NCBI RefSeq assembly: GCF_001583495.1
Contig: NZ_LQAQ01000063.1
Span: forward strand, 62,001 to 126,000
Length of the DNA: 64,000 nt
From: Flammeovirga sp. SJP92
GTDB lineage: Bacteria; Bacteroidota; Bacteroidia; Cytophagales; Flammeovirgaceae
Direction: 5' to 3'
A model generated the notes under the pieces. It did not search any database, was not told the DNA's origin, and saw nothing but the letters and a program-made list of their open reading frames with translations. This document shows, piece after piece, positions 1 to 64,000 of this stretch (position 1 is its first letter; each line of letters starts with the position of its first letter). The position numbers and the translations under genes were made by a program.

Positions 1-893
1 ATTCCAATCTGGGCATACTTCAACGCTTTACTCATCTTAGGGTAATGGGTTTTGAATTTCAAGAAAGATTCAGAGAAAAAGACATAAAAGATAAAGGCAA
101 GTGCTCCTGGAATATTGATCAGATCTTCTTGTAATGCAGCAGATGAGAGCCCCTTTTCAACTATAAAACCTGATAATCCTAAGCAATATACCGTAATGGT
201 GATGTTATAGCCTACGTAGAATAAGTAAGTTTTGTCTTTTACAATCATAAATAAAAATAGATTGTAAAAAGTCATGATCAGCATAGCTCCAATAAATAGA
301 TAATGGAACATGTCTTGTGGATCTTGCAACTCATGAAAACTTTCTGAAGCATAAATAGTAAATGGCAAAGCAGAAAATTGGAAATACTTTCCATCTACAT
401 AAGTTCCTTTCATGAATATCCTCTTTTGAGAAGAGGCCGGCAGGTCAATCTTTCCAAATGAAAAACATCCCTTTTTATATTCTTTATTGGTGTTGAGTTC
501 TAATATTCCTCCCTTAAAAATATCTAATGCTTTTTCAGTAGGGACATAAATCTCTAAATAATCAAAAAGACTTGTTCCTAAAAACAATTCCATCGATTGA
601 TTACTTGTATTTTCTAATACCACTGAAAACCATATTGTTGATTCTCCTTCAGGAAATTCAAGCTGGGAATAATCAATAAAATCGTCATTATGGTACTGAC
701 TCAGAATATCATCCATTTTGTATTTTCCATCTAAGGGAAGAAAGGAAATTTGGTCTTCTATGTTTTTGATATTCAGGTGCTGATCTATTGGTACTGTTTT
801 GATCTGTTTACCATAAGATGTAGAAAGTGAAATCAAATTGAGGAGCAAAAACATTACCATTAATTGCTTCAATTTCAGTGAATTAAAATTCAT
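1..893 (-). CDS. 7TMR-DISM receptor protein, N-terminal part (truncated by window edge)
   Basis: This reading frame is open to the left edge; 297 residues are visible. The ATG at 893 is followed by a hydrophobic signal peptide (about residues 8-28) ending near SYGKQ. Next comes an extracellular beta-rich domain of 7TMR-DISM extracellular type 2 (about 35-195, with the WFSVVLENTS strand). Membrane segments follow from about residue 208 (LFIGAIMLMTFYNLFLFMIV) with the YNITITVYCL and ALAFIFYVFF helices. This is the arrangement of 7TM receptors with diverse intracellular modules, in which a periplasmic domain is thought to bind carbohydrate-like ligands and signal through seven helices. The output module (kinase, cyclase, HTH or none) lies beyond the window, so the mode of signalling is unknown. 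Family assignment is from recognised pattern; ligand unknown. Confidence 0.75.
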   Translation of the reverse strand, partial: MNFNSLKLKQLMVMFLLLNLISLSTSYGKQIKTVPIDQHLNIKNIEDQISFLPLDGKYKMDDILSQYHNDDFIDYSQLEFPEGESTIWFSVVLENTSNQSMELFLGTSLFDYLEIYVPTEKALDIFKGGILELNTNKEYKKGCFSFGKIDLPASSQKRIFMKGTYVDGKYFQFSALPFTIYASESFHELQDPQDMFHYLFIGAMLIMTFYNLFLFMIVKDKTYLFYVGYNITITVYCLGLSGFIVEKGLSSAALQEDLINIPGALAFIFYVFFSESFLKFKTHYPKMSKALKYAQIG

Positions 894-1081
894 AGTGTTA
901 TGATAGTCGTTATGATTCTATATTTCAGTAAGCGGTACAAAAAATCTCTCATAAAAAAATAAAAAGTGATGAGAGTACGCAAATTCACATCAAAAATCAC
1001 TCCTTTTTCTATTCTTTCCAATTAAGAGATAACGAAATTTACACCCCGACTATTCATATCACTTATTTTCAGATCATTACT

Positions 1082-1119
1082 TTATAAAAAAACCGAAATA
1101 CAAAAAAAGTATTTCGGTT
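1082..1119 (-). terminator. Rho-independent terminator of the DUF2147 gene
   Basis: A perfect 11-bp inverted repeat (AACCGAAATAC at 1091-1101, GTATTTCGGTT at 1109-1119) has a 7-base loop. Read leftward, it is followed by a T-rich run (complement of 1082-1090). It sits 17 bases past the stop of the leftward DUF2147 gene. Confidence 0.75.
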
Positions 1120-1135
1120 GATCTATTTCTTATCG

Positions 1136-1489
1136 CTATTGCCTTTCCCACTCTACAGTCTTACTTAAAAAACCTACGGAGACCTTTACCTCCATTATTT
1201 CTTCTTTAGGATAAAATTCTGCATCCAACCATTTATCTTGTTTGATGCTGTAAATTTCTCCTTCAAAACCATTTTTTGTTGGTTGAATATTTCGGATCAT
1301 CTGCTTACCTTCTACGGCTTTTTTACTGCCTGTAGATTTGATGAACCCCTCATAGATTTCTTTATTTTTTGAAATGGAAAGTATGGTTCCATGATTCTTA
1401 GTGTCCCATTTTCCTTCAATTGGGTATTGGGCATAAACGGTCATCGAGATAAAGAATAATAGGATGAAAGTTGAGATTTGTTTTACCAT
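1136..1489 (-). CDS. DUF2147 family secreted protein
   Basis: A 117-residue protein with a clear signal peptide (residues 1-20, ending VYAQ), so probably periplasmic. The mature part starts with IEGKWDTK and ends with VGFLSKTVEWERQ. The GxW near the start, the central GEIY strand, the 'W' before an acidic stretch and the terminal WxR are the pattern of DUF2147 proteins, small beta-barrel proteins of unknown function common in Bacteroidota. Length is at the short end of the family. It is transcribed leftward, away from the divergent hypothetical gene at 1649, and has its own terminator, so it is probably monocistronic. Nothing nearby indicates a function. Confidence 0.7.
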   Translation of the reverse strand: MVKQISTFILLFFISMTVYAQYPIEGKWDTKNHGTILSISKNKEIYEGFIKSTGSKKAVEGKQMIRNIQPTKNGFEGEIYSIKQDKWLDAEFYPKEEIMEVKVSVGFLSKTVEWERQ

Positions 1490-1648
1490 AGTTTATAGGT
1501 CATTGGTTATTATTATCATTGAGATTGTTTATTAGCTTAACGTTAAAAAAGAAACAATGTTTCATTTAAACTAAATAATAGTTCAATTTTAAAGATTAAA
1601 GTTGGATTACTTAACTTGAAGCAACACCAAAAACAAACCTTATTTCAC

Positions 1649-2437
1649 ATGATACAAAAATACAATGAAGTGGACCAAAAACTCCATCAACTTTCTCAAA
1701 TCATAGCCAAGTTCAACCGTTCATTTGTTTCCCAAAAAGCAGATGACAGCCACACCAACCTTCAATATGACGTTATAGGAGAAAGAATTGTAGGACGCTG
1801 GATTACAACTAGAGAAGATGCTGTAATTATTGGTTTAGACCTCCATTCACTTTCTTTCAAAGTATACACTAAAAAGTGGAAAGTTATTTTTGAAGTTCCT
1901 GTTCTAGGTAAGAAACAAAATGAAATAGAAAATTCATTTTTACCTTTCTGCGAAGAGCACAATTTCGATTTTGATGCTTTTAAAGCTCCATTACACTTTG
2001 ATATTACCCCTTATTCTTTTTTGAACCAGAAATATGATTCACTTTCTACTGAAGGAATTTCTTTATGGAAAAAATGGAGAACAACAGCTTTTGAGATGAG
2101 TGCTCAATTCTTAGAACATCTTCAACTCAACAGTGAAATCAGAGTTTGGCCACATCACTTTGATACTGGAATTTATATTGAAATCAGTGATCAATTAGGA
2201 GTAGGTTTTGGATTAGCTATGAAAGATGACGTATGCGAAGCACCTTATTTTTATTGTTCTGCTTATGGACTGAAAGGCCTGAATATTGATTATGATACAT
2301 TACCTCCTCTCCAAAAAGGTCGCTGGAAAAACCTGTCTAAATGGAAAGGAGCTGTATTAGAAATTGATGTTATTTCAAAAGAAGAAATCTCTTTATTTAT
2401 CAAAAATGTAAATCAAATCTATCTTAAGTACCATTAA
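1649..2437 (+). CDS. Hypothetical cytoplasmic protein, possibly DUF5996-like
   Basis: 262 residues from the ATG at 1649. A TTG at 1616 would add 11 residues but is less likely, because ATG is strongly preferred in neighbouring genes. There is no signal peptide or membrane segment. An N-terminal helix (about 1-30) is followed by a mixed alpha/beta protein. The central motif RVWPHHFDTGIYIEI, followed by GVGFGLAMKDDVCEAPYFYC, resembles the WP-HFD ... G-S-GD ... EPYFY pattern of DUF5996 proteins; this assignment is tentative. The C-terminus has WKGAVLEIDVI. The last 4 bases overlap the stop of the convergent MarR gene. The function is unknown. Confidence 0.6.
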   Translation: MIQKYNEVDQKLHQLSQIIAKFNRSFVSQKADDSHTNLQYDVIGERIVGRWITTREDAVIIGLDLHSLSFKVYTKKWKVIFEVPVLGKKQNEIENSFLPFCEEHNFDFDAFKAPLHFDITPYSFLNQKYDSLSTEGISLWKKWRTTAFEMSAQFLEHLQLNSEIRVWPHHFDTGIYIEISDQLGVGFGLAMKDDVCEAPYFYCSAYGLKGLNIDYDTLPPLQKGRWKNLSKWKGAVLEIDVISKEEISLFIKNVNQIYLKYH

Positions 2438-2892
2438 TAAGAGTTTCTAAGCTTGTCAATAATATCACTACAGAACTGAGCATCTTCTTCAGTTATGTTT
2501 TTGAACCGGTCCATACTGAACTCTTCTTGGTGATCATCAATTTCAGCTAAGAGTGTTAACCCTTTTTTAGTGATAGATAAATACACAATTCTTCTATCCT
2601 CTTCACTTCTTTTACGCTTTACATACTCTTTCTCTAAAAGCTTGTCAGAAAGCCTTGTAGCATTGGGAGCTTTGTCAATCATCAATGATTTAATATCATT
2701 CATGGTTACCCATTCCTCTTTAGCCCCTCTCAGTATTCTCAGTACATTAAACTGCTGTGGAGAAATTCCAAAGGGTTTCAAAAAATCTACAAACTGATTT
2801 TGGATCCAATTAGCTGTATATATCATGTTAGTGATAAAACGGTGTTTATCACTTGTAAATTTGGTCTTAACGATTTCGTCTATCTTTGCCAT
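2434..2892 (-). CDS. MarR-family transcriptional regulator
   Basis: 152 residues from the ATG giving MAKIDEIV (2892). An in-frame ATG at 2922 would add 10 residues but lies closer to the promoter and adds nothing conserved. The protein is a typical MarR winged helix: dimer helix (about 15-45), FGISPQQFNVLRILRG, recognition region (MNDIKSLMIDKAPNATRLSDKL), the wing KRKRSEEDRRIVYLSITKKG, then C-terminal dimer helices. It is divergently paired with a DoxX-like gene at 3041. A perfect 11-bp inverted repeat lies between them, so it probably represses both genes and is released by a small molecule or oxidant. The effector is unknown. Confidence 0.88.
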   Translation of the reverse strand: MAKIDEIVKTKFTSDKHRFITNMIYTANWIQNQFVDFLKPFGISPQQFNVLRILRGAKEEWVTMNDIKSLMIDKAPNATRLSDKLLEKEYVKRKRSEEDRRIVYLSITKKGLTLLAEIDDHQEEFSMDRFKNITEEDAQFCSDIIDKLRNSY

Positions 2893-2952
2893 ATCACACT
2901 TTGTTATAAAAAACCAGGGCACCTGTTAGCTATAGTTTTGCCCTAGTATTTA

Positions 2953-2960
2953 CAAATATA
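2953..2960 (-). promoter_or_regulatory. -7 element for the MarR gene
   Basis: The complement reads TATATTTG, an exact match to the Bacteroidota -7 consensus TAnnTTTG, about 60 bases upstream of the MarR start. The inverted repeat at 2975-3002 covers the place where its -33 region would lie. Confidence 0.5.
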
Positions 2961-2974
2961 CAAAAAATAAACTA

Positions 2975-3002
2975 GGAAATATTTTCCATGTAAAATATTT
3001 CC
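2975..3002. promoter_or_regulatory. Putative MarR operator (perfect inverted repeat)
   Basis: GGAAATATTTT (2975-2985), a 6-base spacer and AAAATATTTCC (2992-3002) form a perfect 11-bp inverted repeat. It lies in the divergent MarR/DoxX intergenic space between two outward-facing -7 elements. Size, symmetry and AT-rich composition fit a MarR dimer site covering both -33 regions. Binding is inferred, not shown. Confidence 0.65.
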
Positions 3003-3004
3003 AT

Positions 3005-3012
3005 TACATTTG
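3005..3012 (+). promoter_or_regulatory. -7 element for the DoxX-like gene
   Basis: TACATTTG is an exact TAnnTTTG match, 29 bases upstream of the DoxX-like start and directly downstream of the inverted repeat at 2975-3002. Confidence 0.5.
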
Positions 3013-3040
3013 TATCATCACTAAAGAGATATTATTCATC

Positions 3041-3433
3041 ATGAATCAGAAAACAACAAAACTATTATATCGTATTTCTACTGGTCTTCTTACAGCTTTA
3101 ATGCTTATGAGTGCCACAATGTACTTTGCTCAATATGAAATGGTAAGCGAAGTATTCACTAAACTGGGTTACCCAACTTATATCATATATCCTTTGGCAA
3201 TAGCCAAATATTTAGGTCTAATCGCCATTTGGACTAATTTCAGTCCCAAACTAAAAGAGTGGGCTTACGCTGGTTTCTTCTTTGATATTCTACTGGCAAT
3301 GTCAGCTCATGTTAATATTAATGACGGCGAGTTTATTCCTTCATCCATTGGTCTTTTATTAGTTCTTACTTCATATTACTTTAATAGAAAACTAGAAAAA
3401 GAAAATAATCAAGCAGAAGTTCCTGTAGCTTAA
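3041..3433 (+). CDS. DoxX-like (DoxX_2) inner-membrane protein
   Basis: 130 residues with four predicted membrane helices (about 10-28, 46-65, 75-92 and 98-118) and a short charged C-terminus. The order and motifs (YRISTGLLTALMLMSA, LGYP near the second helix, KEWAYAGFFFDILLA, then an HxN) match the DoxX-like family. These small membrane proteins are repeatedly found under MarR/HxlR control and have been linked to redox or thiol stress in some bacteria. The divergent MarR gene and the shared inverted repeat suggest inducible expression. A hairpin at 3491-3528 follows, so it is probably transcribed alone. Biochemical function unknown. Confidence 0.75.
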   Translation: MNQKTTKLLYRISTGLLTALMLMSATMYFAQYEMVSEVFTKLGYPTYIIYPLAIAKYLGLIAIWTNFSPKLKEWAYAGFFFDILLAMSAHVNINDGEFIPSSIGLLLVLTSYYFNRKLEKENNQAEVPVA

Positions 3434-3490
3434 TTGAGATCCACCTTATTGGTCAAAGTAAATACTAAAATTAGAAGTATTGTAAATTCA

Positions 3491-3528
3491 AATAGCCTGA
3501 ATAGAAAATTGTCTCTATGCAGGCTATT
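3491..3528 (+). terminator. Hairpin, likely terminator of the DoxX-like gene
   Basis: AATAGCCTG (3491-3499) pairs with CAGGCTATT (3520-3528). Inside it ATAGA (3501-3505) pairs with TCTAT (3514-3518), giving a 14-bp stem with one mismatch. It lies 57 bases after the stop. The T tract after it is short, so termination strength is uncertain. The rest of the 3434-3689 gap shows no gene. Confidence 0.5.
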
Positions 3529-3689
3529 CTTGTTCTAGAGCTTGTTTTAAACATCTCTTTTAGTAAAAATTATCCCTTTCAAAACGTGAGTTTATTAATT
3601 TCCTCACAACCTAAAATAGAAAACTTTTACTCCTAAAATATTTATTCCAAACACGCTCTTATAATGCAAATGCTTTCTTGAAATTGAAA

Positions 3690-6600
3690 TTATTTCTGTT
3701 CTAATCTAGCATTCGCATTTTCAAGCTCTTGAATTCTTGCTTCTAGTTTTTGAAAGAGATCATTTACCTTTTCATTTTGAAGTGCATTTGCTTCGGATTT
3801 CGCCTCTAGATCTTTCATTTTTTGTTCCAGATCATTATTCTTTTTCTCAAGATCTTCAATCATCTCTTGCTGTTCTTGCACCGCTTTTGTCAATACTGGA
3901 ACCATGTGTCTGTAATTTAAAGCATAGTGGCCTTCATCATCTGCTACCCATACATTTTCAGGGAAATACTGCATTACTTCTTGTGCCATAAAACCGTAAT
4001 GTCTTACACTGTCAGCATCTTTGATATAATTATAAGTATATATACCCAGTTTCATAATATCATCGATTGAGGTCTTCAGAGTATCAATATTTTCCTTAAG
4101 TCGTCTATCAGAAAAAGAAGCATTATCTGCTATTGTACCATCTACTCTCATACCTCCATCAGCTTTCATTTCAAGCCTTTTAACGTCACTACCTGAGCCT
4201 CCAGGATCTGTGTTATTCCATAAGGTTAAATCCCCTGCACCATTAATATAGTATGTCCAACGAGAACCATTATCACGTTGCATTAAAAATCCATCACCAT
4301 CTTCTATACCACCTGAACCATGTTTTACTCTAACTGCTCCTGAGTTAGAGTTGGATGTAATTTTTAATCTTTCAATATTATTGGTTTTAAAGGTGATAGG
4401 TGCATCATTAATATTACGTATTTCGGCACCACCGCCCGAATTCATTCCTACTTGGAAATTAGAAGCGTCTTTGCTGTCAAAAGTTAACCATCCATCACCT
4501 TCTCCACTATAAATTTCGACGTTTCTAGTACCTGCAGAACCTGGGTTATTAGTCCCTATACCGATATCTCCTTTTTCAGTAACGATAAATTGTGTGCTTG
4601 GTATAGTACTATTAGTCACCTTAAAATCACCTCCTGAAGAACTATTTAAATCAACAGTGTAATCATAGGCTCCTGCAGTAATAGTTGTTGCTTCAGTTAA
4701 AGCTCCTGCAAAAGGAACAGGGTCTGCCCAAGTAGCTACACCGTTTGCATCAGATGTAAGAAGTTTTCCGACTCCCGGACTACCTCCTCTTATTCTCACT
4801 TGTCCGTTCACATCTAAAGCTTGAGTGGGGTTAGTATGTTTGATGGCTACATTTCCATCATTTCTTACTAGGAGACGAGTAGTAGCTCCATCCAAAATAT
4901 TAAAGTTTCCTGTATTATTCAGGTTTAAATTAAAGTTATTTGCTCCTGCTGTAATCGTTGTATTTGCAGTTAAAGCTCCTCCCAATTGTACTCTATTCGC
5001 TGATGTAGTCAAGCCATTATCTGCAACTACATTTAATGTTCCGACACCTCCAGTAATACTACCTGTCATACCATTACCTCCTTGAACACCAGTGATAAGA
5101 ACAGGCAGATCATTTAAATCATTATAACTGATGGCACCAATTTCAGTATCCACATAACTTTTATTGGCGGCATCTAAATTAGTAAGAGGTGTAGCTACAT
5201 TTGTAATAACTTTATTATCTGCATCAAGTGTAAAATCTGATAATGCTGGAGTAGCCCATGAAAAATTACTACTTCCATCAGTACTTAATACTTTTCCTGC
5301 ACTTTCACTACCCGGATTAATGATATAGCCATTGTTAGCTACATAAGTATCAACTTCACTTTCTGAAAGATTAGTATCTGTAGCTTCAAGGCTTTGTAAA
5401 AAATCCGCTTCCGTTCCAGAATTCTCATTGTTTAGCCAGATTTGATAAGCAGAAAGTCCATCACTTCCATCTGAACCATTGAGACCTGGAGAACCAGTTA
5501 AACCTGTATCACCTTTATCTCCTTTGTCACCTTTTGAACCTTTCAATGACAATAACCAATCTGACTCACTTCCTACAAAACCACTTTCTAAGGCTAATGT
5601 ATAAGCAGATTTACCATCTATTCCATCACTACCGTCTGAACCATTGAGACCTGGAGAACCAGTTAAACCTGTATCGCCTTTATCACCTTTGTCTCCTTTA
5701 TTACCTTTATCACCCTTATCTCCTTTTGTACCTTTTAATGACAATAACCAGTCTGACTCTCTACCTACAAAACCATTTTCTAAAGCTAATGTATAAGCAG
5801 ACTTACCATCTATTCCATCACTGCCGTCTGAACCGTTGAGACCTGGAGAACCAGTTAAACCTGTAACACCTTTATCTCCTTTGTCACCTTTTGAACCTTT
5901 CAATGACAATAACCAATCTGACTCACTTCCTACGAAACCACTTTCTAAGGCTAATGTATAAGCAGATTTACCATCTATTCCATCACTACCGTCTGAACCA
6001 TTAAGGCCAGGAGAACCAGTTAAACCTGTATCGCCTTTATCACCTTTGCCTCCTTTATTACCATTATCACCCTTATCTCCTTTTGTGCCTTTTAATGACA
6101 ACAGCCAGTCTGACTCACTTCCTACAAAACCACTTTCTAAGGCTAATGTAAAAGCAGATTTGCCATCTATTCCATCACTGCCGTCTGAACCATTGAGACC
6201 TGGAGAACCAGTTAAACCTGTATCGCCTTTATCACCCTTGTCTCCTTTGTCACCTTTTGTGCCTTTTAATGATAACAGCCAGTCTGACTCACTTCCTACA
6301 AAACCATTTTCTAAAGCTAATGTATAAGCAGACTTGCCATCTATTCCGTCACTGCCGTCTGAACCATTGAGACCTGGAGAACCAGTTAAACCTGTATCGC
6401 CTTTATCACCCTTATCTCCTTTTGTACCTTTTAATGACAATAACCAGTCTGACTCACTACCTACAAAACCATTTTCTAAAGCTAATGTATAAGCAGACTT
6501 GCCATCTATTCCGTCACTACCGTCTGAACCATTAAGGCCAGGAGAACCAGTTAAACCTGTATCACCTTTATCACCCTTATCTCCTTTTGTGCCTTTTAAT

Positions 6601-7877
6601 GACAACAACCAGTCTGACTCACTTCCTACAAAACCACTTTCTAAAGCTAATGTATAAGCAGACTTGCCATCTATTCCATCACTACCGTCTGAACCATTGA
6701 GGCCAGGAGAACCAGTTAAACCTGTATCGCCTTTATCTCCCTTATCCCCTTTTGTGCCTTTTAATGACAATAACCAAGCAGATTCACTACCTACAAAACC
6801 ACTTTCTAAGGCTAATGTATAAGCAGACTTACCATCTATTCCATCACTGCCGTCTGAACCATTAAGACCTTGAGAACCAGTTAAACCTGTATCGCCTTTA
6901 TCACCCTTATCTCCTTTTGTGCCTTTTAATGACAATAACCAGTCTGACTCACTTCCTACAAAACCACTTTCTAAGGCTAATGTATAAGCAGATTTACCAT
7001 CTTCACCATCTTCTCCTTCCAATGATTCTAACCATTCTTCTTCACTTCCTTCAAAACCATTTTCTACAGCAATAGCATAAGCGGATGAGCCATTTTCTCC
7101 ATCACTTCCATCTAAACCATTAAGGCCTGCATCACCTTTCTCTCCTTGATCCCCTTTCAAAGACAATAACCATTCTGACTCATTTCCTTCAAAGCCATTT
7201 TCTACTGCCAATGCATATGCTGATTGACCATTTTCTCCATCTTTGGCTTCTTTCAGCGAAGTAATCCACTCTTCCTCATTCCCTTGAAAACCGTTTATTA
7301 CTGCAATTTCATAGGCTGAAAGACCTCTATCTCCTTGTAAGCTTGGAGTTGTGTACCATGTTCCATCAGTAAAGTTGAAAGTGAACTTTCCACCTCCTTC
7401 GTAAATTGTAGAAGCGATACCAACACCATCCTCCCCATCTTCACCGTCTTCTCCATCAATTCCTACTACTGTATTGCCTGCTCTCTCGGCATATAAAGCA
7501 TAAGGAACACTCATCATCTGAGAAATGGTTGTGATCGCATAGTTTTCTTCTCCAGTGGGATCAATTTCCGATTTAATGTAGTAGATATCTTTTCCCCAAT
7601 CAATTTCAGAAAAAGTACCCAATACTGAATTTCCATTACCTACAGCAAGTGTAAGTAAACCAGCATTGTTGGTTGATGGAAAATGGATTTCACTGTAAAC
7701 AGTTGTGCCCGAAATATCGCTTTGGATAATACTGATTCGCACACCTACATTTTGGTTTGTGATTAAATCGCCCTCAGTGCTTCTGACAACAGCCTGATAG
7801 CTCATATAATGAGGTACTTGTGCATAAACACTGCAGCTCATTATGAATAAGATAAGTAGAAAGTAGATTGTTTTCAT
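3690..7877 (-). CDS. Giant collagen-like surface protein with S74 chaperone tail
   Basis: 1395 residues. A signal peptide (1-19) is followed by a conserved N-terminal domain (about 20-135, FSYQAVVR-like 'MSYQAVVRS' through SVPYALYAERAG) usual in Bacteroidota fibre-like proteins. Residues about 140-830 hold GxY collagen tracts (GTKGDKGDKGDTGLTG) interleaved with 13 modules of the form SAYxxAxxxGFxGxExxWLxSLxG; nine of these are nearly identical. After this comes a phage-tail-fibre-like beta region. The C-terminus has a peptidase S74 intramolecular chaperone domain (SDRRLKENIDTL ... YGFMAQEVMQYFPE) and a coiled coil. S74 domains trimerise fibres and often cleave themselves off, so a trimeric surface fibre is likely. 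No T9SS tail is seen. It lies 45 bp downstream of a small T9SS protein, probably in one operon. Confidence 0.85.
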   Translation of the reverse strand: MKTIYFLLILFIMSCSVYAQVPHYMSYQAVVRSTEGDLITNQNVGVRISIIQSDISGTTVYSEIHFPSTNNAGLLTLAVGNGNSVLGTFSEIDWGKDIYYIKSEIDPTGEENYAITTISQMMSVPYALYAERAGNTVVGIDGEDGEDGEDGVGIASTIYEGGGKFTFNFTDGTWYTTPSLQGDRGLSAYEIAVINGFQGNEEEWITSLKEAKDGENGQSAYALAVENGFEGNESEWLLSLKGDQGEKGDAGLNGLDGSDGENGSSAYAIAVENGFEGSEEEWLESLEGEDGEDGKSAYTLALESGFVGSESDWLLSLKGTKGDKGDKGDTGLTGSQGLNGSDGSDGIDGKSAYTLALESGFVGSESAWLLSLKGTKGDKGDKGDTGLTGSPGLNGSDGSDGIDGKSAYTLALESGFVGSESDWLLSLKGTKGDKGDKGDTGLTGSPGLNGSDGSDGIDGKSAYTLALENGFVGSESDWLLSLKGTKGDKGDKGDTGLTGSPGLNGSDGSDGIDGKSAYTLALENGFVGSESDWLLSLKGTKGDKGDKGDKGDTGLTGSPGLNGSDGSDGIDGKSAFTLALESGFVGSESDWLLSLKGTKGDKGDNGNKGGKGDKGDTGLTGSPGLNGSDGSDGIDGKSAYTLALESGFVGSESDWLLSLKGSKGDKGDKGVTGLTGSPGLNGSDGSDGIDGKSAYTLALENGFVGRESDWLLSLKGTKGDKGDKGNKGDKGDKGDTGLTGSPGLNGSDGSDGIDGKSAYTLALESGFVGSESDWLLSLKGSKGDKGDKGDTGLTGSPGLNGSDGSDGLSAYQIWLNNENSGTEADFLQSLEATDTNLSESEVDTYVANNGYIINPGSESAGKVLSTDGSSNFSWATPALSDFTLDADNKVITNVATPLTNLDAANKSYVDTEIGAISYNDLNDLPVLITGVQGGNGMTGSITGGVGTLNVVADNGLTTSANRVQLGGALTANTTITAGANNFNLNLNNTGNFNILDGATTRLLVRNDGNVAIKHTNPTQALDVNGQVRIRGGSPGVGKLLTSDANGVATWADPVPFAGALTEATTITAGAYDYTVDLNSSSGGDFKVTNSTIPSTQFIVTEKGDIGIGTNNPGSAGTRNVEIYSGEGDGWLTFDSKDASNFQVGMNSGGGAEIRNINDAPITFKTNNIERLKITSNSNSGAVRVKHGSGGIEDGDGFLMQRDNGSRWTYYINGAGDLTLWNNTDPGGSGSDVKRLEMKADGGMRVDGTIADNASFSDRRLKENIDTLKTSIDDIMKLGIYTYNYIKDADSVRHYGFMAQEVMQYFPENVWVADDEGHYALNYRHMVPVLTKAVQEQQEMIEDLEKKNNDLEQKMKDLEAKSEANALQNEKVNDLFQKLEARIQELENANARLEQK
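5462..6995 (-). repeat. Tandem ~165-bp collagen-module repeats inside the fibre gene
   Basis: Nine consecutive, nearly identical units, each about 55 codons (KSAYTLALE module plus collagen tract ending SDGSDGIDG), are seen at the DNA level. Some units are longer by one or more GDK/GNK triplets. Differences between units are mostly silent or swap ES for EN, SP for SQ or T for S. This indicates recent expansion or gene conversion. Such tracts are prone to slippage and to assembly collapse, so the copy number here should be treated with care. Confidence 0.85.
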
Positions 7878-7922
7878 AGTGATGTTCTTGAGATGAATGT
7901 TAGAATCTTCTTACAAAGTGAA

Positions 7923-8408
7923 TTAGTTTTTAATCACTTTAAATGTTTTTACCACTGCATTATCTTGGTAAACCTGAACGAGATAAACCCCTGAAGGATA
8001 AATCTCTAAAGGCAATTTTGATTCATACCTGAACTGATCAATTTTGAGCAATTCTTTTCCTTGTGCAGTATGTAAAGACGCTGTCAAAAGATTTGGTGAA
8101 GACGTCTTTAAAGTTAAGAAATGAGTAACGGGATTTGGAAATGCGCTCATTTCTAAATCGCTTGCTAAATCCGGACTGGATGTTGGTGTCTCTAATTCAA
8201 ATACCTCATATGGCTGAAGAACGCCTTCAGATACTAAGGTGTTACCGTTTTCCCCCGTTTGGAAAAAAACCTGACCAACTGAAACTGTAATGCTATTCGA
8301 ATTATTTGATACTGTAGCACCTGATACATTAAGAGTAGTTTGAGCTTTAAGAACCAATGAAATAAGACAAAATAAACCAGTCAGAATGATACGAATATAT
8401 TTATTCAT
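7923..8408 (-). CDS. Small secreted protein with T9SS type A sorting domain
   Basis: 161 residues: signal peptide (1-22, ending LKAQ), then a short domain of about 50 residues (TTLNVSGATVSNNSNSITVS ... GVLQPYEV). The C-terminal type A sorting domain (about 80-161) carries the hallmark FPNPV motif, PSGVYLVQVY and a terminal KTFKVIKN strand. T9SS tails direct export across the outer membrane and usually surface attachment. The short 'VSGATVSN...VGQVFFQT...SEGVLQPYE' module is common in small Bacteroidota proteins next to fibre genes. It sits 45 bp upstream of the collagen-like gene, so the two are probably co-transcribed and may work together on the cell surface. The specific role is unknown. 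Confidence 0.75.
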   Translation of the reverse strand: MNKYIRIILTGLFCLISLVLKAQTTLNVSGATVSNNSNSITVSVGQVFFQTGENGNTLVSEGVLQPYEVFELETPTSSPDLASDLEMSAFPNPVTHFLTLKTSSPNLLTASLHTAQGKELLKIDQFRYESKLPLEIYPSGVYLVQVYQDNAVVKTFKVIKN

Positions 8409-8772
8409 AATGTTATAGATAATCGTAACATAAATTTTGTAGAAAGTTCAATTCGGGTTTTCAAATATCTTCTTTTAATTATGAAAAAGCAAAACGGATT
8501 CTGTGTATTTTGATATTTTGCACCCAACAAGCAAATATTTTAATAACATACTTATTAACTGTGATTTACATTTACTAAATTGCCTGCCAACTAAGAGCGT
8601 GATTGAAAGCTTTCTATTATTGAAAACACCCCTTTAAGAAAGATGAGATGGTTAATTTTATAGGCTTCAGCGATGCTATTCTCTCAAGAATTCTATTCCA
8701 TATTTTCTAAAATGGTGGATTTCAGTTCTAAAAATTCTTTTCTATACTCCAACTAACATATTATATTTTCTT
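8409..8772. other. 364-bp divergent intergenic region
   Basis: AT-rich spacer between the leftward fibre operon and the rightward lipoprotein gene. No open frame of note, RNA gene, strong hairpin or exact TAnnTTTG element was found on either strand. It must contain both divergent promoters. Confidence 0.5.
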
Positions 8773-10293
8773 ATGAAACTTCTCACTAGAATTTGTCTTT
8801 TCATTGTTACTTCATCAGCCGTTTTTTCTTGTATTGCTTTAGAGGATGAATTCTTTCCTACAGCAACCAACAATATTACCTCTGATAAAGTATTTTATTA
8901 TTTTGACTCTCTTCATGTTAATGTAGACTTCAGAGACAATGCCTTGATTACTGAATCGAATGTAAGACTGGCACTGATAGAACCTAGTGTGGCTGAAAGT
9001 GATACCGTACTCTTTTCTTTTGACACCACCTATACTACTGTTGAAGCAAGGTTATTGAGGTTTGATTCTACCTTTATCATTCCTCTTTATGCCCAAACTG
9101 GAAAATACTTGCTAGCAACAAATAATAAAGATGCTAGTGACAATACAATATGGGACAGCACCTATTTTTATATTGATACAGACACTACTGCACCTTTTGT
9201 AGAACAATTTTCTGTTGTTTCAAAAAACGAAAAAAATATAGAAAATAATCAGTTCTGTAGAGGGGATATTGTATCCATCAACGCTTTGGTAACAGACAAT
9301 GCAGCTTTAGATAGAGTGGGAATTTCAATTGATGAAGAAGAGACCGTTTACTTCAATCTTGCGGGTAGATCAGCGGGTATTGCTAATTTAATTCAAAATG
9401 ATATTTCAATACCTAATAGCATAAACGATGGCTCACACCAACTTCAATTAGTCATTGAGGATAAGTTTGGCAATGCCATTACAGTAAGCAAAACAATTAC
9501 AGTAATGTGTGACAACGACCCTGCTGAACTTGTTTTATTTGAAGAAGAATCTGGTATTGAATTGCCGTCCAATAATGTTGTACAATTGTTTCCTGGAGAA
9601 GAGTTTAATTTGAGCAGTTTGATTTTTGAAGATACTGGAGGATTAGATTCCGCACAGCTGGAAATTACTCGACAAGCAAATGGAAATCCAACCGTTGAAA
9701 CGCCTGTCACTTTTGGTTTAGACGGTGTTACTTCTGCTGATTTATCTGATATTTTTGAAGATTATTTTTCTTTCAGCTTCGATAAAGTCAATGCTAATGA
9801 AGGAGATGAAATTATGGTCAATGTAAAAGTAAAAGACATCAATCAAATCTGGGAAAAGGCTTCTTCTTTTCATTTCACTTTAATATCAAAAAAAGACGAA
9901 AAACCTGAATTACTTATTCCCAACCTTATCATTAATGGCAATGCTGTAAGCGTAAATCCTGATGAAGAATATGATCTGACTGATTTGTTGATCGAGAATG
10001 GGAACTTGACCATTGAGTTAGATGGAGAGATTCGTGAAGAAGTTGGTCTCACTTCCGTAAAGTATACTTTCAATAGTGACCATAGAAGTATTCAATCTTT
10101 TGGAAGAAGGATTGATATCTCTGAAGAGGAACTCGATTATCCTCTTCCAATTGAAACAGTGATTCAAACTCCATTTCCTATAGACTATAACGAAAACCTG
10201 GAAGGCAAAATTACTTATTCTCTTCAAGTGATCGCTACCGATTTTAAAGAGCAGTCCGATACTGTCAATTTTGTATTAAGTGCAGTTTACTAA
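8773..10293 (+). CDS. Lipoprotein with Ig-like repeats, function unknown
   Basis: 506 residues. Signal peptide with a lipobox (about residues 17-20, VFSC), so the mature protein is lipid-anchored. The rest is beta-rich and built of repeated Ig-like segments: each has an acidic 'DxxALDxVxIS' or 'DTGGLDSAQLEI' strand pair, and an 'IEDKFGNA' or 'VKDINQIWEKA' strand near its end. The layout resembles DUF4625-type Bacteroidota lipoproteins, but a firm family match cannot be claimed. Cys at about 158 and 246 could form a disulphide. It stands alone, ending 31 bp before the convergent MFS gene. No catalytic motif was seen; a structural or binding role on the outer membrane is the simplest reading. 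Confidence 0.6.
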   Translation: MKLLTRICLFIVTSSAVFSCIALEDEFFPTATNNITSDKVFYYFDSLHVNVDFRDNALITESNVRLALIEPSVAESDTVLFSFDTTYTTVEARLLRFDSTFIIPLYAQTGKYLLATNNKDASDNTIWDSTYFYIDTDTTAPFVEQFSVVSKNEKNIENNQFCRGDIVSINALVTDNAALDRVGISIDEEETVYFNLAGRSAGIANLIQNDISIPNSINDGSHQLQLVIEDKFGNAITVSKTITVMCDNDPAELVLFEEESGIELPSNNVVQLFPGEEFNLSSLIFEDTGGLDSAQLEITRQANGNPTVETPVTFGLDGVTSADLSDIFEDYFSFSFDKVNANEGDEIMVNVKVKDINQIWEKASSFHFTLISKKDEKPELLIPNLIINGNAVSVNPDEEYDLTDLLIENGNLTIELDGEIREEVGLTSVKYTFNSDHRSIQSFGRRIDISEEELDYPLPIETVIQTPFPIDYNENLEGKITYSLQVIATDFKEQSDTVNFVLSAVY

Positions 10294-10324
10294 ACTTCAT
10301 TCTCTTCATTCATTAAATTATTGT

Positions 10325-11836
10325 CTAATCTCTAATCATAAAAAAGCTAATCAGTCCAGAAAGCAAAGCAAGTGACATGGCAATCAACACTACTCCGTTA
10401 AAAGCAGTAATAAAAGCTTCTTTATAGATCAAATTTGTCTGTATTATTATAGTCTGATCAAGGGAATCAGGTGGTGTTGCAGCTGTAAAATTCTCAGCTT
10501 CTTCTATTAATAGGTACTGAGAAGACTGTTCGATCTGTAGTGCTGTCACTTTCTCGGTGACATGATTTTTAAAAGAAAATAAAGCAAAAGCACCTAAGAG
10601 TGCTATGGCTAAAACACTAGCCGCTCTTGCTACAGTATTATTGATTCCGGAAGCAATACCAATATTCAATGTGTTCACTGATCCCATCACGGCCGTTGTC
10701 AAAGGAGCCACAGTGATGCCCATTCCTATTCCGATAAATATAAATGGAATGAAAAAGGTGCTCCAATAGGAAGAAGGGCCAGCTGAAATTCCAATCAAAG
10801 TGAACATAAAATACCCCATAGACACAATCAAAGGTCCTACAATTAGAGGTAAACGATAACCTTTTTTATCTACATATTTTCCCATTAATGGAGAAATAGA
10901 AGCAATACAAATAATAATGGGCAACATGGATAATCCTGTATTGATTTCGGAGTAGCCCTGTATTTGTATAAGATTTAAAGGAACAAAAAATAAAGCCCCA
11001 CTCATTGCAGTATACAAAAAAAGAGTCATCAGGTTTGTTCCTGCAAAAGTCTGGGATTGAAATAACGACAAGGGCATCATTGGGTATTTTATTTTTTTTT
11101 GACTCCATGAAAATGCTATTAATGTGATAAAACCAATACCTGTGCTTCCAAAAATCAAAGAGTGCTGAAATCCTAAATCCGATGATTCTGTAAAACCAAA
11201 CGTAATCCCTGCCAAACCAAATGTCACTAATAATGCACCCACCCAATCGAGCTTCTTCGCTTCCTCATTTCTTGATTCGGGCACTTTGGCCCATATTCCA
11301 AAAAAGACAAAGATAGACAACGGAATATTGAGAAAGAAAATCACTCTCCAATATCCCATGCCTGCCAGCCAGCCTCCTAAAATTGGTCCTATGATCCCCA
11401 TCAATGCACTGAAAGTTGACCATAGTCCTATTGCTTTTCCTCTATTTTCATTATCAAAGTGAGCAGATAAAATAGATAAACTACCTGGCGTTAACAATGC
11501 ACCGCCGACACCCTGAAATGCCCTTGCTACTAATAATTGATGAGCATTTTGTGCCATTCCACAGACCAATGAAGAAATCGAAAATAAAACAAGACCCATC
11601 AGAAAAATTCTATTTCGTCCGTAAAGATCGCCTAGTGCCCCTCCTACCATTAATAATGCTGAAAGAAAAAGTGCATAACCATTAATGACCCACAATAATT
11701 GAGTTCCTGTGAGGTCCATATCTTTTTGCAGTGCAGGCAATGCAACATTAAGAGCTGAACCATCAATAAAAACCAGACTTGAAGCCATAATCGTGGTGAG
11801 CAATGTCCACTTTTGGGTGGTTGAGTAAGTACTCAT
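10325..11836 (-). CDS. MFS transporter, DHA2 (EmrB/QacA) family
   Basis: 503 residues with 14 predicted membrane helices, the DHA2 count. Motif A is visible in the second/third helix loop (GALGDLYGRNRIF). Motif C follows in helix five (GIIGPILGGWLAG), which marks drug/H+ antiporters. The N-terminal WTLLTTIMASSLVFIDGSALNVALPAL is the usual start of this family. A large loop near residues 410-460 precedes the last helix. It is divergent from the molybdenum-hydroxylase operon with 205 bp between, so a functional link is possible but unproven. Likely role: proton-driven export of drugs or other amphiphilic compounds across the inner membrane. Confidence 0.88.
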   Translation of the reverse strand: MSTYSTTQKWTLLTTIMASSLVFIDGSALNVALPALQKDMDLTGTQLLWVINGYALFLSALLMVGGALGDLYGRNRIFLMGLVLFSISSLVCGMAQNAHQLLVARAFQGVGGALLTPGSLSILSAHFDNENRGKAIGLWSTFSALMGIIGPILGGWLAGMGYWRVIFFLNIPLSIFVFFGIWAKVPESRNEEAKKLDWVGALLVTFGLAGITFGFTESSDLGFQHSLIFGSTGIGFITLIAFSWSQKKIKYPMMPLSLFQSQTFAGTNLMTLFLYTAMSGALFFVPLNLIQIQGYSEINTGLSMLPIIICIASISPLMGKYVDKKGYRLPLIVGPLIVSMGYFMFTLIGISAGPSSYWSTFFIPFIFIGIGMGITVAPLTTAVMGSVNTLNIGIASGINNTVARAASVLAIALLGAFALFSFKNHVTEKVTALQIEQSSQYLLIEEAENFTAATPPDSLDQTIIIQTNLIYKEAFITAFNGVVLIAMSLALLSGLISFFMIRD

Positions 11837-12041
11837 AATGTTAATTCAGGGTGAAAGGAGATGAAAAACAGTTTTTGGAATAGATTGATTATCTATTGGT
11901 TAAAAATAACAAATTCTATTAAACATAAAGCTTCTAAATTATATTAATAAAACTGAAATCGTTCAATCTCTTTCAGTTTATAAGTATATTCGTCGCTATA
12001 CAAATTGATACGTACAACATCATCCAACTTAACTTTTATCA

Positions 12042-13046
12042 ATGATTCACGAACTTCGAGAAATAGTCTATTCTTCCTTTTATGCACAAAAACAGCAGAT
12101 CAAAACTGTATTAGTTTCAGTGATTGGTTTGAATGGTTCCTCCTACCGTAAACCCGGTGTAAGAATGCTGCTATGGGAAAATCAAAAAATGATTGGGGCT
12201 ATAAGCGGTGGATGTGTTGAAAAAGAAATCATACGACAAGCGGATAGTGTTTTCAAGAATGGCAAATCAAAAGTAATTGAATATGATGGAAGATTCCGTT
12301 TGGGTTGTGAAGGAGTACTAAAAATTTTGATTGAACCTTTTATAATTGAAGAAGAGGAACTGCAACAATTTCAAGAAGCTTTGGATCAAAGAAAAACAGT
12401 GAAAGTGGAAAGCTATTTTTCAGAAAATCCTGCTTTAATGGGAGAAAGCTACACTCAGATTTTCAATCAAGAAAGCTCTATTCTTTCCCATCAAAACATA
12501 CTTTCTGATCAATATTTAAAATATCAACAAATGCTGTCTCCTGAATTTCAACTCTACGTTTTTGGAGTTGAACACGATGCAAAAGCACTCTGTCAGTTTG
12601 CATCTTTAACAGGTTGGAATGTACAGATGATTGATACGTTAAAAGGGACCTCTGATGTCACTGATTTTCCAGGTGCAAAAAACCTGATCCGATTGAATGA
12701 AGACGATATTCATCAATTGCCAATGGATCAACAAACTGCAGTAGTTGTCATGACGCATAGTTTTGTCAAAGACTTAACGTACCTACTACAGTTACATCAA
12801 AAGAATTTTGCCTACTTAGGAGTATTGGGAGCAAAAAAAAGAATTGAAAAGCTGATTGATCAACTAATAGAATTCCATCCTCATATTGACACTGAATTTA
12901 TTGATGCTATTCATAGCCCATGCGGTTTAAACATAGGAAGTATTACGCCTCAGGAAATCAGTGTTTCTATTATTGCGGAGATTTTATCGGTTTGCAGAGG
13001 GAAAACGCCTCATTCTCTTTCACATAAAACGTTGAGTAATGCATAA
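12042..13046 (+). CDS. XdhC-family molybdenum-hydroxylase maturation factor
   Basis: 334 residues. The N-terminal XdhC/CoxI domain (about 1-100) has GSSYRKPGVRMLL and AISGGCVEKEI, with the GCVE cysteine typical of the family. The C-terminal Rossmann-type domain (about 170-325) has LYVFGVEHDAKAL, YLGVLGAKKRIEKL and HSPCGLNIGSITPQEISVSI. XdhC proteins bind molybdenum cofactor, protect it during terminal sulphuration and insert it into xanthine-dehydrogenase-family enzymes. The gene overlaps the next (MocA-like) by 8 bp and is followed by both hydroxylase subunits, so a dedicated assembly role for that enzyme is well supported by context. First gene of the operon. Confidence 0.88.
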   Translation: MIHELREIVYSSFYAQKQQIKTVLVSVIGLNGSSYRKPGVRMLLWENQKMIGAISGGCVEKEIIRQADSVFKNGKSKVIEYDGRFRLGCEGVLKILIEPFIIEEEELQQFQEALDQRKTVKVESYFSENPALMGESYTQIFNQESSILSHQNILSDQYLKYQQMLSPEFQLYVFGVEHDAKALCQFASLTGWNVQMIDTLKGTSDVTDFPGAKNLIRLNEDDIHQLPMDQQTAVVVMTHSFVKDLTYLLQLHQKNFAYLGVLGAKKRIEKLIDQLIEFHPHIDTEFIDAIHSPCGLNIGSITPQEISVSIIAEILSVCRGKTPHSLSHKTLSNA

Positions 13047-13617
13047 AGCTATACTATTACTTTGTGCCGGAAACTCTTCTCGGCTAGGAAGACCAAAACA
13101 GCTTTTAGAATGGAAAGGTAAAAGTATTCTTGAACACATCATTGAGAAACTTAATACCTTGAATATTCCGATTCTAGCCATCACAGGCGGGTATCATGAT
13201 CAAATGGTTTCAGTATTGAAAAAAAATAATATTGAAACTGTATATTGTTCAGGATGGGCATCAGGAATGAGCGAAAGTATAAAGTTTGGAGTTCAATCAC
13301 TTTTAAAACAAACCCCTGATCTTCAAAAAATTATGATAGTACTCAGTGATATACCACTGATTGAACGATCCCATTATGAAGCAATTTTGCATCAATCAGA
13401 AACTTCAAAAATTGTTATCAGTCAATTTCAAAAAGTAAAAGGAGTTCCTGCTGTTTTTGATGCTGCTTTTTTTACTAAATTGATGGAATTAAAAGGAGAT
13501 CAAGGTGCAAAACCCATTATTCAAGAACACAGTAAAGAAGTCACAATTCTTTCCTCTAAGCAACCTTTCTTTGACGTTGACACAGAGGAAGATTATCAGA
13601 AGTTATTAGATTACTGA
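13039..13617 (+). CDS. MocA-like molybdenum cofactor nucleotidyltransferase
   Basis: 192 residues of the MobA-like NTP transferase fold. The N-terminal nucleotide-binding signature is LLLCAGNSSRLGRPKQLLEW (LxAGxSxRxGxxK). Further motifs are the SGWASGMSESIKFGV segment, the metal-binding LSDIPLI and the late GDQGAKPII and FFDVDTEEDYQKL. Within this superfamily the combination with XdhC and a 2Fe-2S hydroxylase points to MocA, which adds CMP to molybdopterin to give MCD for xanthine-dehydrogenase-type enzymes, rather than MobA (GMP). That choice rests on context. It overlaps the XdhC gene by 8 bp, implying translational coupling. Confidence 0.82.
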   Translation: MHKAILLLCAGNSSRLGRPKQLLEWKGKSILEHIIEKLNTLNIPILAITGGYHDQMVSVLKKNNIETVYCSGWASGMSESIKFGVQSLLKQTPDLQKIMIVLSDIPLIERSHYEAILHQSETSKIVISQFQKVKGVPAVFDAAFFTKLMELKGDQGAKPIIQEHSKEVTILSSKQPFFDVDTEEDYQKLLDY

Positions 13618-13666
13618 TCTTCTAAGTATTAAATAAAACACGGAACAAACACAAATAATATAAACT

Positions 13667-14125
13667 ATGAAATTCGATTTAATTATCAACAAAAAAAACT
13701 ACACTGTTGATGTGGAGGACGGCACTCCATTGCTTTGGGTGTTGAGAGATGAATTGGAATTAGTGGGGACGAAGTTTGGATGCGGTATAGGTGAGTGCGG
13801 TGCTTGTACTGTCCATATTGACGGAAAAGCAGAACGAAGCTGTCAGCAGATGGTTGAGCTTGTGGAAGGAAAAGAAATCACAACGATTGAAGGACTTTCA
13901 GAAAACGGTGACCACCCAGTACAAAAAGCTTGGGAAACACTTGATGTACCACAATGTGGCTATTGTCAGAGTGGTCAAATGATGACGGCTTCTGCCTTTT
14001 TGCGTAAAAACCCAACGCCTTCCCCTGAAGAAATCAGAATGGCAATGCATGGAAACATCTGCCGTTGTGCTTCTTATAATCGAATTGAAAAAGCCGTTGC
14101 TTTAGCAGCTGAAAAATTAAAATAA
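13667..14125 (+). CDS. 2Fe-2S subunit of molybdenum hydroxylase (IorA-like)
   Basis: 152 residues, the usual size of the small subunit of isoquinoline 1-oxidoreductase / aldehyde oxidase type enzymes. The N-terminal plant-type ferredoxin domain (about 1-75) has the cluster cysteines in GCGIGECGACTVHIDG plus a later SCQQ. The C-terminal four-helix domain (about 80-150) binds the second 2Fe-2S cluster through QCGYCQSGQM and GNICRCASY. It passes electrons from the molybdenum centre to an external acceptor. The next gene (large subunit) starts 2 bp after its stop. No FAD subunit follows, consistent with the two-subunit IorAB layout, which uses a cytochrome-type acceptor rather than NAD. Confidence 0.9.
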   Translation: MKFDLIINKKNYTVDVEDGTPLLWVLRDELELVGTKFGCGIGECGACTVHIDGKAERSCQQMVELVEGKEITTIEGLSENGDHPVQKAWETLDVPQCGYCQSGQMMTASAFLRKNPTPSPEEIRMAMHGNICRCASYNRIEKAVALAAEKLK

Positions 14126-14127
14126 CG

Positions 14128-16218
14128 ATGAGCAATACATTCAACCGAAGAAACTTTCTGAAACTCTCTCTTCTTGCAAGCGGAGGTATGTTGATTGGCG
14201 TAGGCTGTTCTGAAGAAGCTGACATGCCCACTTCAACTGATGATCTCGACTTTCATAGTTTCAATGCATATATAGAAATGGCCAAAAACGGAATTGTGAA
14301 AATCTACTCACCTAATCCCGAAATTGGCCAAGGGGTAAAAACTTCAATGCCAATGATTGTGGCAGAGGAATTAGATGTCTCATGGAAAAAAGTACATGTT
14401 GTACAAGCTCCTTTAAGCAATGATTTCAACCGTCAAGTAGCAGGTGGAAGTCAATCTATCCGTCAGAATTTCCCAGCCTTAAGAATGGCTGGTGCTACAG
14501 TGAAAATGATGTTTTTGACTGCTGTGGCTAAGAAATGGGATGTAGGTGTTGATACCTTAAAAGTAGCTCAAGGAATAATTTCTTCACAAGATGGAAAAAA
14601 AATCAACTATGAAGAAGTCATTGAAGAGGCTATAAAAATACCTGTACCTGAAAATGCTCCTCTCAAAAATGTAGAAGACTTTACTTTGATCGGCAAGGCC
14701 ATCAATAACGTCGACATAAAACCCATCATTACAGGAAAACCTCTTTTTGGAGTAGATTACAAAGAAAAGGGAATGAAGTATGCAGCTGTTGCCCGTCCTC
14801 CTTTTGGTGCTTCATTACAATCCGTGGATGATACAGAAGCAAAAGCAGTAAAAGGAGTGGAACAGGTGATTCAATTCAATAATAAAGTAGCTGTGGTAGC
14901 CAACAGTACTTGGGCGGCTTTTAAAGGAAAATCAAAATTGAAGATTGAATGGGGTAATCTTCAAGATGATGAAAATACTACTCTTTTTGATCAAAAAATG
15001 GCTCAATTACTTCATAATGGTAAGCTTGAGGAAAAGATAAAAAGTGGAGACATCTCCAAGGCAAAAGCTGAAGCGGATCAGATCATAGAGCAAACATATG
15101 AGGCACCTTTCTTACCACACAACACCATGGAGCCTATGAACTTCTTTGCGGATGTGACAGATAAAAAAATCAGATTGGTTGGTCCTACACAAGTCCCTAG
15201 AAGTTCAGCGAATGTAGTTGCACAGTTGTTAGAAAGAAATGTGGAGGATGTAACAGTAGAAATGACAAGAATGGGTGGCGGATTTGGTAGAAGATTGAGT
15301 ACTGATTATGCAGAAGACGCTGCTATGGTTTCTCATCTTGCAAAAGCCCCTATTAAACTAATGTATACAAGAGAGGATGATATGTCAATTGGGCAATATC
15401 GACCTAAAGTAAAATATAAAATCACAGCAACTCTAAAAAACGGTCAGCTGACAGGTTATCAACTGAAAGAAGCTATTGTAAACAACAATGGTATGAATAA
15501 AGGAATTGCAAAGTTTTTCCCTTTTGGAGCAGTGGATCATTATCTGGCGGAATCTGCTAATGTACCTGCAGATGTTACAACACTGTGGTGGAGAGCGCCA
15601 ATTACCAACTTCTTAGGTTTTGCTACGGAGAGTTTTATGGATGAATTAGCCCTCAAACTTCAAAAGGACCCAATTGAACTAAGAATGGAATTACTGGAAA
15701 ATGCCAAAGGTAAAAAGACACCTTACAGTCCAGAACGTATGCAGCAAACCATTCAACTTGTCAAAGAAAAATCCAACTGGGGAAATGCTCCTAAAGGTAT
15801 TTACCAAGGGTTCGCCTGCTACTATAGTCATAATAGCTACGTTGCTGAAGTTTGTGACCTTGAAATGATAGACGGAAAACCTATTGCTAAGCGTTTTTAT
15901 GCTAGTGTTGACTGTGGCATTGTCATCAATACTTCAGGTGCAAAAAACCAGATTGAAGGAGCCATTCTCGACGGTATGGGGCATGCAATGTACGGCAACC
16001 TAGAGCTGAAAGATGGTATTGCCCAATCCCAAAACTTCGACAAATACAAACTGATCCGTATGATGGATACGCCAGTAATTGAAACATACTTTGTAAACAG
16101 TAATCAGGCTCCAACTGGGTTAGGTGAACCAGGCATGCCACCTGCAGGTGCCGCATATGCCAATGCTTATGTAAAAGCAACCGGAAAAAGGATGTTGAAA
16201 CAGCCATTTTTTAGTTAG
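14128..16218 (+). CDS. Molybdopterin-binding large subunit, IorB-like aldehyde oxidase/hydroxylase
   Basis: 696 residues. The N-terminus has a twin-arginine signal (NRRNFLKLS) followed by a hydrophobic stretch and a lipobox-like GVGC, so the folded complex is probably exported by Tat and may be lipid-anchored in the periplasm. The body is the xanthine-dehydrogenase-family molybdenum domain: MPMIVAEELDV, GGSQSIR, the GGGFGRRLSTDYAED pterin-binding motif and the late GLGEPGMPPAGAAYANA, whose Glu is the expected catalytic base. It forms a heterodimer with the preceding 2Fe-2S protein (2-bp gap). Substrate cannot be told from sequence; N-heterocycles or aldehydes are typical. A bidirectional hairpin follows the stop. 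Confidence 0.88.
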   Translation: MSNTFNRRNFLKLSLLASGGMLIGVGCSEEADMPTSTDDLDFHSFNAYIEMAKNGIVKIYSPNPEIGQGVKTSMPMIVAEELDVSWKKVHVVQAPLSNDFNRQVAGGSQSIRQNFPALRMAGATVKMMFLTAVAKKWDVGVDTLKVAQGIISSQDGKKINYEEVIEEAIKIPVPENAPLKNVEDFTLIGKAINNVDIKPIITGKPLFGVDYKEKGMKYAAVARPPFGASLQSVDDTEAKAVKGVEQVIQFNNKVAVVANSTWAAFKGKSKLKIEWGNLQDDENTTLFDQKMAQLLHNGKLEEKIKSGDISKAKAEADQIIEQTYEAPFLPHNTMEPMNFFADVTDKKIRLVGPTQVPRSSANVVAQLLERNVEDVTVEMTRMGGGFGRRLSTDYAEDAAMVSHLAKAPIKLMYTREDDMSIGQYRPKVKYKITATLKNGQLTGYQLKEAIVNNNGMNKGIAKFFPFGAVDHYLAESANVPADVTTLWWRAPITNFLGFATESFMDELALKLQKDPIELRMELLENAKGKKTPYSPERMQQTIQLVKEKSNWGNAPKGIYQGFACYYSHNSYVAEVCDLEMIDGKPIAKRFYASVDCGIVINTSGAKNQIEGAILDGMGHAMYGNLELKDGIAQSQNFDKYKLIRMMDTPVIETYFVNSNQAPTGLGEPGMPPAGAAYANAYVKATGKRMLKQPFFS

Positions 16219-16230
16219 AAAACAATAAAA

Positions 16231-16264
16231 AAGGCTTAACGGTAAATTGATATCGTTAAGCCTT
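16231..16264. terminator. Bidirectional terminator between IorB-like gene and pepT
   Basis: A perfect 11-bp stem (AAGGCTTAACG at 16231-16241, CGTTAAGCCTT at 16254-16264) lies between two convergent stops. A T-rich stretch follows in both directions (CTTCATTTTAT rightward; complement of ATAAAAA leftward), so it can serve both genes. Confidence 0.8.
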
Positions 16265-16288
16265 CTTCATTTTATATCAAGACAGTGA

Positions 16289-17515
16289 TTATCCTCTGCC
16301 TACAATCTCCGCAATTTTTACAATTACCTTTGTTGCCGCTTCCATTGTTGGTACTGGCACGTACTCATAGCGGGCATGCATGTTGTGGCCACCTGCAAAA
16401 ATATTTGGACAAGGTAAGCCCATAAATGATAATCTTGCACCGTCTGTACCACCACGGATGGCTTTTACATCTGGCTCAATCTCCAAGTCTTTCATAGCTT
16501 CCAAAGCAATATCAACAATATGCATATTAGGCTCTACCTTTTCTTTCATATTGTAATATTGATCCACTAAAGAAAGCTGTACTTTATCCTCACCGTACTC
16601 TCTTTGGAAATCTTTGACCAATGCTTCCATGTGTGCTTTTCTTGAATTGAAAAGTTCACCGTCATGATCTCTAATAATGTATTGTAATTTTGATTCTTCT
16701 ACAGAACCGCTCATTGTCAATAAGTGGTAGAAACCTTCGTATTTTTCTGTCTGTTCAGGAGTTTCGCTGTCTGGGAATTTTGTCGCAAACTTGGCAGCGA
16801 TATTCATAGAATTCACCATTTTACCCTTTGCAGTACCAGGGTGAACATTCTGTCCTTTGAAAGTCACTTCAGCATAAGCCGCATTGAAGTTTTCATATTC
16901 AAACTCACCCATTGGGCCACCGTCCATAGTGTAGGCCCACTCTGCACCGAATTTCTCTACATCAAATAAATCAGCACCTTTACCTACCTCTTCATCTGGC
17001 GTAAAACAGATTCTGATTTTACCATGCTTGATTTCAGGATGCTGAATCAAATAGTCCATTGCTGTAACAATCTCCGCAACACCTGCTTTATCATCTGCTC
17101 CTAAAAGTGTTGTACCGTCTGTTGTAACGATCTGCTGCCCTTTGTAGGCTTTGATTTCTGGAAACTCTTCAGTAGAAAGTACAATATTCTGCTCTTGGTT
17201 TAATACAAGATCATTCCCGTCATAATTCTCCCAGACAATTGGGTTTACGTTGGCACCTGTTAAATCAGGTGTTGTATCTACGTGAGCTACAAAACCAATT
17301 GTTGGAACTTCTTTATCAATATTTGAAGGAAGAGTGGCCATTACATAGCAGTTTTCATCAATCGTCACGTCTTCCATTCCGATTTCTTTTAACTCTTCAA
17401 CTAGTAAATTAGCTAAATTAAATTGTTTTTTTGTGCTAGGAATTTGTTCTACACCAGGAACAGATTCTGTATCAATTTTTACATAACGTAAAAACCTTTC
17501 TAATAACTTCTCCAT
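16289..17515 (-). CDS. pepT: Peptidase T (tripeptide aminopeptidase)
   Basis: 408 residues, the normal length of this M20B enzyme. Metal-ligand and catalytic motifs are visible: AHVDTTPD (His78, Asp80), LLGADDKAG (Asp141), [10 protein letters not shown] (Glu175/Glu176), [11 protein letters not shown] (about 195-205) and the C-terminal [13 protein letters not shown]. PepT is a cytoplasmic zinc enzyme that removes the N-terminal residue from tripeptides; the family is distinguished from other M20 members by the long [10 protein letters not shown] insert region also seen here. No signal peptide. It ends at the bidirectional hairpin and has a divergent neighbour, fabG, 205 bp away, so it is probably monocistronic. 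Confidence 0.93.
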
Positions 17516-17652
17516 GAATCTTTGATTAATAATTTATGCTTATAATTATACCGTGATAACTTATTGTTTTCATTTATGGAGTTCGAATTTACAATACTTG
17601 ATAAAACTTTGAAAAAAAACGGGCTTTTCTAAAGGATAAATCAGAATTAAAC

Positions 17653-17680
17653 TTGTTCATAATGACTTTTTTGTAACTTG
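17653..17680 (+). promoter_or_regulatory. Probable fabG promoter
   Basis: TTG (17653-17655), an 18-base spacer and TAACTTG (17674-17680) resemble the Bacteroidota -33 TTG / -7 TAnnTTTG pair, with one T missing in the -7 element. It lies 40 bases upstream of the fabG start codon. Confidence 0.4.
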
Positions 17681-17720
17681 CGACCTGAATTTATTCTAAC
17701 AACTTAGAAATACACACACC

Positions 17721-18467
17721 ATGAAACTGCTAGAAGGCAAAAACGTATTGATCACAGGTGCGTCTAAAGGAATTGGACGTTCAATCGCAATTCGTTGCGC
17801 GGAGCATGGCGCAAATATAGGTTTCACTTACCTTTCAAGTGTTGAAAAAGGTGAGGCTTTAGTAGCTGAATTAGAAGCATACGGAGTAAAAGCGAAAGGC
17901 TACCGTTCTGATGCCTCTGACTTAGAAGCTGCAGAGCAATTAATCAAAGACTTTACAACTGATTTTGATTCTCTTGACGGTTTAATCAACAATGCTGGTA
18001 TCACAAAAGATACGTTGTTGATGCGTATGTCTGAAGAGCAATTTGATGATGTAATCAGAGTGAATTTGAAATCTGTTTTCAACTTAACGAAGGCAGCTAC
18101 AAGAACATTCTTAAAACAACGCAGCGGTTCTATTGTAAATATGAGTTCAGTAGTAGGTGTTCACGGTAACGCAGGACAAGCTAATTACGCCGCTTCTAAA
18201 GCTGGTATTATTGGATTCACAAAATCTGTTGCAAAAGAATTAGCCGCTAGAGGTGTTCGTTGTAACGCTGTAGCTCCTGGTTTCATTGAAACAGAAATGA
18301 CAGAAACATTAGATCAGAAGGTAAAAGACGTATGGATTGCTGATATCCCAATGAAGAGAGGTGGTAAGCCTGAGGAAGTTGCAGATTTATGTATCTTCTT
18401 AGTTTCAGATATGTCAACTTACATCACTGCTCAAACGCTTGAGATCCACGGTGGTATGAAGAGCTAG
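17721..18467 (+). CDS. fabG: 3-oxoacyl-[acyl-carrier-protein] reductase
   Basis: 248 residues, a classical short-chain dehydrogenase. NADPH-binding TGASKGIG (12-19), the NNAG motif (INNAGITKDTLLMRM), the active-site Ser near 143 (NMSSVVG) and YxxxK (NYAASKAG, about 156-160), then PGFIETEMTE are all present. The phrase AGITKDTLLMRMSEE and the VAPGFIETEMT segment are characteristic of FabG rather than other SDRs. FabG reduces 3-oxoacyl-ACP in the fatty-acid elongation cycle in the cytoplasm. It stands apart from other fab genes here, which is common in Bacteroidota. A hairpin directly follows. Confidence 0.9.
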   Translation: MKLLEGKNVLITGASKGIGRSIAIRCAEHGANIGFTYLSSVEKGEALVAELEAYGVKAKGYRSDASDLEAAEQLIKDFTTDFDSLDGLINNAGITKDTLLMRMSEEQFDDVIRVNLKSVFNLTKAATRTFLKQRSGSIVNMSSVVGVHGNAGQANYAASKAGIIGFTKSVAKELAARGVRCNAVAPGFIETEMTETLDQKVKDVWIADIPMKRGGKPEEVADLCIFLVSDMSTYITAQTLEIHGGMKS

Positions 18468-18484
18468 TAGCATTTATTACTAAT

Positions 18485-18537
18485 ATAAAGAGGTTTGAAT
18501 GGATAAGACAATTATCTATTCAAACCTTTATTTTTAT
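18485..18537. terminator. Terminator shared by fabG and the convergent barrel gene
   Basis: AGGTTTGAAT (18491-18500) pairs with ATTCAAACCT (18518-18527), followed rightward by TTATTTTTAT. The right arm lies inside the last codons of the leftward barrel gene (its stop is at 18512), so the structure is partly coding. It best fits fabG termination. Confidence 0.6.
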
Positions 18538-19108
18538 CCATACTTTTCAGCGTGAAAATAGAACCAATGGTAATAGCATTATAAGAGATTTCAGCTTTCT
18601 GAGCTATCGATTCATACTCTAAACGCAGTGCTAACTTTTTTGACAAGGCAATCTCTCCACCAAATCCCCAAAGAACCCCTCTAGATAAATGGTTTCGATA
18701 AAATGTATTTTTCTGATTATACGCCAATGTATAATAGTTGCGGTTACTCAAAAAGATTACTCCAGCTTTTCCAAAAAATGACATATTTCCAAAGCTGTAC
18801 TTTCCACGAATAGAAGCTTCCCAGCCCTTTTTCACAACGTTTAATACATAAATCGAGGTTTGTTCTGAAACATTCCCTAAAGTACGATAACCTAACTCAA
18901 TGCCGATAAAGCTTTTCTGATAACCAAATGTTACTTTATGGGCGAATGTAGTCCCTTTTACCTTATAACTTTGCTGGAAGAATTCAATGTTCTTATGCTC
19001 GATAAAGCCTAGGCCACCGCTTACTCCTAGATAAATTTGACTGTTGGCATATTGTGTTGAAAGCAGGGTAATGATAGTCAAAAAGAAATAGTTTTTTAAA
19101 GTTTTCAT
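18512..19108 (-). CDS. Outer-membrane beta-barrel protein (porin-like, small)
   Basis: 198 residues. Signal peptide (1-23, ending ANSQ), then alternating amphipathic strands separated by short turns: IYLGVSGGLGFIE, FAHKVTFGYQKSFIGIELGYR, WEASIRGKYSFGNMSFFGKAGVI, LWGFGGEIALSKKLALRLEYE. This is the pattern of eight-stranded outer-membrane barrels grouped as outer membrane protein beta-barrel domain in Bacteroidota. The final strand is followed by a short charged tail rather than an aromatic terminus, so the exact strand count is uncertain. It is monocistronic: fabG is convergent, and the upstream gene ends at a terminator. No function can be assigned beyond outer-membrane location. Confidence 0.7.
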   Translation of the reverse strand: MKTLKNYFFLTIITLLSTQYANSQIYLGVSGGLGFIEHKNIEFFQQSYKVKGTTFAHKVTFGYQKSFIGIELGYRTLGNVSEQTSIYVLNVVKKGWEASIRGKYSFGNMSFFGKAGVIFLSNRNYYTLAYNQKNTFYRNHLSRGVLWGFGGEIALSKKLALRLEYESIAQKAEISYNAITIGSIFTLKSMDKNKGLNR

Positions 19109-19204
19109 AAAATAAGTTAATAATTTATTAACTTAGCAGAAATCTTTAACTTACATAAGTAACAGTCAACCTGTTATTATCTAATTTATTGATAGAATAT
19201 TTCA

Positions 19205-19244
19205 AAAAATAAAAAACCCTAGGTCGAAGGGTTCAACCTAGGGT
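19205..19244 (-). terminator. Terminator of the TonB receptor / beta-helix lipoprotein operon
   Basis: ACCCTAGGT (19216-19224) pairs perfectly with ACCTAGGGT (19236-19244). Read leftward it runs into TTTTTTATTTTTT. An alternative pairing of AACCCT (19215-19220) with AGGGTT (19228-19233) is also possible. Confidence 0.75.
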
Positions 19245-19272
19245 ACTCACGGATTTGGTTTTTTGCGAGTTT

Positions 19273-19306
19273 ATAGTATTAGCTTATGGTTATAAGCTAA
19301 TACTAT
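19273..19306. repeat. 15-bp perfect hairpin downstream of the lipoprotein gene
   Basis: ATAGTATTAGCTTAT (19273-19287), loop GGTT, ATAAGCTAATACTAT (19292-19306). It lies 22 bases after the lipoprotein stop and before the terminator at 19205-19244. A role in 3' end stabilisation or as a first terminator is plausible. Confidence 0.6.
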
Positions 19307-19328
19307 TTATATTTTAAACGAGTTCTAA

Positions 19329-20501
19329 TTATTCAGAATCATCTACATATTCTACTTCAGAATCAACATCTTCGATAGAGTAGTTTGAAACTGTTAATTC
19401 ATCAGATAAAACATTTCTGATTGTAACATCGTTGTGAACATCAAAACCTTTCTTAGCGTTTTTCACTAAGATGTTTGAGAATGAACCTTTAGCACCTTCT
19501 CTTACTCTGAAAGCAGTTGTTTCACCAGCTTGACCCATTACAGTAACGTTTTTAACAGTAGCGTTAGAGTAAGGAGTAGCTGAGTTATCTTTAGAGTTGT
19601 TATCAATTTCAAATGCCTTGTCGTGGTCTCTAGCAGCATCGTGCTCTACCCAAAGGTTAGTTAAGTTACCTACGAAACCGTGAGCCCAGTCAAATGAATC
19701 ATCTTCGTTACCTACTGATACTAAATCAGTACCGTTTACAGTACCACCAAACCACTCAAGTCCATCATCTGAACCTTTGAATGCTTGTAAGTAAGATAAT
19801 TGTGTTTCTGAACCAACACCTGAGAAAGTGAAACCGTTGTGCTCAGACTCTGAGTCATACTTATAACCAGTGAACTCAACACGTACATATTTTAATACAC
19901 CTGAGTTGTCATTAGCTACAGAACCACCGTACATAACACCTGAAGCAACTTCGTTGTTTGCTTGACCATTTGCATCTCCGTTGTTGATAGGAGCTTTACC
20001 GTTGATTAAGATACCACCCCAATCACCAGGAGCTTGAGTAGCTTGACCTGAAGTAAATACGATCATGTTCTCTGCTGTACCTTCAGCCATGATTTTACCA
20101 CCTTGTAAGATCATTAAGTATGAATCATTTTCAGTAGCTACAACTTGAGTACCTGCTTTGATAGTAAGTGTTACACCACTAGCAACAGTAACAGGACCTG
20201 TTAAAACAACAACACCTTCCAATGTCTTATCTGCATCAATTGATCCACCAGCTAACGTTTCAGTTGGGTTAGAGATGTCAACAACAGTACCTGCATAGCT
20301 AGCGTCTTTTGCCCATGTTGGAATTGTTTCACCAAAACCTGTAGCACCTTCTACTGCAGCAATCTTGTTAGCAGTATAAGCTGAGTCTGCTAAGCTTACC
20401 TCAATTGGGTTTACAGGAGTATTGTTATCATCATCAGAACAAGAAACTAAAGATACTGCTAAAGATGCAGCAACAATCGCGTAACGGAATTGCTTTTTCA
20501 T
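19329..20501 (-). CDS. Surface lipoprotein with right-handed beta-helix, TonB-receptor partner
   Basis: 390 residues. Lipoprotein signal (SLVSC, about residues 18-22) followed by an acidic SDDDNN linker typical of surface-exported Bacteroidota lipoproteins. The body (about 75-370) has repeating short beta strands, as in parallel beta-helix proteins: LEGVVVLTGPVTVASGVTLTIKAG, MIVFTSGQAT, DWGGILINGKAPINNG, LSYLQAFKGSDDGLEWFGG and VKNVTVMGQ. It is the usual downstream companion of CarboxypepD_reg/TonB-dependent receptors of the kind at 20588. The pair probably forms a capture-and-import system; the ligand is unknown. Codon choice is very uniform, hinting at high expression. Confidence 0.7.
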   Translation of the reverse strand: MKKQFRYAIVAASLAVSLVSCSDDDNNTPVNPIEVSLADSAYTANKIAAVEGATGFGETIPTWAKDASYAGTVVDISNPTETLAGGSIDADKTLEGVVVLTGPVTVASGVTLTIKAGTQVVATENDSYLMILQGGKIMAEGTAENMIVFTSGQATQAPGDWGGILINGKAPINNGDANGQANNEVASGVMYGGSVANDNSGVLKYVRVEFTGYKYDSESEHNGFTFSGVGSETQLSYLQAFKGSDDGLEWFGGTVNGTDLVSVGNEDDSFDWAHGFVGNLTNLWVEHDAARDHDKAFEIDNNSKDNSATPYSNATVKNVTVMGQAGETTAFRVREGAKGSFSNILVKNAKKGFDVHNDVTIRNVLSDELTVSNYSIEDVDSEVEYVDDSE

Positions 20502-20547
20502 AATAAAAATTGTAATTTTAAGGTCGAATTGAAAAAAATTATTTTTG

Positions 20548-20574
20548 AGAGGGGTGGAATTTTTCCATCCCTCT
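20548..20574 (-). promoter_or_regulatory. Intercistronic hairpin between TonB receptor and lipoprotein genes
   Basis: The two 12-base arms (20548-20559 and 20563-20574) pair with one mismatch around a 3-base loop. Read leftward a T-rich run follows (complement of 20528-20546). It looks like an intrinsic terminator or attenuator placed inside the operon. Confidence 0.55.
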
Positions 20575-20587
20575 TTTATTTTGTTTG

Positions 20588-23359
20588 TTAGAAACTATAA
20601 GTAAATCCTAATTTAGCCTCTACACCTTTCTTGTATGTCTCAACAATTCCTGTTGTTCCATTTGAAAATTCTTGGTATAAAGTGATATCAGGGTTCAATA
20701 AGTTTTTCACTGATAAGTCTAAACTCATGTTGCCTTTAATCTTATTTTTCATCACAAAATTTAAAGTACCATATGATTGCTCATAGATATCTCCTGCTCC
20801 TTGAGAACCTGCTGCAGCAAGACGATCTCCGAAAGTACTGTATGTGATAGAGAAGACTGAAGTTACGTTTTCAGAGAAGATGTTTGCCTCATGTGAAGCA
20901 TCTACGTTCAACATATAAGGAGATGCTCCGAACATTGCTCTTTTCTCATTTGTGAATAGTCCGTTAGATCCTGACAAGTCTGTTTGTGAAGCTAATAATG
21001 TAGCGTTCATACCAATATTACTTCTCTCTAACCAGCTTCCACCGTTTTTGAAGATGTTTGATAATCTTTTAGTTGCTTCAATTTCAATACCTGCTACAAA
21101 AGACTCACCTGCATTCACATAAGAGAATTCTGTAATTGATGAAGCTACTGTGATTAACTCGATTGAGTTGTTGATCTGCTTTCCGAAAACACCTACTGAG
21201 AATAATTCACCAGAGTTAGGGAAGATTTCATATTTAAGATCTATGTTGTATACCTCTGAGTTTTCCAAGTCTGGGTTACCTGAGATTTTTTGTCCGTTTG
21301 CAAAAGTGAATCTAAAAGGAATCAACTCTGACATCATTGGTCTAATAAGTGTCTTTGATGCTGCAAATCTTAAATTTGATTTCTCATTCACTGTGTATTT
21401 GAAACTCAATGAAGGAAGTACATCACTTGTTTCTTTGATACTGAATTGATCAGGAGCGTTTGGATCTACTGTACCTTGCTCTTTGTAAACTACTTCTTGG
21501 TAACCTTTTTCAAAACGTGCACCCACGTTTACTTTTAATTTACCTGGTAAGATTTCGTATCCATAATCAGCATAGAATGCATTCACATTTAACTTTGCTG
21601 TAAATCTTGTATCGTATCTTGCAATTGCGTCATATTCGATTACTCCGTCAGCAACATTTTCATCAATACCTGGCTGAGGATCGTTTACGTCAATTCTTGG
21701 AGAAGCTTTAGCATTGTCCAATGAAACCATCCACCACTCGAAAGTTCTATCTTTGAATACACCATTGTATCCTACTGAAAGATTACTGCGGTAAGTATCT
21801 TCATACTCATTGTAAGCTCCTAAACCATATACAACACCGCCTCTAGCAGAAAATGTTGTCTCATCCATGTCACTCCAGAATCTGTGTGAATCATCAGGAG
21901 CATTTGTAAACAACTTACCGTTTGCTACTTCACCTGCTTCATCATACTCTAAATCTCTATAAGTCAACTGTCTACGATCTGGCTCTTGAGCATTTGATAA
22001 TGAGTATCCAACACCCCAAGTCGCTTTTAATCTATCGTTTTCACCGAACTTGTGATCACCAATCAACTGATGAATTCTTACAGTACTTTGCTCGTAAGTA
22101 TTTCTTTCTTTAAAAACTTTGTTTTCATCTCCATTTCCAAGCTCTTCATGCTTACCGTAAAGATCTAAAGTAGTGTTTGAAGATTCGTTGATGAAAATGT
22201 TGTTGAATGAAAGTTGGTTTTTGTTGTTGATCTTGAAGAACATATTCGCCATACCTGTAGTATTAGTACCGTAGATATATTCTTTTGTATCGTATTCTGT
22301 AATTGTAGTTCCTTGGGCTCTGTAAGTATTTTGTTGACCTTCTCTGATGTCATACTTGTTTTTGAAAGAAGCAGAAGCCACAAAACCAAAAGCACTTTCT
22401 TCACCAAACTCATATAGTTTACCACCTGATGCTTTAAAGTTGAAGTTTGGACCTGCCTTCTTTGTGGTTGGAGAGAATGAGTTATTATAAGACTGAGGAG
22501 CTTCACGGTTTTCTAATTCTGAAGGTAATGCTCTACCGTTACCAGAAAAACCTAAAAATTCAGCGTCACCATCTTCGAATGTTTTAAAATCTTTACCTGT
22601 TGATTGTGTATTGTAAGCTCCAGATACACCTATTGTAAAAAATCCTTCATCTGGGTAATCCTTTGTTACGATGTCTACTGTTGCACCTGCAAAGTCTCCA
22701 TATAAACCAGGATTAAATGTTTTGTTGATATCAATATTTCTAACTACTCCTGTTGGGAATAAACCTAGATCGATAACTTTTTTGCTTGGATCAGTAGAAG
22801 GAACTACTAAACCATTTACTGTTGCGTTGTTGTATCTATCACCTAAACCTCTTACGAAAAGACCTCTAGATTCTACTTTTGTAATACCTGTAACGTTTGT
22901 CACAGCCGATTCCACATCTGAGATACCTTTTACAGACATCTCTTCCGCACCAATTGCTTGAATCATTACATCAGCATTTTGTCTTTCAACCATTAATGCT
23001 CCTGCTGATTCTGTGTTTGCTTTCGCAACAATTTCTACTGCTTCCAGCTCTTGTGCATCAGAAGCTAACGTAAAGTTAATTACTGTTTCTTGTCCCGCTG
23101 CAACTGTAATTTGTTGCTTTGTTTTCTTATAACCAATGAAAGAAGAAACTAGTGTGTAAGTGCCAGGATCGGCATTGAATTGAAAATTACCAAATACATC
23201 TGTTGACGCTCCTGTAGTTGTTCCTTCTAAAGAAACACTTGCACCAATTACGTCCTCGCCAGTGTCAGCGTCTTTCACGTTTCCTTTTACAATACCCTTC
23301 TGAGCAAAAGCTGATAGTGAAAGCAAGATAAGTGCGAATGAAATGAAATAATGTTTCAT
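20588..23359 (-). CDS. TonB-dependent receptor with CarboxypepD_reg-like domain
   Basis: 923 residues from the ATG that opens MKHYFISF (23359). An in-frame ATG 18 codons upstream would put a non-signal stretch before the signal peptide and overlaps a promoter-like element, so it is rejected. Signal peptide (1-19, AFAQ); carboxypeptidase-regulatory-like domain (about 22-105, VKGNVKDADTGEDVIGASV); plug domain (about 115-240) with SVKGISDVESAVTNVTGITK and GLFVRGLGDRYNNATVNGL; then a long beta-barrel ending KLGFTYSF, whose terminal Phe suits BAM recognition. It imports a substrate across the outer membrane using TonB energy. It is not SusC-type, as no SusD follows; a beta-helix lipoprotein does. 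Ligand unknown. Confidence 0.87.
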   Translation of the reverse strand: MKHYFISFALILLSLSAFAQKGIVKGNVKDADTGEDVIGASVSLEGTTTGASTDVFGNFQFNADPGTYTLVSSFIGYKKTKQQITVAAGQETVINFTLASDAQELEAVEIVAKANTESAGALMVERQNADVMIQAIGAEEMSVKGISDVESAVTNVTGITKVESRGLFVRGLGDRYNNATVNGLVVPSTDPSKKVIDLGLFPTGVVRNIDINKTFNPGLYGDFAGATVDIVTKDYPDEGFFTIGVSGAYNTQSTGKDFKTFEDGDAEFLGFSGNGRALPSELENREAPQSYNNSFSPTTKKAGPNFNFKASGGKLYEFGEESAFGFVASASFKNKYDIREGQQNTYRAQGTTITEYDTKEYIYGTNTTGMANMFFKINNKNQLSFNNIFINESSNTTLDLYGKHEELGNGDENKVFKERNTYEQSTVRIHQLIGDHKFGENDRLKATWGVGYSLSNAQEPDRRQLTYRDLEYDEAGEVANGKLFTNAPDDSHRFWSDMDETTFSARGGVVYGLGAYNEYEDTYRSNLSVGYNGVFKDRTFEWWMVSLDNAKASPRIDVNDPQPGIDENVADGVIEYDAIARYDTRFTAKLNVNAFYADYGYEILPGKLKVNVGARFEKGYQEVVYKEQGTVDPNAPDQFSIKETSDVLPSLSFKYTVNEKSNLRFAASKTLIRPMMSELIPFRFTFANGQKISGNPDLENSEVYNIDLKYEIFPNSGELFSVGVFGKQINNSIELITVASSITEFSYVNAGESFVAGIEIEATKRLSNIFKNGGSWLERSNIGMNATLLASQTDLSGSNGLFTNEKRAMFGASPYMLNVDASHEANIFSENVTSVFSITYSTFGDRLAAAGSQGAGDIYEQSYGTLNFVMKNKIKGNMSLDLSVKNLLNPDITLYQEFSNGTTGIVETYKKGVEAKLGFTYSF

Positions 23360-23410
23360 CGTAGAGTTTAAAATTCTTAATACTAAAACTGTGTTAACCA
23401 AATCACGTTG

Positions 23411-23418
23411 CAAAAGTA
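23411..23418 (-). promoter_or_regulatory. -7 element of the TonB receptor operon
   Basis: The complement reads TACTTTTG, an exact TAnnTTTG match, 52 bases upstream of the chosen ATG at 23359. It supports the downstream start. No clear -33 TTG is visible. Confidence 0.45.
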
Positions 23419-23600
23419 TGCGGGCAATGTGTTGTAGTATTTTAGAAATCTTAAACTTGATGTTAAATAAATCCTATTAAATATGAACTCAATGTTACAT
23501 ATTTTGTCAAGAAAAGTTATAAACAAAATATACGCTTCTTTAAAAAAATTATTTTTCTTTGTTTCAAGGTAGATAAATGAACTTTTAAAGAAATCAACGA

Positions 23601-24371
23601 ATGTTAAGAGATTATAAACTTAATTTAATTCTACTTTTTATAGGTTTTATCCTTTTTTCTTGTAATGAAAAGAAAAGCGATAAATTCCAGAAGCAAGAAT
23701 TTGAAAAACGAAAGAAAGTAAAACGTAAAATGCCCAAACTGGATGACGATAATGCGATGCAAGAGCTAGCATGGTACGGTCCAGAAAATCCTGAAACCAT
23801 CGTTCAGGTAGAAACAAAATACGGCAACATTAAACTAAGACTATATAAAGAAACATCAAAACACAGGTCAAGCTTTATTATGCTTGCCAAAAGAGGGTAC
23901 TTCACAGATGCACAATTTTACCGTGTTGTAAAAAATTTCATAGCACAAGGTGGAGACTCTGACGATCCTGATTTCAGAAAGAAAAAGCGTTCTTTTGGTA
24001 AATACCATGTTCCAAATGAAATTGATCCCCGTCGTTTTTATCATAAGAGAGGTGCTCTTTCAGCGGCAAGAGCTTATAAAGACAACCCTACACGACAGTC
24101 TACCCCTTTTGACTTCTTTATTGTTCAAGGCCGTCCAGTAACGGAAGGAGATTTAGCTCAGTCTGAACAAGATAATGGTTTGACTTATACTAAAGAACAA
24201 AAGGATGAATACCGAAAAAATGGTGGTGACCCTCATTTAGATGGACAACATACCGTTTTTGGTGAAGTCATAGAAGGAATGGATGTAGTGGATAAAATCT
24301 GTGATGTGGAAACAGACGAAGGAGAATGGCCTTTAGAAGCCATTTATATGAAAATAAAAGTAATTGAATAA
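23601..24371 (+). CDS. Cyclophilin-type peptidyl-prolyl isomerase lipoprotein
   Basis: 256 residues. Lipoprotein signal (LFSC near residue 21), a highly charged linker rich in Lys/Glu (about 22-48), then a cyclophilin domain (about 65-256): VETKYGNIKLRLYKETSKH, YFTDAQFYRVVKNFIAQGGD, the substrate-site DFFIVQG, and HTVFGEVIEGMDVVDKI. Two insertions relative to minimal cyclophilins are visible around 120-160 and 185-210. It probably acts in the periplasm as a folding helper, anchored to a membrane. Monocistronic by position; a REP-like hairpin follows directly after the stop. Confidence 0.88.
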   Translation: MLRDYKLNLILLFIGFILFSCNEKKSDKFQKQEFEKRKKVKRKMPKLDDDNAMQELAWYGPENPETIVQVETKYGNIKLRLYKETSKHRSSFIMLAKRGYFTDAQFYRVVKNFIAQGGDSDDPDFRKKKRSFGKYHVPNEIDPRRFYHKRGALSAARAYKDNPTRQSTPFDFFIVQGRPVTEGDLAQSEQDNGLTYTKEQKDEYRKNGGDPHLDGQHTVFGEVIEGMDVVDKICDVETDEGEWPLEAIYMKIKVIE

Positions 24372-24373
24372 AT

Positions 24374-24406
24374 ACCCGTAGGGGGTAGACCTGCGTATCT
24401 ACCCAA
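24374..24406. repeat. REP-like hairpin upstream of the RAYT pseudogene
   Basis: GGGTAGA (24383-24389) pairs with TCTACCC (24398-24404), preceded by ACCCGTAGG. The same ACCCGTAGA head reappears at 25053, at the end of the transposase reading frame, so the decayed gene is bracketed by related short motifs. Fits the REP elements recognised by RAYT proteins. Confidence 0.5.
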
Positions 24407-24524
24407 TGTATGGTATACTCAATGCCAATCCAATGTATAATAATATCAAAACGTCATTATGTATTGAACATGGTGACGTTTTTTCATTAAATTGAATTAT
24501 TTAAGAAATCAAAACTAACTAAAA

Positions 24525-25059
24525 ATGCCACGCTTAACGAAGAAAAGACAATCTTACAGGTTGCCAACATGGAACTATGATTGGTCGGCCGATTATTTTA
24601 TTACGATCTGTGTAAAAAATCATAAATGCCTATTAGGTTCCATAAAAGAATCAAAGTTTCATTATTCATCAATTGGTATCATTGCTGAAATTTTATGGGA
24701 AAAGATTCCTATTCATCATCCAGAAGTTTCCTTAGGAGAATATATTATAATGCCCAACCATATAACGTTTGAATAATAAAGAGGATGAAAATAAGATCTT
24801 AATTGAAACTGATTATCATAGTTTAAAGCATTCTGAAAACTGGCACTCAAAAATTTCACCACCGAAAAACAGTATCCCATCTATCATTAGATCTTATAAA
24901 TCTTCTGTCAAAAGATATTGTAACCGTTTCGACCTTCAATTTGAATGGCAAAAAAGGTATTATGATCATATCATCAGAGATGGTAAGGATTATTTAAGAA
25001 TAGAGAATTACATTCTTAATAATAGGAATAAATGGGATGAAGATCGTTTCCACCCGTAG
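24525..25059 (+). pseudogene. REP-associated tyrosine transposase (RAYT), frameshifted
   Basis: Two fragments in different frames together make about 180 residues, the normal RAYT length. The first (24525-24776) has the family start RLPTWNYDWSADYFITICVK and GEYIIMPNH, but it runs into HITFE and stops. The second (24769-25059) continues one frame over with SIIRSYKSSVKRY, EWQKRYYDHIIRDGKDYLRI and ENYILNNRNKWDEDRF. The HUH motif that should read His-hydrophobic-His is His-Ile-Thr, and the frame breaks at once after it, so the gene is inactive. RAYTs are single-copy Y1 relatives of IS200 transposases that mobilise REP palindromes. REP-like palindromes flank it on both sides. Confidence 0.8.
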
Positions 25060-25315
25060 ACGCGTAGCCTGCTACGCTTTACTACAAGTATAAAGCAAAA
25101 TCGATAATTGAATTCTGGGAGTAGATTTTTAAATAACTATATACACCTACAAACGTAGCAGGCTACGTCGCTACAGGACCTACACAATATAACGTAGATG
25201 CGTAGCCTGCTACGCTTTGACTACAAGCATAAAGCAAAATCGATAATTGAATTCTTGAGAGTAGATTTTTAGACAACTACATTCTCTCAAAAACGTAGCA
25301 GGCTACGTGGCTACA
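25055..25315. repeat. Tandem pair of ~122-bp REP-type units (BIME-like)
   Basis: Two near-identical units (25055-25175 and 25193-25315) each begin CGTAGA and end GCTACA. Each carries a palindrome GCGTAGC-CT-GCTACGC near its left end (25062-25077; 25200-25215) and its reverse-oriented partner ACGTAGC-AG-GCTACGT near its right end (25153-25168; 25293-25308). A shared central sequence (AAAGCAAAATCGATAATTGA) separates them. Paired inverted REPs with a spacer are the form of BIMEs moved by RAYTs; they start at the end of the RAYT remnant. The rest of the 25060-25414 gap holds no gene. Confidence 0.8.
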
Positions 25316-25414
25316 GATGTTTTTCATTAATTATTTCTAACCACCCTTCTATCTTATTAATAAGTATAGTTACTTTGCATTTGAAATATTTCGAGGATAT
25401 AAATTCAAATCGGT

Positions 25415-26089
25415 TTGATTTTAAGCATAGATACTTCCACTACTGTTTGTTCAGTGGCATTACATACATTAGAAGGTGAATTGGTTTCTTATTATGAACA
25501 GCATATTGACAAGTCTCATTCAGAGTATTTGGCTGTAATGATACAGAATGTGATAGACAATGCGGGCATTGAAATGTCGGAATTGAAGGCCGTTGCGGTT
25601 TCTGAGGGACCGGGTTCTTATACGGGCTTGAGAATTGGGGCTTCTACGGCAAAAGGATTGTGCTATACATTAGATATTCCTTTGATGGGGGTAAGTACAT
25701 TAGAATCTATGGCATTACAAGTTTCTTATTCTATTGATGAAGGAGATTTGATTTGCCCTATGCTGGATGCTCGAAGAATGGAAGTCTATACCGCTTTATA
25801 TACTTCTAATATGGAAGAAAAGCTTTCTCCTCAGCCGATGGTGATGGATGAGAATAGCTTGTCGGAATATACTGACCGATTGGTTTACTTTGGGAATGGC
25901 GCCGAGAAATGTACGCCATTATTTGAAGGTCGATCAACTAAATTGATCAAGAACATTGTTCCTTCTGCTCAATATATTGGTGAATTAGCCATTGAACTTT
26001 ATAAGAAAGAGGAATTCAAAGATGTGGCGTATTGGGAACCTGAATACTTGAAAGAGTTCCAAGCTACCACTCCACGTAAACGTTTATAA
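25415..26089 (+). CDS. tsaB: tRNA threonylcarbamoyladenosine biosynthesis protein TsaB
   Basis: 224 residues starting at TTG (25415). An in-frame stop at 25400 and the family's near-invariant MxLxIDTST opening (MILSIDTSTTVCSVAL here) make this the only workable start. The ASKHA-fold signature VAVSEGPGSYTGLRIG (about 61-76) and GVSTLESMA follow. TsaB is the partner that holds TsaD for synthesis of t6A37 on ANN-decoding tRNAs. C-terminus ends in KEFQATTPRKRL. The gene is followed after 27 bp by priA in the same direction, so they are probably co-transcribed. Cytoplasmic, essential in most bacteria. Confidence 0.92.
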   Translation: MILSIDTSTTVCSVALHTLEGELVSYYEQHIDKSHSEYLAVMIQNVIDNAGIEMSELKAVAVSEGPGSYTGLRIGASTAKGLCYTLDIPLMGVSTLESMALQVSYSIDEGDLICPMLDARRMEVYTALYTSNMEEKLSPQPMVMDENSLSEYTDRLVYFGNGAEKCTPLFEGRSTKLIKNIVPSAQYIGELAIELYKKEEFKDVAYWEPEYLKEFQATTPRKRL

Positions 26090-26116
26090 TCCTCCTTTCA
26101 CACATCATCCGCTTTC

Positions 26117-28621
26117 ATGTCTCTATTTGAAGAAAAACATCAATTTGCAGAAATCATCCTTCCTGTACCTGTACCGAAGACGTTTTGCTACTTTATTTCC
26201 CCTGCTTGGGATTTAGAGGTAGTGGTAGGTCAGCGTGTACTGGTGGAATTTGGAAACCGTAAAGTCTATACGGGGATTATTGCAGAAATCCATCAGAAGA
26301 GACCTGAAGAATATGATCCGAAACCTATTCTTGAGTTGTTGGAAGATACTCCTTCTGTGACTCCTGATCAGATCAAACTATGGAAATGGGTGGCGGAGTA
26401 TTATATGTGTACGATTGGTGATGTAATGAATATTGCGTTGCCTTCTGGATTAAAATTGAGCAGTCAGTCTTTTATTCAGTTGCACCCTGATTTTTCTATC
26501 GACGATAATTTAGAAATGCTCACTGACCGTGAGTTTACTTTTCTGAAATTACTCGAAAAAGAACAAACCATTCCTTATACCAATGTTGCTTCTATTCTAG
26601 AGCTCAAAAATCCTTATAAAGCAGTAAAGGATTTAATTGCCAAGCAGGCGATTCTTTTAATAGAGAAAATCAAAGAGAAATATAAACCGAAGATGGAGAA
26701 AAGAATCCGTCTTCATCAAAGTTTAGTAGATAATACAGCCTTGTTGGATGGTGTTTTTGATATCATTGCCAAAAAAGCCAAACAAGAAGATGCGTTACTG
26801 AAATACCTATCTATGGTTCCTGTTTATGAGGACCCGATGACGAATTATCATGGTGTGAGTAAAAGTGAGTTTATTAAAGAGAATAAACCGCTTTCCGCTA
26901 GTTCGGTGGGTACAATGACCAAGAATGGTATTTTTGAAGAATTTGAAAGACAAGTTCCTCGCTTTGAATTAAGCATTGCCGATAAAATGATGCCTACTCC
27001 TGAACTTTCGGAAGCTCAAAATGAATGTCTTCAGAAAGTGGTGACGGGTCTGAATGAAAAAGGTACTTGTTTACTACATGGCGTTACCGGAAGTGGAAAA
27101 ACAGAAATCTATCTACAGCTCATTCAAAATGTCATTGAAAATGGTTCTCAGGCTTTATTTTTAATACCTGAAATTGCACTGACAAGTCAATTGGTACGCA
27201 GACTTAAAGTTTATTTTGGTGATGTTTTAGGTATTTATCATTCCAAATTTTCTGATAATGAAAGAGTAGAAACTTGGAAGGGTGTGCAAGAAGGAGACTA
27301 TCAAGTGATTGTGGGTACACGTGCTTCTTTATTTCTTCCTTTCTCTGATCTGGAATTAATTGTTGTGGATGAGGAACATGATTCTTCTTATAAAGCACAA
27401 GACAAGGCTCCAAGGTATCAAGGTAGAGATGTGGCATTGGTTTTAGCGCACTTGCATCATGCTAAAATAATTTTAGGATCAGCAACTCCATCTTTAGAAT
27501 CTTTTTACTTGGCGGTGAAAAAGAAATATGCTTATGCACCTTTGACGGAAAGATATGGTGGTGCTCAACTTCCTGAAGTGAAAATTGTCGACATCAAAAA
27601 AATGCGTAAACAACGCAAGATGAAAGATGAGTTTTCGGATGATTTACTACAAGCTGTGCATGAAACAACGGAAGAAGGTTATCAGGCTATTTTATTTCAA
27701 AATAGAAGAGGATATTCTCCTTATGTGAGTTGTGAAACATGTGGTTGGGTGCCCGAATGCCCAAGTTGTGCTGTGAATTTGACATATCATATTTATAAAA
27801 ATGAATTGAGATGTCACTACTGCGGTTATAAGGAACACGTACCAAAAACATGTGTCAATTGTGGTAGTACGCACCTTCAAACAGTGGGGGTTGGCACACA
27901 AAAAATTGAAGAAAGCTTAAAAACCTACCTGACGGACCTTCGAGTGGGAAGAATGGATTTAGATTCTACCCGAAGAAAGCATAGTTATGAGCAAATTCTT
28001 ACCGACTTTGAACAAGGTCATCTTGATGTTTTGGTAGGAACACAAATGATTACGAAAGGTTTGGATTTTGGCAATGTAAGAGTTGTGGGAATTTTAGATG
28101 CCGACCGTTTATTACATTTCCCTGATTTCAGAGCACACGAACGAGCTTTCCAATTATTAACCCAAGTGAGTGGTAGAGCCGGACGAAGGGGAAAAGAAGG
28201 TACTGTAATTCTTCAAACTACAACACCTGATGAAACCCTTTTTGCTAAAGTAGCAAGACACGATTATGCTAATTTCTATAGAAAAGAAATACAAGAACGT
28301 CAGCAATATCACTACCCTCCTTTCACTCGATTGATCCGACTTACGGTAAGAAGTGAAAAGCAAGATCTCACACGTGAATCAGCGGAATGGCTCGCACAAC
28401 GCTTGACACATTGGATTGGGGCTAACAGAATTTTGGGACCTCAAGAGCCTGTAATCAACAAAATCAGAAATTATTTTCTTTCAGAGATTCTCATCAAACT
28501 TGAGCGTGAGAATTATGACCTCAAAAAGGCAAAAAGTCTGATTCAACATGCTGTGAATAATCTTCGTGAGGAAAAACCTTTTAAGAGGGTTTGGGTGAGT
28601 ATTGATGTGGATCCTGCTTAA
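26117..28621 (+). CDS. priA: Primosomal protein N', replication restart helicase PriA
   Basis: 834 residues, near family length. N-terminal 3'-DNA-end binding domain (about 1-110); helicase lobe 1 with Walker A GVTGSGKTEIYL (about 323-334), GTRASLFLPF and DEEH box VVDEEHDSSYK (about 416-426); zinc-binding region with paired cysteines (CETCGWVPECPSC ... CHYCGY ... CVNCG, about 538-585); lobe 2 with GTQMITKGLDF and QVSGRAGRRGKEG; C-terminal domain. PriA reloads the replisome at stalled forks. Its last 4 bases overlap the end of the convergent regulator gene. Probably transcribed with tsaB. Confidence 0.95.
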   Translation: MSLFEEKHQFAEIILPVPVPKTFCYFISPAWDLEVVVGQRVLVEFGNRKVYTGIIAEIHQKRPEEYDPKPILELLEDTPSVTPDQIKLWKWVAEYYMCTIGDVMNIALPSGLKLSSQSFIQLHPDFSIDDNLEMLTDREFTFLKLLEKEQTIPYTNVASILELKNPYKAVKDLIAKQAILLIEKIKEKYKPKMEKRIRLHQSLVDNTALLDGVFDIIAKKAKQEDALLKYLSMVPVYEDPMTNYHGVSKSEFIKENKPLSASSVGTMTKNGIFEEFERQVPRFELSIADKMMPTPELSEAQNECLQKVVTGLNEKGTCLLHGVTGSGKTEIYLQLIQNVIENGSQALFLIPEIALTSQLVRRLKVYFGDVLGIYHSKFSDNERVETWKGVQEGDYQVIVGTRASLFLPFSDLELIVVDEEHDSSYKAQDKAPRYQGRDVALVLAHLHHAKIILGSATPSLESFYLAVKKKYAYAPLTERYGGAQLPEVKIVDIKKMRKQRKMKDEFSDDLLQAVHETTEEGYQAILFQNRRGYSPYVSCETCGWVPECPSCAVNLTYHIYKNELRCHYCGYKEHVPKTCVNCGSTHLQTVGVGTQKIEESLKTYLTDLRVGRMDLDSTRRKHSYEQILTDFEQGHLDVLVGTQMITKGLDFGNVRVVGILDADRLLHFPDFRAHERAFQLLTQVSGRAGRRGKEGTVILQTTTPDETLFAKVARHDYANFYRKEIQERQQYHYPPFTRLIRLTVRSEKQDLTRESAEWLAQRLTHWIGANRILGPQEPVINKIRNYFLSEILIKLERENYDLKKAKSLIQHAVNNLREEKPFKRVWVSIDVDPA

Positions 28622-31293
28622 AACTCTCTAATAAATTTATTCAAGTCTTCACCCTGCTCGAGGTTAATTTTCTTTCTTAATCTGTACCTGCTTGTATCCA
28701 AACTTCTAGGAGTGATATTCATCAAATTAGAAATCTCTCTATTGCTTAAATTAATGCGGATAAAAGAAAGAATCCTGATATCATTTGCTGTTAACTTAGG
28801 GTAGGCTTCTGTGATGTTTTTAATAAAATCCTGCTGTACCTCTGAGAATAAATTTGAAAATAAGACATCCTTTCTTTCTTGATTGATTTCTTCATCAATC
28901 ATTGCTGACCATTTATTGGATTCATTATTTCTCATCTTATCCAATGCCGTTTTTACCTTACTAAGGAATGCATCTTTTCTATTAATGATTTCCATATATT
29001 GAAGCAATTGTTCCTGTTTTAATTCCAGCAGTTCTTTGGCGTTTTCCTGTTCCAAGTTTTCTTTTTGTACTTGTAGTTTTTTCTCGTTGAAATATTTATT
29101 AATTCTGAAAAGAATAAAATTAATTAAGATCAGAATTATTGTAGCTGGCAGAATAATCCAAGCAGTATGGTACCAAACATCTTCAATATCAAAAGTTAGT
29201 ATTGTTTCATTGATTTTACCCTCATTTATTCTATTTTGAACCTCCAATTTATATTCACCTCCTGATAAATTGGATAAAATCACTCCTTCATTCCATATTC
29301 CCCATGAAGACCATTCATCATTACCTGATAACTTATATCTATACTTTACAATATCTGAGGTGTATTTATCTGTAAATAACTTAATTTTTAAATTGTTCTC
29401 TTCTGCTGAAAAAGTAAGTTCTTTAGTATTAAAAGGATAAGAACGTTTACTGTTTTCATTCCCTACAACCTCCACACTTGAAATAACAGGTACGTCATTA
29501 CGTTCAAACTGTACTTGATTTTTCATATTGAAATAAGTAATACCCCTGTCAGTAGTTATTCTTAATGTATTGTTCTGGATATCTAGAAAATTATTTTCAC
29601 GGTTTAAATCTTTCCCTATTGATTTTAATAAAGTCTGATACGAATGTATATTCCCATCAGACAATTGTTGCATCAGTCTTACTTCACCATCTTGCACGTA
29701 GGCAATCACACTACCATTAGCATTTTGTACCAATACTTCAATATGAGATGCATCGATATCTTTCAGAAGATTATTTTTACTGTTTACAAACTGTTTTTCC
29801 TTATACTTTTTGATTTTTTCACCGTCAGAAAAAATAATTCCATTATGCGTATCATACGCTTTTTTGATACCATAACACACTTTTTTTTCCATGGAAAAAT
29901 CAGGGGTCATCTTCAACTGAACAACATCAGAATCTGTTATATTTACCCAAACACAATTATTTATGGTATCATTAATCAACTTAGCGTCACCCCATAAATC
30001 TACATTATTGACATAAAAATATTGTTCTTTGATTTTAATAAAGTTCTGTAACCCATTATAAGTAGAAACAAGGTAGCGATCTGTATTACCGTATTGCACA
30101 ATATCAATAACACCAGTATGATCCAATATCGTTTTATACTTTTGTCCATCAAAAATATAAAGGCCAGAATGATGACAGATAAATAACTCTTCATTTATTT
30201 TTTTGAGATTCCAGATCTGACCTAAAAGACTTTCATCCAACTCAAATCCTTTATACGTTTTAGAGATAAACAGACCTTTGTTTGTGGCAAGGTATACTTT
30301 GTCTTTATAGTCAACGACTGAAAAAGTAGCTGCACCTGTAAAGGGCTTTGAGATTGCACTTTGCAGTTCCACTTTGGCTATTCCATAATCTAGTCCTAAC
30401 CAGACATTTCCCATTTTATCTCTTTTCATAGATAAAATGGTATCATCCAATAATCCATCTGAAGTATTTACATCATTGATGATCTGATTCGAATTATCTA
30501 ACATTACAAATCCTTCAGTTACCGTACCAATACAGTAATAATCATTATTATAAGAAGTCGCAGTAAAGAGTGTTTTTCCCTTAAGGGTTGATGGTAATTT
30601 GATTTCTGTCAGTTCGTTTTCATCGTATTTATAGAGCTGTCCATTATAAAGTAAAATATAAAGGTCTGTACCTCTTTGAAATAATTGTCTTACTTCTTTA
30701 TAATAAAGTTCTGGAAATTCATGCTTCACATTTAATGTATTATTGAAGATATAACCAATTTTACCCGTTTTTAGTATAGTCCAGACTTGCCCTCTCCACT
30801 TTGTAATTGTATTGATTCCTTTAAAATATTCAAGCGTATTGGTAGTTTTGTTTTCTAAATTATAAATTACAAATTTGTCTTCCTGCTGAAAAATAATATT
30901 CTCCCCATCAGACTCAATATTCCACACATGTCGGTGATCCAAAACTCCCAGGCTATGGAAATTTAAAACTCCTTCTTCTTTAATAAAATATCCGAATTCT
31001 TTACCACCTACCCAAAGTGTATCACCTATTGCTTTAAGAGACCTTACTGGACTTTTGGAAGGCAAAGGAAACAAAGACCATTGGCCATGGTTGTAAGATA
31101 ATAAGCCATCAGTATTTCCAAAATAAACAATATCATTTTGATCAATATCAATTGCCCAATTTTGTCTACCTGCTTGATAATCTGCTTTTTCAAAACTGAT
31201 AACATTGGGAGTGGAAACCTGTCCCGAAACCCATAAAGTGGAGCACAAGAAAAAGGTGAAAAACAATAATAATTTATTATTCGATACGTGCAT
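28618..31293 (-). CDS. Membrane-bound Y_Y_Y-domain transcriptional regulator with LuxR-type HTH
   Basis: 891 residues. Signal peptide (1-24); an extracytoplasmic beta-propeller made of repeats like those of two-component-regulator propellers (about 30-580, e.g. NDIVYFGNTDGLLSY, MGNVWLGLDYGIAK); Y_Y_Y domain (about 615-700, YRYKLSGNDEWSSW); one membrane helix (about 709-729); coiled coil (about 735-790); C-terminal HTH of LuxR fold (about 835-885, LTANDIRILSFIRINLSNREISNLM). There is no histidine kinase or receiver, so this is a one-component membrane regulator as seen with Bacteroidota carbohydrate loci. It lies downstream of GH3 in the same orientation and is the likely sensor for glucan oligosaccharides; that role is inferred from context. 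Confidence 0.85.
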   Translation of the reverse strand: MHVSNNKLLLFFTFFLCSTLWVSGQVSTPNVISFEKADYQAGRQNWAIDIDQNDIVYFGNTDGLLSYNHGQWSLFPLPSKSPVRSLKAIGDTLWVGGKEFGYFIKEEGVLNFHSLGVLDHRHVWNIESDGENIIFQQEDKFVIYNLENKTTNTLEYFKGINTITKWRGQVWTILKTGKIGYIFNNTLNVKHEFPELYYKEVRQLFQRGTDLYILLYNGQLYKYDENELTEIKLPSTLKGKTLFTATSYNNDYYCIGTVTEGFVMLDNSNQIINDVNTSDGLLDDTILSMKRDKMGNVWLGLDYGIAKVELQSAISKPFTGAATFSVVDYKDKVYLATNKGLFISKTYKGFELDESLLGQIWNLKKINEELFICHHSGLYIFDGQKYKTILDHTGVIDIVQYGNTDRYLVSTYNGLQNFIKIKEQYFYVNNVDLWGDAKLINDTINNCVWVNITDSDVVQLKMTPDFSMEKKVCYGIKKAYDTHNGIIFSDGEKIKKYKEKQFVNSKNNLLKDIDASHIEVLVQNANGSVIAYVQDGEVRLMQQLSDGNIHSYQTLLKSIGKDLNRENNFLDIQNNTLRITTDRGITYFNMKNQVQFERNDVPVISSVEVVGNENSKRSYPFNTKELTFSAEENNLKIKLFTDKYTSDIVKYRYKLSGNDEWSSWGIWNEGVILSNLSGGEYKLEVQNRINEGKINETILTFDIEDVWYHTAWIILPATIILILINFILFRINKYFNEKKLQVQKENLEQENAKELLELKQEQLLQYMEIINRKDAFLSKVKTALDKMRNNESNKWSAMIDEEINQERKDVLFSNLFSEVQQDFIKNITEAYPKLTANDIRILSFIRINLSNREISNLMNITPRSLDTSRYRLRKKINLEQGEDLNKFIREF

Positions 31294-31531
31294 TAATTTA
31301 GTAAAAAATCTATTTAAAAAGTTGCCGTAATTGGCTTATTTCATCTCAACAAATTAATAGTAAAACGAAAGTTATCATTTTATTATTAAGTAATAAGAAA
31401 ACACTATGCTGTCTTACTAATTAGGCTATTTTAAGTAACAATTTCAATATTTCCAAATCAACTATCAATAAGAAGATGAATACTCTGATAACACTGAATA
31501 CTCACCTTCTCTTTGACTTATCTAAACTATT

Positions 31532-33895
31532 TTATTGATACTTTTTCATCTCACTTACCTTAAACATTTCAAACTGATCAGCAATCATCAATTTAAAATC
31601 TCCTTTTTCTACCGTTTTCTTCAAATCTGCCCCAACAAAAGCAAGTTCATCAGCTCTTAGTTTAAAATTAACTACTTTTGATTCTCCAGGCTTTAAGTTG
31701 ATTTTTTTAAACTTTCTCAAACGTTTATTATCTGGAGTTATAGAAGCATAAAGGTCTTTTACATAAAGCTGAACTACCTCTTTTCCTTCAACATCACCCG
31801 TGTTTTTTACTTTCACCTGAACATTAACACTTTCATCTGGATCGATCTCTTTTTTAGAAAGTAATAATTCAGAATACTCGAAAGTAGTATAACTTAAACC
31901 AAACCCAAATGGAAATTGGAAAGGTAAAGAAGAATTGTAATCGTACATACCTTGCATTTTTTCTTGTGCTTCAGAAGGCTTATGGTCATAAGTTCCCAAT
32001 GCATTAGGGTACATAGGATAAGAGTAAGGTAATTTTCCACTCGGGTTGTTTTCTCCTATTAGAATACTTGCTAAAGCATCGCCTCCAAAATTACCAGGTA
32101 GATAAGTTTGAACAATAGCATTCATTTTCATATTAAACTGAGAGATCAACCTAGGACGTCCTTCATTTAGTATTAAAATTACAGGTTTTCCTGTTGCAGC
32201 CATCGCTTCTGCTAATGCTCTCTGGTTTTGAGAAATATACAGGTCATGCAAATTCCCTACTGATTCTGTATATGAATTTTCACCTAAGCAAAGAAGAATT
32301 ACATCATTTGACTTTGCTGCATCAACAGCTGCTTCTATATCAATATTCATTTCTTCAAAATATTGACCATAATGATTGTATTCTACACCTGCCACAAAAG
32401 TGACTTTATCATGTCCAAATTTGTTTTTTACTGCGTCAAATATGGTATTATAACCCTGAGCAAATTGCTCTACCTTTTCACCCTGCCAAGAGTAAGTCCA
32501 ACCTCCATTCAATGTACGCATAGAGTTTGCATTGGGACCTGTCACTAAAATTTTCGCTCCTCTTTTCAATGGCAGTAAGTCTTCTTCATTTTTCAATAAA
32601 GTGATGGATTCTACAGCCGCATCATACGCTACTTTTTCATGATCTTTACTTCCAAAATCAGGGTACTCTTCCACTTTTGGATATGGTGTCTCAAATAAAC
32701 CTAGATTGATTTTCAACTTAAGTATACGTTGTACTGCATCATCAATTCTATTAATTGACACTTCCCCTTCATTGACTAGATCAATCAAGTGAGTTGTAAA
32801 ATTGAAATCATAAGGAATCATAGACATATCAATACCTGCATTAATTGCTTTTTTTACAGCTTCTTTGTGAGTATCAGCAATTTTATCACGGTTATGTAAG
32901 TTCTGAATATCAGCCCAGTCCGTTACCACTACCCCTTTGAAACCTAATTCACTACGAAGCAACGTAGTCAATAAATTAAAATCAGCGTGAGCAGGTGTAC
33001 CATTAATGATTCCTGAATTGATCATTATGGTTTGTGCTCCTGCATCAATTGCAGCTTTGTAAGAAGGTAAATAATGTTCTCTCAATTCTATCTCAGGTAA
33101 ATAAGAAGGAGTTCTATCTTTTCCTGACTTTTCAGATCCATACCCTACAAAATGCTTAATACATGATGCTACTTTATTAGGGTTACTTAAGTCATTATTT
33201 ACACCTTCATAGCCATTAATTGCTGCTACTCCCATTTGAGAAGTGAGATAAACATCTTCACCATAGGTTTCCCATAAACGTGGCCAAGTCGAACTTCTGC
33301 CCATGTCCAATACTGGAGAAAAATTCCAAGGAATTGAGCTTGCTCTAGTTTCATAGGCAGTGATTTCCGCTCCTCTCTGAACCAGTTCAGGGTTCCAAGT
33401 TGCTGCCATTCCTATTTGCTGTGGAAAAAACGTTGCTCCTTCTGTATAAGTAGTTCCATGAATGGCATCTACACCATACAAAACAGGTATTCCTATTTCT
33501 TTTAATGAGACCTGCTGAATTTGTTTGATGACCTCATTCCATTTTTCTCTTGATCTTGCTCTATTGTTTGCAGTGTTTAAAACAGAACCAATTTTATACT
33601 TTACAATCGCTTCTTCTAATTTCTTTTGGTCCAGCGTTATTGGCTCATCACTGACATATACATTTTCACCTTTTGTAATCACATCTAACGTGATTTGGGC
33701 CATCTGCCCAACTTTTTCTTCAAGTGTTAATTTCTGAAGGATTTTTTCTGCCTTTTTATCTACAGATATTCTACTATTAATTATTTCTGAGATAGCTTTT
33801 TCCTTCCTTTCTTCTTCTGATTTAAAAGATGTCACACTCCAGAAACAACATATAATTAAGATGCTAATAAAGGGAAGTTTCAGTTTTTTCATCAT
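31532..33895 (-). CDS. Glycoside hydrolase family 3 beta-glucosidase
   Basis: 787 residues. Signal peptide (about 1-24) without a clear lipobox, so probably periplasmic. The GH3 N-terminal TIM barrel (about 55-395) has VDAIHGTTYTEGATFFPQQIG, SPVLDMGRSSTWPRLWETYGED, KHFVGYG and GVVVTDWADI (about residues 322-331), whose Asp is the expected nucleophile. The GH3 C-terminal alpha/beta sandwich (about 425-640) and a fibronectin-III-like domain (about 690-770, VQVKVKNTGDVEGKEVVQLYV) follow. Architecture matches BglX. In this locus it would release glucose from short beta-1,3-gluco-oligosaccharides after import; linkage preference is inferred. 81 bp downstream of susD. ATG at 33895 and 33892 are adjacent; either may be used. 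Confidence 0.92.
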   Translation of the reverse strand: MMKKLKLPFISILIICCFWSVTSFKSEEERKEKAISEIINSRISVDKKAEKILQKLTLEEKVGQMAQITLDVITKGENVYVSDEPITLDQKKLEEAIVKYKIGSVLNTANNRARSREKWNEVIKQIQQVSLKEIGIPVLYGVDAIHGTTYTEGATFFPQQIGMAATWNPELVQRGAEITAYETRASSIPWNFSPVLDMGRSSTWPRLWETYGEDVYLTSQMGVAAINGYEGVNNDLSNPNKVASCIKHFVGYGSEKSGKDRTPSYLPEIELREHYLPSYKAAIDAGAQTIMINSGIINGTPAHADFNLLTTLLRSELGFKGVVVTDWADIQNLHNRDKIADTHKEAVKKAINAGIDMSMIPYDFNFTTHLIDLVNEGEVSINRIDDAVQRILKLKINLGLFETPYPKVEEYPDFGSKDHEKVAYDAAVESITLLKNEEDLLPLKRGAKILVTGPNANSMRTLNGGWTYSWQGEKVEQFAQGYNTIFDAVKNKFGHDKVTFVAGVEYNHYGQYFEEMNIDIEAAVDAAKSNDVILLCLGENSYTESVGNLHDLYISQNQRALAEAMAATGKPVILILNEGRPRLISQFNMKMNAIVQTYLPGNFGGDALASILIGENNPSGKLPYSYPMYPNALGTYDHKPSEAQEKMQGMYDYNSSLPFQFPFGFGLSYTTFEYSELLLSKKEIDPDESVNVQVKVKNTGDVEGKEVVQLYVKDLYASITPDNKRLRKFKKINLKPGESKVVNFKLRADELAFVGADLKKTVEKGDFKLMIADQFEMFKVSEMKKYQ

Positions 33896-33976
33896 GATAA
33901 TTCTATTCTATTAAATTGGAAAAGTAATTCTGAACCAAAAGGACAGAATTACTTTTAAACCAACTATTCCGATGTA

Positions 33977-35623
33977 TTAATTATATCCTTCATTTTGTTT
34001 TAGAGCTGAATGCAAGTCCAGTTCATATTGAGGAATTGGTAGGAAGCCTTTTTTAGATAGATCAAATGTCACTTCAAAAATGGATGGATCGCCATTTTGA
34101 GAAACATCACCTGTAAAATTATATCCTGCTTTATTGATATACTTTTCATCCGTATCTGTAGGAGGGACCAATTGATAATTTGAAACTGTCAATTCTTTAT
34201 CTGCTTCCGCTAAACCTCTTCTTAAAACATCAAAGTAACGATGTCCTTCAAAGGCCAATTCCACTCGACGTTCATGCTGAATATCTTCTAGAGTAACACT
34301 TGAAAGAGAACCTAAGCCCGCTCTTTCTCTGATGATATTTACATATTCTGTTGCCTTACCATTGTTGGTATCAACATATAATTCTGCTGCTAACAAATAA
34401 ATGTCTGCAAGACGTAGATAATGATAATTCTGCCCCCAGTTCAAAGGTGTCTCTGCACTTGCTTTATTCCAGAAGTGAGTAGTGTACTTGTTAGAATGCA
34501 TAGATGTGAACTGGTAATTCATTTCATAAGTTTTACCTGTAAGATCAATTAAATCTTTAGCGTAAACAATGGTAGCAGGCTTTCTTATATCTCCTTCTTC
34601 AAACTGTGCTTCTAGTTCTCTTGAGGGAGCAAACAATCCCCACCCAGGAGCCAAGCGGTTACTTGAATGTTCTCTAGGCCCAGACATTTGACAATAAATA
34701 CTTCCAAATGACCAGTCTCCCCAGTGGCCCGAACCTGTATTTACGAAAGTGATTTCGAAGATGGCCTCTTTTGAAAAATTGCCATTCTCATTAAATAAAT
34801 CAGCATAATTTTCTTCCAACTTATAGTTACCACTATTGATAATTTGTTCTGCGTAATCAATGATAGCTTCTTTTGTAATAGGATTACTCCCTGCCACAGG
34901 TAAACTTTGCTGATTATAATATCCAGTGTAAAACATATATACCTTTACCAATTCGGCCATTGCGGCGTATTTAGTAAGTTGCCCATCAAATTCAGGTTCT
35001 ACTTTATCAGTCATAAATGCAATGCCTGTCAAAATATCTTTTGAAATTTGAGCATATACCTCTTTAGGGTCTGCTTGTGTAATGGAAGTCCATGAATCAC
35101 CTTCAAGAGGCTCAAGAATCAATGGAATATTTTCGAAATAACGTACTAATTCAAAATAAAAATGTGCACGTAGAAAAGTTGCTTCCCCTCGGATAGTCTG
35201 CTTCAGATTGCCATCTTTAGCAACGAAATTAATCTGATCATAATTGGCAAGCAAAGTATTGGCTCTCTGAATCGCTCCATAACATTTACTCCATGCAGCC
35301 AAAGCAGTTGATGAATTTGTAAATGCCTTAAAATTGCTCATTCGTTGTAAAGTAAGCATATCATTACCATCTGGGGACCCTCCAATATGAGCATCATCTC
35401 CTAATGCTGCTTCCATAATTGGGTTACTGTTTGGAACAGTATTATTATAATCTGATCTCAATTTTTCATATACTCCAAACAGGGCTTGCTGTGCTTCTTT
35501 TGAAGTAGAAAAATAAGTTCCCGCCGTTTGTGATTGCGTTGGATTTACATCCAAGACACTGTGACATGAAGTTACCGACATTACTGTTGCTACACCGGCA
35601 ATTAATATATTTTTAAGTCTCAT
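33977..35623 (-). CDS. SusD/RagB-family outer-membrane glycan-binding lipoprotein
   Basis: 548 residues. Lipoprotein signal (VTSC near residue 20) then the SusD-typical start HSVLDVNPTQSQTAGTYFST. The N-terminal TPR-rich half includes ALFGVYEKLRSDY, IRGEATFLRAHFYFELVRYFE and AKVYMFYTGYY-like helices. The C-terminal half ends with NWGQNYHYLRLADIYLLAAELY, the ERAGL and HERRVELAFEGHRYFDVLRRG motifs and a final FLPIPQYELD. These are diagnostic for SusD. It caps the adjacent SusC barrel (11-bp gap) and captures glycan at the surface. Predicted ligand beta-1,3-glucan from the linked GH16/GH128 enzymes. Confidence 0.93.
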   Translation of the reverse strand: MRLKNILIAGVATVMSVTSCHSVLDVNPTQSQTAGTYFSTSKEAQQALFGVYEKLRSDYNNTVPNSNPIMEAALGDDAHIGGSPDGNDMLTLQRMSNFKAFTNSSTALAAWSKCYGAIQRANTLLANYDQINFVAKDGNLKQTIRGEATFLRAHFYFELVRYFENIPLILEPLEGDSWTSITQADPKEVYAQISKDILTGIAFMTDKVEPEFDGQLTKYAAMAELVKVYMFYTGYYNQQSLPVAGSNPITKEAIIDYAEQIINSGNYKLEENYADLFNENGNFSKEAIFEITFVNTGSGHWGDWSFGSIYCQMSGPREHSSNRLAPGWGLFAPSRELEAQFEEGDIRKPATIVYAKDLIDLTGKTYEMNYQFTSMHSNKYTTHFWNKASAETPLNWGQNYHYLRLADIYLLAAELYVDTNNGKATEYVNIIRERAGLGSLSSVTLEDIQHERRVELAFEGHRYFDVLRRGLAEADKELTVSNYQLVPPTDTDEKYINKAGYNFTGDVSQNGDPSIFEVTFDLSKKGFLPIPQYELDLHSALKQNEGYN

Positions 35624-35634
35624 GATTCGATTTG

Positions 35635-38600
35635 TTAGAAAGAAATATTTAATCCTAATAAGTACGATTTAGCCTGTGGATATGAACCATAATCATAACC
35701 TGTCCAGATACCGCCATGACCAACTTCTGGGTCCATTCCTGAGTATTCTGTGAAAGTCAATAAATTATTGCCTGACACATAAACTCTAAGCTTGCTCATT
35801 CCTAATGCATTACTCAATCGTTGTGGCATAGTATATCCAATCTGTATGTTTCTAAGACGTAAATAAGAAGCATCTTCCACATGTACCATATCATTTAGAC
35901 GAATGAAGTTTCTATTGTTATCCTCGTAAGAGAAAATAGGGAAATTGTTTGTTGAGCCTTCACCTGTCCATCTATCTAGATAACGTATAGGGTAATTCTG
36001 TGCTTTAGTAAGGTCGATTCGCTGATTACCGTTGATCAATTTCCCTCCTGCTTGACCTTGCCAAAACATGGCAAAATCAAAACCTTTATATTCCATTCGT
36101 ATATTCAAACCATACATCCATGAATGAACGGGTGATCCAATATTTGTTCTGTCATCATTATCAATAACACCATCTCCATTCAAGTCTACAAAACGGATAT
36201 CACCAGGTACTGCTTTATCATTACCGTCTTTGTTGAACATTTCATTATAAGCATCTGCTTCAGCTTGGTTTTGAAGAATTCCATCTGTTTTCCATCCAAA
36301 GTAAAACGGCATAGCATGACCTTCTTGAATCATAAGCTGTCCTTCTCCAAAGTGCATAGATGGACCTGTAAACCTGCCGTCTTCATTCGCCACTTCAACC
36401 ATTTTATTATCATTGTATGCAAAGTTTCCTGTGATATCATATGTAAATTCGCCCTTACGTTTGGAATATGTCAATGCAACTTCAATACCTTGATTATTTA
36501 CTGTACCTAAGTTGAAAATAGGTCCTCCCACACCTGTAAAAGCAGGTACAGGCTTAGTACCTAAAAGGTCTTTTCTTTGACGTGAATAAAGGTCTATTGA
36601 AGCAGTTAATGCATCGTTGAAGAAACCTGCGTCAATACCCATATTTATCTCTTCGGCAGTCTCCCACTTCAAGTTAGGGTTCGGCATTCTAGTAATACCA
36701 TAACCTGGGTTCAAGCTTTGATTTTCTCCGTTACCATAAGAATATGGTGGAGTTTGATCAAATAACTCTAGATAACCAAAATCTCCAATTCTCTCATTAC
36801 CTACTCTACCCCATGATGCTCTTAGTTTTAAAAAGTTCACTGTCTCGTTATACTTTAAGAAATTCTCTTGTGAAAGAATCCAACCTGCCTGTACTGAAGG
36901 GAAAAAACCGAATTTATTGGCTGCACCAAACCTTGATGAACCATCATATCGGGCAATTACTGAAAGTAAATACTTTTCTTTATAATCATATGATGCTCTA
37001 CCAAAGTAAGAGACTAAACCATGCTGTGCCATACCACCACCAGCTCCTTGTGTTCTATCAGCTGTACCATTGTTTACCCATGCATAATCCCAACCATTGA
37101 TCTGCATATTTGTTCTTGAAGAAGAATTGTCTTCAGACTCCCAAGTTCTTACAGTATTTCCTGCTAAAAAGCTCAATTTATGGTCATTGATTTTTTTACT
37201 ATATGAAATAATATTCTCCCATTGTAATGTAGTATAAGTACCTTGATATTGGTTTACTCTTGATGCATCTGCATAAGTCACATTATTATAATACGCTTCA
37301 GGCGAATAACCTCTGCCATACCAGTTTCCTACATCTACTCCCAAGTCTGTTTTAATAGATAAACCTTCAATACCTGGTGTTAATTCCAAAAACATGTTCC
37401 CTATAAACTTGTTATTCTTATTCTCCCCATAGGTATTTTCAATACTTGCTAACGGATTAACTATCTCACGTAATGATCTATCTGATATGCCATAGAAGTC
37501 ACCATTACTATTTCTCACTGGCAAAACATCCATGTTCTCATATTGCTCAATTTTAGAAGGGTCAGTTTCTAATACAGGAGTAAGAGGATCATGCAATAGA
37601 GCATTTTGTAAAACACTACCAAACTGATTGTTTTCATTAATTCCTTGAGATTCTTCCCTTACAAAACTCATATTTGTACCTATTTTGAAATACTCAGAAA
37701 CTTTATGGGAAGCATTTAGACGGACAGTGAAACGTTCAAATTTAGATTTTTCAGGTGCAACAATTCCTTCTTGACCAAAGTAACCAATACTAGTCATATA
37801 GTTTGATTTAGCTGATCCTCCTGAAAACTGTAAGTTATGGCTTTGAATTGGTGCTGGCTCGAATATTTCTCCCTGCCAATCTGTATCAATTGTATTGTTT
37901 AGAATTTGATCCTCAGAAAATGGTAATAATGCACCTCCATTCTTTGCTCCCTCGTTATGGAATTCCATATACTGTTGAGCATTCATCACTGGTACTTTTC
38001 TCCAAGCCTCCTGAATACCATAATAACCATCATAAGAGACTGTACTTACACCTTCTTTTCCTTTTTTGGTCGTTACTAATACAACACCGTTAGCTCCTCT
38101 TGAACCATAAATAGCAGATGAAGCCGCATCTTTTAGTACTTCAATAGATTCAATATCTGCAGGGTTCAAGAAATTGATATTATCAATCTGAATTCCATCT
38201 ACCACATACAAAGGAGTATTATCTCCATTTGACCCTGTACCTCTCACCCTAATATCAATACCTGCACCAGGCTGGCCTGAAACTGGAGTTACTAATACGC
38301 CCGGCGTTTTTCCTTGTAAAGATTGTGCAGCATTTTGTACTGGTACCTGTGTAATATCTTCTGATTTTACTGAAGCAATGGCTCCCGTTACTACACTTTT
38401 CTTCTGAACTTGATAACCTACTACAATCACTTCGTCAAGTTGTTCTACATCCTCCTCCAAACTCACATTGATAGTCGATTGGTTATTGATGGCTACTGTC
38501 TTTTCTTTATATCCAATAAAAGAGAAAGACAGTTCAGTTTCTGAAGACTCAACAAGTAAACTAAAATTACCACTTAGATCAGTTATTGTTCCTTTTGTAA

Positions 38601-38745
38601 CACCTTTTACTTTTACGCTCACTCCCGGAATCGGGGCGTTTTGATTACTATCTACCACCTTACCCGTTACCATTCTAGATTGGGAAAAGGCTATATTGCT
38701 GATCAATAGTAAACTCAGAATTAGGAGTTTTTTCATTGTTTTCAT
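35635..38745 (-). CDS. SusC/RagA-family TonB-linked outer-membrane transporter
   Basis: 1036 residues from the ATG at 38745 (MKTMKKLLILS); another ATG three codons on is also possible. An upstream in-frame ATG at 38823 precedes a non-signal stretch and is rejected. Signal peptide (about 4-22), CarboxypepD_reg domain (about 26-105, GKVVDSNQNAPIPGVSVKVKG), SusC hallmark LDEVIVVGYQVQKK, plug domain (about 115-230, PLYVVDGIQIDNI and GSRGANGVVLVTTKKG), then a 22-strand barrel ending SYLLGLNISF. It imports glycan with SusD as lid. Located between a 7TM-DISM gene and susD. Start-to-stop spacing to susD is 11 bp, so they are coupled. Confidence 0.93.
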   Translation of the reverse strand: MKTMKKLLILSLLLISNIAFSQSRMVTGKVVDSNQNAPIPGVSVKVKGVTKGTITDLSGNFSLLVESSETELSFSFIGYKEKTVAINNQSTINVSLEEDVEQLDEVIVVGYQVQKKSVVTGAIASVKSEDITQVPVQNAAQSLQGKTPGVLVTPVSGQPGAGIDIRVRGTGSNGDNTPLYVVDGIQIDNINFLNPADIESIEVLKDAASSAIYGSRGANGVVLVTTKKGKEGVSTVSYDGYYGIQEAWRKVPVMNAQQYMEFHNEGAKNGGALLPFSEDQILNNTIDTDWQGEIFEPAPIQSHNLQFSGGSAKSNYMTSIGYFGQEGIVAPEKSKFERFTVRLNASHKVSEYFKIGTNMSFVREESQGINENNQFGSVLQNALLHDPLTPVLETDPSKIEQYENMDVLPVRNSNGDFYGISDRSLREIVNPLASIENTYGENKNNKFIGNMFLELTPGIEGLSIKTDLGVDVGNWYGRGYSPEAYYNNVTYADASRVNQYQGTYTTLQWENIISYSKKINDHKLSFLAGNTVRTWESEDNSSSRTNMQINGWDYAWVNNGTADRTQGAGGGMAQHGLVSYFGRASYDYKEKYLLSVIARYDGSSRFGAANKFGFFPSVQAGWILSQENFLKYNETVNFLKLRASWGRVGNERIGDFGYLELFDQTPPYSYGNGENQSLNPGYGITRMPNPNLKWETAEEINMGIDAGFFNDALTASIDLYSRQRKDLLGTKPVPAFTGVGGPIFNLGTVNNQGIEVALTYSKRKGEFTYDITGNFAYNDNKMVEVANEDGRFTGPSMHFGEGQLMIQEGHAMPFYFGWKTDGILQNQAEADAYNEMFNKDGNDKAVPGDIRFVDLNGDGVIDNDDRTNIGSPVHSWMYGLNIRMEYKGFDFAMFWQGQAGGKLINGNQRIDLTKAQNYPIRYLDRWTGEGSTNNFPIFSYEDNNRNFIRLNDMVHVEDASYLRLRNIQIGYTMPQRLSNALGMSKLRVYVSGNNLLTFTEYSGMDPEVGHGGIWTGYDYGSYPQAKSYLLGLNISF

Positions 38746-38839
38746 TTGTATTAAATATTCATCTAAAAAATTTAGCTTTTGAAGCCTATTTGTTTTTTGA
38801 AGAGGCGTAAGTATATATTCCATCCTATTAGATGAAGGA

Positions 38840-40075
38840 CTAGAATACTAACTTTTCCACCTTTTTATTTTTCTCTGTAATGACATTGCTGTTTTCTATT
38901 TTGAATTGATAGCAACCAATCAATATTGTAATGACTAATACTAAAAGGTGATATGAATTCTGGCTAAAGAAGTCTCCTATAGAGGTTACATTTTCTCTCA
39001 TTATTTCATATATCAATGTGATGAACAATAAGAGACAAGAAACCATATCGGACTTATTTAATATCTTTTGAAAGTAGTTGTAAAATGAGAGTAATAGCAC
39101 GATGACAACGATGGGCAACACGATAAAATATTGCCTCCATATATTTTCTAGAAAATTGTTCTCAACCCCTTGGTAACCTAAAGCAATAACACACCACAAT
39201 AGAATAATATGCTGAGTTTTAACTTTCTTATAATTGCATTGATATAAATGAGGTATGATTGTGAGAATTAAGGCAATATGTAAAATCACAAAAAGATTAC
39301 GAATCAGTAAAATGTATTTGAAGTCAGCATCAAACCAAAACTGAAAAAGATAAATGTTGCTTGATAAAAAAAGAATCAGAATACCCATCAAAAATAGTAT
39401 AAATGATGTTTTCTTTCTATCAAGAAAAAGTACCCATGCCAATGCTACAAGGAACAGTATTCCCAAAATTCCATATTTTACACCTATCAAAAAATGGTGC
39501 TCATTATTTTCTTGAAAAAAGATATTATCACGTTGTAATTCGAAAGAAAGTTCATTGTTATGAGCATTCATAAAATGAAGATATAAATCAACTATAGTAT
39601 GGTCTTCTACATCATTAAGTTTTTCTAATGAAAAAACTGTTGGCTTTGTAAACGGTGAAGAATAAAAAGCATCTGCCTTGGTAAGGTAGGTTATAAAAAA
39701 AGTAGAGTCGCTTTGTGTTTTTCCATAAACTTCTAAATCTGAATGATTGTTCTTCAACTCAAAAAGCCAATGTCGTTTGTTTAAAAATGAAGTTTTCAGT
39801 GAGATTTTAGCCCAGTATTCTTCATTGTTTCTTAATGATTTTTCTTTTGAATAGGTCTGAAAGTTCTTTGAATATTCTCCTATCACTTCTTTTAAAGTAG
39901 AAGAAGTACTTGATGTAAATAATGCGATTTCCTGATCAGCTACTTTATATTGATCAGCAAAAGAAGAAGGATGAACTACTTCATTTCTTTGCTTTCCAAC
40001 TGTACAAAGGGGAAATAATAAAACAATAGTATAAAATATATTAAGTTTAAAAATTAGATTCATCCTTCTCTTCAT
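38840..40075 (-). CDS. 7TM-DISM membrane protein lacking an output domain
   Basis: 411 residues. N-terminal hydrophobic signal (about 8-26), an extracytoplasmic beta domain like 7TMR-DISM extracellular 2 (about 40-185, EYWAKISLKTSFLNKRHWLFELKN), then seven predicted helices (about 193-215, 220-240, 255-275, 285-302, 315-335, 345-362, 372-390). It ends with only about 20 charged residues. Ordinary family members continue with a kinase, cyclase or HTH; none is present here, and the reading frame stops cleanly. It lies inside the glucan locus between the F5/8C giant and susC, all in one orientation. A sensor that signals through another membrane protein, such as the regulator at 28618, is a hypothesis only. 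ATG at 40075 or 40063 may be used. Confidence 0.72.
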   Translation of the reverse strand: MKRRMNLIFKLNIFYTIVLLFPLCTVGKQRNEVVHPSSFADQYKVADQEIALFTSSTSSTLKEVIGEYSKNFQTYSKEKSLRNNEEYWAKISLKTSFLNKRHWLFELKNNHSDLEVYGKTQSDSTFFITYLTKADAFYSSPFTKPTVFSLEKLNDVEDHTIVDLYLHFMNAHNNELSFELQRDNIFFQENNEHHFLIGVKYGILGILFLVALAWVLFLDRKKTSFILFLMGILILFLSSNIYLFQFWFDADFKYILLIRNLFVILHIALILTIIPHLYQCNYKKVKTQHIILLWCVIALGYQGVENNFLENIWRQYFIVLPIVVIVLLLSFYNYFQKILNKSDMVSCLLLFITLIYEIMRENVTSIGDFFSQNSYHLLVLVITILIGCYQFKIENSNVITEKNKKVEKLVF

Positions 40076-40239
40076 TATCTAAACACACTGATTTTCATTG
40101 ATCATTTCAACTGTAAGCACTAGGACATTTTATGATCTGTCCTAGCACTTCACTCTCATTACTGAAATTACAGTTGATTGGGTATACACATCTATTCAAA
40201 TTGTTTTGAAGAATCAAAAACGATTGTTGTCAATACTTT

Positions 40240-43200
40240 TTACCTCTTCTGGATTTTTGCCGAATAAAATTGACCATTGGCTTTGTATCTGATCAAATAG
40301 AACCCTGCCTGCAAATCTGAAAGATTAAATTCCTTTTGCATTACTCTGTATTCTTTCAACAGTTTGCCTTCTATTGTGAAGATCATCAATTGAGAAATTG
40401 TACCATCAACTTTCAATGTATTGATCACAGGGTTAGGGAAGAAAGTGATTGAGACTTTTTCATAGATCCCGTTAGATAATACAATCGACCATTTCGCATA
40501 AAGGGTAATATCTTCAGAATTAGTGATCGTAATTTCCTCAATTCTATTTTCAAAACCTTCATCCAAGAACCATCCATCAAATATATATCCTTCTCTTACA
40601 GCTGACTGTAATGCTACTACATCACCATCAATAACTGTAGCAGGATTACTATGCTCAAAACCTTCTACATAGTTAATTGTATTTATTCTTAACCACTTAC
40701 CGTAAATTTTCATATCACCTGTTGAAGAGGCTGTAATTGATGTGATTTGATTTGAGAACTCCACATCTGTGAACCACCCACCAAATACATAACCTTCCCT
40801 GATTGCATCTGTTAATACAAATTCATCACCACCATCATAACGCAAGGGGTTAGTATGTTCAAATCCATCGACATAATTGATTTCAAAAATTCCAGGAAAA
40901 TTACCTTCTGCCTTTTTGCCATACACTTCAAACTGATAGAACTTAAAACCCCAATCTTCAATGAACCTCTTTACGCCCTGAACTCTAACAAACCGAGCAG
41001 TACCTTGTAACGTTAATTGGTGTTTCAGATCGTTTTCAATTACATGTCCTACTTGAGTATGTATAGTAGACCAAGTTTCTAGATCTGAAGAAACCTGGAT
41101 TTGGTATTCTTCTGCAAAAGCACCTTCCCACTGAATGATAATTCTTTCAATATCATAGTAACCCAACAGATCTACATACCACCAGTCTGTAGTATTATCT
41201 GCTACATTTGACTCAAATAAAGAAGAATAATCTCCGTCATTACCTCTACTAGCTTCACCAGCTCCAGCATATGATGGTTTATCCAGAGATAACAAACCTG
41301 GAGCACTTGGATCTTTCTCCCACTTTGCATAAAGTGTTAATTCTCCACTCATTGTAGCTGTAATTTCTGTAATTGGAGAGGTAAATTCACTATCAAGAAA
41401 CCATCCTTTGAAAAGATAATCCATACGGCTTGGGTCTTTTAATACAAAACCTTTTCCTTCGGTATAACTATTTGGATTCTCATTAGTAAAAGCATCTACA
41501 TATGACACCGTATACACTTCAGGCCCTTGATCAATAGAGAGTGTACCCATCACCTCTATTTCAAATAAACTATAACCATAGCCTGTGCCTCTCTTAATTC
41601 CCTTTACTTTTACAAATCTACCGGCACCCGCAACAGGGTGATTTACCAAACCAACTTTCCCATTCTTCTCACTATGGATTACTGTCCAAGCTTCACCATC
41701 TTCTGATACTTCCAAATTGTATTCTTTACCAAAAGCACCTTCCCACATAAGGTTAATCTGTCCAATATCATAGCGTTTTACAAGATCAATTGATATCCAC
41801 TCTTCATCCGTACCATTACTTTCCCATCTGGTATCCATATCACCATCTACAGCTCCTTCACCATTACCACTGCTTGTCTGTGTTTTTTTCTCTAACGCTA
41901 CATTTGTTGAAGTTTTTCCGGTGGCAGTCCACTTTGCAAACAATGTTAGCTCTCCTTTTGTGGAAGGTGTTATTTCTGTGATTGCAGTAGTATAAGCATC
42001 ATCAGTGTACCAACCTTCAAAGATGTAATCCAAACGAAGTGGATCTTCAAAAGTCAGTGTTGATCCTTCTTCGTAAAGACTTGGATTATTATGGAAATAA
42101 CCATCATTATAAGTGATTGAGTAACTATCTGGAACTTCAGCTGTAGACTCCTCTCCATAAACATTTACTTCATAGAATTTGAATCCATGAGGTGTCGCTC
42201 TCTCATTACCTAATATTCTCACATATTTACCAGTGCCATGTACATTGAAGATGTGTTCTAATTTTAGTTGACCGTTATTTTCTACAACAGGTTCAGTTTG
42301 ATGATGAATAGTAGTCCAAAGCTCCCCGTTATTGGATACTTGTATTTCATAGTTGCTCGCATAAGCTCCTTCCCAATAAATCGCTACTCTTTCAATATCA
42401 TAATTACCTTGAAGATCTACATACCACCAATCTGTACTTGTATCCTCTAGGTTAGACTCCATAATACTTTCATAATCTCCATCATTTCCAAATGAAGCAT
42501 CTCCAGCTCCTGATATTGACGGTTTATTTAGTGAAATTAAAACAGGAGCATTGGGATCTATTTCCCATTTTGCATATAATGTCAAATGCTCTGTTGAAGT
42601 AGCTGTAATCTCTATGATCTGATTTGTCAATTCAGCATCTAAAAACCAACCTTTAAAAAGATAGTCTAGTCTAACTGCATCTAGTAATGTTACTGTACTA
42701 CCTTCGACATATGTGGAAGGGTTTGAATGTATGTAAGCATCAGTATAAGTTATAGTATAAACAGCAGGACCTTGATTTTCTGACTCTTCTCCATACACTT
42801 CAAACTCCCAAAAACTATAACCAAAACCAGTACCTCTTTCAATACCTTTCATTCTCACAAAACGTCCCGAACCTATCACTTCATGCAAATTAACACCAAC
42901 TTGACCATCAGTTTCATGATGAATAACTGTCCAGTTTTGAGCATCATTTGAAATCTCTATATCATATATTTTTCCAAAAGCTCCTTCCCAATTAAGCACT
43001 ACTGATGTGATATCATATGTTTTTTCTAAATCAATATATAACCACTCTGTATCACCTAAAGCACTCTCCCACCTTGTCTCTAAATCTCCATCTACTGCCA
43101 AATCTCCCTCACCAGAACTTGAAGCAGTTGATTTACCTAAAGCGACATTTACGGGTACTCCTTCTGATAAAGTCCATTTGCCGTAAAGTGTTAAATCTCC

Positions 43201-44475
43201 TGTTGTTTCTTCTGTAATTACAGTTACTTGAGTAGTGTATGTATCCTCTAAATACCAACCATTAAAATCATAATTCTGACGAGTTGCATCTGATAAAGTC
43301 AATTCTGTCCCTTCAGTATATGAAGAAGGGTTATCATGAGCGAAACCATCAATAAACCTAATATTTGAAACTGTAGGACCTTGTTCATCAGATAAAGTAC
43401 CATATACCTCAAACTCATACAAACTAAACCCATAACCTGTTGCCCTGGTGAAACCATTCATTCTCACAAATCGCCCTGTTCCTGTAAGTGTTATTTCTTC
43501 TATACCTCCTACACCTTCAGTTTGTGAAAAGGTAACAGTCCAATTTTGAGCATCATCAGATACTTCTATATCATAGGTATCACCATAAGCTCCTTCCCAA
43601 TTCAATACTACTTGTGTGATATCGTATCTTTGTCCCAAATCAACGTATATCCATTGATTATCTTCATGAGAACTCTCCCACCTTGAGCCTAAATCACCAT
43701 CTACTGCGGCATTACCATCTCCGGAGCTTGCGGTAGCTGGTTGGTTCAATGCTAAATTGATAGGTACTCCTTCTGATAAAGTCCATTTACCGTAAAGTGT
43801 TATATCACCTGTTGTTTCTTCTGTAATTACAGTTACTTGAGTGCTATAATTATCTTCCAGGTACCAACCTAAAAAATCATAATTATTACGTGAAGCATCC
43901 TGCAATGTTAATCCTTCACCTTCTGTATAATTCAAGGGATTATCATGTGTATATCCATCGATATAATTAATGCTTGAAATAGTTGGCCCCTGTACTTCTG
44001 ATAGCGTACCATATACTTCTAGTTCCCACAAACTGAACCCATAAGAAGTCGCTCTTGTAAAGCCGTTCATTCTTACAAAACGACCAGAAGCAGTAATTGG
44101 AAGATCTTCTATACCACCTGCTCCATCTGTTTGTGAAAAAGCAATAGACCAACTTTGGCCATCATCTGACACCTCAATATCATATGTTTTACCGAAAGCT
44201 CCTTCCCAGTTCAATACTACTTGAGTGATATCATACCTCTGCCCCAAATCAACAGAAATCCATTGATTATCCTCATGAGCACTTTCCCACCTTGAACCTG
44301 TATTACCATCTACGGCTGCATTAGCGTCACCTGAACTTGAAGAAGCAGATTTGTTGAGAGCAATATTCTCACTTGTCAGCTTGATTGATTTTGTACTGAA
44401 ATTACTGTTGGCATTTACAGTATTCCAGCCCAAAAAGAGCATAGTGAGCAATACAAAAAATGTATTTTTTCGCAT
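40240..44475 (-). CDS. Giant non-catalytic surface protein: six F5/8C and seven InlB-type repeats, T9SS tail
   Basis: 1411 residues. Signal peptide (1-22, TVNAN). Then six discoidin-like (F5/8 type C, CBM32-related) domains, each followed by a Listeria-Bacteroides InlB_B-type repeat of about 65 residues ending in (L)Y(A/G)KW, plus a seventh InlB repeat. Domains 1, 2, 3 and 5 are one subtype (AAVDGDxxSRWES ... VVLNWEGAFG); domains 4 and 6 are another (GNDGDYxSxxES ... DWWYVDL), giving the order A-A-A-B-A-B. The C-terminus (about 1335-1411) is a T9SS type A sorting domain with FFPNPVINTLKV and GFYLIRYKANGQ. No glycosidase, lyase or sulfatase domain is present. Its position among beta-1,3-glucan genes suggests a long surface glycan tether or adhesin. 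Ligand unproven. Confidence 0.82.
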   Translation of the reverse strand: MRKNTFFVLLTMLFLGWNTVNANSNFSTKSIKLTSENIALNKSASSSSGDANAAVDGNTGSRWESAHEDNQWISVDLGQRYDITQVVLNWEGAFGKTYDIEVSDDGQSWSIAFSQTDGAGGIEDLPITASGRFVRMNGFTRATSYGFSLWELEVYGTLSEVQGPTISSINYIDGYTHDNPLNYTEGEGLTLQDASRNNYDFLGWYLEDNYSTQVTVITEETTGDITLYGKWTLSEGVPINLALNQPATASSGDGNAAVDGDLGSRWESSHEDNQWIYVDLGQRYDITQVVLNWEGAYGDTYDIEVSDDAQNWTVTFSQTEGVGGIEEITLTGTGRFVRMNGFTRATGYGFSLYEFEVYGTLSDEQGPTVSNIRFIDGFAHDNPSSYTEGTELTLSDATRQNYDFNGWYLEDTYTTQVTVITEETTGDLTLYGKWTLSEGVPVNVALGKSTASSSGEGDLAVDGDLETRWESALGDTEWLYIDLEKTYDITSVVLNWEGAFGKIYDIEISNDAQNWTVIHHETDGQVGVNLHEVIGSGRFVRMKGIERGTGFGYSFWEFEVYGEESENQGPAVYTITYTDAYIHSNPSTYVEGSTVTLLDAVRLDYLFKGWFLDAELTNQIIEITATSTEHLTLYAKWEIDPNAPVLISLNKPSISGAGDASFGNDGDYESIMESNLEDTSTDWWYVDLQGNYDIERVAIYWEGAYASNYEIQVSNNGELWTTIHHQTEPVVENNGQLKLEHIFNVHGTGKYVRILGNERATPHGFKFYEVNVYGEESTAEVPDSYSITYNDGYFHNNPSLYEEGSTLTFEDPLRLDYIFEGWYTDDAYTTAITEITPSTKGELTLFAKWTATGKTSTNVALEKKTQTSSGNGEGAVDGDMDTRWESNGTDEEWISIDLVKRYDIGQINLMWEGAFGKEYNLEVSEDGEAWTVIHSEKNGKVGLVNHPVAGAGRFVKVKGIKRGTGYGYSLFEIEVMGTLSIDQGPEVYTVSYVDAFTNENPNSYTEGKGFVLKDPSRMDYLFKGWFLDSEFTSPITEITATMSGELTLYAKWEKDPSAPGLLSLDKPSYAGAGEASRGNDGDYSSLFESNVADNTTDWWYVDLLGYYDIERIIIQWEGAFAEEYQIQVSSDLETWSTIHTQVGHVIENDLKHQLTLQGTARFVRVQGVKRFIEDWGFKFYQFEVYGKKAEGNFPGIFEINYVDGFEHTNPLRYDGGDEFVLTDAIREGYVFGGWFTDVEFSNQITSITASSTGDMKIYGKWLRINTINYVEGFEHSNPATVIDGDVVALQSAVREGYIFDGWFLDEGFENRIEEITITNSEDITLYAKWSIVLSNGIYEKVSITFFPNPVINTLKVDGTISQLMIFTIEGKLLKEYRVMQKEFNLSDLQAGFYLIRYKANGQFYSAKIQKR

Positions 44476-44759
44476 AGTTATTCTTTTTTAGTTACGTTGT
44501 TAATGATTTATATACAATAGTTCTTTACCTATATCAGGCTCTTTTTTTAAGCAACATTTTTGTCTCCTTATTGATTGCCTTTATTGTCTTTCATTTCATA
44601 CCTAACCAATATTAACATACACAGAAAACCTTCTCTTAATTGGTCTAAATTTAACTATCTTGAAAATTTAATAACTCCAATAATGTATTGACAGCACATT
44701 AAGAATAATCAAGAAAAAAGTTTACTGCTGATAGAAATATTTTTCAGATAAATAGGTCG

Positions 44760-46055
44760 TTAATTATTAAAAAGAAGCCAGTTAATAGATATTGTACCTA
44801 CATTTTGTGTAAGTCGTATTGTATGTTTTCCTGCAGTTAACTGAACAGGAGTTGAATAAGTATTCCAAATAAAATTTTCAGATGTGTTAGTAATATCCAT
44901 GGTTACTGTTTCTACTCCATCTACTGCCATAATTAATTGTGCATCAATAAATGAAGCATACCTGATATCCAAGTTATATTCTCCTTCTTTGGGCACATAT
45001 AATTGATATTCTACCCATTGTCCTTTGAAAAAGTTATACAATTCTAATGTCTCATTTGGTGATTCAGTAGTTCTTCTTACACATGGACCATTTGTCCAAC
45101 CTGCTTCTCCCACTGATTCAGAAATACTCATATCACTGTAATGCTCCGCTTCAATTCTCTGACCTACGCCAAAATAGTTTTCTTTATCAAAAGAAGACAT
45201 TTGGTTGTAAACCATTCCAAGTTCAGTCAGTTGGACATCTGATGTTTGTTTTAATAAAAACATATATGGAAAAGTATCCTCAGACCCTCCTCCTCTTGGT
45301 ATAAACCATGCATAACGGTATACATCTGGATCGCTTTCTAAATAATTCAAGGCATCAGACATATATCTTAATTGACTTTCAGGTGTAACATTCCCTTCCC
45401 AAGCACAAAACTCTGTCAACCAAATAGGCATATTGTATTTTTTAAACATTTCAACGTACCTTTTTAAAGCTGCTACACTTGTCATATAACAATGAATGGA
45501 AATGCCTTCAATACCATGATCTGGTACTAATTCAAAAAATTCATCCAACCATTTAATCGGATCATGATATCCCTCCAATGTGCCATAATTCATGGCCGGT
45601 GAAATGATCTTCAAGTTCAATTCCTCTGCAATTGCTTTTACATCTCCCCATCTTTCCGCCGCTTGTTGAGGCGTCATGTTTGCCTGATCAGTTAAATTTG
45701 GTTCATTGAACGCTAATAAGTATTTGACATCAGGATTCTTTTGAACGTATGCTCTTATTTGATCTGCATTGACACCATTCCACGCCATAGGGCAAAACTC
45801 TATATTCTGTTCTTTGGTCAATGGAATGAATTTATCATATTGTAATGGACTCCAATTGTAGGACCATGAAATACCTTCACCCAACACTGTCACATCATCC
45901 TCATATTTAAAAGCAAAAGAAACTCCTCTTTTCTCACTTCTTTTTTGAAAACCTTCTACCACAGGCAAGTCCTCATCCTCTCCAATAATGTTATCATCAT
46001 TGTTCTGCATACAAGCAGTGAAAATGAACAAAAATAAAATTAAATTGTATTTCAT
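44760..46055 (-). CDS. GH128 endo-beta-1,3-glucanase lipoprotein with CBM6
   Basis: 431 residues from the ATG at 46055, 1 bp after the GH16 stop; an ATG four codons upstream (46067) would overlap GH16. Lipoprotein signal (FTAC). The catalytic TIM barrel (about 40-290) shows GH128 features: RGVSFAFKYEDD, WSYNW, FNEPNL with the predicted acid/base Glu118, and IWLTEFCAWEG with the predicted nucleophile Glu215. A C-terminal beta-sandwich (about 298-431; IEAEHYSDM, GQWVEYQLYVP, GKHTIRLTQ) is a CBM6-type carbohydrate-binding module. GH128 enzymes characterised so far act on beta-1,3-glucan. Surface lipoprotein, probably co-transcribed with GH16. Confidence 0.85.
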   Translation of the reverse strand: MKYNLILFLFIFTACMQNNDDNIIGEDEDLPVVEGFQKRSEKRGVSFAFKYEDDVTVLGEGISWSYNWSPLQYDKFIPLTKEQNIEFCPMAWNGVNADQIRAYVQKNPDVKYLLAFNEPNLTDQANMTPQQAAERWGDVKAIAEELNLKIISPAMNYGTLEGYHDPIKWLDEFFELVPDHGIEGISIHCYMTSVAALKRYVEMFKKYNMPIWLTEFCAWEGNVTPESQLRYMSDALNYLESDPDVYRYAWFIPRGGGSEDTFPYMFLLKQTSDVQLTELGMVYNQMSSFDKENYFGVGQRIEAEHYSDMSISESVGEAGWTNGPCVRRTTESPNETLELYNFFKGQWVEYQLYVPKEGEYNLDIRYASFIDAQLIMAVDGVETVTMDITNTSENFIWNTYSTPVQLTAGKHTIRLTQNVGTISINWLLFNN

Positions 46056-46056
46056 A

Positions 46057-47118
46057 TTACTCAACATCTTTTAATTGGTACACTCTTACATAATCTACTT
46101 CATATAAAACAGGAGCTTCAAAGATGGTATCATCTATACCCATAGCTCCTCCCCATGCTCCACCAACAGCTAAATTCAGGATGAAGAAAAACTCCTTATT
46201 GAATGGCCAGTCTCCTGCTTCTTGAATTTGTTTTGTCTCTGCAAATGTTTTAGTTAACTTTCCATCAACATATATATGTATACGATCATAACCCATAAAC
46301 TCATTTTCAACCCACTCCATAGTAAACGTATGAAAATCGTTAGATACTTCTTCGTCAAAAACTTGCTTGCCATGTACATTCTGCCCATTCATACCGTTTT
46401 TATTTTTGGTATGTAAAGCACAATGAAAAGTATTGGGCTCAAACCCTACATGTTCCATGATATCAATCTCTCCTGCTTCAGGCCAATGACCATACCCCAA
46501 CATCCAGAATGCCGGCCATGTACCTCTTCCTCCAGGTACTTTAAGTCGAGCTTCAACTTTCCCATACCTGAAATCTCTTTTATCTTTTGTGATGATTCTA
46601 GCGGAAGTATACTCTCTTCCTTCATATTGTTCTTTTCTCGCTTCAATGGTTAGTATACCATCTTTCACTCTAATATTCTCAGGTCTGTCAGTATAGTATT
46701 GTAATTCCTGGTTTCCACCTCCCCATCCATTTACTTCGTAGGTCCAGTTATCAAGGTTCAGTTCATCACCATCGAACTCATCTTGCCAAACCAATTCATA
46801 AGCTCTTTCCGGTACTGTAATTGTACAAGTGGCTACCTCATCTCCAATAATCACAGAAATAGTAGTTGTTCCACTTTGATGTGCTGTAACCACACCATGA
46901 AACACAGTAGCAATAAACTCATCATCTGTTGTCCAAACAACCTCTTCATCGGATTGTGGAGCACTTAATATTGTAATTTTGTCTGATTGCCCTACATTAA
47001 TTGTCAAGGCAGTATTTGATAGCTGTAATTCTTTTTTTTCTTCCTCTGTTAGGGAAGAAGTTTCCGAGGCACAAGCAAAGAAGGATAATGAAATCAGAAG
47101 AAGTAATAATTTTTTCAT
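46057..47118 (-). CDS. GH16 laminarinase lipoprotein with N-terminal BIG_2 domain
   Basis: 353 residues. Lipoprotein signal (FFAC at about 13-16). Bacterial Ig-like BIG_2 domain (about 33-105, LTINVGQSDKITI ... TTISVIIGDEVATCTITV). GH16 catalytic domain (about 108-350) opens with LVWQDEFDGDELNLDNWTYE and carries the active-site EIDIMEHVG (Glu217 nucleophile, Asp219, Glu222 acid/base). The extra Met between Asp and Glu is the beta-bulge form found in laminarinases. The WPAFWMLG and DYVRVYQ motifs complete the fold. It would cut beta-1,3-glucan chains at the cell surface. Start-stop arrangement with GH128 (1 bp) implies coupling. Confidence 0.93.
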   Translation of the reverse strand: MKKLLLLLISLSFFACASETSSLTEEEKKELQLSNTALTINVGQSDKITILSAPQSDEEVVWTTDDEFIATVFHGVVTAHQSGTTTISVIIGDEVATCTITVPERAYELVWQDEFDGDELNLDNWTYEVNGWGGGNQELQYYTDRPENIRVKDGILTIEARKEQYEGREYTSARIITKDKRDFRYGKVEARLKVPGGRGTWPAFWMLGYGHWPEAGEIDIMEHVGFEPNTFHCALHTKNKNGMNGQNVHGKQVFDEEVSNDFHTFTMEWVENEFMGYDRIHIYVDGKLTKTFAETKQIQEAGDWPFNKEFFFILNLAVGGAWGGAMGIDDTIFEAPVLYEVDYVRVYQLKDVE

Positions 47119-47227
47119 TGCGATAATTATTGCTTCAATCGTAGGTAATTCGATTGAATATTTAGTTAAAAAAGCCAGATTAACAACAGCCTTTAATTAT
47201 TTATAAAGGCTGTTGATAGAGTATACC

Positions 47228-48211
47228 TTATTTTTTCTTATAGAAGAAAATGGCATCCATATCTACTGTATCACCAGAATTACCACCTGCTAAGAAGGCA
47301 AGAATGTTTACATCACTAAATGCTTGATTGTAGAATAAACCTTGCTCATGGAAGTAAGTAAGAGGAACATTGATTTCTTGCCACTCTCCGTTACGCTCAA
47401 AGTCACCATAAGGTGCTACTCCATCACCATCAGGTCCTGAACCTAATACCACTTTCGCTTCAGAAATACCGTCACCAAAAATCAACGTATAAACTGTTGA
47501 AGGGTTAGCACTTTTCATTGCAATGTGGAAGTAGTAATCTTCTGGAGCATTGAATAAAGGAGTCATATCTACTTCACCAAAACCAGGGCCTACATTATAA
47601 CCAGCACCTGACCATCCAGCACCACCAACGACTAAACTCATCCAACCTTCATCTAAATCAAAATAGTTTTTTCCTACAGATTGTCCAGGTGTCAAAGTAC
47701 CATCCCAGATATAAAAATTCTTATCTACATCATCGGTACGTAAATCATAAGCTACTTTTGATTCGATTGTTTTAAATGCTGTCTCATCTAAAGAGATTAC
47801 ATAGTAGTCTTCTCCTTGTAATACTTCTGGTACAGGATCTAACCCTCCGCTTCCTTCGTCTTCATATACAGTTACTGCACATGTAGCTGTAAAAGTACCA
47901 TGAGAAGCTGCTACAGTCGCTGCCCCAACTTTAAGTGGTTGAATATCTCCATCAGCTACTGCTACTACTGATGGATCAGATGAACTCCATGAAATTGCTC
48001 CTGATACACCTTCAGGCTGCAAAGTCGCTTTTAAAGAAGCAGATGTACCTAATGCTACACTTAAAGTAGTTTGGTCTAACGTAATTCCTGTCACTTCTGG
48101 AGTTACTTCTTCTTCTTGTCCTCCAGTTTCATTGCTAGAACATGATACAAAAAATGATGTCCCTATTAAACCTAATAGAACAAATAATGCTGATCTAAAA
48201 TTAGTTGACAT
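47228..48211 (-). CDS. Putative surface glycan-binding lipoprotein with BIG_2 domain
   Basis: 327 residues. Lipoprotein signal (FFVSC, about 20-24) followed by an acidic SSNETGGQEEE linker of the surface-export kind. BIG_2 domain (about 38-118: VTGITLDQTTLSVALGTSASLKA ... AISWSSSDPSVVAVADG). A C-terminal beta-sandwich of about 190 residues (YVISLDETAFKTIESKVAYD ... DMDAIFFYKKK) resembles the C-terminal domain of surface glycan-binding proteins in laminarin loci of Bacteroidota. It has several exposed Trp (e.g. WDGTL, GWMSLVVGGAGWSG) but no catalytic residues recognised. It is the first gene of the leftward GH16/GH128 group. The binding function is inferred from architecture and place. Confidence 0.72.
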   Translation of the reverse strand: MSTNFRSALFVLLGLIGTSFFVSCSSNETGGQEEEVTPEVTGITLDQTTLSVALGTSASLKATLQPEGVSGAISWSSSDPSVVAVADGDIQPLKVGAATVAASHGTFTATCAVTVYEDEGSGGLDPVPEVLQGEDYYVISLDETAFKTIESKVAYDLRTDDVDKNFYIWDGTLTPGQSVGKNYFDLDEGWMSLVVGGAGWSGAGYNVGPGFGEVDMTPLFNAPEDYYFHIAMKSANPSTVYTLIFGDGISEAKVVLGSGPDGDGVAPYGDFERNGEWQEINVPLTYFHEQGLFYNQAFSDVNILAFLAGGNSGDTVDMDAIFFYKKK

Positions 48212-48682
48212 AAGTAAAAAATTAAATAAATAGTGTATGAATAACTTTTTAGTTCATGAGAAAGGAAATTGATTTTTCATCAGATAAACAGAAGTTGTTT
48301 TCATTGTCATTTCATAAAAAATTTCCTTTTGAGAGGTTTTAAAAAAGCCTGCTTTGAACTTTCAATACAATTTTAGGTGTAAAACAAACACCAACAAAAA
48401 AGCTCATGTCAACTAAATCTTTACAAGGTAAAAAAACATGTCAACAGACACTCAACAAAAATATAAAAACCTCTAATTAACAACACTTTAAAGACGAAAA
48501 GTTAATCAAAAAAAACATTAATTATCACTTAAATAAAACAGAAATAACACTTACATAGCAACTCAACAACCTATTTTTTAAGCTATGTTGTAGTCATGGT
48601 TTTAGTTTTTTTTTATAAAATTGAAAAGTTGATTTCGCTTTTATATCAAACACCTATTATAAACCAGCATTTCGATGAAGTA
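48212..48682. other. Long AT-rich spacer upstream of the glucan locus
   Basis: About 470 bases without a gene, between the leftward glycan-binding lipoprotein gene and the terminator of the leftward protease gene. It must hold the promoter of the glucan genes. One TATTTTTG match to the -7 consensus is present on the minus strand (48456-48463), but would give a leader of over 230 bases, so it is not called. No hairpin or RNA gene was recognised. Confidence 0.4.
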
Positions 48683-48728
48683 GATACTTTTAAAAAAAAG
48701 AAAAGCCACCTCTACGAGAGGTAGCTTT
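48683..48728 (-). terminator. Terminator of the M4 protease gene
   Basis: AAAGC-C-ACCTCT (48702-48713), loop ACG, AGAGGT-A-GCTTT (48717-48728): 11 paired bases with one mismatch. Read leftward it is followed by a strong T run (complement of 48690-48700). It lies 53 bases after the protease stop. Confidence 0.8.
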
Positions 48729-48780
48729 AGCTATTAAATTATCATTTTATTCTAATGTACTAACTATAAATATCGAAGTG

Positions 48781-51700
48781 TTATTCTATAATAAACTTCT
48801 TCGTTTTTGACTCTAATGCATTGCTAACTTTGATCAAGTACATACCTTTTTGAAGGTCTTGTACTGGAATCGTCAATTTCTCAGTATCTATTGATTGAGA
48901 AAGTACTTTTAATCCGTTTACATTGTAAATAGACAAGATGCCATTTCCTATAAATGAATTTGCACTTATATTGATGATCGATTTAGCTGGGTTTGGATAT
49001 ACATTGAAAGGCGAATTGATCAACTCATTTCTCAATGATTCTCCTCTAGTGTTTGACAGGTTTTGAGCTACTGTATTAATACTCGCACTGTTTGAAATAT
49101 TGACAGTATAATCTTCTACTTCACCATAAGTGAACGACTCACAAGGTGTTGAAGCACTTCCGTATTTCATAGCAACTCTCATACGAGTAAGACCAGTTTG
49201 TGCTGAAGCTGGAATAGTCTGTGTTGAAGACAATAAGTTAGCACTGCTTGAGGAACCTTGTACAAATAATTCATCTGCATCTTCAAAGTCACCGTCTTGG
49301 TTATAATCTATCCAAACTGACCAGTATACTGTGTAGGCCGTTCCACTATATGCTGCACTGAACGAGATTGTCTCATCAGTTCCTTTCACAAGTGTACCCG
49401 CACTCAATGAAGTATAATCGGCATACCCACCATCTGCATTACTGCTGTTCGAAAGAGAACCAAATCTTACATCATCAATCCAGAAATAAGCATCATTATT
49501 TCCATTTGACGCACAGTAATTGGTTGGGTTTCCACCACCACTTGTTGTTGTAAATGTGGCAGATGAAGAGAATGAAGAGCTTCCAGAAGTACAATTTGAA
49601 GCCACTTGTACTTCGTACGTTGTAGAGGCCGATAAACCGCTGAATGAAGCTGTATTTGTAGTAGCTGTGTAAGTACTCCAAGTACCTCCCTGTGTTCTTA
49701 ATCTAACCGTAAAATCATTGGCAGCACTTACATTATTCCAAGATAATTCTACTGTGCTTGATGTTACTGCTGTAGATGCTAGCCCTGTAGGGACAGTACA
49801 AACTGCACCTTGAGAACCTGACGTGATTTCAACTGCATAATCTTCTACTTCACCATAATCAAATGACTCACAAGCTGTTTGAGCTCCATTGTATTTCATT
49901 GAAACTCTCATTCTTGTAGTAGTGGCATCTGTACCAGAAGGGATCGTTAATGTTCCTGTTTTTGTTGTATTTGAAAGTGATCCGCCATCAAAAACAAGCT
50001 CATTGGCATCATCAAAATCTCCATCTGCATTTAGATCAATCCAGATTTTCCAGTACTCATTATATGCTTGATTTGAGAATCCAGGAGAAAGTGAAACATT
50101 GTAAGTATTTCCAGCTTCCAACGTCACTGACTTAGTTGATGAAAAGTCATTGTATCCACCATTTGTTCCTGAAGTGTTCAATAAGTCTCCCACTGTTACA
50201 TTCGCAATCCACTCATAAGATGCGTCGCCACCTTTTGAAGTACAATACGATGACGCTTCTCCATATTTTGCCCCAACACCTACAGCGTGCCAAGCGTTAG
50301 TCGTTTGAATTTCCTCGTTTGAACCTGCTCCATAAAGGTCTACTGCAGATTGAATAGAAAAAGTACGAGCATCTGCAAAAGTAGAGTTGGAAGAAAGATA
50401 AACAGCCTCTGTTCTGTAAGCAATTCTTCCTGCTTTATCAATACCAATTCCTGATACAGAGTAAGCAGTTCCTAAATCATTTGTTGCTGTTTTACCAACA
50501 GTCAGCAAATAGAACCAGTAGTTTAATACACCACTGTTGATATGTACTCCGCAATAATCATTGTTTCTTGTTGGTGTTCCGCAATTTGGATTATACCAGT
50601 TCGTACCACCGTAAGTGTCAGGCTGATTTTCTGAATTAGGATCACTCATCGAACGTAACGCCTGACTTGTAGATCTTCTTTCAATATCTTCTCCAATCAA
50701 CCAAATATCTTTTTCTGGCGCTGCATAAGCTTCAACGCATGCTGCCCAAATATCAGAAAAACCTTCATTCAGTGCACCTGACTCTCTTTGATAAACAAGG
50801 TTTGCTGTTCTTTCACATACAGCATGTCCAATTTCATGTGCCGCTACATCCAAGGAAGTCAAAGCGTCAAAGTACGTATCACTACCATCTCCGTAAGTCA
50901 TTACTGACCCATTCCAAAATGCATTGTCATAAGCATTATCATAGTGAACGTAACTTTTGATAGCTGCTCCATTGCCATCCCAGCTATCTCTGTTATGTGC
51001 TGACATGAAGTAATCATAAGTCATTTGTGCACCCCAGTGTGCATCTAATGCCGCATTATCTTTTTGAGAATTATTCCATTCTGCAGAAGTCCAATTGTTG
51101 TCATTATCAACAAAATCAACTGCTTGATTATAGTTCGTTCCCGTATTCATATCGTACGTTTCAATACCCTTTCCTCTTGAATAATCTCTCAATCGATAAG
51201 AGCCATTATAAGAGTCCGTATTGCTTGTTTTTGTTCCTGAATAACGTGTAACGAGTGATCCTTCAGCAGTAGCATGTTTGATGATAGGATTCATATGTAC
51301 CACTTCACCTGTTTTAGCATCCACATACACATATGATCTGCTCAAAGGCTTCTCAGCGTAGATGTCAAATTTGTAGGCCAAGACAGGTTGAAATCGAACT
51401 GCTTTATCTGAGGCCTCATAATTTGGTACAATAACCAACTCTCCTTTTGGATAAAAAGAATTGTGCTCTCCCTCAGACATTTTGAATGCAATTTCCTTTT
51501 CATCAACTCTTTGCCACATGTATTTTGTAGCACCCACTGACTTTAGGGCCGCACTCAATGCTTCCTCCTCTGACAAAGATGGTTTGACAGATTGCAGTTG
51601 AATGGGTTTCACATGATGAACAATTGACAAAGGATTTTCCCCTTTGAAGTTTAGAGTATACCCACCATACTCTACTTTTATGCCGTTAAAAAACTCTTGA

Positions 51701-51927
51701 AATCTTCGATGACTAATGCCTAGTTCATCAACTTGTGTTTCAATTTGTCTAAAACTACTTGGAGTCCCCAAGTCTAATCTTTCTCTAAGTACACTTTCAG
51801 CTTGCTGGAGAGTAATTTTTTGTTTTCGGTCGTTACTGCTTTGATCGAGACGTATTAACTCTTGTGCTTTTAAGTTAGTGATGCTGAAAATTCCTAATAG
51901 AATTACAGCGAGTAAAACTTTTCTCAT
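48781..51927 (-). CDS. Secreted M4 (thermolysin-family) metalloprotease with GEVED, FnIII and T9SS domains
   Basis: 1048 residues from the ATG at 51927 (MRKVLLAVI); an upstream in-frame ATG (51981) precedes the signal peptide unnaturally. Signal peptide (1-21, LKAQ); FTP and PepSY propeptide (about 35-195); M4 catalytic domain (about 250-560) with zinc site HEIGH (about 362-366), the third ligand in ALNEGFSD (Glu about 384) and the HINSGVLNYWFYLL substrate region containing the catalytic His; two GEVED domains (about 590-705 and 820-945, each ending YGEVEDY); a fibronectin III domain between them (about 715-800); T9SS sorting domain (about 985-1048, FNVYPNPAKSIINI, KGMYLIKV). Extracellular zinc endopeptidase, probably nutritional. 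Standalone gene with its own promoter and terminator. Confidence 0.92.
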   Translation of the reverse strand: MRKVLLAVILLGIFSITNLKAQELIRLDQSSNDRKQKITLQQAESVLRERLDLGTPSSFRQIETQVDELGISHRRFQEFFNGIKVEYGGYTLNFKGENPLSIVHHVKPIQLQSVKPSLSEEEALSAALKSVGATKYMWQRVDEKEIAFKMSEGEHNSFYPKGELVIVPNYEASDKAVRFQPVLAYKFDIYAEKPLSRSYVYVDAKTGEVVHMNPIIKHATAEGSLVTRYSGTKTSNTDSYNGSYRLRDYSRGKGIETYDMNTGTNYNQAVDFVDNDNNWTSAEWNNSQKDNAALDAHWGAQMTYDYFMSAHNRDSWDGNGAAIKSYVHYDNAYDNAFWNGSVMTYGDGSDTYFDALTSLDVAAHEIGHAVCERTANLVYQRESGALNEGFSDIWAACVEAYAAPEKDIWLIGEDIERRSTSQALRSMSDPNSENQPDTYGGTNWYNPNCGTPTRNNDYCGVHINSGVLNYWFYLLTVGKTATNDLGTAYSVSGIGIDKAGRIAYRTEAVYLSSNSTFADARTFSIQSAVDLYGAGSNEEIQTTNAWHAVGVGAKYGEASSYCTSKGGDASYEWIANVTVGDLLNTSGTNGGYNDFSSTKSVTLEAGNTYNVSLSPGFSNQAYNEYWKIWIDLNADGDFDDANELVFDGGSLSNTTKTGTLTIPSGTDATTTRMRVSMKYNGAQTACESFDYGEVEDYAVEITSGSQGAVCTVPTGLASTAVTSSTVELSWNNVSAANDFTVRLRTQGGTWSTYTATTNTASFSGLSASTTYEVQVASNCTSGSSSFSSSATFTTTSGGGNPTNYCASNGNNDAYFWIDDVRFGSLSNSSNADGGYADYTSLSAGTLVKGTDETISFSAAYSGTAYTVYWSVWIDYNQDGDFEDADELFVQGSSSSANLLSSTQTIPASAQTGLTRMRVAMKYGSASTPCESFTYGEVEDYTVNISNSASINTVAQNLSNTRGESLRNELINSPFNVYPNPAKSIINISANSFIGNGILSIYNVNGLKVLSQSIDTEKLTIPVQDLQKGMYLIKVSNALESKTKKFIIE

Positions 51928-52033
51928 CGTTTTAGTTAAAGTTATTGAATTGGATTTATTAATGCCTGTTAGCAAAGGCAATTATTATATAGTTAGTAAA
52001 ATAGAATAATGATATTTCTTCAATAGCTGTGCA

Positions 52034-52066
52034 CAAATATATTGAAGTAGTTTTTTAAATCACAAA
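52034..52066 (-). promoter_or_regulatory. Probable promoter of the M4 protease gene
   Basis: On the minus strand, TTTG (complement of 52063-52066), 21 bases, then TATATTTG (complement of 52034-52041, exact TAnnTTTG). The spacing is slightly longer than the usual 19. About 107 bases upstream of the ATG at 51927. The remaining spacer (52067-52341) is AT-rich with nothing recognised. Confidence 0.45.
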
Positions 52067-52342
52067 TTACAACTTCAATCAAAAGCATTACAATCAAAGC
52101 AAATCTACTTAAAATACAATTCAGATATTTGGTGAAATATCCTTCACTTAAAATTTTATCTGTTTCAACAAAAATGTCGATTAAAGAACAGAATCCGTTA
52201 TTTACAATCAGTAAAACTCATTTTACATAACAAACTACACTCTTGTTTTTATTCTAGATAAACTATAGAATATACAATCTATTTTTTTTTTAGTTTTTTT
52301 TAATGAAATACATATTCTGATCAACTATTGATTTTTTGGCAT

Positions 52343-52378
52343 AAAAAAATGCCATGAAATAGGATCTCATAGCATTTT
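52343..52378 (-). terminator. Terminator at the end of the ccoG-H-safE-CWC gene group
   Basis: AAAATGC (52346-52352) pairs with GCATTTT (52372-52378), with inner ATGA/TCAT pairing. Read leftward, the run continues TTTATG. It is 23 bases after the CWC gene stop. Confidence 0.6.
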
Positions 52379-52401
52379 GATTATACAAATTTTCGATTAA
52401 T

Positions 52402-52611
52402 TCATGACTTCTGAATTTGCTCTTTTCTGTATTTTATCTGCAAATCCAACATACATGCCGCACACAAACATTCATCGTATTCCTCCCTCATTTTCTGTGT
52501 TTCCTCATAGGTCAATTTTACTTCATAACATTGACATTGAGTAATATTTCCCACCTTACATTCGAATGTTTTTCCACATCTTTGACATGTTTTGATTTCG
52601 TGTTCCGGCAT
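52402..52611 (-). CDS. Cysteine-rich CWC family protein
   Basis: 69 residues from the ATG at 52611 (MPEHEIKTC); an ATG at 52635 would add eight charged residues and overlap the SafE-like gene by 10 bp. The pattern TCQRCGKTFECKVGNITQCQC followed by an YDECLCAACMLDLQIKY tail matches the cysteine-rich CWC family, thought to bind zinc or a similar metal through its CxxC pairs. No signal peptide or membrane segment, so cytoplasmic. It is the last gene of a cytochrome-oxidase assembly group, where metal handling would fit, but no function is established. Confidence 0.75.
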   Translation of the reverse strand: MPEHEIKTCQRCGKTFECKVGNITQCQCYEVKLTYEETQKMREEYDECLCAACMLDLQIKYRKEQIQKS

Positions 52612-52625
52612 TTTCTCCTCTTTTT

Positions 52626-53336
52626 TTAATGACATTTCATTTCCACTTGATCAGCGGGTTTTTCATCTATCCCCTCTGATGATTGATGTATATTATAAGC
52701 TCTCCACAACAATAAAATTCCCATTGCTAAAAACAATACTGGATAAATTTTTCTTACATTGTTTCGAACTTTTGTTTCGATAAACTGACCTGCTACTGCA
52801 ACAGCAAACATCATTGGGATCGTTCCTAGCCCAAAGGCAAACATATAGCCCATGCCCTCGGTGACACTACCTGTAGACAATGCCGTGAACATTGCCATAT
52901 ACACTAAACCACAAGGTAAAAAGCCATTCAGTACACCTATACTGAAGAAGGTATGCCACTTTGCCTGACGCATAAACTTCCCTAGCTGTTTTCTGACAAA
53001 CTGAAACCATTCCCCTAAGAATGGAATCAATTTCAATAACTTATCAGGGTTTACAGAAAAAACTCCGAAAGCAATCATCATTGCGGCTAAAAATAGTGTC
53101 AAGTATACTTGATAACCAATCAGCCATGATAAACCTTGTCCTAAGAGTCCTGCAAAAGCACCTAATAAGCTATACGTAAATGCCCTACCTAGATTGTACA
53201 ATAAGCGGTCGATAACCAACCTAGGACCCGTTGCTTTTCCTCCTTGAATTGCTAAAGCAATAGGACCACACATCCCCAAACAATGGAAACTGCCGGCAAA
53301 TCCCAATCCCAATGCAGTAAGATATAATTCCGTCAT
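52626..53336 (-). CDS. SafE/TauE-like (DsbD_2) membrane protein of the cbb3 assembly group
   Basis: 236 residues with six predicted membrane helices. Cysteine motifs sit in helix 1 (GSFHCLGMCGP, Cys-x3-Cys) and in the fourth helix (GFLPCGLVYMAM). This is the sulfite exporter TauE/SafE-like, DsbD transmembrane-domain-related family that regularly follows ccoGH in Bacteroidota and is implicated in copper or thiol delivery to cbb3 oxidase. The C-terminus ends in a soluble tail (ADQVEMKCH). It starts 2 bp after ccoH. Role in oxidase assembly is inferred from position and family. Confidence 0.85.
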   Translation of the reverse strand: MTELYLTALGLGFAGSFHCLGMCGPIALAIQGGKATGPRLVIDRLLYNLGRAFTYSLLGAFAGLLGQGLSWLIGYQVYLTLFLAAMMIAFGVFSVNPDKLLKLIPFLGEWFQFVRKQLGKFMRQAKWHTFFSIGVLNGFLPCGLVYMAMFTALSTGSVTEGMGYMFAFGLGTIPMMFAVAVAGQFIETKVRNNVRKIYPVLFLAMGILLLWRAYNIHQSSEGIDEKPADQVEMKCH

Positions 53337-53338
53337 CT

Positions 53339-53779
53339 TTATAGAACTAATGCTTTCTCAAATAAGTAATCTACTCCTGTGTCTGAAAAATTGACTTGAA
53401 TGATCCATCTTCCTTTCACAATTCTTGAAGCATCTATATTCTGTGTATTCTCAGCATTCAAATCTAGTTTCACATTAAAGTCTAAACGAGAATCTGATGG
53501 TCTGAAAAAGCGGATATTTCCCTCTGTTTTTTTCAATTCAGAAGGAAGAATAATATCTACAGTTCCTTTTTCTCTATTTAAAGCTATAACAGGCGCAGCT
53601 GATAATTTCTTTGTATTTTCTTTCTTCTGAACCGTTTCTTCATAGCGTTGTTCCTCTGCATAGTAATCTTTAGATACCATGTTTACAGGCACCGTAAACA
53701 TTTTAATTACCAATCCAATCATAGTCACTCCGAATACACAGAAGACTATTACTACTCCCCAACCCCAGTTTAATTTCAT
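53339..53779 (-). CDS. ccoH: FixH/CcoH family cbb3 oxidase assembly protein
   Basis: 146 residues: one N-terminal membrane helix (about 6-28, WGWGVVIVFCVFGVTMIGLVI), then the family motif VSKDYYAEEQRYEETVQKKENTKKL split over residues 36-60, and a periplasmic beta domain (about 65-146). The membrane-anchored layout and DYYxxExxYE motif are those of CcoH, needed for assembly or stability of cbb3 oxidase. It is followed after 2 bp by the SafE-like gene and preceded by ccoG (25 bp). Confidence 0.87.
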   Translation of the reverse strand: MKLNWGWGVVIVFCVFGVTMIGLVIKMFTVPVNMVSKDYYAEEQRYEETVQKKENTKKLSAAPVIALNREKGTVDIILPSELKKTEGNIRFFRPSDSRLDFNVKLDLNAENTQNIDASRIVKGRWIIQVNFSDTGVDYLFEKALVL

Positions 53780-53804
53780 GTTTGTTCTCTCTAAAGTTTG
53801 TTAT

Positions 53805-55418
53805 TTATTTCTTTATAGGTCCAAGGAAATTTGTGGTCACTTCATCCAATTCCTCTTCTCCATTCATAATCTTGATGGTGATTTTGTTCTTCATTCCATC
53901 AAGGTTTTTAGGGTCAATATCAATAAAGAATACACCATCTAAGTGAGCTCCTTCTTTTAATTGCATATCACCTCCGGCAATGGTAATTTTTCCTTCTGGA
54001 TCTACTAATACTACATCCAAATCGTCAAAACTATTATTGCTCTTATTTACTAATTGTATGGTATATAAATTTCTAATATCTCCGTTTTCGGCTTTCTGGA
54101 AAAGCATACCTGGTGCTCTTAAGACCGTTACCTCAACATCTCCTCGTTTTACTAAGGCCAACGAGATCGCCCCTACCAAAATCAACAATACGGCTGTATA
54201 GGCTTTGATTCTTGTCGTAAATTTAAATGGCTTTCCTTTTTCAATATCATTAGCGGATGCGAAACGGATCAAACCTCTTGGCTTGTCAATTTTATCCATC
54301 ACTTCATCACAAGCATCAATACAAGCTGTACAGTTCACACATTCTAATTGAGTACCATTTCTAATATCAATACCTGTTGGGCAAACATGAACACACAATT
54401 TACAGTCAATACAATCACCTAAAGGCTGTTCTTCTGTAACTGAAGGATTCACATCTTCTAATGTCATTTTTCTCACCGTTTCTTTTTGCTCCGAAACAGG
54501 TGATTTCACTTCCTCTACTTCAGCCTTCTTGATTTCTGGAAGTGGGCTTGGTTTTGCTTTTGGCTTTTTCGCTTTGCCAATGATCGGCTTCACAGAAGAT
54601 GAACTCCCACAGCCACCACAACCTCCTGCTGTTGCTTTTTTCTTCTTTAGTTTTCCTCTTGGTTCTCCTCTTACATGGTCATATGATATCACAATAGAAT
54701 CTTTATCAAGAAATACGCCTTGCAAACGACCATAAGGACAAACCTGTGTACAAGCCTGTTCTCTAAACTTAGCAAATACAAAATAGAAAATACCAGCGAA
54801 AGCAATATGTGCCAAGAATACTGGCCAATTTTCAGCGGGCTTACTTGTCATCATTCCAATCAAAGCATCACCTCCAACAATGTAACCTAATACCATATTG
54901 GCAATGGCTAAAGAGAAGACAATAAAGATTGTGTGCTTTGTTCCCTTCTTTAATATTTTTTCCTGAGTCCAAGGGGACTGGTCTAATTTTCTTTTCTGAT
55001 TAGCATCGCCTTCAATCCAATATTCTATTCTACGGAATACCATTTCCATAAATACGGTTTGAGGACAGGTCCAACCACACCAAACTCTACCATAAACCAC
55101 TGTAAAAAGTACAATGAATATAATTAGTGCAATCATAATCAAAACAAACACAAAGAAGTCTTGAGGGACAAATAGACGTCCGAAGATCACAAATTGCCTT
55201 TCTATTATGTTCATCATAAAGAAAGGTTGTCCATTAATTTTGATAAAAGGGCCAACAAAGAAGAAAGCTATTAGGATGTAGGCTACCCATTTTCTTGCAT
55301 TATAATATCTACCGCTTGGCTTTTTTGGGTACAACCAAACTCTTTTACCGTCCGCATCAACTGTTGATATACTATCACGAAATGATTCAGGTGATTGGGA
55401 ATGTAGATCTTTTCTCAT
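53805..55418 (-). CDS. ccoG: CcoG cytochrome c oxidase accessory protein with long linker insertion
   Basis: 537 residues, longer than the roughly 470 usual in the family. Membrane helices near 44-64, 85-108, 163-182, 200-216 and 406-424. Conserved VWCGWTCPQTVFMEM (Cys114, Cys118) and ACTQVCPYGR lie in the membrane-proximal part. Two 4Fe-4S clusters are bound by Cys336/339/342/346 and Cys360/363/366/370. The C-terminus is an Ig-like domain. Between GEPRGKL (about 256) and GDCIDCK (335) there is an unusual ~75-residue insertion: a GGCGGCGSSSS stretch, then Lys/Pro-rich and Glu/Val-rich sequence. CcoG reduces Cu(II) for cbb3 copper loading in characterised bacteria. First gene after the ccoP terminator. 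Confidence 0.92.
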   Translation of the reverse strand: MRKDLHSQSPESFRDSISTVDADGKRVWLYPKKPSGRYYNARKWVAYILIAFFFVGPFIKINGQPFFMMNIIERQFVIFGRLFVPQDFFVFVLIMIALIIFIVLFTVVYGRVWCGWTCPQTVFMEMVFRRIEYWIEGDANQKRKLDQSPWTQEKILKKGTKHTIFIVFSLAIANMVLGYIVGGDALIGMMTSKPAENWPVFLAHIAFAGIFYFVFAKFREQACTQVCPYGRLQGVFLDKDSIVISYDHVRGEPRGKLKKKKATAGGCGGCGSSSSVKPIIGKAKKPKAKPSPLPEIKKAEVEEVKSPVSEQKETVRKMTLEDVNPSVTEEQPLGDCIDCKLCVHVCPTGIDIRNGTQLECVNCTACIDACDEVMDKIDKPRGLIRFASANDIEKGKPFKFTTRIKAYTAVLLILVGAISLALVKRGDVEVTVLRAPGMLFQKAENGDIRNLYTIQLVNKSNNSFDDLDVVLVDPEGKITIAGGDMQLKEGAHLDGVFFIDIDPKNLDGMKNKITIKIMNGEEELDEVTTNFLGPIKK

Positions 55419-55488
55419 GACTATAGGTCGTTTTGATAATTTGTTCAGTGGTGGATAATTCTGAACAAACTTTTATTCCTGCTTATTC

Positions 55489-55496
55489 CAAATTTA
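55489..55496 (-). promoter_or_regulatory. Possible -7 element for the ccoG group
   Basis: The complement reads TAAATTTG, an exact TAnnTTTG match, 71 bases upstream of the ccoG start and after the ccoP terminator. No clear -33 element. It would let ccoG-H-safE-CWC be expressed independently. Confidence 0.35.
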
Positions 55497-55607
55497 ATGA
55501 AATTGGAACTCACTTAGAGTACCCTCTTAACACATATTTTCAAATTAAAAATAGAGGTTTAAAAGACGAACTCAAGTACTTATATATGATGATATGTTAA
55601 TATATAA

Positions 55608-55643
55608 AAAGTATAAAAAGGGTAACCTCTTAAGGCTACCCTT
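55608..55643 (-). terminator. Terminator after ccoP
   Basis: AAGGGTA (55618-55624) pairs with TACCCTT (55637-55643), with inner CCT/AGG pairing. Read leftward it runs into TTTTTATACTTTTTATA. It lies 20 bases after the ccoP stop and separates the structural from the assembly genes. Confidence 0.7.
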
Positions 55644-55662
55644 CTATATCTTCAAGCAATTA

Positions 55663-56535
55663 TTACATTGCTACTTTTTCTCCTTGAGGTGCTTTCGCAT
55701 TTGGAGGATTTGTACCTTGCAAGCTTAAAATATAGCTTGATACCTCTTGAATTTGTAATGGTGTCAACTTCGCTTCCCAAGCTAACATACCTTTGGCAGT
55801 TACACCATATTTGATCGTTTTGAAGATGCTTTTCACATCACCTCCATGTAACCAATACTCATCAGTAAGGTTTGGTCCAACACCACCTTCACCTGCACCA
55901 CCGTGACAAACTTTACAGTTAGCATCGAAAGCTTTTTTACCTGAAGCCAATGCAGCTGCTTCTACTACAGCCTCTACATTTGTTTCATCAATAGAGTTAG
56001 CCATTGTAGCTAGGTATTCTTTCTTTGCAATTTCAGCTTGCTCTACATCATAGTGATATTCGGCGATAGATACCGGTTCAGCATCTGTTTCACCCCACCA
56101 GTGATAAACACCAAGGTAACCGAATGCTAAAACGATACAACCATAGAACAATGCTTTCCACCAAGGCGGAAGATCGTTGTCCAATTCTTGAATACCATCA
56201 TAATTGTGATCCATGATGATATCTTTTTCCAAAGCGATTGGTTTAGCAGCATTAATTCTTGCTAAGAAACCTTTCCACCCTGTTTCACCTTCCATTTCGA
56301 AGGCTACATCTTCAGCTGTCTTAGGAGCTTTTTTCAGGCTTTCTTTCACAATGAAAAGAAGACCTAAAGCTACAATAATGATAGCGAAGAATAGTAAAAC
56401 TAATACTGATCCTAAAGTATAAATAAGTAAATCAAAATTATCTATACCATAAACCAGCTGCTCTGATGCCCAAGCTGCATTACCAGTAAGCGTAAGAGCT
56501 AAAAGCGATAATATTTTTTTATTTGCAGATTTCAT
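55663..56535 (-). CDS. ccoP: cbb3 oxidase subunit III, mono-haem CcoP
   Basis: 290 residues. N-terminal signal-like helix (about 8-23), a membrane helix (about 38-63), the family motif DGIQELDNDLPPWWK (about 113-127), a second membrane helix (about 129-145), then a cytochrome c domain with a single CKVCH haem site (Cys207, Cys210, His211) and the likely axial Met in KGMLAWE. Proteobacterial CcoP has two haems; the single-haem form is usual in Bacteroidota. It carries electrons from soluble donors to CcoO/CcoN. It follows the 84-aa membrane gene after 34 bp and is followed by a terminator. Confidence 0.93.
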   Translation of the reverse strand: MKSANKKILSLLALTLTGNAAWASEQLVYGIDNFDLLIYTLGSVLVLLFFAIIIVALGLLFIVKESLKKAPKTAEDVAFEMEGETGWKGFLARINAAKPIALEKDIIMDHNYDGIQELDNDLPPWWKALFYGCIVLAFGYLGVYHWWGETDAEPVSIAEYHYDVEQAEIAKKEYLATMANSIDETNVEAVVEAAALASGKKAFDANCKVCHGGAGEGGVGPNLTDEYWLHGGDVKSIFKTIKYGVTAKGMLAWEAKLTPLQIQEVSSYILSLQGTNPPNAKAPQGEKVAM

Positions 56536-56569
56536 GACCTGTTCAGTTTGAGAGTCAATAGCTTGTTAC

Positions 56570-56824
56570 CTATTGAGCCGTATGTTTTTTTGTAACAACT
56601 ACAGTATAAAAGACCAATGCCAATACTAGGAAGATTAAGAAAAAAACAATAATCGCAAACCCTAACAATGTTACTGCCCATTCGCTTGCATTCATCATGT
56701 TTAATGATTCCTGCATTGATGACGCTGCAAAAGTTGATGAAGCGTTTAATAAGATTGCACTGATTGTCAATACAAATGACAATAATGGCTTTGAAAGTTT
56801 ACTTAAATTCATTTGTGCTGTCAT
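56570..56824 (-). CDS. 84-aa membrane protein of unknown function in the cco operon
   Basis: 84 residues with a signal-like N-terminal helix (about 13-33, ending STFAAS) and a second strong membrane helix (about 50-75), then a short VTKKHTAQ tail. The gene overlaps ccoQ by 26 bp and ends 34 bp before ccoP. Alternative in-frame ATG at 56812 still overlaps ccoQ. It is not the CcoQ subunit, which is the gene before it, and no domain is recognised. The tight overlap makes translation coupled to ccoQ, so an accessory subunit or assembly factor for the oxidase is the most likely role (inference). Confidence 0.65.
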   Translation of the reverse strand: MTAQMNLSKLSKPLLSFVLTISAILLNASSTFAASSMQESLNMMNASEWAVTLLGFAIIVFFLIFLVLALVFYTVVVTKKHTAQ

Positions 56825-56996
56825 TTTCTTTCTCTTCGTCTAAATCTAAAGGAAGGTTGGATATTTCAGACACTGTATCATTTTTCATCTTAAAAGCATA
56901 GAAACTCCACGCCAAAAAGAAAACAAAAAAGATAAGGAATCCGATGACCGGAAAAATATCAATCCCTTCTATAGATCTAAGTACATCTTTATACAT
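56799..56996 (-). CDS. ccoQ: CcoQ/FixQ-like small subunit of cbb3 oxidase
   Basis: 65 residues: one membrane helix (about 14-35, FPVIGFLIFFVFFLAWSFYAF) followed by an acidic cytoplasmic tail (DLDEEKEND). The N-terminal MYKDVLRSIEGIDIFP and position directly after ccoNO match Bacteroidota CcoQ-like proteins (cbb3-type oxidase subunit 3 family). In other bacteria CcoQ stabilises the complex under oxygen. 63 bp after ccoNO; overlaps the next gene by 26 bp. Confidence 0.82.
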   Translation of the reverse strand: MYKDVLRSIEGIDIFPVIGFLIFFVFFLAWSFYAFKMKNDTVSEISNLPLDLDEEKENDSTNEFK

Positions 56997-57059
56997 AACT
57001 ACATGTTATTCAGAATGTTTACTCCCAATATCAAAACATCAGGAGTAAACATATCTAAT

Positions 57060-59225
57060 CTATTTTAATGGAAGGTTACTTGCTTTACCTGCGTCTATAC
57101 CTAAACGCTGTAAGTAGGCAATCAAGGCGACAATTTCCTTACGAGGGGCAGTGTCAGCACCGTCATTAATTAAGCTTTCAGTAATTTCGTCTGCTTGCTT
57201 ATCTAAATCAGCTACCGCTTTGTCCTCATAACCTTCTTCATATGGTACACCCAAGTTTCTCATCAATGAGATTTGAGCAGGAACGTCATCAACAGAAATG
57301 TCATCCTCCAATAACCATGGGTAAGATGGCATGATTGAACCTGGAGACATTGAACCTGGATCCAACATATGGTTGTAGTGCCATGAATCTGGATATTTAC
57401 CTCCTACTCTTGCTAAATCTGGACCAGTACGCTTAGAACCCCACTGGAATGGATGGTCATAAACAAACTCACCTGATTTAGAATAATCACCATATCTTTC
57501 AGTTTCAGAACGGAAAGGTCGGATCATTTGAGAGTGACATAAATAACACCCTTCTCTGATGTAAATGTCACGTCCTTTTAATTCAAGAGGAGTATATGGT
57601 TTCACCGTCGCAATTGTCGGTGTATTTTCTTCTACGAAATAAGTTGGTAAGAATTCTACAAGACCACCAATTGAAATCGCTACGAAAGAGAAGATTGTCA
57701 TTTGGATAGGACGAGCCTCAATCCATTCGTGCCATCTCTTCACGTTGTGCGATCCTTGTAATGCTGGAGCACTTGCTTTTTCTTCTTCTAATAAGTTACC
57801 TGACTTAGCCGTCATATAGTAGTTATAAACACCTACTAAAGCACCTACTACATATAATAAACCACCCACTGCTCTCAACATGTACATTGGTACAATTTGA
57901 GTGACTGTCTCTAAGAAGTTAGGATACTTCAAGAAACCTTCTGGAGTGAATTCTTTCCACATTAATGACTGTGTCAAACCTGCCCAGTACATTGGTACTA
58001 CATAAAATACAATACCTAATGTTCCTAACCAGAAGTGAACGTTAGCCAACTTCAATGAGTGAAGTTTTGTACGGTACATCTTAGGGAACAACCAGTATAA
58101 CATACCGAATGTTAAGAAACCGTTCCATCCTAAAGCACCTACGTGAACGTGAGCAATTGTCCAGTCAGTGTAGTGTGTTATAGCATTAACATTTTTGAAA
58201 GACAACATTGGACCTTCAAAAGTGGCCATACCGTAAGCTGTCAATGCAACAACCATAAACTTCAGTACAGGTTCTGTACGAACTTTATCCCAAACACCAC
58301 GAAGTGTCAATAAACCGTTCAACATACCACCCCATGATGGAGCAATCAACATTACTGAGAATACAGTACCTAATGACTGAGCCCAGTCAGGAAGTGCAGT
58401 GTATAATAAGTGGTGAGGTCCAGCCCAGATATAGATAAAAATCAGTGACCAGAAGTGAATGATGGATAATCTGTATGAATATACAGGTCTGTTAGCTGCC
58501 TTAGGTACGAAGTAGTACATTAAACCTAAATAAGGAGTAGTAAGGAAGAATGCCACGGCATTGTGACCATACCACCATTGTACTAATGCATCTTGTACAC
58601 CTGCAAAAACAGAGTAAGAATTGAATAATGATAACGGTAATGATAAACTGTTTACAATGTGTAATACAGCTACCGTTACGAATGTTGCCAAGTAGAACCA
58701 AATTGCTACATAAAGGTGTCTCTCACGTCTTTTGACCAATGTCATGATCATATTAAGACCAAAAACTACCCAAATTACGGCAATGGCGATATCGATCGGC
58801 CATTCTAATTCGGCATATTCTTTACCTTGAGTAAAGCCTAATGGTAAAGTAATTAAAGCGGATAAAATAATTAACTGCCATCCCCAGAAATGAATCTTTC
58901 CGAGTAGATCACTGTACATTCTTGCTTTTACCAAACGTGGTAATGAATAATAGATACCGGCAAACATACCATTACCTACAAATGCAAAAATCACTGCATT
59001 GGTATGTAGTGGTCTAAGTCTACCAAAAGTCAACCAGGCTTGTTCTCCTATGTTGAAAATTGGGTGAGCGAGTTGTAATGCTACTAATAGTCCCACTACC
59101 ATCCCGGCTATTCCCCAAAACATTGTAGCGATTGCAAAATTCTTCACAATCACATTGTCGTACGAAAAATGCTCTAAGTTAGCGCTCGTCGTCTCCTGCT
59201 TGTGTTGCTGTTCGTTGTCGATCAT
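57060..59225 (-). CDS. ccoNO: Fused cbb3 oxidase subunits I and II (CcoN-CcoO)
   Basis: 721 residues from the ATG at 59225 (MIDNEQQHKQ). Upstream ATG at 59270 adds a non-conserved stretch inside the preceding gene. CcoN part (about 1-480): low-spin haem and Cu ligands within LHTNAVIFAFVGNG, WYGHNAVAFFLT, GPHHLLYTALPDWAQ and DWTIAHVHVGALGW, among about 12 membrane helices. CcoO part (about 495-721): membrane helix, then the cytochrome c site CYLCHS near residue 559 and GTGPDLARVGG-like sequence with a Met-rich GSMSPGSIMPSYPW. The fusion of N and O is typical for Bacteroidota. This is the proton-pumping, high-oxygen-affinity terminal oxidase core. It overlaps ccoS by 47 bp. Confidence 0.95.
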   Translation of the reverse strand: MIDNEQQHKQETTSANLEHFSYDNVIVKNFAIATMFWGIAGMVVGLLVALQLAHPIFNIGEQAWLTFGRLRPLHTNAVIFAFVGNGMFAGIYYSLPRLVKARMYSDLLGKIHFWGWQLIILSALITLPLGFTQGKEYAELEWPIDIAIAVIWVVFGLNMIMTLVKRRERHLYVAIWFYLATFVTVAVLHIVNSLSLPLSLFNSYSVFAGVQDALVQWWYGHNAVAFFLTTPYLGLMYYFVPKAANRPVYSYRLSIIHFWSLIFIYIWAGPHHLLYTALPDWAQSLGTVFSVMLIAPSWGGMLNGLLTLRGVWDKVRTEPVLKFMVVALTAYGMATFEGPMLSFKNVNAITHYTDWTIAHVHVGALGWNGFLTFGMLYWLFPKMYRTKLHSLKLANVHFWLGTLGIVFYVVPMYWAGLTQSLMWKEFTPEGFLKYPNFLETVTQIVPMYMLRAVGGLLYVVGALVGVYNYYMTAKSGNLLEEEKASAPALQGSHNVKRWHEWIEARPIQMTIFSFVAISIGGLVEFLPTYFVEENTPTIATVKPYTPLELKGRDIYIREGCYLCHSQMIRPFRSETERYGDYSKSGEFVYDHPFQWGSKRTGPDLARVGGKYPDSWHYNHMLDPGSMSPGSIMPSYPWLLEDDISVDDVPAQISLMRNLGVPYEEGYEDKAVADLDKQADEITESLINDGADTAPRKEIVALIAYLQRLGIDAGKASNLPLK

Positions 59226-59361
59226 CTTCTTCGAATAATATTCGGATGCTTGGAGTGTATGTATCCTCATACTGATTAGATTTCACAGACCAAATGAAGA
59301 TCCCGAGAAAGATCAGGGCTACAATCAAGCTGATTCCAATCAATACGATTATTGCACTCAT
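59179..59361 (-). CDS. ccoS: CcoS cbb3 oxidase maturation protein
   Basis: 60 residues from the ATG at 59361, which opens MSAIIVLIGISLIVALIFLG, the usual CcoS start; a longer frame from 59403 would put 14 residues before it. One membrane helix, then the family motif WSVKSNQYEDTYTPSIRILFEED. CcoS is needed for cofactor insertion (haem b and Cu) into CcoN. The 3' end overlaps ccoNO by 47 bp. First gene of the oxidase operon. The copper ATPase CcoI, often found with ccoS, is not in this window. Confidence 0.9.
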   Translation of the reverse strand: MSAIIVLIGISLIVALIFLGIFIWSVKSNQYEDTYTPSIRILFEEDDRQRTATQAGDDER

Positions 59362-59400
59362 AAGATATTTAAATAAAAAGAGTCCTATACTAATATGATA

Positions 59401-59408
59401 CAAATATA
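59401..59408 (-). promoter_or_regulatory. -7 element of the cco operon promoter
   Basis: The complement reads TATATTTG, an exact TAnnTTTG match, 40 bases upstream of the ccoS ATG at 59361. There is no good -33 element, as expected for an activator-dependent promoter; a TGAC-N4-ATCA site is centred about 42 bases upstream of the inferred start of transcription. Confidence 0.55.
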
Positions 59409-59432
59409 CTCGACCTAATAAATCCTATTACA

Positions 59433-59468
59433 TGACATTCATCAACCGAAAACATTGACTTTCGTCAA
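59433..59468. promoter_or_regulatory. Two CRP/FNR-type sites upstream of ccoS
   Basis: TGAC-ATTC-ATCA (59433-59444) and the perfect palindrome TTGAC-TTTC-GTCAA (59455-59468, extended by A/T on both sides) match the TTGAy-N4-rTCAA site of CRP/FNR-family regulators. Their centres are 23 bases apart, about two helical turns. Relative to the -7 element at 59401 the nearer site is at the class II activator position. Oxygen-linked control is inferred. Confidence 0.65.
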
Positions 59469-59520
59469 TCTTTTTTTCTTTGTAAAAGTATTGATGAATA
59501 AAGATTCAACAGGACAAACA

Positions 59521-59532
59521 TGACTTATGTCA
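59521..59532. promoter_or_regulatory. Third CRP/FNR-type palindrome
   Basis: TGAC-TTAT-GTCA, a perfect palindrome of the core motif. It lies 73 bases upstream of the divergent gene at 59606 and just before a TAACTTG (59543-59549), so it could act on either direction. Confidence 0.45.
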
Positions 59533-59605
59533 CATATTCATATAACTTGCAGTATGATTACAAATTAATTTTTTTTAAGACAAAAAAAGGTGATAAAAAC
59601 TAGGT

Positions 59606-60691
59606 ATGAAGATTTTTTTCAAACAAAATAAATTTAGAATTTTTGGCGTTTTTTGTGTTGTTTTTTCACAGCTTGGAACGTTGCCTGAATCCCTATTTCC
59701 AACGGCAATCCTATGGGCATTGATTACCCCGTTGATCGGCCTTTGCTTTATACCCTTATCAATAGAAGAATTCATTAAAAGAAGAAAGTATTACCAGCAT
59801 TTTTCTACATTTTATATTCTTTTCTTATTAATACTAACTATAAAAACATTTCAATACAGTTTAGATTCCGATGAACATAACGACTTTTCGGTGATGAGTT
59901 ATAATGTCTCTGTATTTAATATATACAGCTACCTTAACCATGATTATAAAGAAGGAAAGGAGCTCATGAATTGGCTCATGGAAAACCAAACGGACATTTA
60001 TTGTTTTCAGGAGTATTACAACATTACTCCTCCAAGTAAAAAACACAACCCTGAAGGTATTTTTAATGCCAATAAAAACCTGGGAACTTCAAAAGGGTAT
60101 CATGTTTATGCCCCTCCTTTCTTAACGAACCACATAGATGCCACCTTTGGTTTAGCCACCATTTCTAAGTTTCCTATTGTCAAAAAAGAAAAAGTGGACT
60201 TTAAGAAAATTGGAGGTTCAACAACCAACGGTATCTTGATAACCGACATAAAACTCAGCTCCAATGACACGATAAAGGTCTTCAACTGCCACCTTCAGTC
60301 CATTATATTGGACAATGGAGAAACTAAATATAAAAACCGATGGGACCGTTGGACCAGCACAACCCTGAAAATACATAAGGGAGCAGTTCTCCGACAAAAA
60401 CAAATTGATATAATAATGGATCTCATCAAAAAAAGCCCTTATCCTGTTGTACTTTGCGGTGATTTTAATGAACCTCCATATGGATACGGGTATTTTTCTT
60501 TTGACAGTCTTTTGAAAAACAGTTTTGAAAATAAAGGCAATGGTTTTGGTTTTACATTAAGAGACTTACCGTTTAGAATAGATCAGATCTTTTATTCAAG
60601 TCAGTTGACATTAAATACTTTTATCACTGAGACCTCAATAAAGGCTTCGGATCATTACCCTATCATTTCTTATTTTTCCATTGAAAAGTAA
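59606..60691 (+). CDS. Endonuclease/exonuclease/phosphatase family membrane protein
   Basis: 361 residues. Two or three N-terminal membrane helices (about 12-30, 34-52, 66-82), then an extracytoplasmic EEP domain (about 92-361): FSVMSYNVSVFN, YCFQEYY with the metal-binding Glu, FNCHLQSI, VLCGDFNEPP (catalytic Asp and Asn) and the terminal ASDHYPIISYF with the catalytic Asp/His. This DNase I-like fold includes nucleases, sphingomyelinases and phosphatases; the membrane-anchored Bacteroidota type is uncharacterised, so the substrate is unknown. Divergent from the cco operon with a CRP/FNR-type palindrome between. Confidence 0.85.
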   Translation: MKIFFKQNKFRIFGVFCVVFSQLGTLPESLFPTAILWALITPLIGLCFIPLSIEEFIKRRKYYQHFSTFYILFLLILTIKTFQYSLDSDEHNDFSVMSYNVSVFNIYSYLNHDYKEGKELMNWLMENQTDIYCFQEYYNITPPSKKHNPEGIFNANKNLGTSKGYHVYAPPFLTNHIDATFGLATISKFPIVKKEKVDFKKIGGSTTNGILITDIKLSSNDTIKVFNCHLQSIILDNGETKYKNRWDRWTSTTLKIHKGAVLRQKQIDIIMDLIKKSPYPVVLCGDFNEPPYGYGYFSFDSLLKNSFENKGNGFGFTLRDLPFRIDQIFYSSQLTLNTFITETSIKASDHYPIISYFSIEK

Positions 60692-60765
60692 TACATCAAT
60701 CCCTCTACTTTTCTTTGAAATAAATATCTTGTGGAAAATTACAACTAAACACATATTTAAGAAGA

Positions 60766-62409
60766 ATGAAAAAATCTTTACTAGTAGGTATTTCTTTATG
60801 TACGTCCCTATTTATGGGGTGCGCTGAACAACCTCACAAACAAGAAGTTCAACAAGCTGTTGCTGCTCCAAAGGTAAATCACCTTGTCGATTACACTGAT
60901 TTTACACTAACTTCTGATTTGAGCCATATGAGTGGCAATCAGAAATTGATGATCAAAAAAATGATCGAGGTGGCAAAAATCATGGACAACCTGTTCTGGA
61001 AGCAAGCTTATGGAGATAAAGATTCTTTTATTGAAAGCTTACCCAATGATGAGTTAAAAAGATATGCAGCCATCAACTACGGACCGTGGGATAGACTACA
61101 AGACAACAAACCTTTTGTAGATAACACGCCGGAAAAGCCAGTTGGAGCCAACTTCTATCCTCAGGATATGACAAAAGAGGAATTCAATAGCTTGAAAGAC
61201 GATTCAAAAACAAGTTTATACACTGTACTACGTAGAGACCCAAGAGGAGAACTGAAAGTAATTCCTTATTCAAAAGAGTATGAAGCAGAACTAGACAGAG
61301 CTTCTTCTTTATTGATGGAATGTGCTCAATTAGCCAAAGATCCTGGTTTGAAAAAGTATTTGGAGTTAAGAGCAAAAGCTTTTGTTTCTAACAACTATTT
61401 CACTTCTGACTTGGCTTGGATGGATATGAAATCTAATCCAATTGATTTTGTAGTGGGACCTATCGAAAACTATGAAGATAAATTGTTTGGCTATAAGACT
61501 TCATTTGAAGCTTATGTTTTAATTAAAGACATGAAATGGTCAAAGAAGTTAGAAAAATATGCTTCATTCTTACCTGAACTTCAAAAAGGTCTTCCTGTTG
61601 ATAAAAAATACAAGGATGAAATGCCTGGTACAGATTCTCAATTGAATGCTTATGATGTGGTTTATTATGCAGGTGATTGTAACGCCGGCAGTAAGACCAT
61701 TGCCATCAACCTTCCTAATGATGAAAGAGTTCAAGATCAAAAAGGATCGAGAAGATTACAGTTGAAAAATGCCATGCGTGCCAAATTTGATAAAATCTTA
61801 GTTCCTATTTCTGAGGTTTTGATTGATCCATCTCAACGTCAACATATCACTTTTGATGCATTTTTTGCCAATACAATGTTCCATGAAGTGGCACACGGAT
61901 TAGGTATCAAAGAAACTATCAATGGAAAAGGAACAGTTAGAAAAGCACTAAAAGAACATGCTTCTGCCTTAGAAGAAGGAAAGGCAGATATTTTAGGTCT
62001 TTATATGGTATCACAACTTCATAAGAAAGGTGAGATTGACGGTGACATGAAAGATTACTATACTACTTTCTTGGCTGGTATTTTCAGATCTGTTCGTTTT
62101 GGTGCCGCTTCAGCACATGGCGTAGCCAACATGATCCGTTTTAATTTCTTCAAAAAATATGGTGCATTTGAGCAAGATGCTTCTGGTCTTTATAAGGTGA
62201 ATTATGAAAAAATGGAAGAAGCAATGAATGCTTTATCGGCCAAAATCTTAGAATTACAAGGAAATGGAGATTACAAAGGTGTTACTGAATTAGTAAAATC
62301 TCATGGAAAGATCTCTTTTGAACTTCAAAAGGACTTGGATAAGATTGATGATGCAAATATTCCTACTGATGTTGTATTTAATCAAGGTGTAGAAGTTTTA
62401 GGGCTTTAA
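60766..62409 (+). CDS. M49-like (dipeptidyl peptidase III-related) zinc peptidase lipoprotein
   Basis: 547 residues. Lipoprotein signal (FMGC near residue 19). The body resembles the DPP III-related proteins also found fused to Nudix domains in plants: YDVVYYAGDCNAGSKTIAINLPND, a zinc site FHEVAHGLG (His-Glu-x-x-His) and a downstream EEGKADILGLYMV with the third ligand and catalytic partners. Classic M49 enzymes have the longer HExxxH motif; this family has HExxH, a clear difference. C-terminal helices end in GVEVLGL. Probably a periplasmic or surface exopeptidase; substrate unproven. A strong terminator follows. Confidence 0.75.
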   Translation: MKKSLLVGISLCTSLFMGCAEQPHKQEVQQAVAAPKVNHLVDYTDFTLTSDLSHMSGNQKLMIKKMIEVAKIMDNLFWKQAYGDKDSFIESLPNDELKRYAAINYGPWDRLQDNKPFVDNTPEKPVGANFYPQDMTKEEFNSLKDDSKTSLYTVLRRDPRGELKVIPYSKEYEAELDRASSLLMECAQLAKDPGLKKYLELRAKAFVSNNYFTSDLAWMDMKSNPIDFVVGPIENYEDKLFGYKTSFEAYVLIKDMKWSKKLEKYASFLPELQKGLPVDKKYKDEMPGTDSQLNAYDVVYYAGDCNAGSKTIAINLPNDERVQDQKGSRRLQLKNAMRAKFDKILVPISEVLIDPSQRQHITFDAFFANTMFHEVAHGLGIKETINGKGTVRKALKEHASALEEGKADILGLYMVSQLHKKGEIDGDMKDYYTTFLAGIFRSVRFGAASAHGVANMIRFNFFKKYGAFEQDASGLYKVNYEKMEEAMNALSAKILELQGNGDYKGVTELVKSHGKISFELQKDLDKIDDANIPTDVVFNQGVEVLGL

Positions 62410-62431
62410 GCCAAAATCCATAAATTATTCT

Positions 62432-62469
62432 AAAAACAGGTGTTAATTGGCTTTAACACCTGTTTTTTT
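62432..62469 (+). terminator. Terminator of the M49-like gene
   Basis: AACAGGTGTTAA (62435-62446), a 6-base loop and TTAACACCTGTT (62453-62464) form a perfect 12-bp stem with further A/T pairs, then TTTTTTT. Classic intrinsic terminator 22 bases after the stop. Confidence 0.9.
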
Positions 62470-62518
62470 CTCCCTCAAAATGAATTATTTAAAATTTTAT
62501 CTCAAAAAATGTTTTGAG

Positions 62519-62526
62519 TAGATTTG
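62519..62526 (+). promoter_or_regulatory. -7 element of tRNA-Trp
   Basis: TAGATTTG, an exact TAnnTTTG match, 52 bases before the mature 5' end of the tRNA. No clear -33 element. Confidence 0.5.
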
Positions 62527-62577
62527 TATAGAAATAATTTAACCGTTAATATTGCAACGTCTTAAAGAGAAAGACAC

Positions 62578-62650
62578 ACGGGCATAGCTCAGCTGGTAGA
62601 GTTACGGTCTCCAAAACCGCAGGTCGTGGGTTCGAATCCTACTGCCCGTG
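62578..62650 (+). tRNA. tRNA-Trp (anticodon CCA)
   Basis: A full cloverleaf can be drawn: acceptor ACGGGCA/TGCCCGT, D stem GCTC/GAGT, anticodon stem with loop CTCCAAA (anticodon CCA, Trp), variable loop AGGTC and T arm GTGGG-TTCGAAT-CCTAC. The discriminator is G. The first anticodon-stem pair is an A-C mismatch. The 3' CCA is not encoded (CTA follows). It lies between terminators, so it is transcribed alone. Confidence 0.97.
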
Positions 62651-62652
62651 CT

Positions 62653-62689
62653 AAACCGCAAGTTCTGAATAGAATTTGCGGTTTTTTTT
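62653..62689 (+). terminator. Terminator of tRNA-Trp
   Basis: CCGCAAGTTCT (62656-62666), loop GAAT, AGAATTTGCGG (62671-62681) pair over 11 bases with one G-T, followed by eight T. It starts two bases after the tRNA. Confidence 0.9.
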
Positions 62690-62732
62690 GTTTATAATGT
62701 ACCTCTGATCAAATCGAGAAAAATCCACAGAT

Positions 62733-63494
62733 ATGAGATACTTTGCTGAAATCGCTTATTTAGGCACAAATTATCACGGCTGGCAAGTACAGCCTAATGC
62801 TGAAACAGCTCAAGGGCATCTTGACTATGTTTTAAGCAAACTATTAGGCAAAGAAATCAATACAATTGGCAGTGGAAGAACCGACACTGGCGTACACTGC
62901 TCCCAACAGTATGCACAGTTTGATTATGATGGTGATTTAAGCGGAAAAAATTTCCTGCACAGAGTCAACTCATTTCTTTCTCATGATATTGCTGTCAATA
63001 GCTTGTGGCAAGTGGACGAGGAAGCTCACGCCCGTTTTGATGCTACCAAAAGAAGTTACCGCTATGATATTGTTTTAGGAAAATCTCCTTTCAAACAAGG
63101 ATTAGTTTGGCAATATTTCAGACACCCTGATTTTGATAAACTCCAAGAGGCCGCTAAAGTATTATTAGAGTTTGAGGATTTCACTGCATTTTCTAAAAAA
63201 CATGCTGATGTACACACACACATATGTGACATTATGCAATCCTATTGGACAAAAGAAGGTGATACATTATCCTTCCACATCCAAGCCAACCGCTTTCTTA
63301 GAGGTATGATCAGAATTATCGTAGGGAATATGATGGAAGTAGGCATGGGAAGAATGACTACTGATTACATGAGGGAAACGCTTGCTACTAAAAGCAGAGA
63401 AAGAGCGGCTAAGTTTCTTGCTCCTGCTCAAGGACTATTCCTTTCGGAAGTACTTTATCCTGAAGAGATCTTTTTGAAGCAAATTGTGGATTGA
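62733..63494 (+). CDS. truA: tRNA pseudouridine(38-40) synthase TruA
   Basis: 253 residues. Start MRYFAEIAYLGTNYHGWQVQ, active-site GSGRTDTGVHC with catalytic Asp51, ARFDATKRSYRYDI and the C-terminal RFLRGMIRIIVG motif are all characteristic of TruA. It makes pseudouridine at positions 38-40 of the anticodon stem-loop of many tRNAs in the cytoplasm. It follows the tRNA-Trp terminator, so it has its own promoter. Length is normal for the family. The 63495-63703 spacer after it is AT-rich with nothing recognised. Confidence 0.95.
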   Translation: MRYFAEIAYLGTNYHGWQVQPNAETAQGHLDYVLSKLLGKEINTIGSGRTDTGVHCSQQYAQFDYDGDLSGKNFLHRVNSFLSHDIAVNSLWQVDEEAHARFDATKRSYRYDIVLGKSPFKQGLVWQYFRHPDFDKLQEAAKVLLEFEDFTAFSKKHADVHTHICDIMQSYWTKEGDTLSFHIQANRFLRGMIRIIVGNMMEVGMGRMTTDYMRETLATKSRERAAKFLAPAQGLFLSEVLYPEEIFLKQIVD

Positions 63495-63703
63495 GGTAAG
63501 AGGTAATTTATTTTACGTGGAGAGCTCACTTAATTTTTTAGCACAATACTTTCTTAACAAAATTTAAATAAGGCATCAACTAAAACCTATACTTTTAAAA
63601 AATCCTATAGAACTCTATTATACATTGTTCTTTAATCGAAGGTTTTCTACATTAATTCTACAAGCTTTTTTTTTGATTAAAGTAAACTTCAACACCTCAA
63701 TGT

Positions 63704-64000
63704 ATGAAAAATGTAATTTTTAATCTGATCATCTCTTTATTCATCATTTCGTGTAATTCAGACAATCAAACACTTATGGATCTTGGAAATGTTGATTTTG
63801 ACCTTGATCTTGAAGTTGACATCCCATCTACTTCTACCAACGAATTCACTCCTAATCACACTCTAGAAAAAAAGACTCCACAGAAAATAATTAAAGATGG
63901 AGAAATAACAATTAACGTTTCAGATTTAGAAAAATCAAAAATCAAGATAGACTCTATCATCAGTCAGTACAATGGATATTATGAAAGAGAGGAACTCAAA
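63704..64000 (+). CDS. DUF4349 domain lipoprotein (truncated by window edge)
   Basis: 99 residues are visible and the frame is open at the right edge. Lipoprotein signal with FIISC (Cys near residue 17). After a low-complexity acidic spacer (about 20-55), the segment KIIKDGEITINVSDLEKSKIK is followed by a helix and GYYEREEL. This is the start of DUF4349, a family that usually continues with a long periplasmic coiled coil and a C-terminal membrane segment. Those parts lie outside the window. Function unknown. Confidence 0.7.
   Translation, partial: MKNVIFNLIISLFIISCNSDNQTLMDLGNVDFDLDLEVDIPSTSTNEFTPNHTLEKKTPQKIIKDGEITINVSDLEKSKIKIDSIISQYNGYYEREELK

What the first reader, a model, noticed from the sequence alone, without database searches (positions are those of the whole stretch)
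40240..44475. Giant T9SS-exported protein made only of glycan-binding-type and InlB-type repeats in a laminarin locus
Six F5/8C domains alternate with InlB_B-type repeats (seven in total) and end in a type IX sorting domain; no catalytic domain is present. The F5/8C domains fall into two sequence subtypes in the order A-A-A-B-A-B, so the protein may display two binding specificities on one rod. Co-orientation with GH16, GH128, GH3 and SusCD suggests it binds or tethers beta-1,3-glucan or algal cell walls. InlB_B repeats as regular spacers between discoidin domains is an arrangement I do not recognise from described PUL proteins.
Basis: partly seen in the sequence, partly recalled or inferred. 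Interest (0 to 1): 0.75.

Follow-up and report, generated by a model that had tools for sequence, protein, structure and literature searches.

The report
Surface glucan-binding rod in laminarin locus
A bacterial gene cluster of the kind used to eat the algal sugar laminarin also encodes a long, enzyme-free protein of alternating sugar-binding-type and spacer-type domains that probably grips glucan at the cell surface; two related genomes have the cluster without it, so it looks like an optional helper.

Summary
The 1411-aa minus-strand ORF has six F5/8C domains, seven InlB-type (List_Bact_rpt) repeats, a type A T9SS tail and no catalytic domain. The order A-A-A-B-A-B is confirmed. It lies in a nine-gene beta-1,3-glucan-type PUL. 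New here: (1) G012, another genus of the family, has GH16-GH128-giant in the same order, but its giant carries an unrelated ~118-aa module in place of the later F5/8C domains. (2) Same-genus G005 keeps the PUL and GH128 but only scraps of the giant gene; G004 lacks GH128 and giant and has a strongly diverged PUL allele. (3) All eight F5/8C domains of the two giants form one supported set; type B lies inside it on a long branch, and B4 and B6 alone of 60 aligned domains lack a conserved Arg. Nearest solved domains are Paenibacillus glucanase/chitosanase discoidin modules. Best reading: an optional, T9SS-displayed multivalent glucan-binding rod that works like a PUL surface glycan-binding protein without being a lipoprotein. 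Binding, induction and the role of type B are untested.

The parts
40240..44475 (-). Giant protein, 1411 aa: signal-peptide-like start, A1-I1-A2-I2-A3-I3-B4-I4-A5-I5-B6-I6-I7, T9SS tail
   Evidence: signal peptide judged by eye
43981..44367 (-). F5/8C type A, domain A1
43777..43980 (-). InlB-type repeat I1
43372..43758 (-). F5/8C type A, domain A2
43168..43371 (-). InlB-type repeat I2
42763..43152 (-). F5/8C type A, domain A3
42559..42762 (-). InlB-type repeat I3
42127..42546 (-). F5/8C type B, domain B4
41923..42126 (-). InlB-type repeat I4
41518..41907 (-). F5/8C type A, domain A5
41314..41517 (-). InlB-type repeat I5
40891..41301 (-). F5/8C type B, domain B6
40687..40890 (-). InlB-type repeat I6
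40483..40686 (-). InlB-type repeat I7
40243..40440 (-). T9SS type A sorting domain
   Evidence: both over curated cut-offs
44760..46067 (-). GH128 (Glyco_hydro_cc) with CBM6/35-like C-terminus, lipoprotein-like start
46057..47118 (-). Big_2 + GH16, laminarinase-like, lipoprotein-like start
47228..48211 (-). Big_2 protein with lipoprotein-like start, possible surface glycan-binding protein
   Evidence: function inferred
38840..40075 (-). 411-aa membrane protein, weak 7TMR-DISM resemblance below cut-offs
35635..38823 (-). SusC-type TonB-dependent transporter
33977..35623 (-). SusD-type protein
31532..33895 (-). GH3 glucosidase-like enzyme
28618..31293 (-). 891-aa regulator with Y_Y_Y and LuxR-type HTH resemblance below cut-offs

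Best explanation
The ORF encodes an optional accessory of a beta-1,3-glucan-type PUL. Shown by sequence: the alternating F5/8C-InlB array, the T9SS tail, the PUL context and the same GH16-GH128-giant order in another genus. Inferred: T9SS exports the protein and fixes it on the surface or releases it; the four type A discoidin domains bind beta-glucan chains weakly one by one and strongly together; the InlB repeats hold them apart as a rod; the rod keeps large or insoluble glucan near the GH16 and GH128 lipoproteins, whose products pass to SusCD and GH3. Type B domains are type A relatives that diverged inside this protein, so a second ligand or a structural role is possible. The module-plus-InlB unit is the unit of duplication and exchange.
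Against: No binding, expression or localisation data. Discoidin domains bind many things, so ligand transfer by homology is weak. 12 of 24 scanned type A proteins had no catalytic, GSDH or lectin family, and GSDH (3) and GH2 with a glucosaminidase Ig domain (2) point away from beta-1,3-glucan. The solved relatives are described as chitosan-binding (titles). G005 and G004 have the PUL without the giant. InlB repeats may not be mere spacers: PMC10076258 (passages) reports phage-display clones eluted from dextran and laminarin that resemble Prevotella proteins with pectin esterase, Ig-like and divergent InlB domains. Model confidence is modest (pLDDT 68.9 and 62.0), so the rod geometry is not predicted.
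Confidence: 0.6

Rival explanations
1. Bridging adhesin: type A domains hold glucan while type B domains hold a different polymer (another algal wall glycan or the cell's own surface polysaccharide), so the rod mainly joins cell and particle.
For: B4 and B6 sit inside the giant-specific set on a branch of 1.41. They alone of 60 rows lack the conserved Arg, and lack the next Trp together with one other row, while W60 and E61 stay invariant in 60 of 60. B has extra loop residues.
Against: Loss of conserved residues may equally mean loss of binding. G012 has a giant without type B. The B loops could not be modelled (residues 7-37 under pLDDT 50).
Confidence: 0.2
2. General surface or adhesion protein that happens to lie in the PUL, with no role in glucan use.
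For: InlB-rich T9SS proteins occur elsewhere in this genome without a glucan enzyme domain (L031, BspA-type LRR plus InlB). The PUL occurs without the giant in two genomes.
Against: Same position after GH16 and GH128 in another genus; domain relatives sit on beta-glucan-active enzyme families.
Confidence: 0.12
3. Enzyme-holding scaffold: the rod binds the PUL enzymes or their accessory domains rather than glycan.
For: Many domains and no catalysis; discoidin domains can bind proteins (PMC2789033, introduction).
Against: No cohesin, dockerin or other docking family was reported for the giant or its GH16 and GH128 neighbours.
Confidence: 0.05

Closest known systems
Discoidin modules of Paenibacillus sp. 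IK-5 glucanase/chitosanase (PDB 4zxe, 4zy9, 4zz5, 4zz8, 2rv9, 2rva)
   Same: Same domain family and the best sequence match of both subtypes; about 40-44% identity to the A3 model in the structural rows
   Different: Modules of an enzyme, not a non-catalytic array; titled chitosan-binding; type B lacks the conserved Arg-Trp pair
[quoted passage not shown]
   Same: F5/8C domain tied to beta-1,3-glucan; experimental laminarin binding
   Different: Single domain at the end of a GH16 enzyme of a Gram-positive bacterium; I did not align its sequence
SGBP-B of Bacteroides beta-1,3-glucan utilization loci (PMC7157763, passages seen)
   Same: Non-SusD glycan-binding protein encoded with SusC, SusD, GH16 and GH3
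   Different: The giant has a T9SS tail and no lipobox seen by eye; it is an F5/8C-InlB array; PULs exist without it
G148 GSDH proteins with four F5/8C domains each and Big_7 spacers (L087)
   Same: T9SS-tailed, several type A F5/8C domains separated by Ig-like domains
   Different: Carry an N-terminal GSDH domain; spacer is Big_7, not InlB
G012 giant (L029:11715-15116)
   Same: Same PUL position, two type A-InlB units, further InlB repeats, T9SS tail
   Different: 1133 aa; three copies of an unrelated ~118-aa module in place of the later F5/8C domains; no type B

Membership tests
F5/8C discoidin domain (CBM32-type) | Sequence match to F5/8C models | tested here: met
   Six stretches, E 7.4e-113 and 1.2e-108; type B alone E 1.3e-16
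F5/8C discoidin domain (CBM32-type) | Discoidin beta-sandwich fold | tested here: met
F5/8C discoidin domain (CBM32-type) | Carbohydrate binding, needed for CBM32 | not testable with these tools
   No binding data
List_Bact_rpt / InlB B repeat | Match to TIGR02543 and PF09479 over cut-off | tested here: met
   Seven stretches in each
T9SS type A cargo | C-terminal sorting domain over cut-off | tested here: met
   TIGR04183 28.7 against 23 bits; PF18962 29.2 against 27
T9SS type A cargo | T9SS in the genome | tested here: met
   SprA, 2352.5 bits against 200; other components not searched
T9SS type A cargo | Export to the surface or medium | not testable with these tools
   Needs culture
[quoted passage not shown]
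[quoted passage not shown]
   No lipobox cysteine seen in the first 40 residues (read by eye; no predictor run); T9SS tail instead. So it is not filed as an SGBP-B
[quoted passage not shown]
   No binding data
Beta-1,3-glucan PUL | SusC/SusD with laminarinase-type GH16 and GH3 | tested here: met
Beta-1,3-glucan PUL | Induction by and growth on laminarin | not testable with these tools
   Needs culture
Cellulosome-type scaffoldin | Cohesin or dockerin domains | tested here: not met
   None among the Pfam families reported for the giant, GH128 and GH16 at E up to 0.01

The most novel reading that the evidence does not exclude
A modular, exchangeable surface rod: module-InlB units duplicate and are swapped as cassettes, and in this lineage duplicated glucan-binding discoidin domains evolved in place into a second recognition type, giving one T9SS protein that bridges beta-glucan and a second polymer. 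Relatives with and without it would make a ready test of what a non-catalytic T9SS rod adds to a PUL.
Probability: 0.22. Interest if true: 0.6.

Novelty: new variant of a known kind. Interest (0 to 1): 0.42.

Why it matters
If it binds glucan, it adds a T9SS-displayed, multivalent, enzyme-free binder to the parts of beta-1,3-glucan PULs, where binding is usually assigned to SusD and surface lipoproteins. The set of relatives (intact giant here, G012 giant with a different module, G005 remnant, G004 without) allows a direct test of whether such rods help capture particulate glucan. It also offers a traceable case of a binding module that changed near-invariant residues after duplication within one protein.

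Tried and rejected
The genome-contig scan with P0001 gave 12 loci: 10 of 12 bear Firmicutes-type names (my reading of the titles), 2 are unnamed MAGs; in 12 of 12 only the InlB model matched and neither the type A nor the type B model did, so they did not bear on the array.

The X module of G012 had no Pfam match over cut-off, one PDB match at E 0.084 and none in 395 class genomes, a search without a positive control. Repeats I6-I7 matched no PDB sequence at E up to 0.1. Foldseek's top rows for the four-domain model are two-discoidin proteins (neuropilins, factors V and VIII) at rmsd of 15 or more: shared single domains, not a shared arrangement.

The sigma-70 scan found 38 sites against 41.4 expected and 5 terminator-like sites against 4.1: no information. 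A structural comparison of binding faces was dropped because the B loops are under pLDDT 50.

A possible false lead: G001 has a unit match over query positions 2-191, but the InlB model finds no repeat in that ORF (L051), and the homologous G006 ORF (L050) has PKD domains after its F5/8C domain, so I did not count it as an F5/8C-InlB unit.

The labels E14, R31, E36 and E61 follow my recall of the Shinya 2016 paper, of which I saw only a reference entry; only the alignment columns are results. Rows of the 60-domain table were gathered with a type A model, so B-like relatives may be under-sampled; the type B model was not the best match in any ORF listed.
Full report
Observation. The ORF at 40240..44475 (-) is 1411 aa. 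Pfam finds six F5/8C stretches (E 7.4e-113 and 1.2e-108 for two models), seven List_Bact_rpt (InlB B-type) stretches (E 4.7e-71) and a sorting domain over its cut-off; no catalytic family reached its cut-off. NCBIfam gives seven TIGR02543 stretches and TIGR04183 at 28.7 bits against 23. Identity separates A1, A2, A3, A5 (51-77%) from B4, B6 (54% to each other, 33-44% to A), so the order A-A-A-B-A-B is right. A3/A5, I3/I5 and B4/B6 are 58, 59 and 54% identical, and A1/A2 and I1/I2 77 and 75%. I infer an older A-I-B-I duplication and a younger A-I one.

Locus. On the same strand, in order of transcription, lie a Big_2 lipoprotein-like protein, Big_2+GH16, GH128+CBM6/35, the giant, a 411-aa membrane protein, SusC, SusD, GH3 and an 891-aa regulator. 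Y_Y_Y, LuxR-type HTH and 7TMR-DISM matches are all below their cut-offs. GH16 is nearest to a solved laminarinase (3iln, E 3.3e-63); GH128 matches 8j3x over residues 42-434. The Big_2, GH16 and GH128 proteins have lipobox-like starts by eye; the giant does not. The M4 protease just upstream of the PUL (48781-51981) also has a T9SS tail. SprA is encoded in the genome. The gaps GH128-giant and giant-7TM are 284 and 164 bp. A TAnnTTTG motif (the Bacteroidota -7 consensus as I recall it) occurs in the 569-bp gap before the Big_2 gene and in none of the four other gaps tested, out of eight gaps in or before the PUL; no chance expectation was computed. One operon is plausible, not shown.

Relatives. 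P0001 has matches in 25 of 58 genomes at E up to 0.001, but only G012, another genus of the family, has a long one besides the own gene (E 1.2e-138, residues 36-643, 53% identity). Its 1133-aa protein reads A-I-A-I-X-I-X-I-X-I-I-T9SS. X is a ~118-aa module with no Pfam match over cut-off. The three X-InlB units are 88.8, 89.0 and 96.6% identical in DNA over 555 bases, which points to recent amplification. The G012 locus is a matching PUL: regulator, Big_2 protein, SusC, SusD, PKD protein, GH3, GH16, GH128, giant; it has no match to the 411-aa membrane protein.

Rarity. A search with the joined F5/8C-InlB unit gives matches in 11 of 18 family genomes at E up to 1e-25. Counted as true units are own six, G012 two and G005 one; a G001 match over positions 2-191 has no InlB repeat by the InlB model and is not counted. 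In 395 class genomes, own included, 8 have a match at E up to 1e-30, and outside the own genome none reaches past position 135 of 198. In 395 phylum genomes, own included, 37 match at E up to 1e-25, and outside the own genome none reaches past position 160. The two samples overlap, and at most 8 candidates per genome were scored. The G005 unit is the tail of a GH16 enzyme, A-I-I-T9SS.

Loss and exchange. Close GH128 orthologues are in own, G005 (80%) and G012 (64%); the other 8 of the 11 genomes with a match are far weaker (E 1e-16 to 1e-20). G005 has the same PUL with GH128 but about 300 bp where the giant should be. This stretch still matches the giant gene near residues 57-82 and 1319-1333, and the DNA after it. 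I read it as loss by deletion and decay. G004 has neither GH128 nor giant and no remnant was found in the stretch searched. Between own and G004 the PriA and CcoN-type genes differ at 13.5 and 7.9% of four-fold sites, the seven shared PUL genes at 42.9-59.7%. In 1-kb blocks, identity is 89-98% at 16-29 kb, 70-84% over the shared PUL parts, 79-86% at 49-55 kb and 92-99% at 55-59 kb; other stretches of the window (11-16 and 59-62 kb) also drop to 75-86%, so the diverged block is larger than the PUL and the divergence is patchy. With G005 the PriA gene itself differs at 55.0% of four-fold sites, CcoN at 12.2%. I read this as exchange of whole alleles between relatives; G004 is listed at 7% contamination, but its PUL and flanks lie on one contig. 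So a syntenic PUL exists without an intact giant in two of the same-genus genomes. Big_2 and GH16 relatives with a regulator, but no match to SusC, SusD, GH3 or giant, also occur at G000:C93 and G003:C116 in the 20-kb stretches read.

Type B. In a tree of 60 discoidin domains (6 window, 53 others, 1 PDB) the eight domains of the two giants are parted from the other 52 at 99/93, and B4+B6 (100/99) lie among the eight on a branch of 1.41; the fork parting the six window domains from the rest is weak (53/85), the root is for drawing and the bootstrap had not settled. At the column of Arg in the motif TRW, 58 of 60 rows have Arg, the exceptions being B4 and B6. At the next column 57 of 60 have Trp, the exceptions being B4, B6 and L066. 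W60 and E61 are invariant in 60 of 60. The rows were gathered with a type A model, which favours this pattern. By my reading of the spacing the changed Trp corresponds to LamA W1679, whose change to Ala lowered affinity for laminarin and chitin (PMC2789033); that paper does not regard substrate binding as the residue's primary function. Type B may bind otherwise, bind nothing, or be structural.

Model. Shown: architecture, locus, relatives, remnant and domain set. Inferred from the families: export by T9SS, avid glucan binding by the four A domains, InlB repeats as spacers, glucan held near GH16 and GH128 for uptake by SusCD. The AlphaFold models (pLDDT 68.9, pTM 0.45 for A3-I3-B4-I4; 62.0, 0.54 for B4-I4) do not fix the arrangement of domains. 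Against a pure spacer role, PMC10076258 (passages) describes phage-display clones eluted from dextran and laminarin that resemble Prevotella proteins with pectin esterase, Ig-like and divergent InlB domains; that paper says biochemical tests are still needed. In the Bacteroides locus of PMC7157763 (passages) an SGBP-B binds laminarin; the giant would work like it, but it is not filed there because it lacks the lipoprotein feature.

Literature. The search on laminarin, discoidin, InlB and glycoside hydrolase listed 6 papers, that on Listeria-Bacteroides repeat, InlB, T9SS and F5/8C wording 6 papers; none is, by title and abstract start, about discoidin-InlB arrays. A search with InlB B-repeat and CBM words listed 15 of 13,062 papers, none of the 15 with the InlB term. 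Listings on SGBP, T9SS and CBM32 (3 papers) and on GH128 laminarin PULs (15 of 99) showed no matching title. The library holds open-licence papers only, so this is weak evidence of absence.

Verdict. A real and, in the genomes sampled, rare architecture; a new variant of a known kind. The two-specificity idea stays open and is sharper: type B lies within the giant's own domain set and lacks otherwise near-invariant residues.

Noticed in passing
28618-55000: Against G004 this stretch, PUL included, is strongly diverged while PriA and CcoN-type genes on either side are nearly identical at four-fold sites: looks like exchange of whole alleles, though divergence in the window is patchy.
   Followed up: partly
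38840-40075: 411-aa membrane protein between the giant and SusC, weak 7TMR-DISM resemblance below cut-offs and no output domain; 57-58% identical in G004 and G005 where SusC is about 90%, and without a match in the G012 PUL.
   Followed up: partly
L029:11715-15116 (residues 428-545, 613-730, 798-915): Three near-identical copies of a ~118-aa module with two Cys near its ends and no Pfam match over cut-off, standing where the window's giant has F5/8C domains.
   Followed up: partly
L031:5682-9740: Own-genome 1352-aa T9SS protein with BspA-type LRRs and a long InlB array (10 Pfam stretches; 13 hits with my model).
   Followed up: no
L112:10685-15884: Second own cluster of Big_2 protein, GH16 and regulator related to those of the PUL (46-62% identity) but with no match to SusC, SusD, GH3 or giant in the 20 kb read; a similar cluster in G003 (L114).
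   Followed up: partly
L087:5623-16674: Two adjacent GSDH proteins of G148, each with four F5/8C domains, Big_7 domains and a T9SS tail.
   Followed up: no
48781-51981: M4 protease with GEVED, fn3 and T9SS tail just upstream of the PUL, also present beside it in G004 and G005.
   Followed up: no
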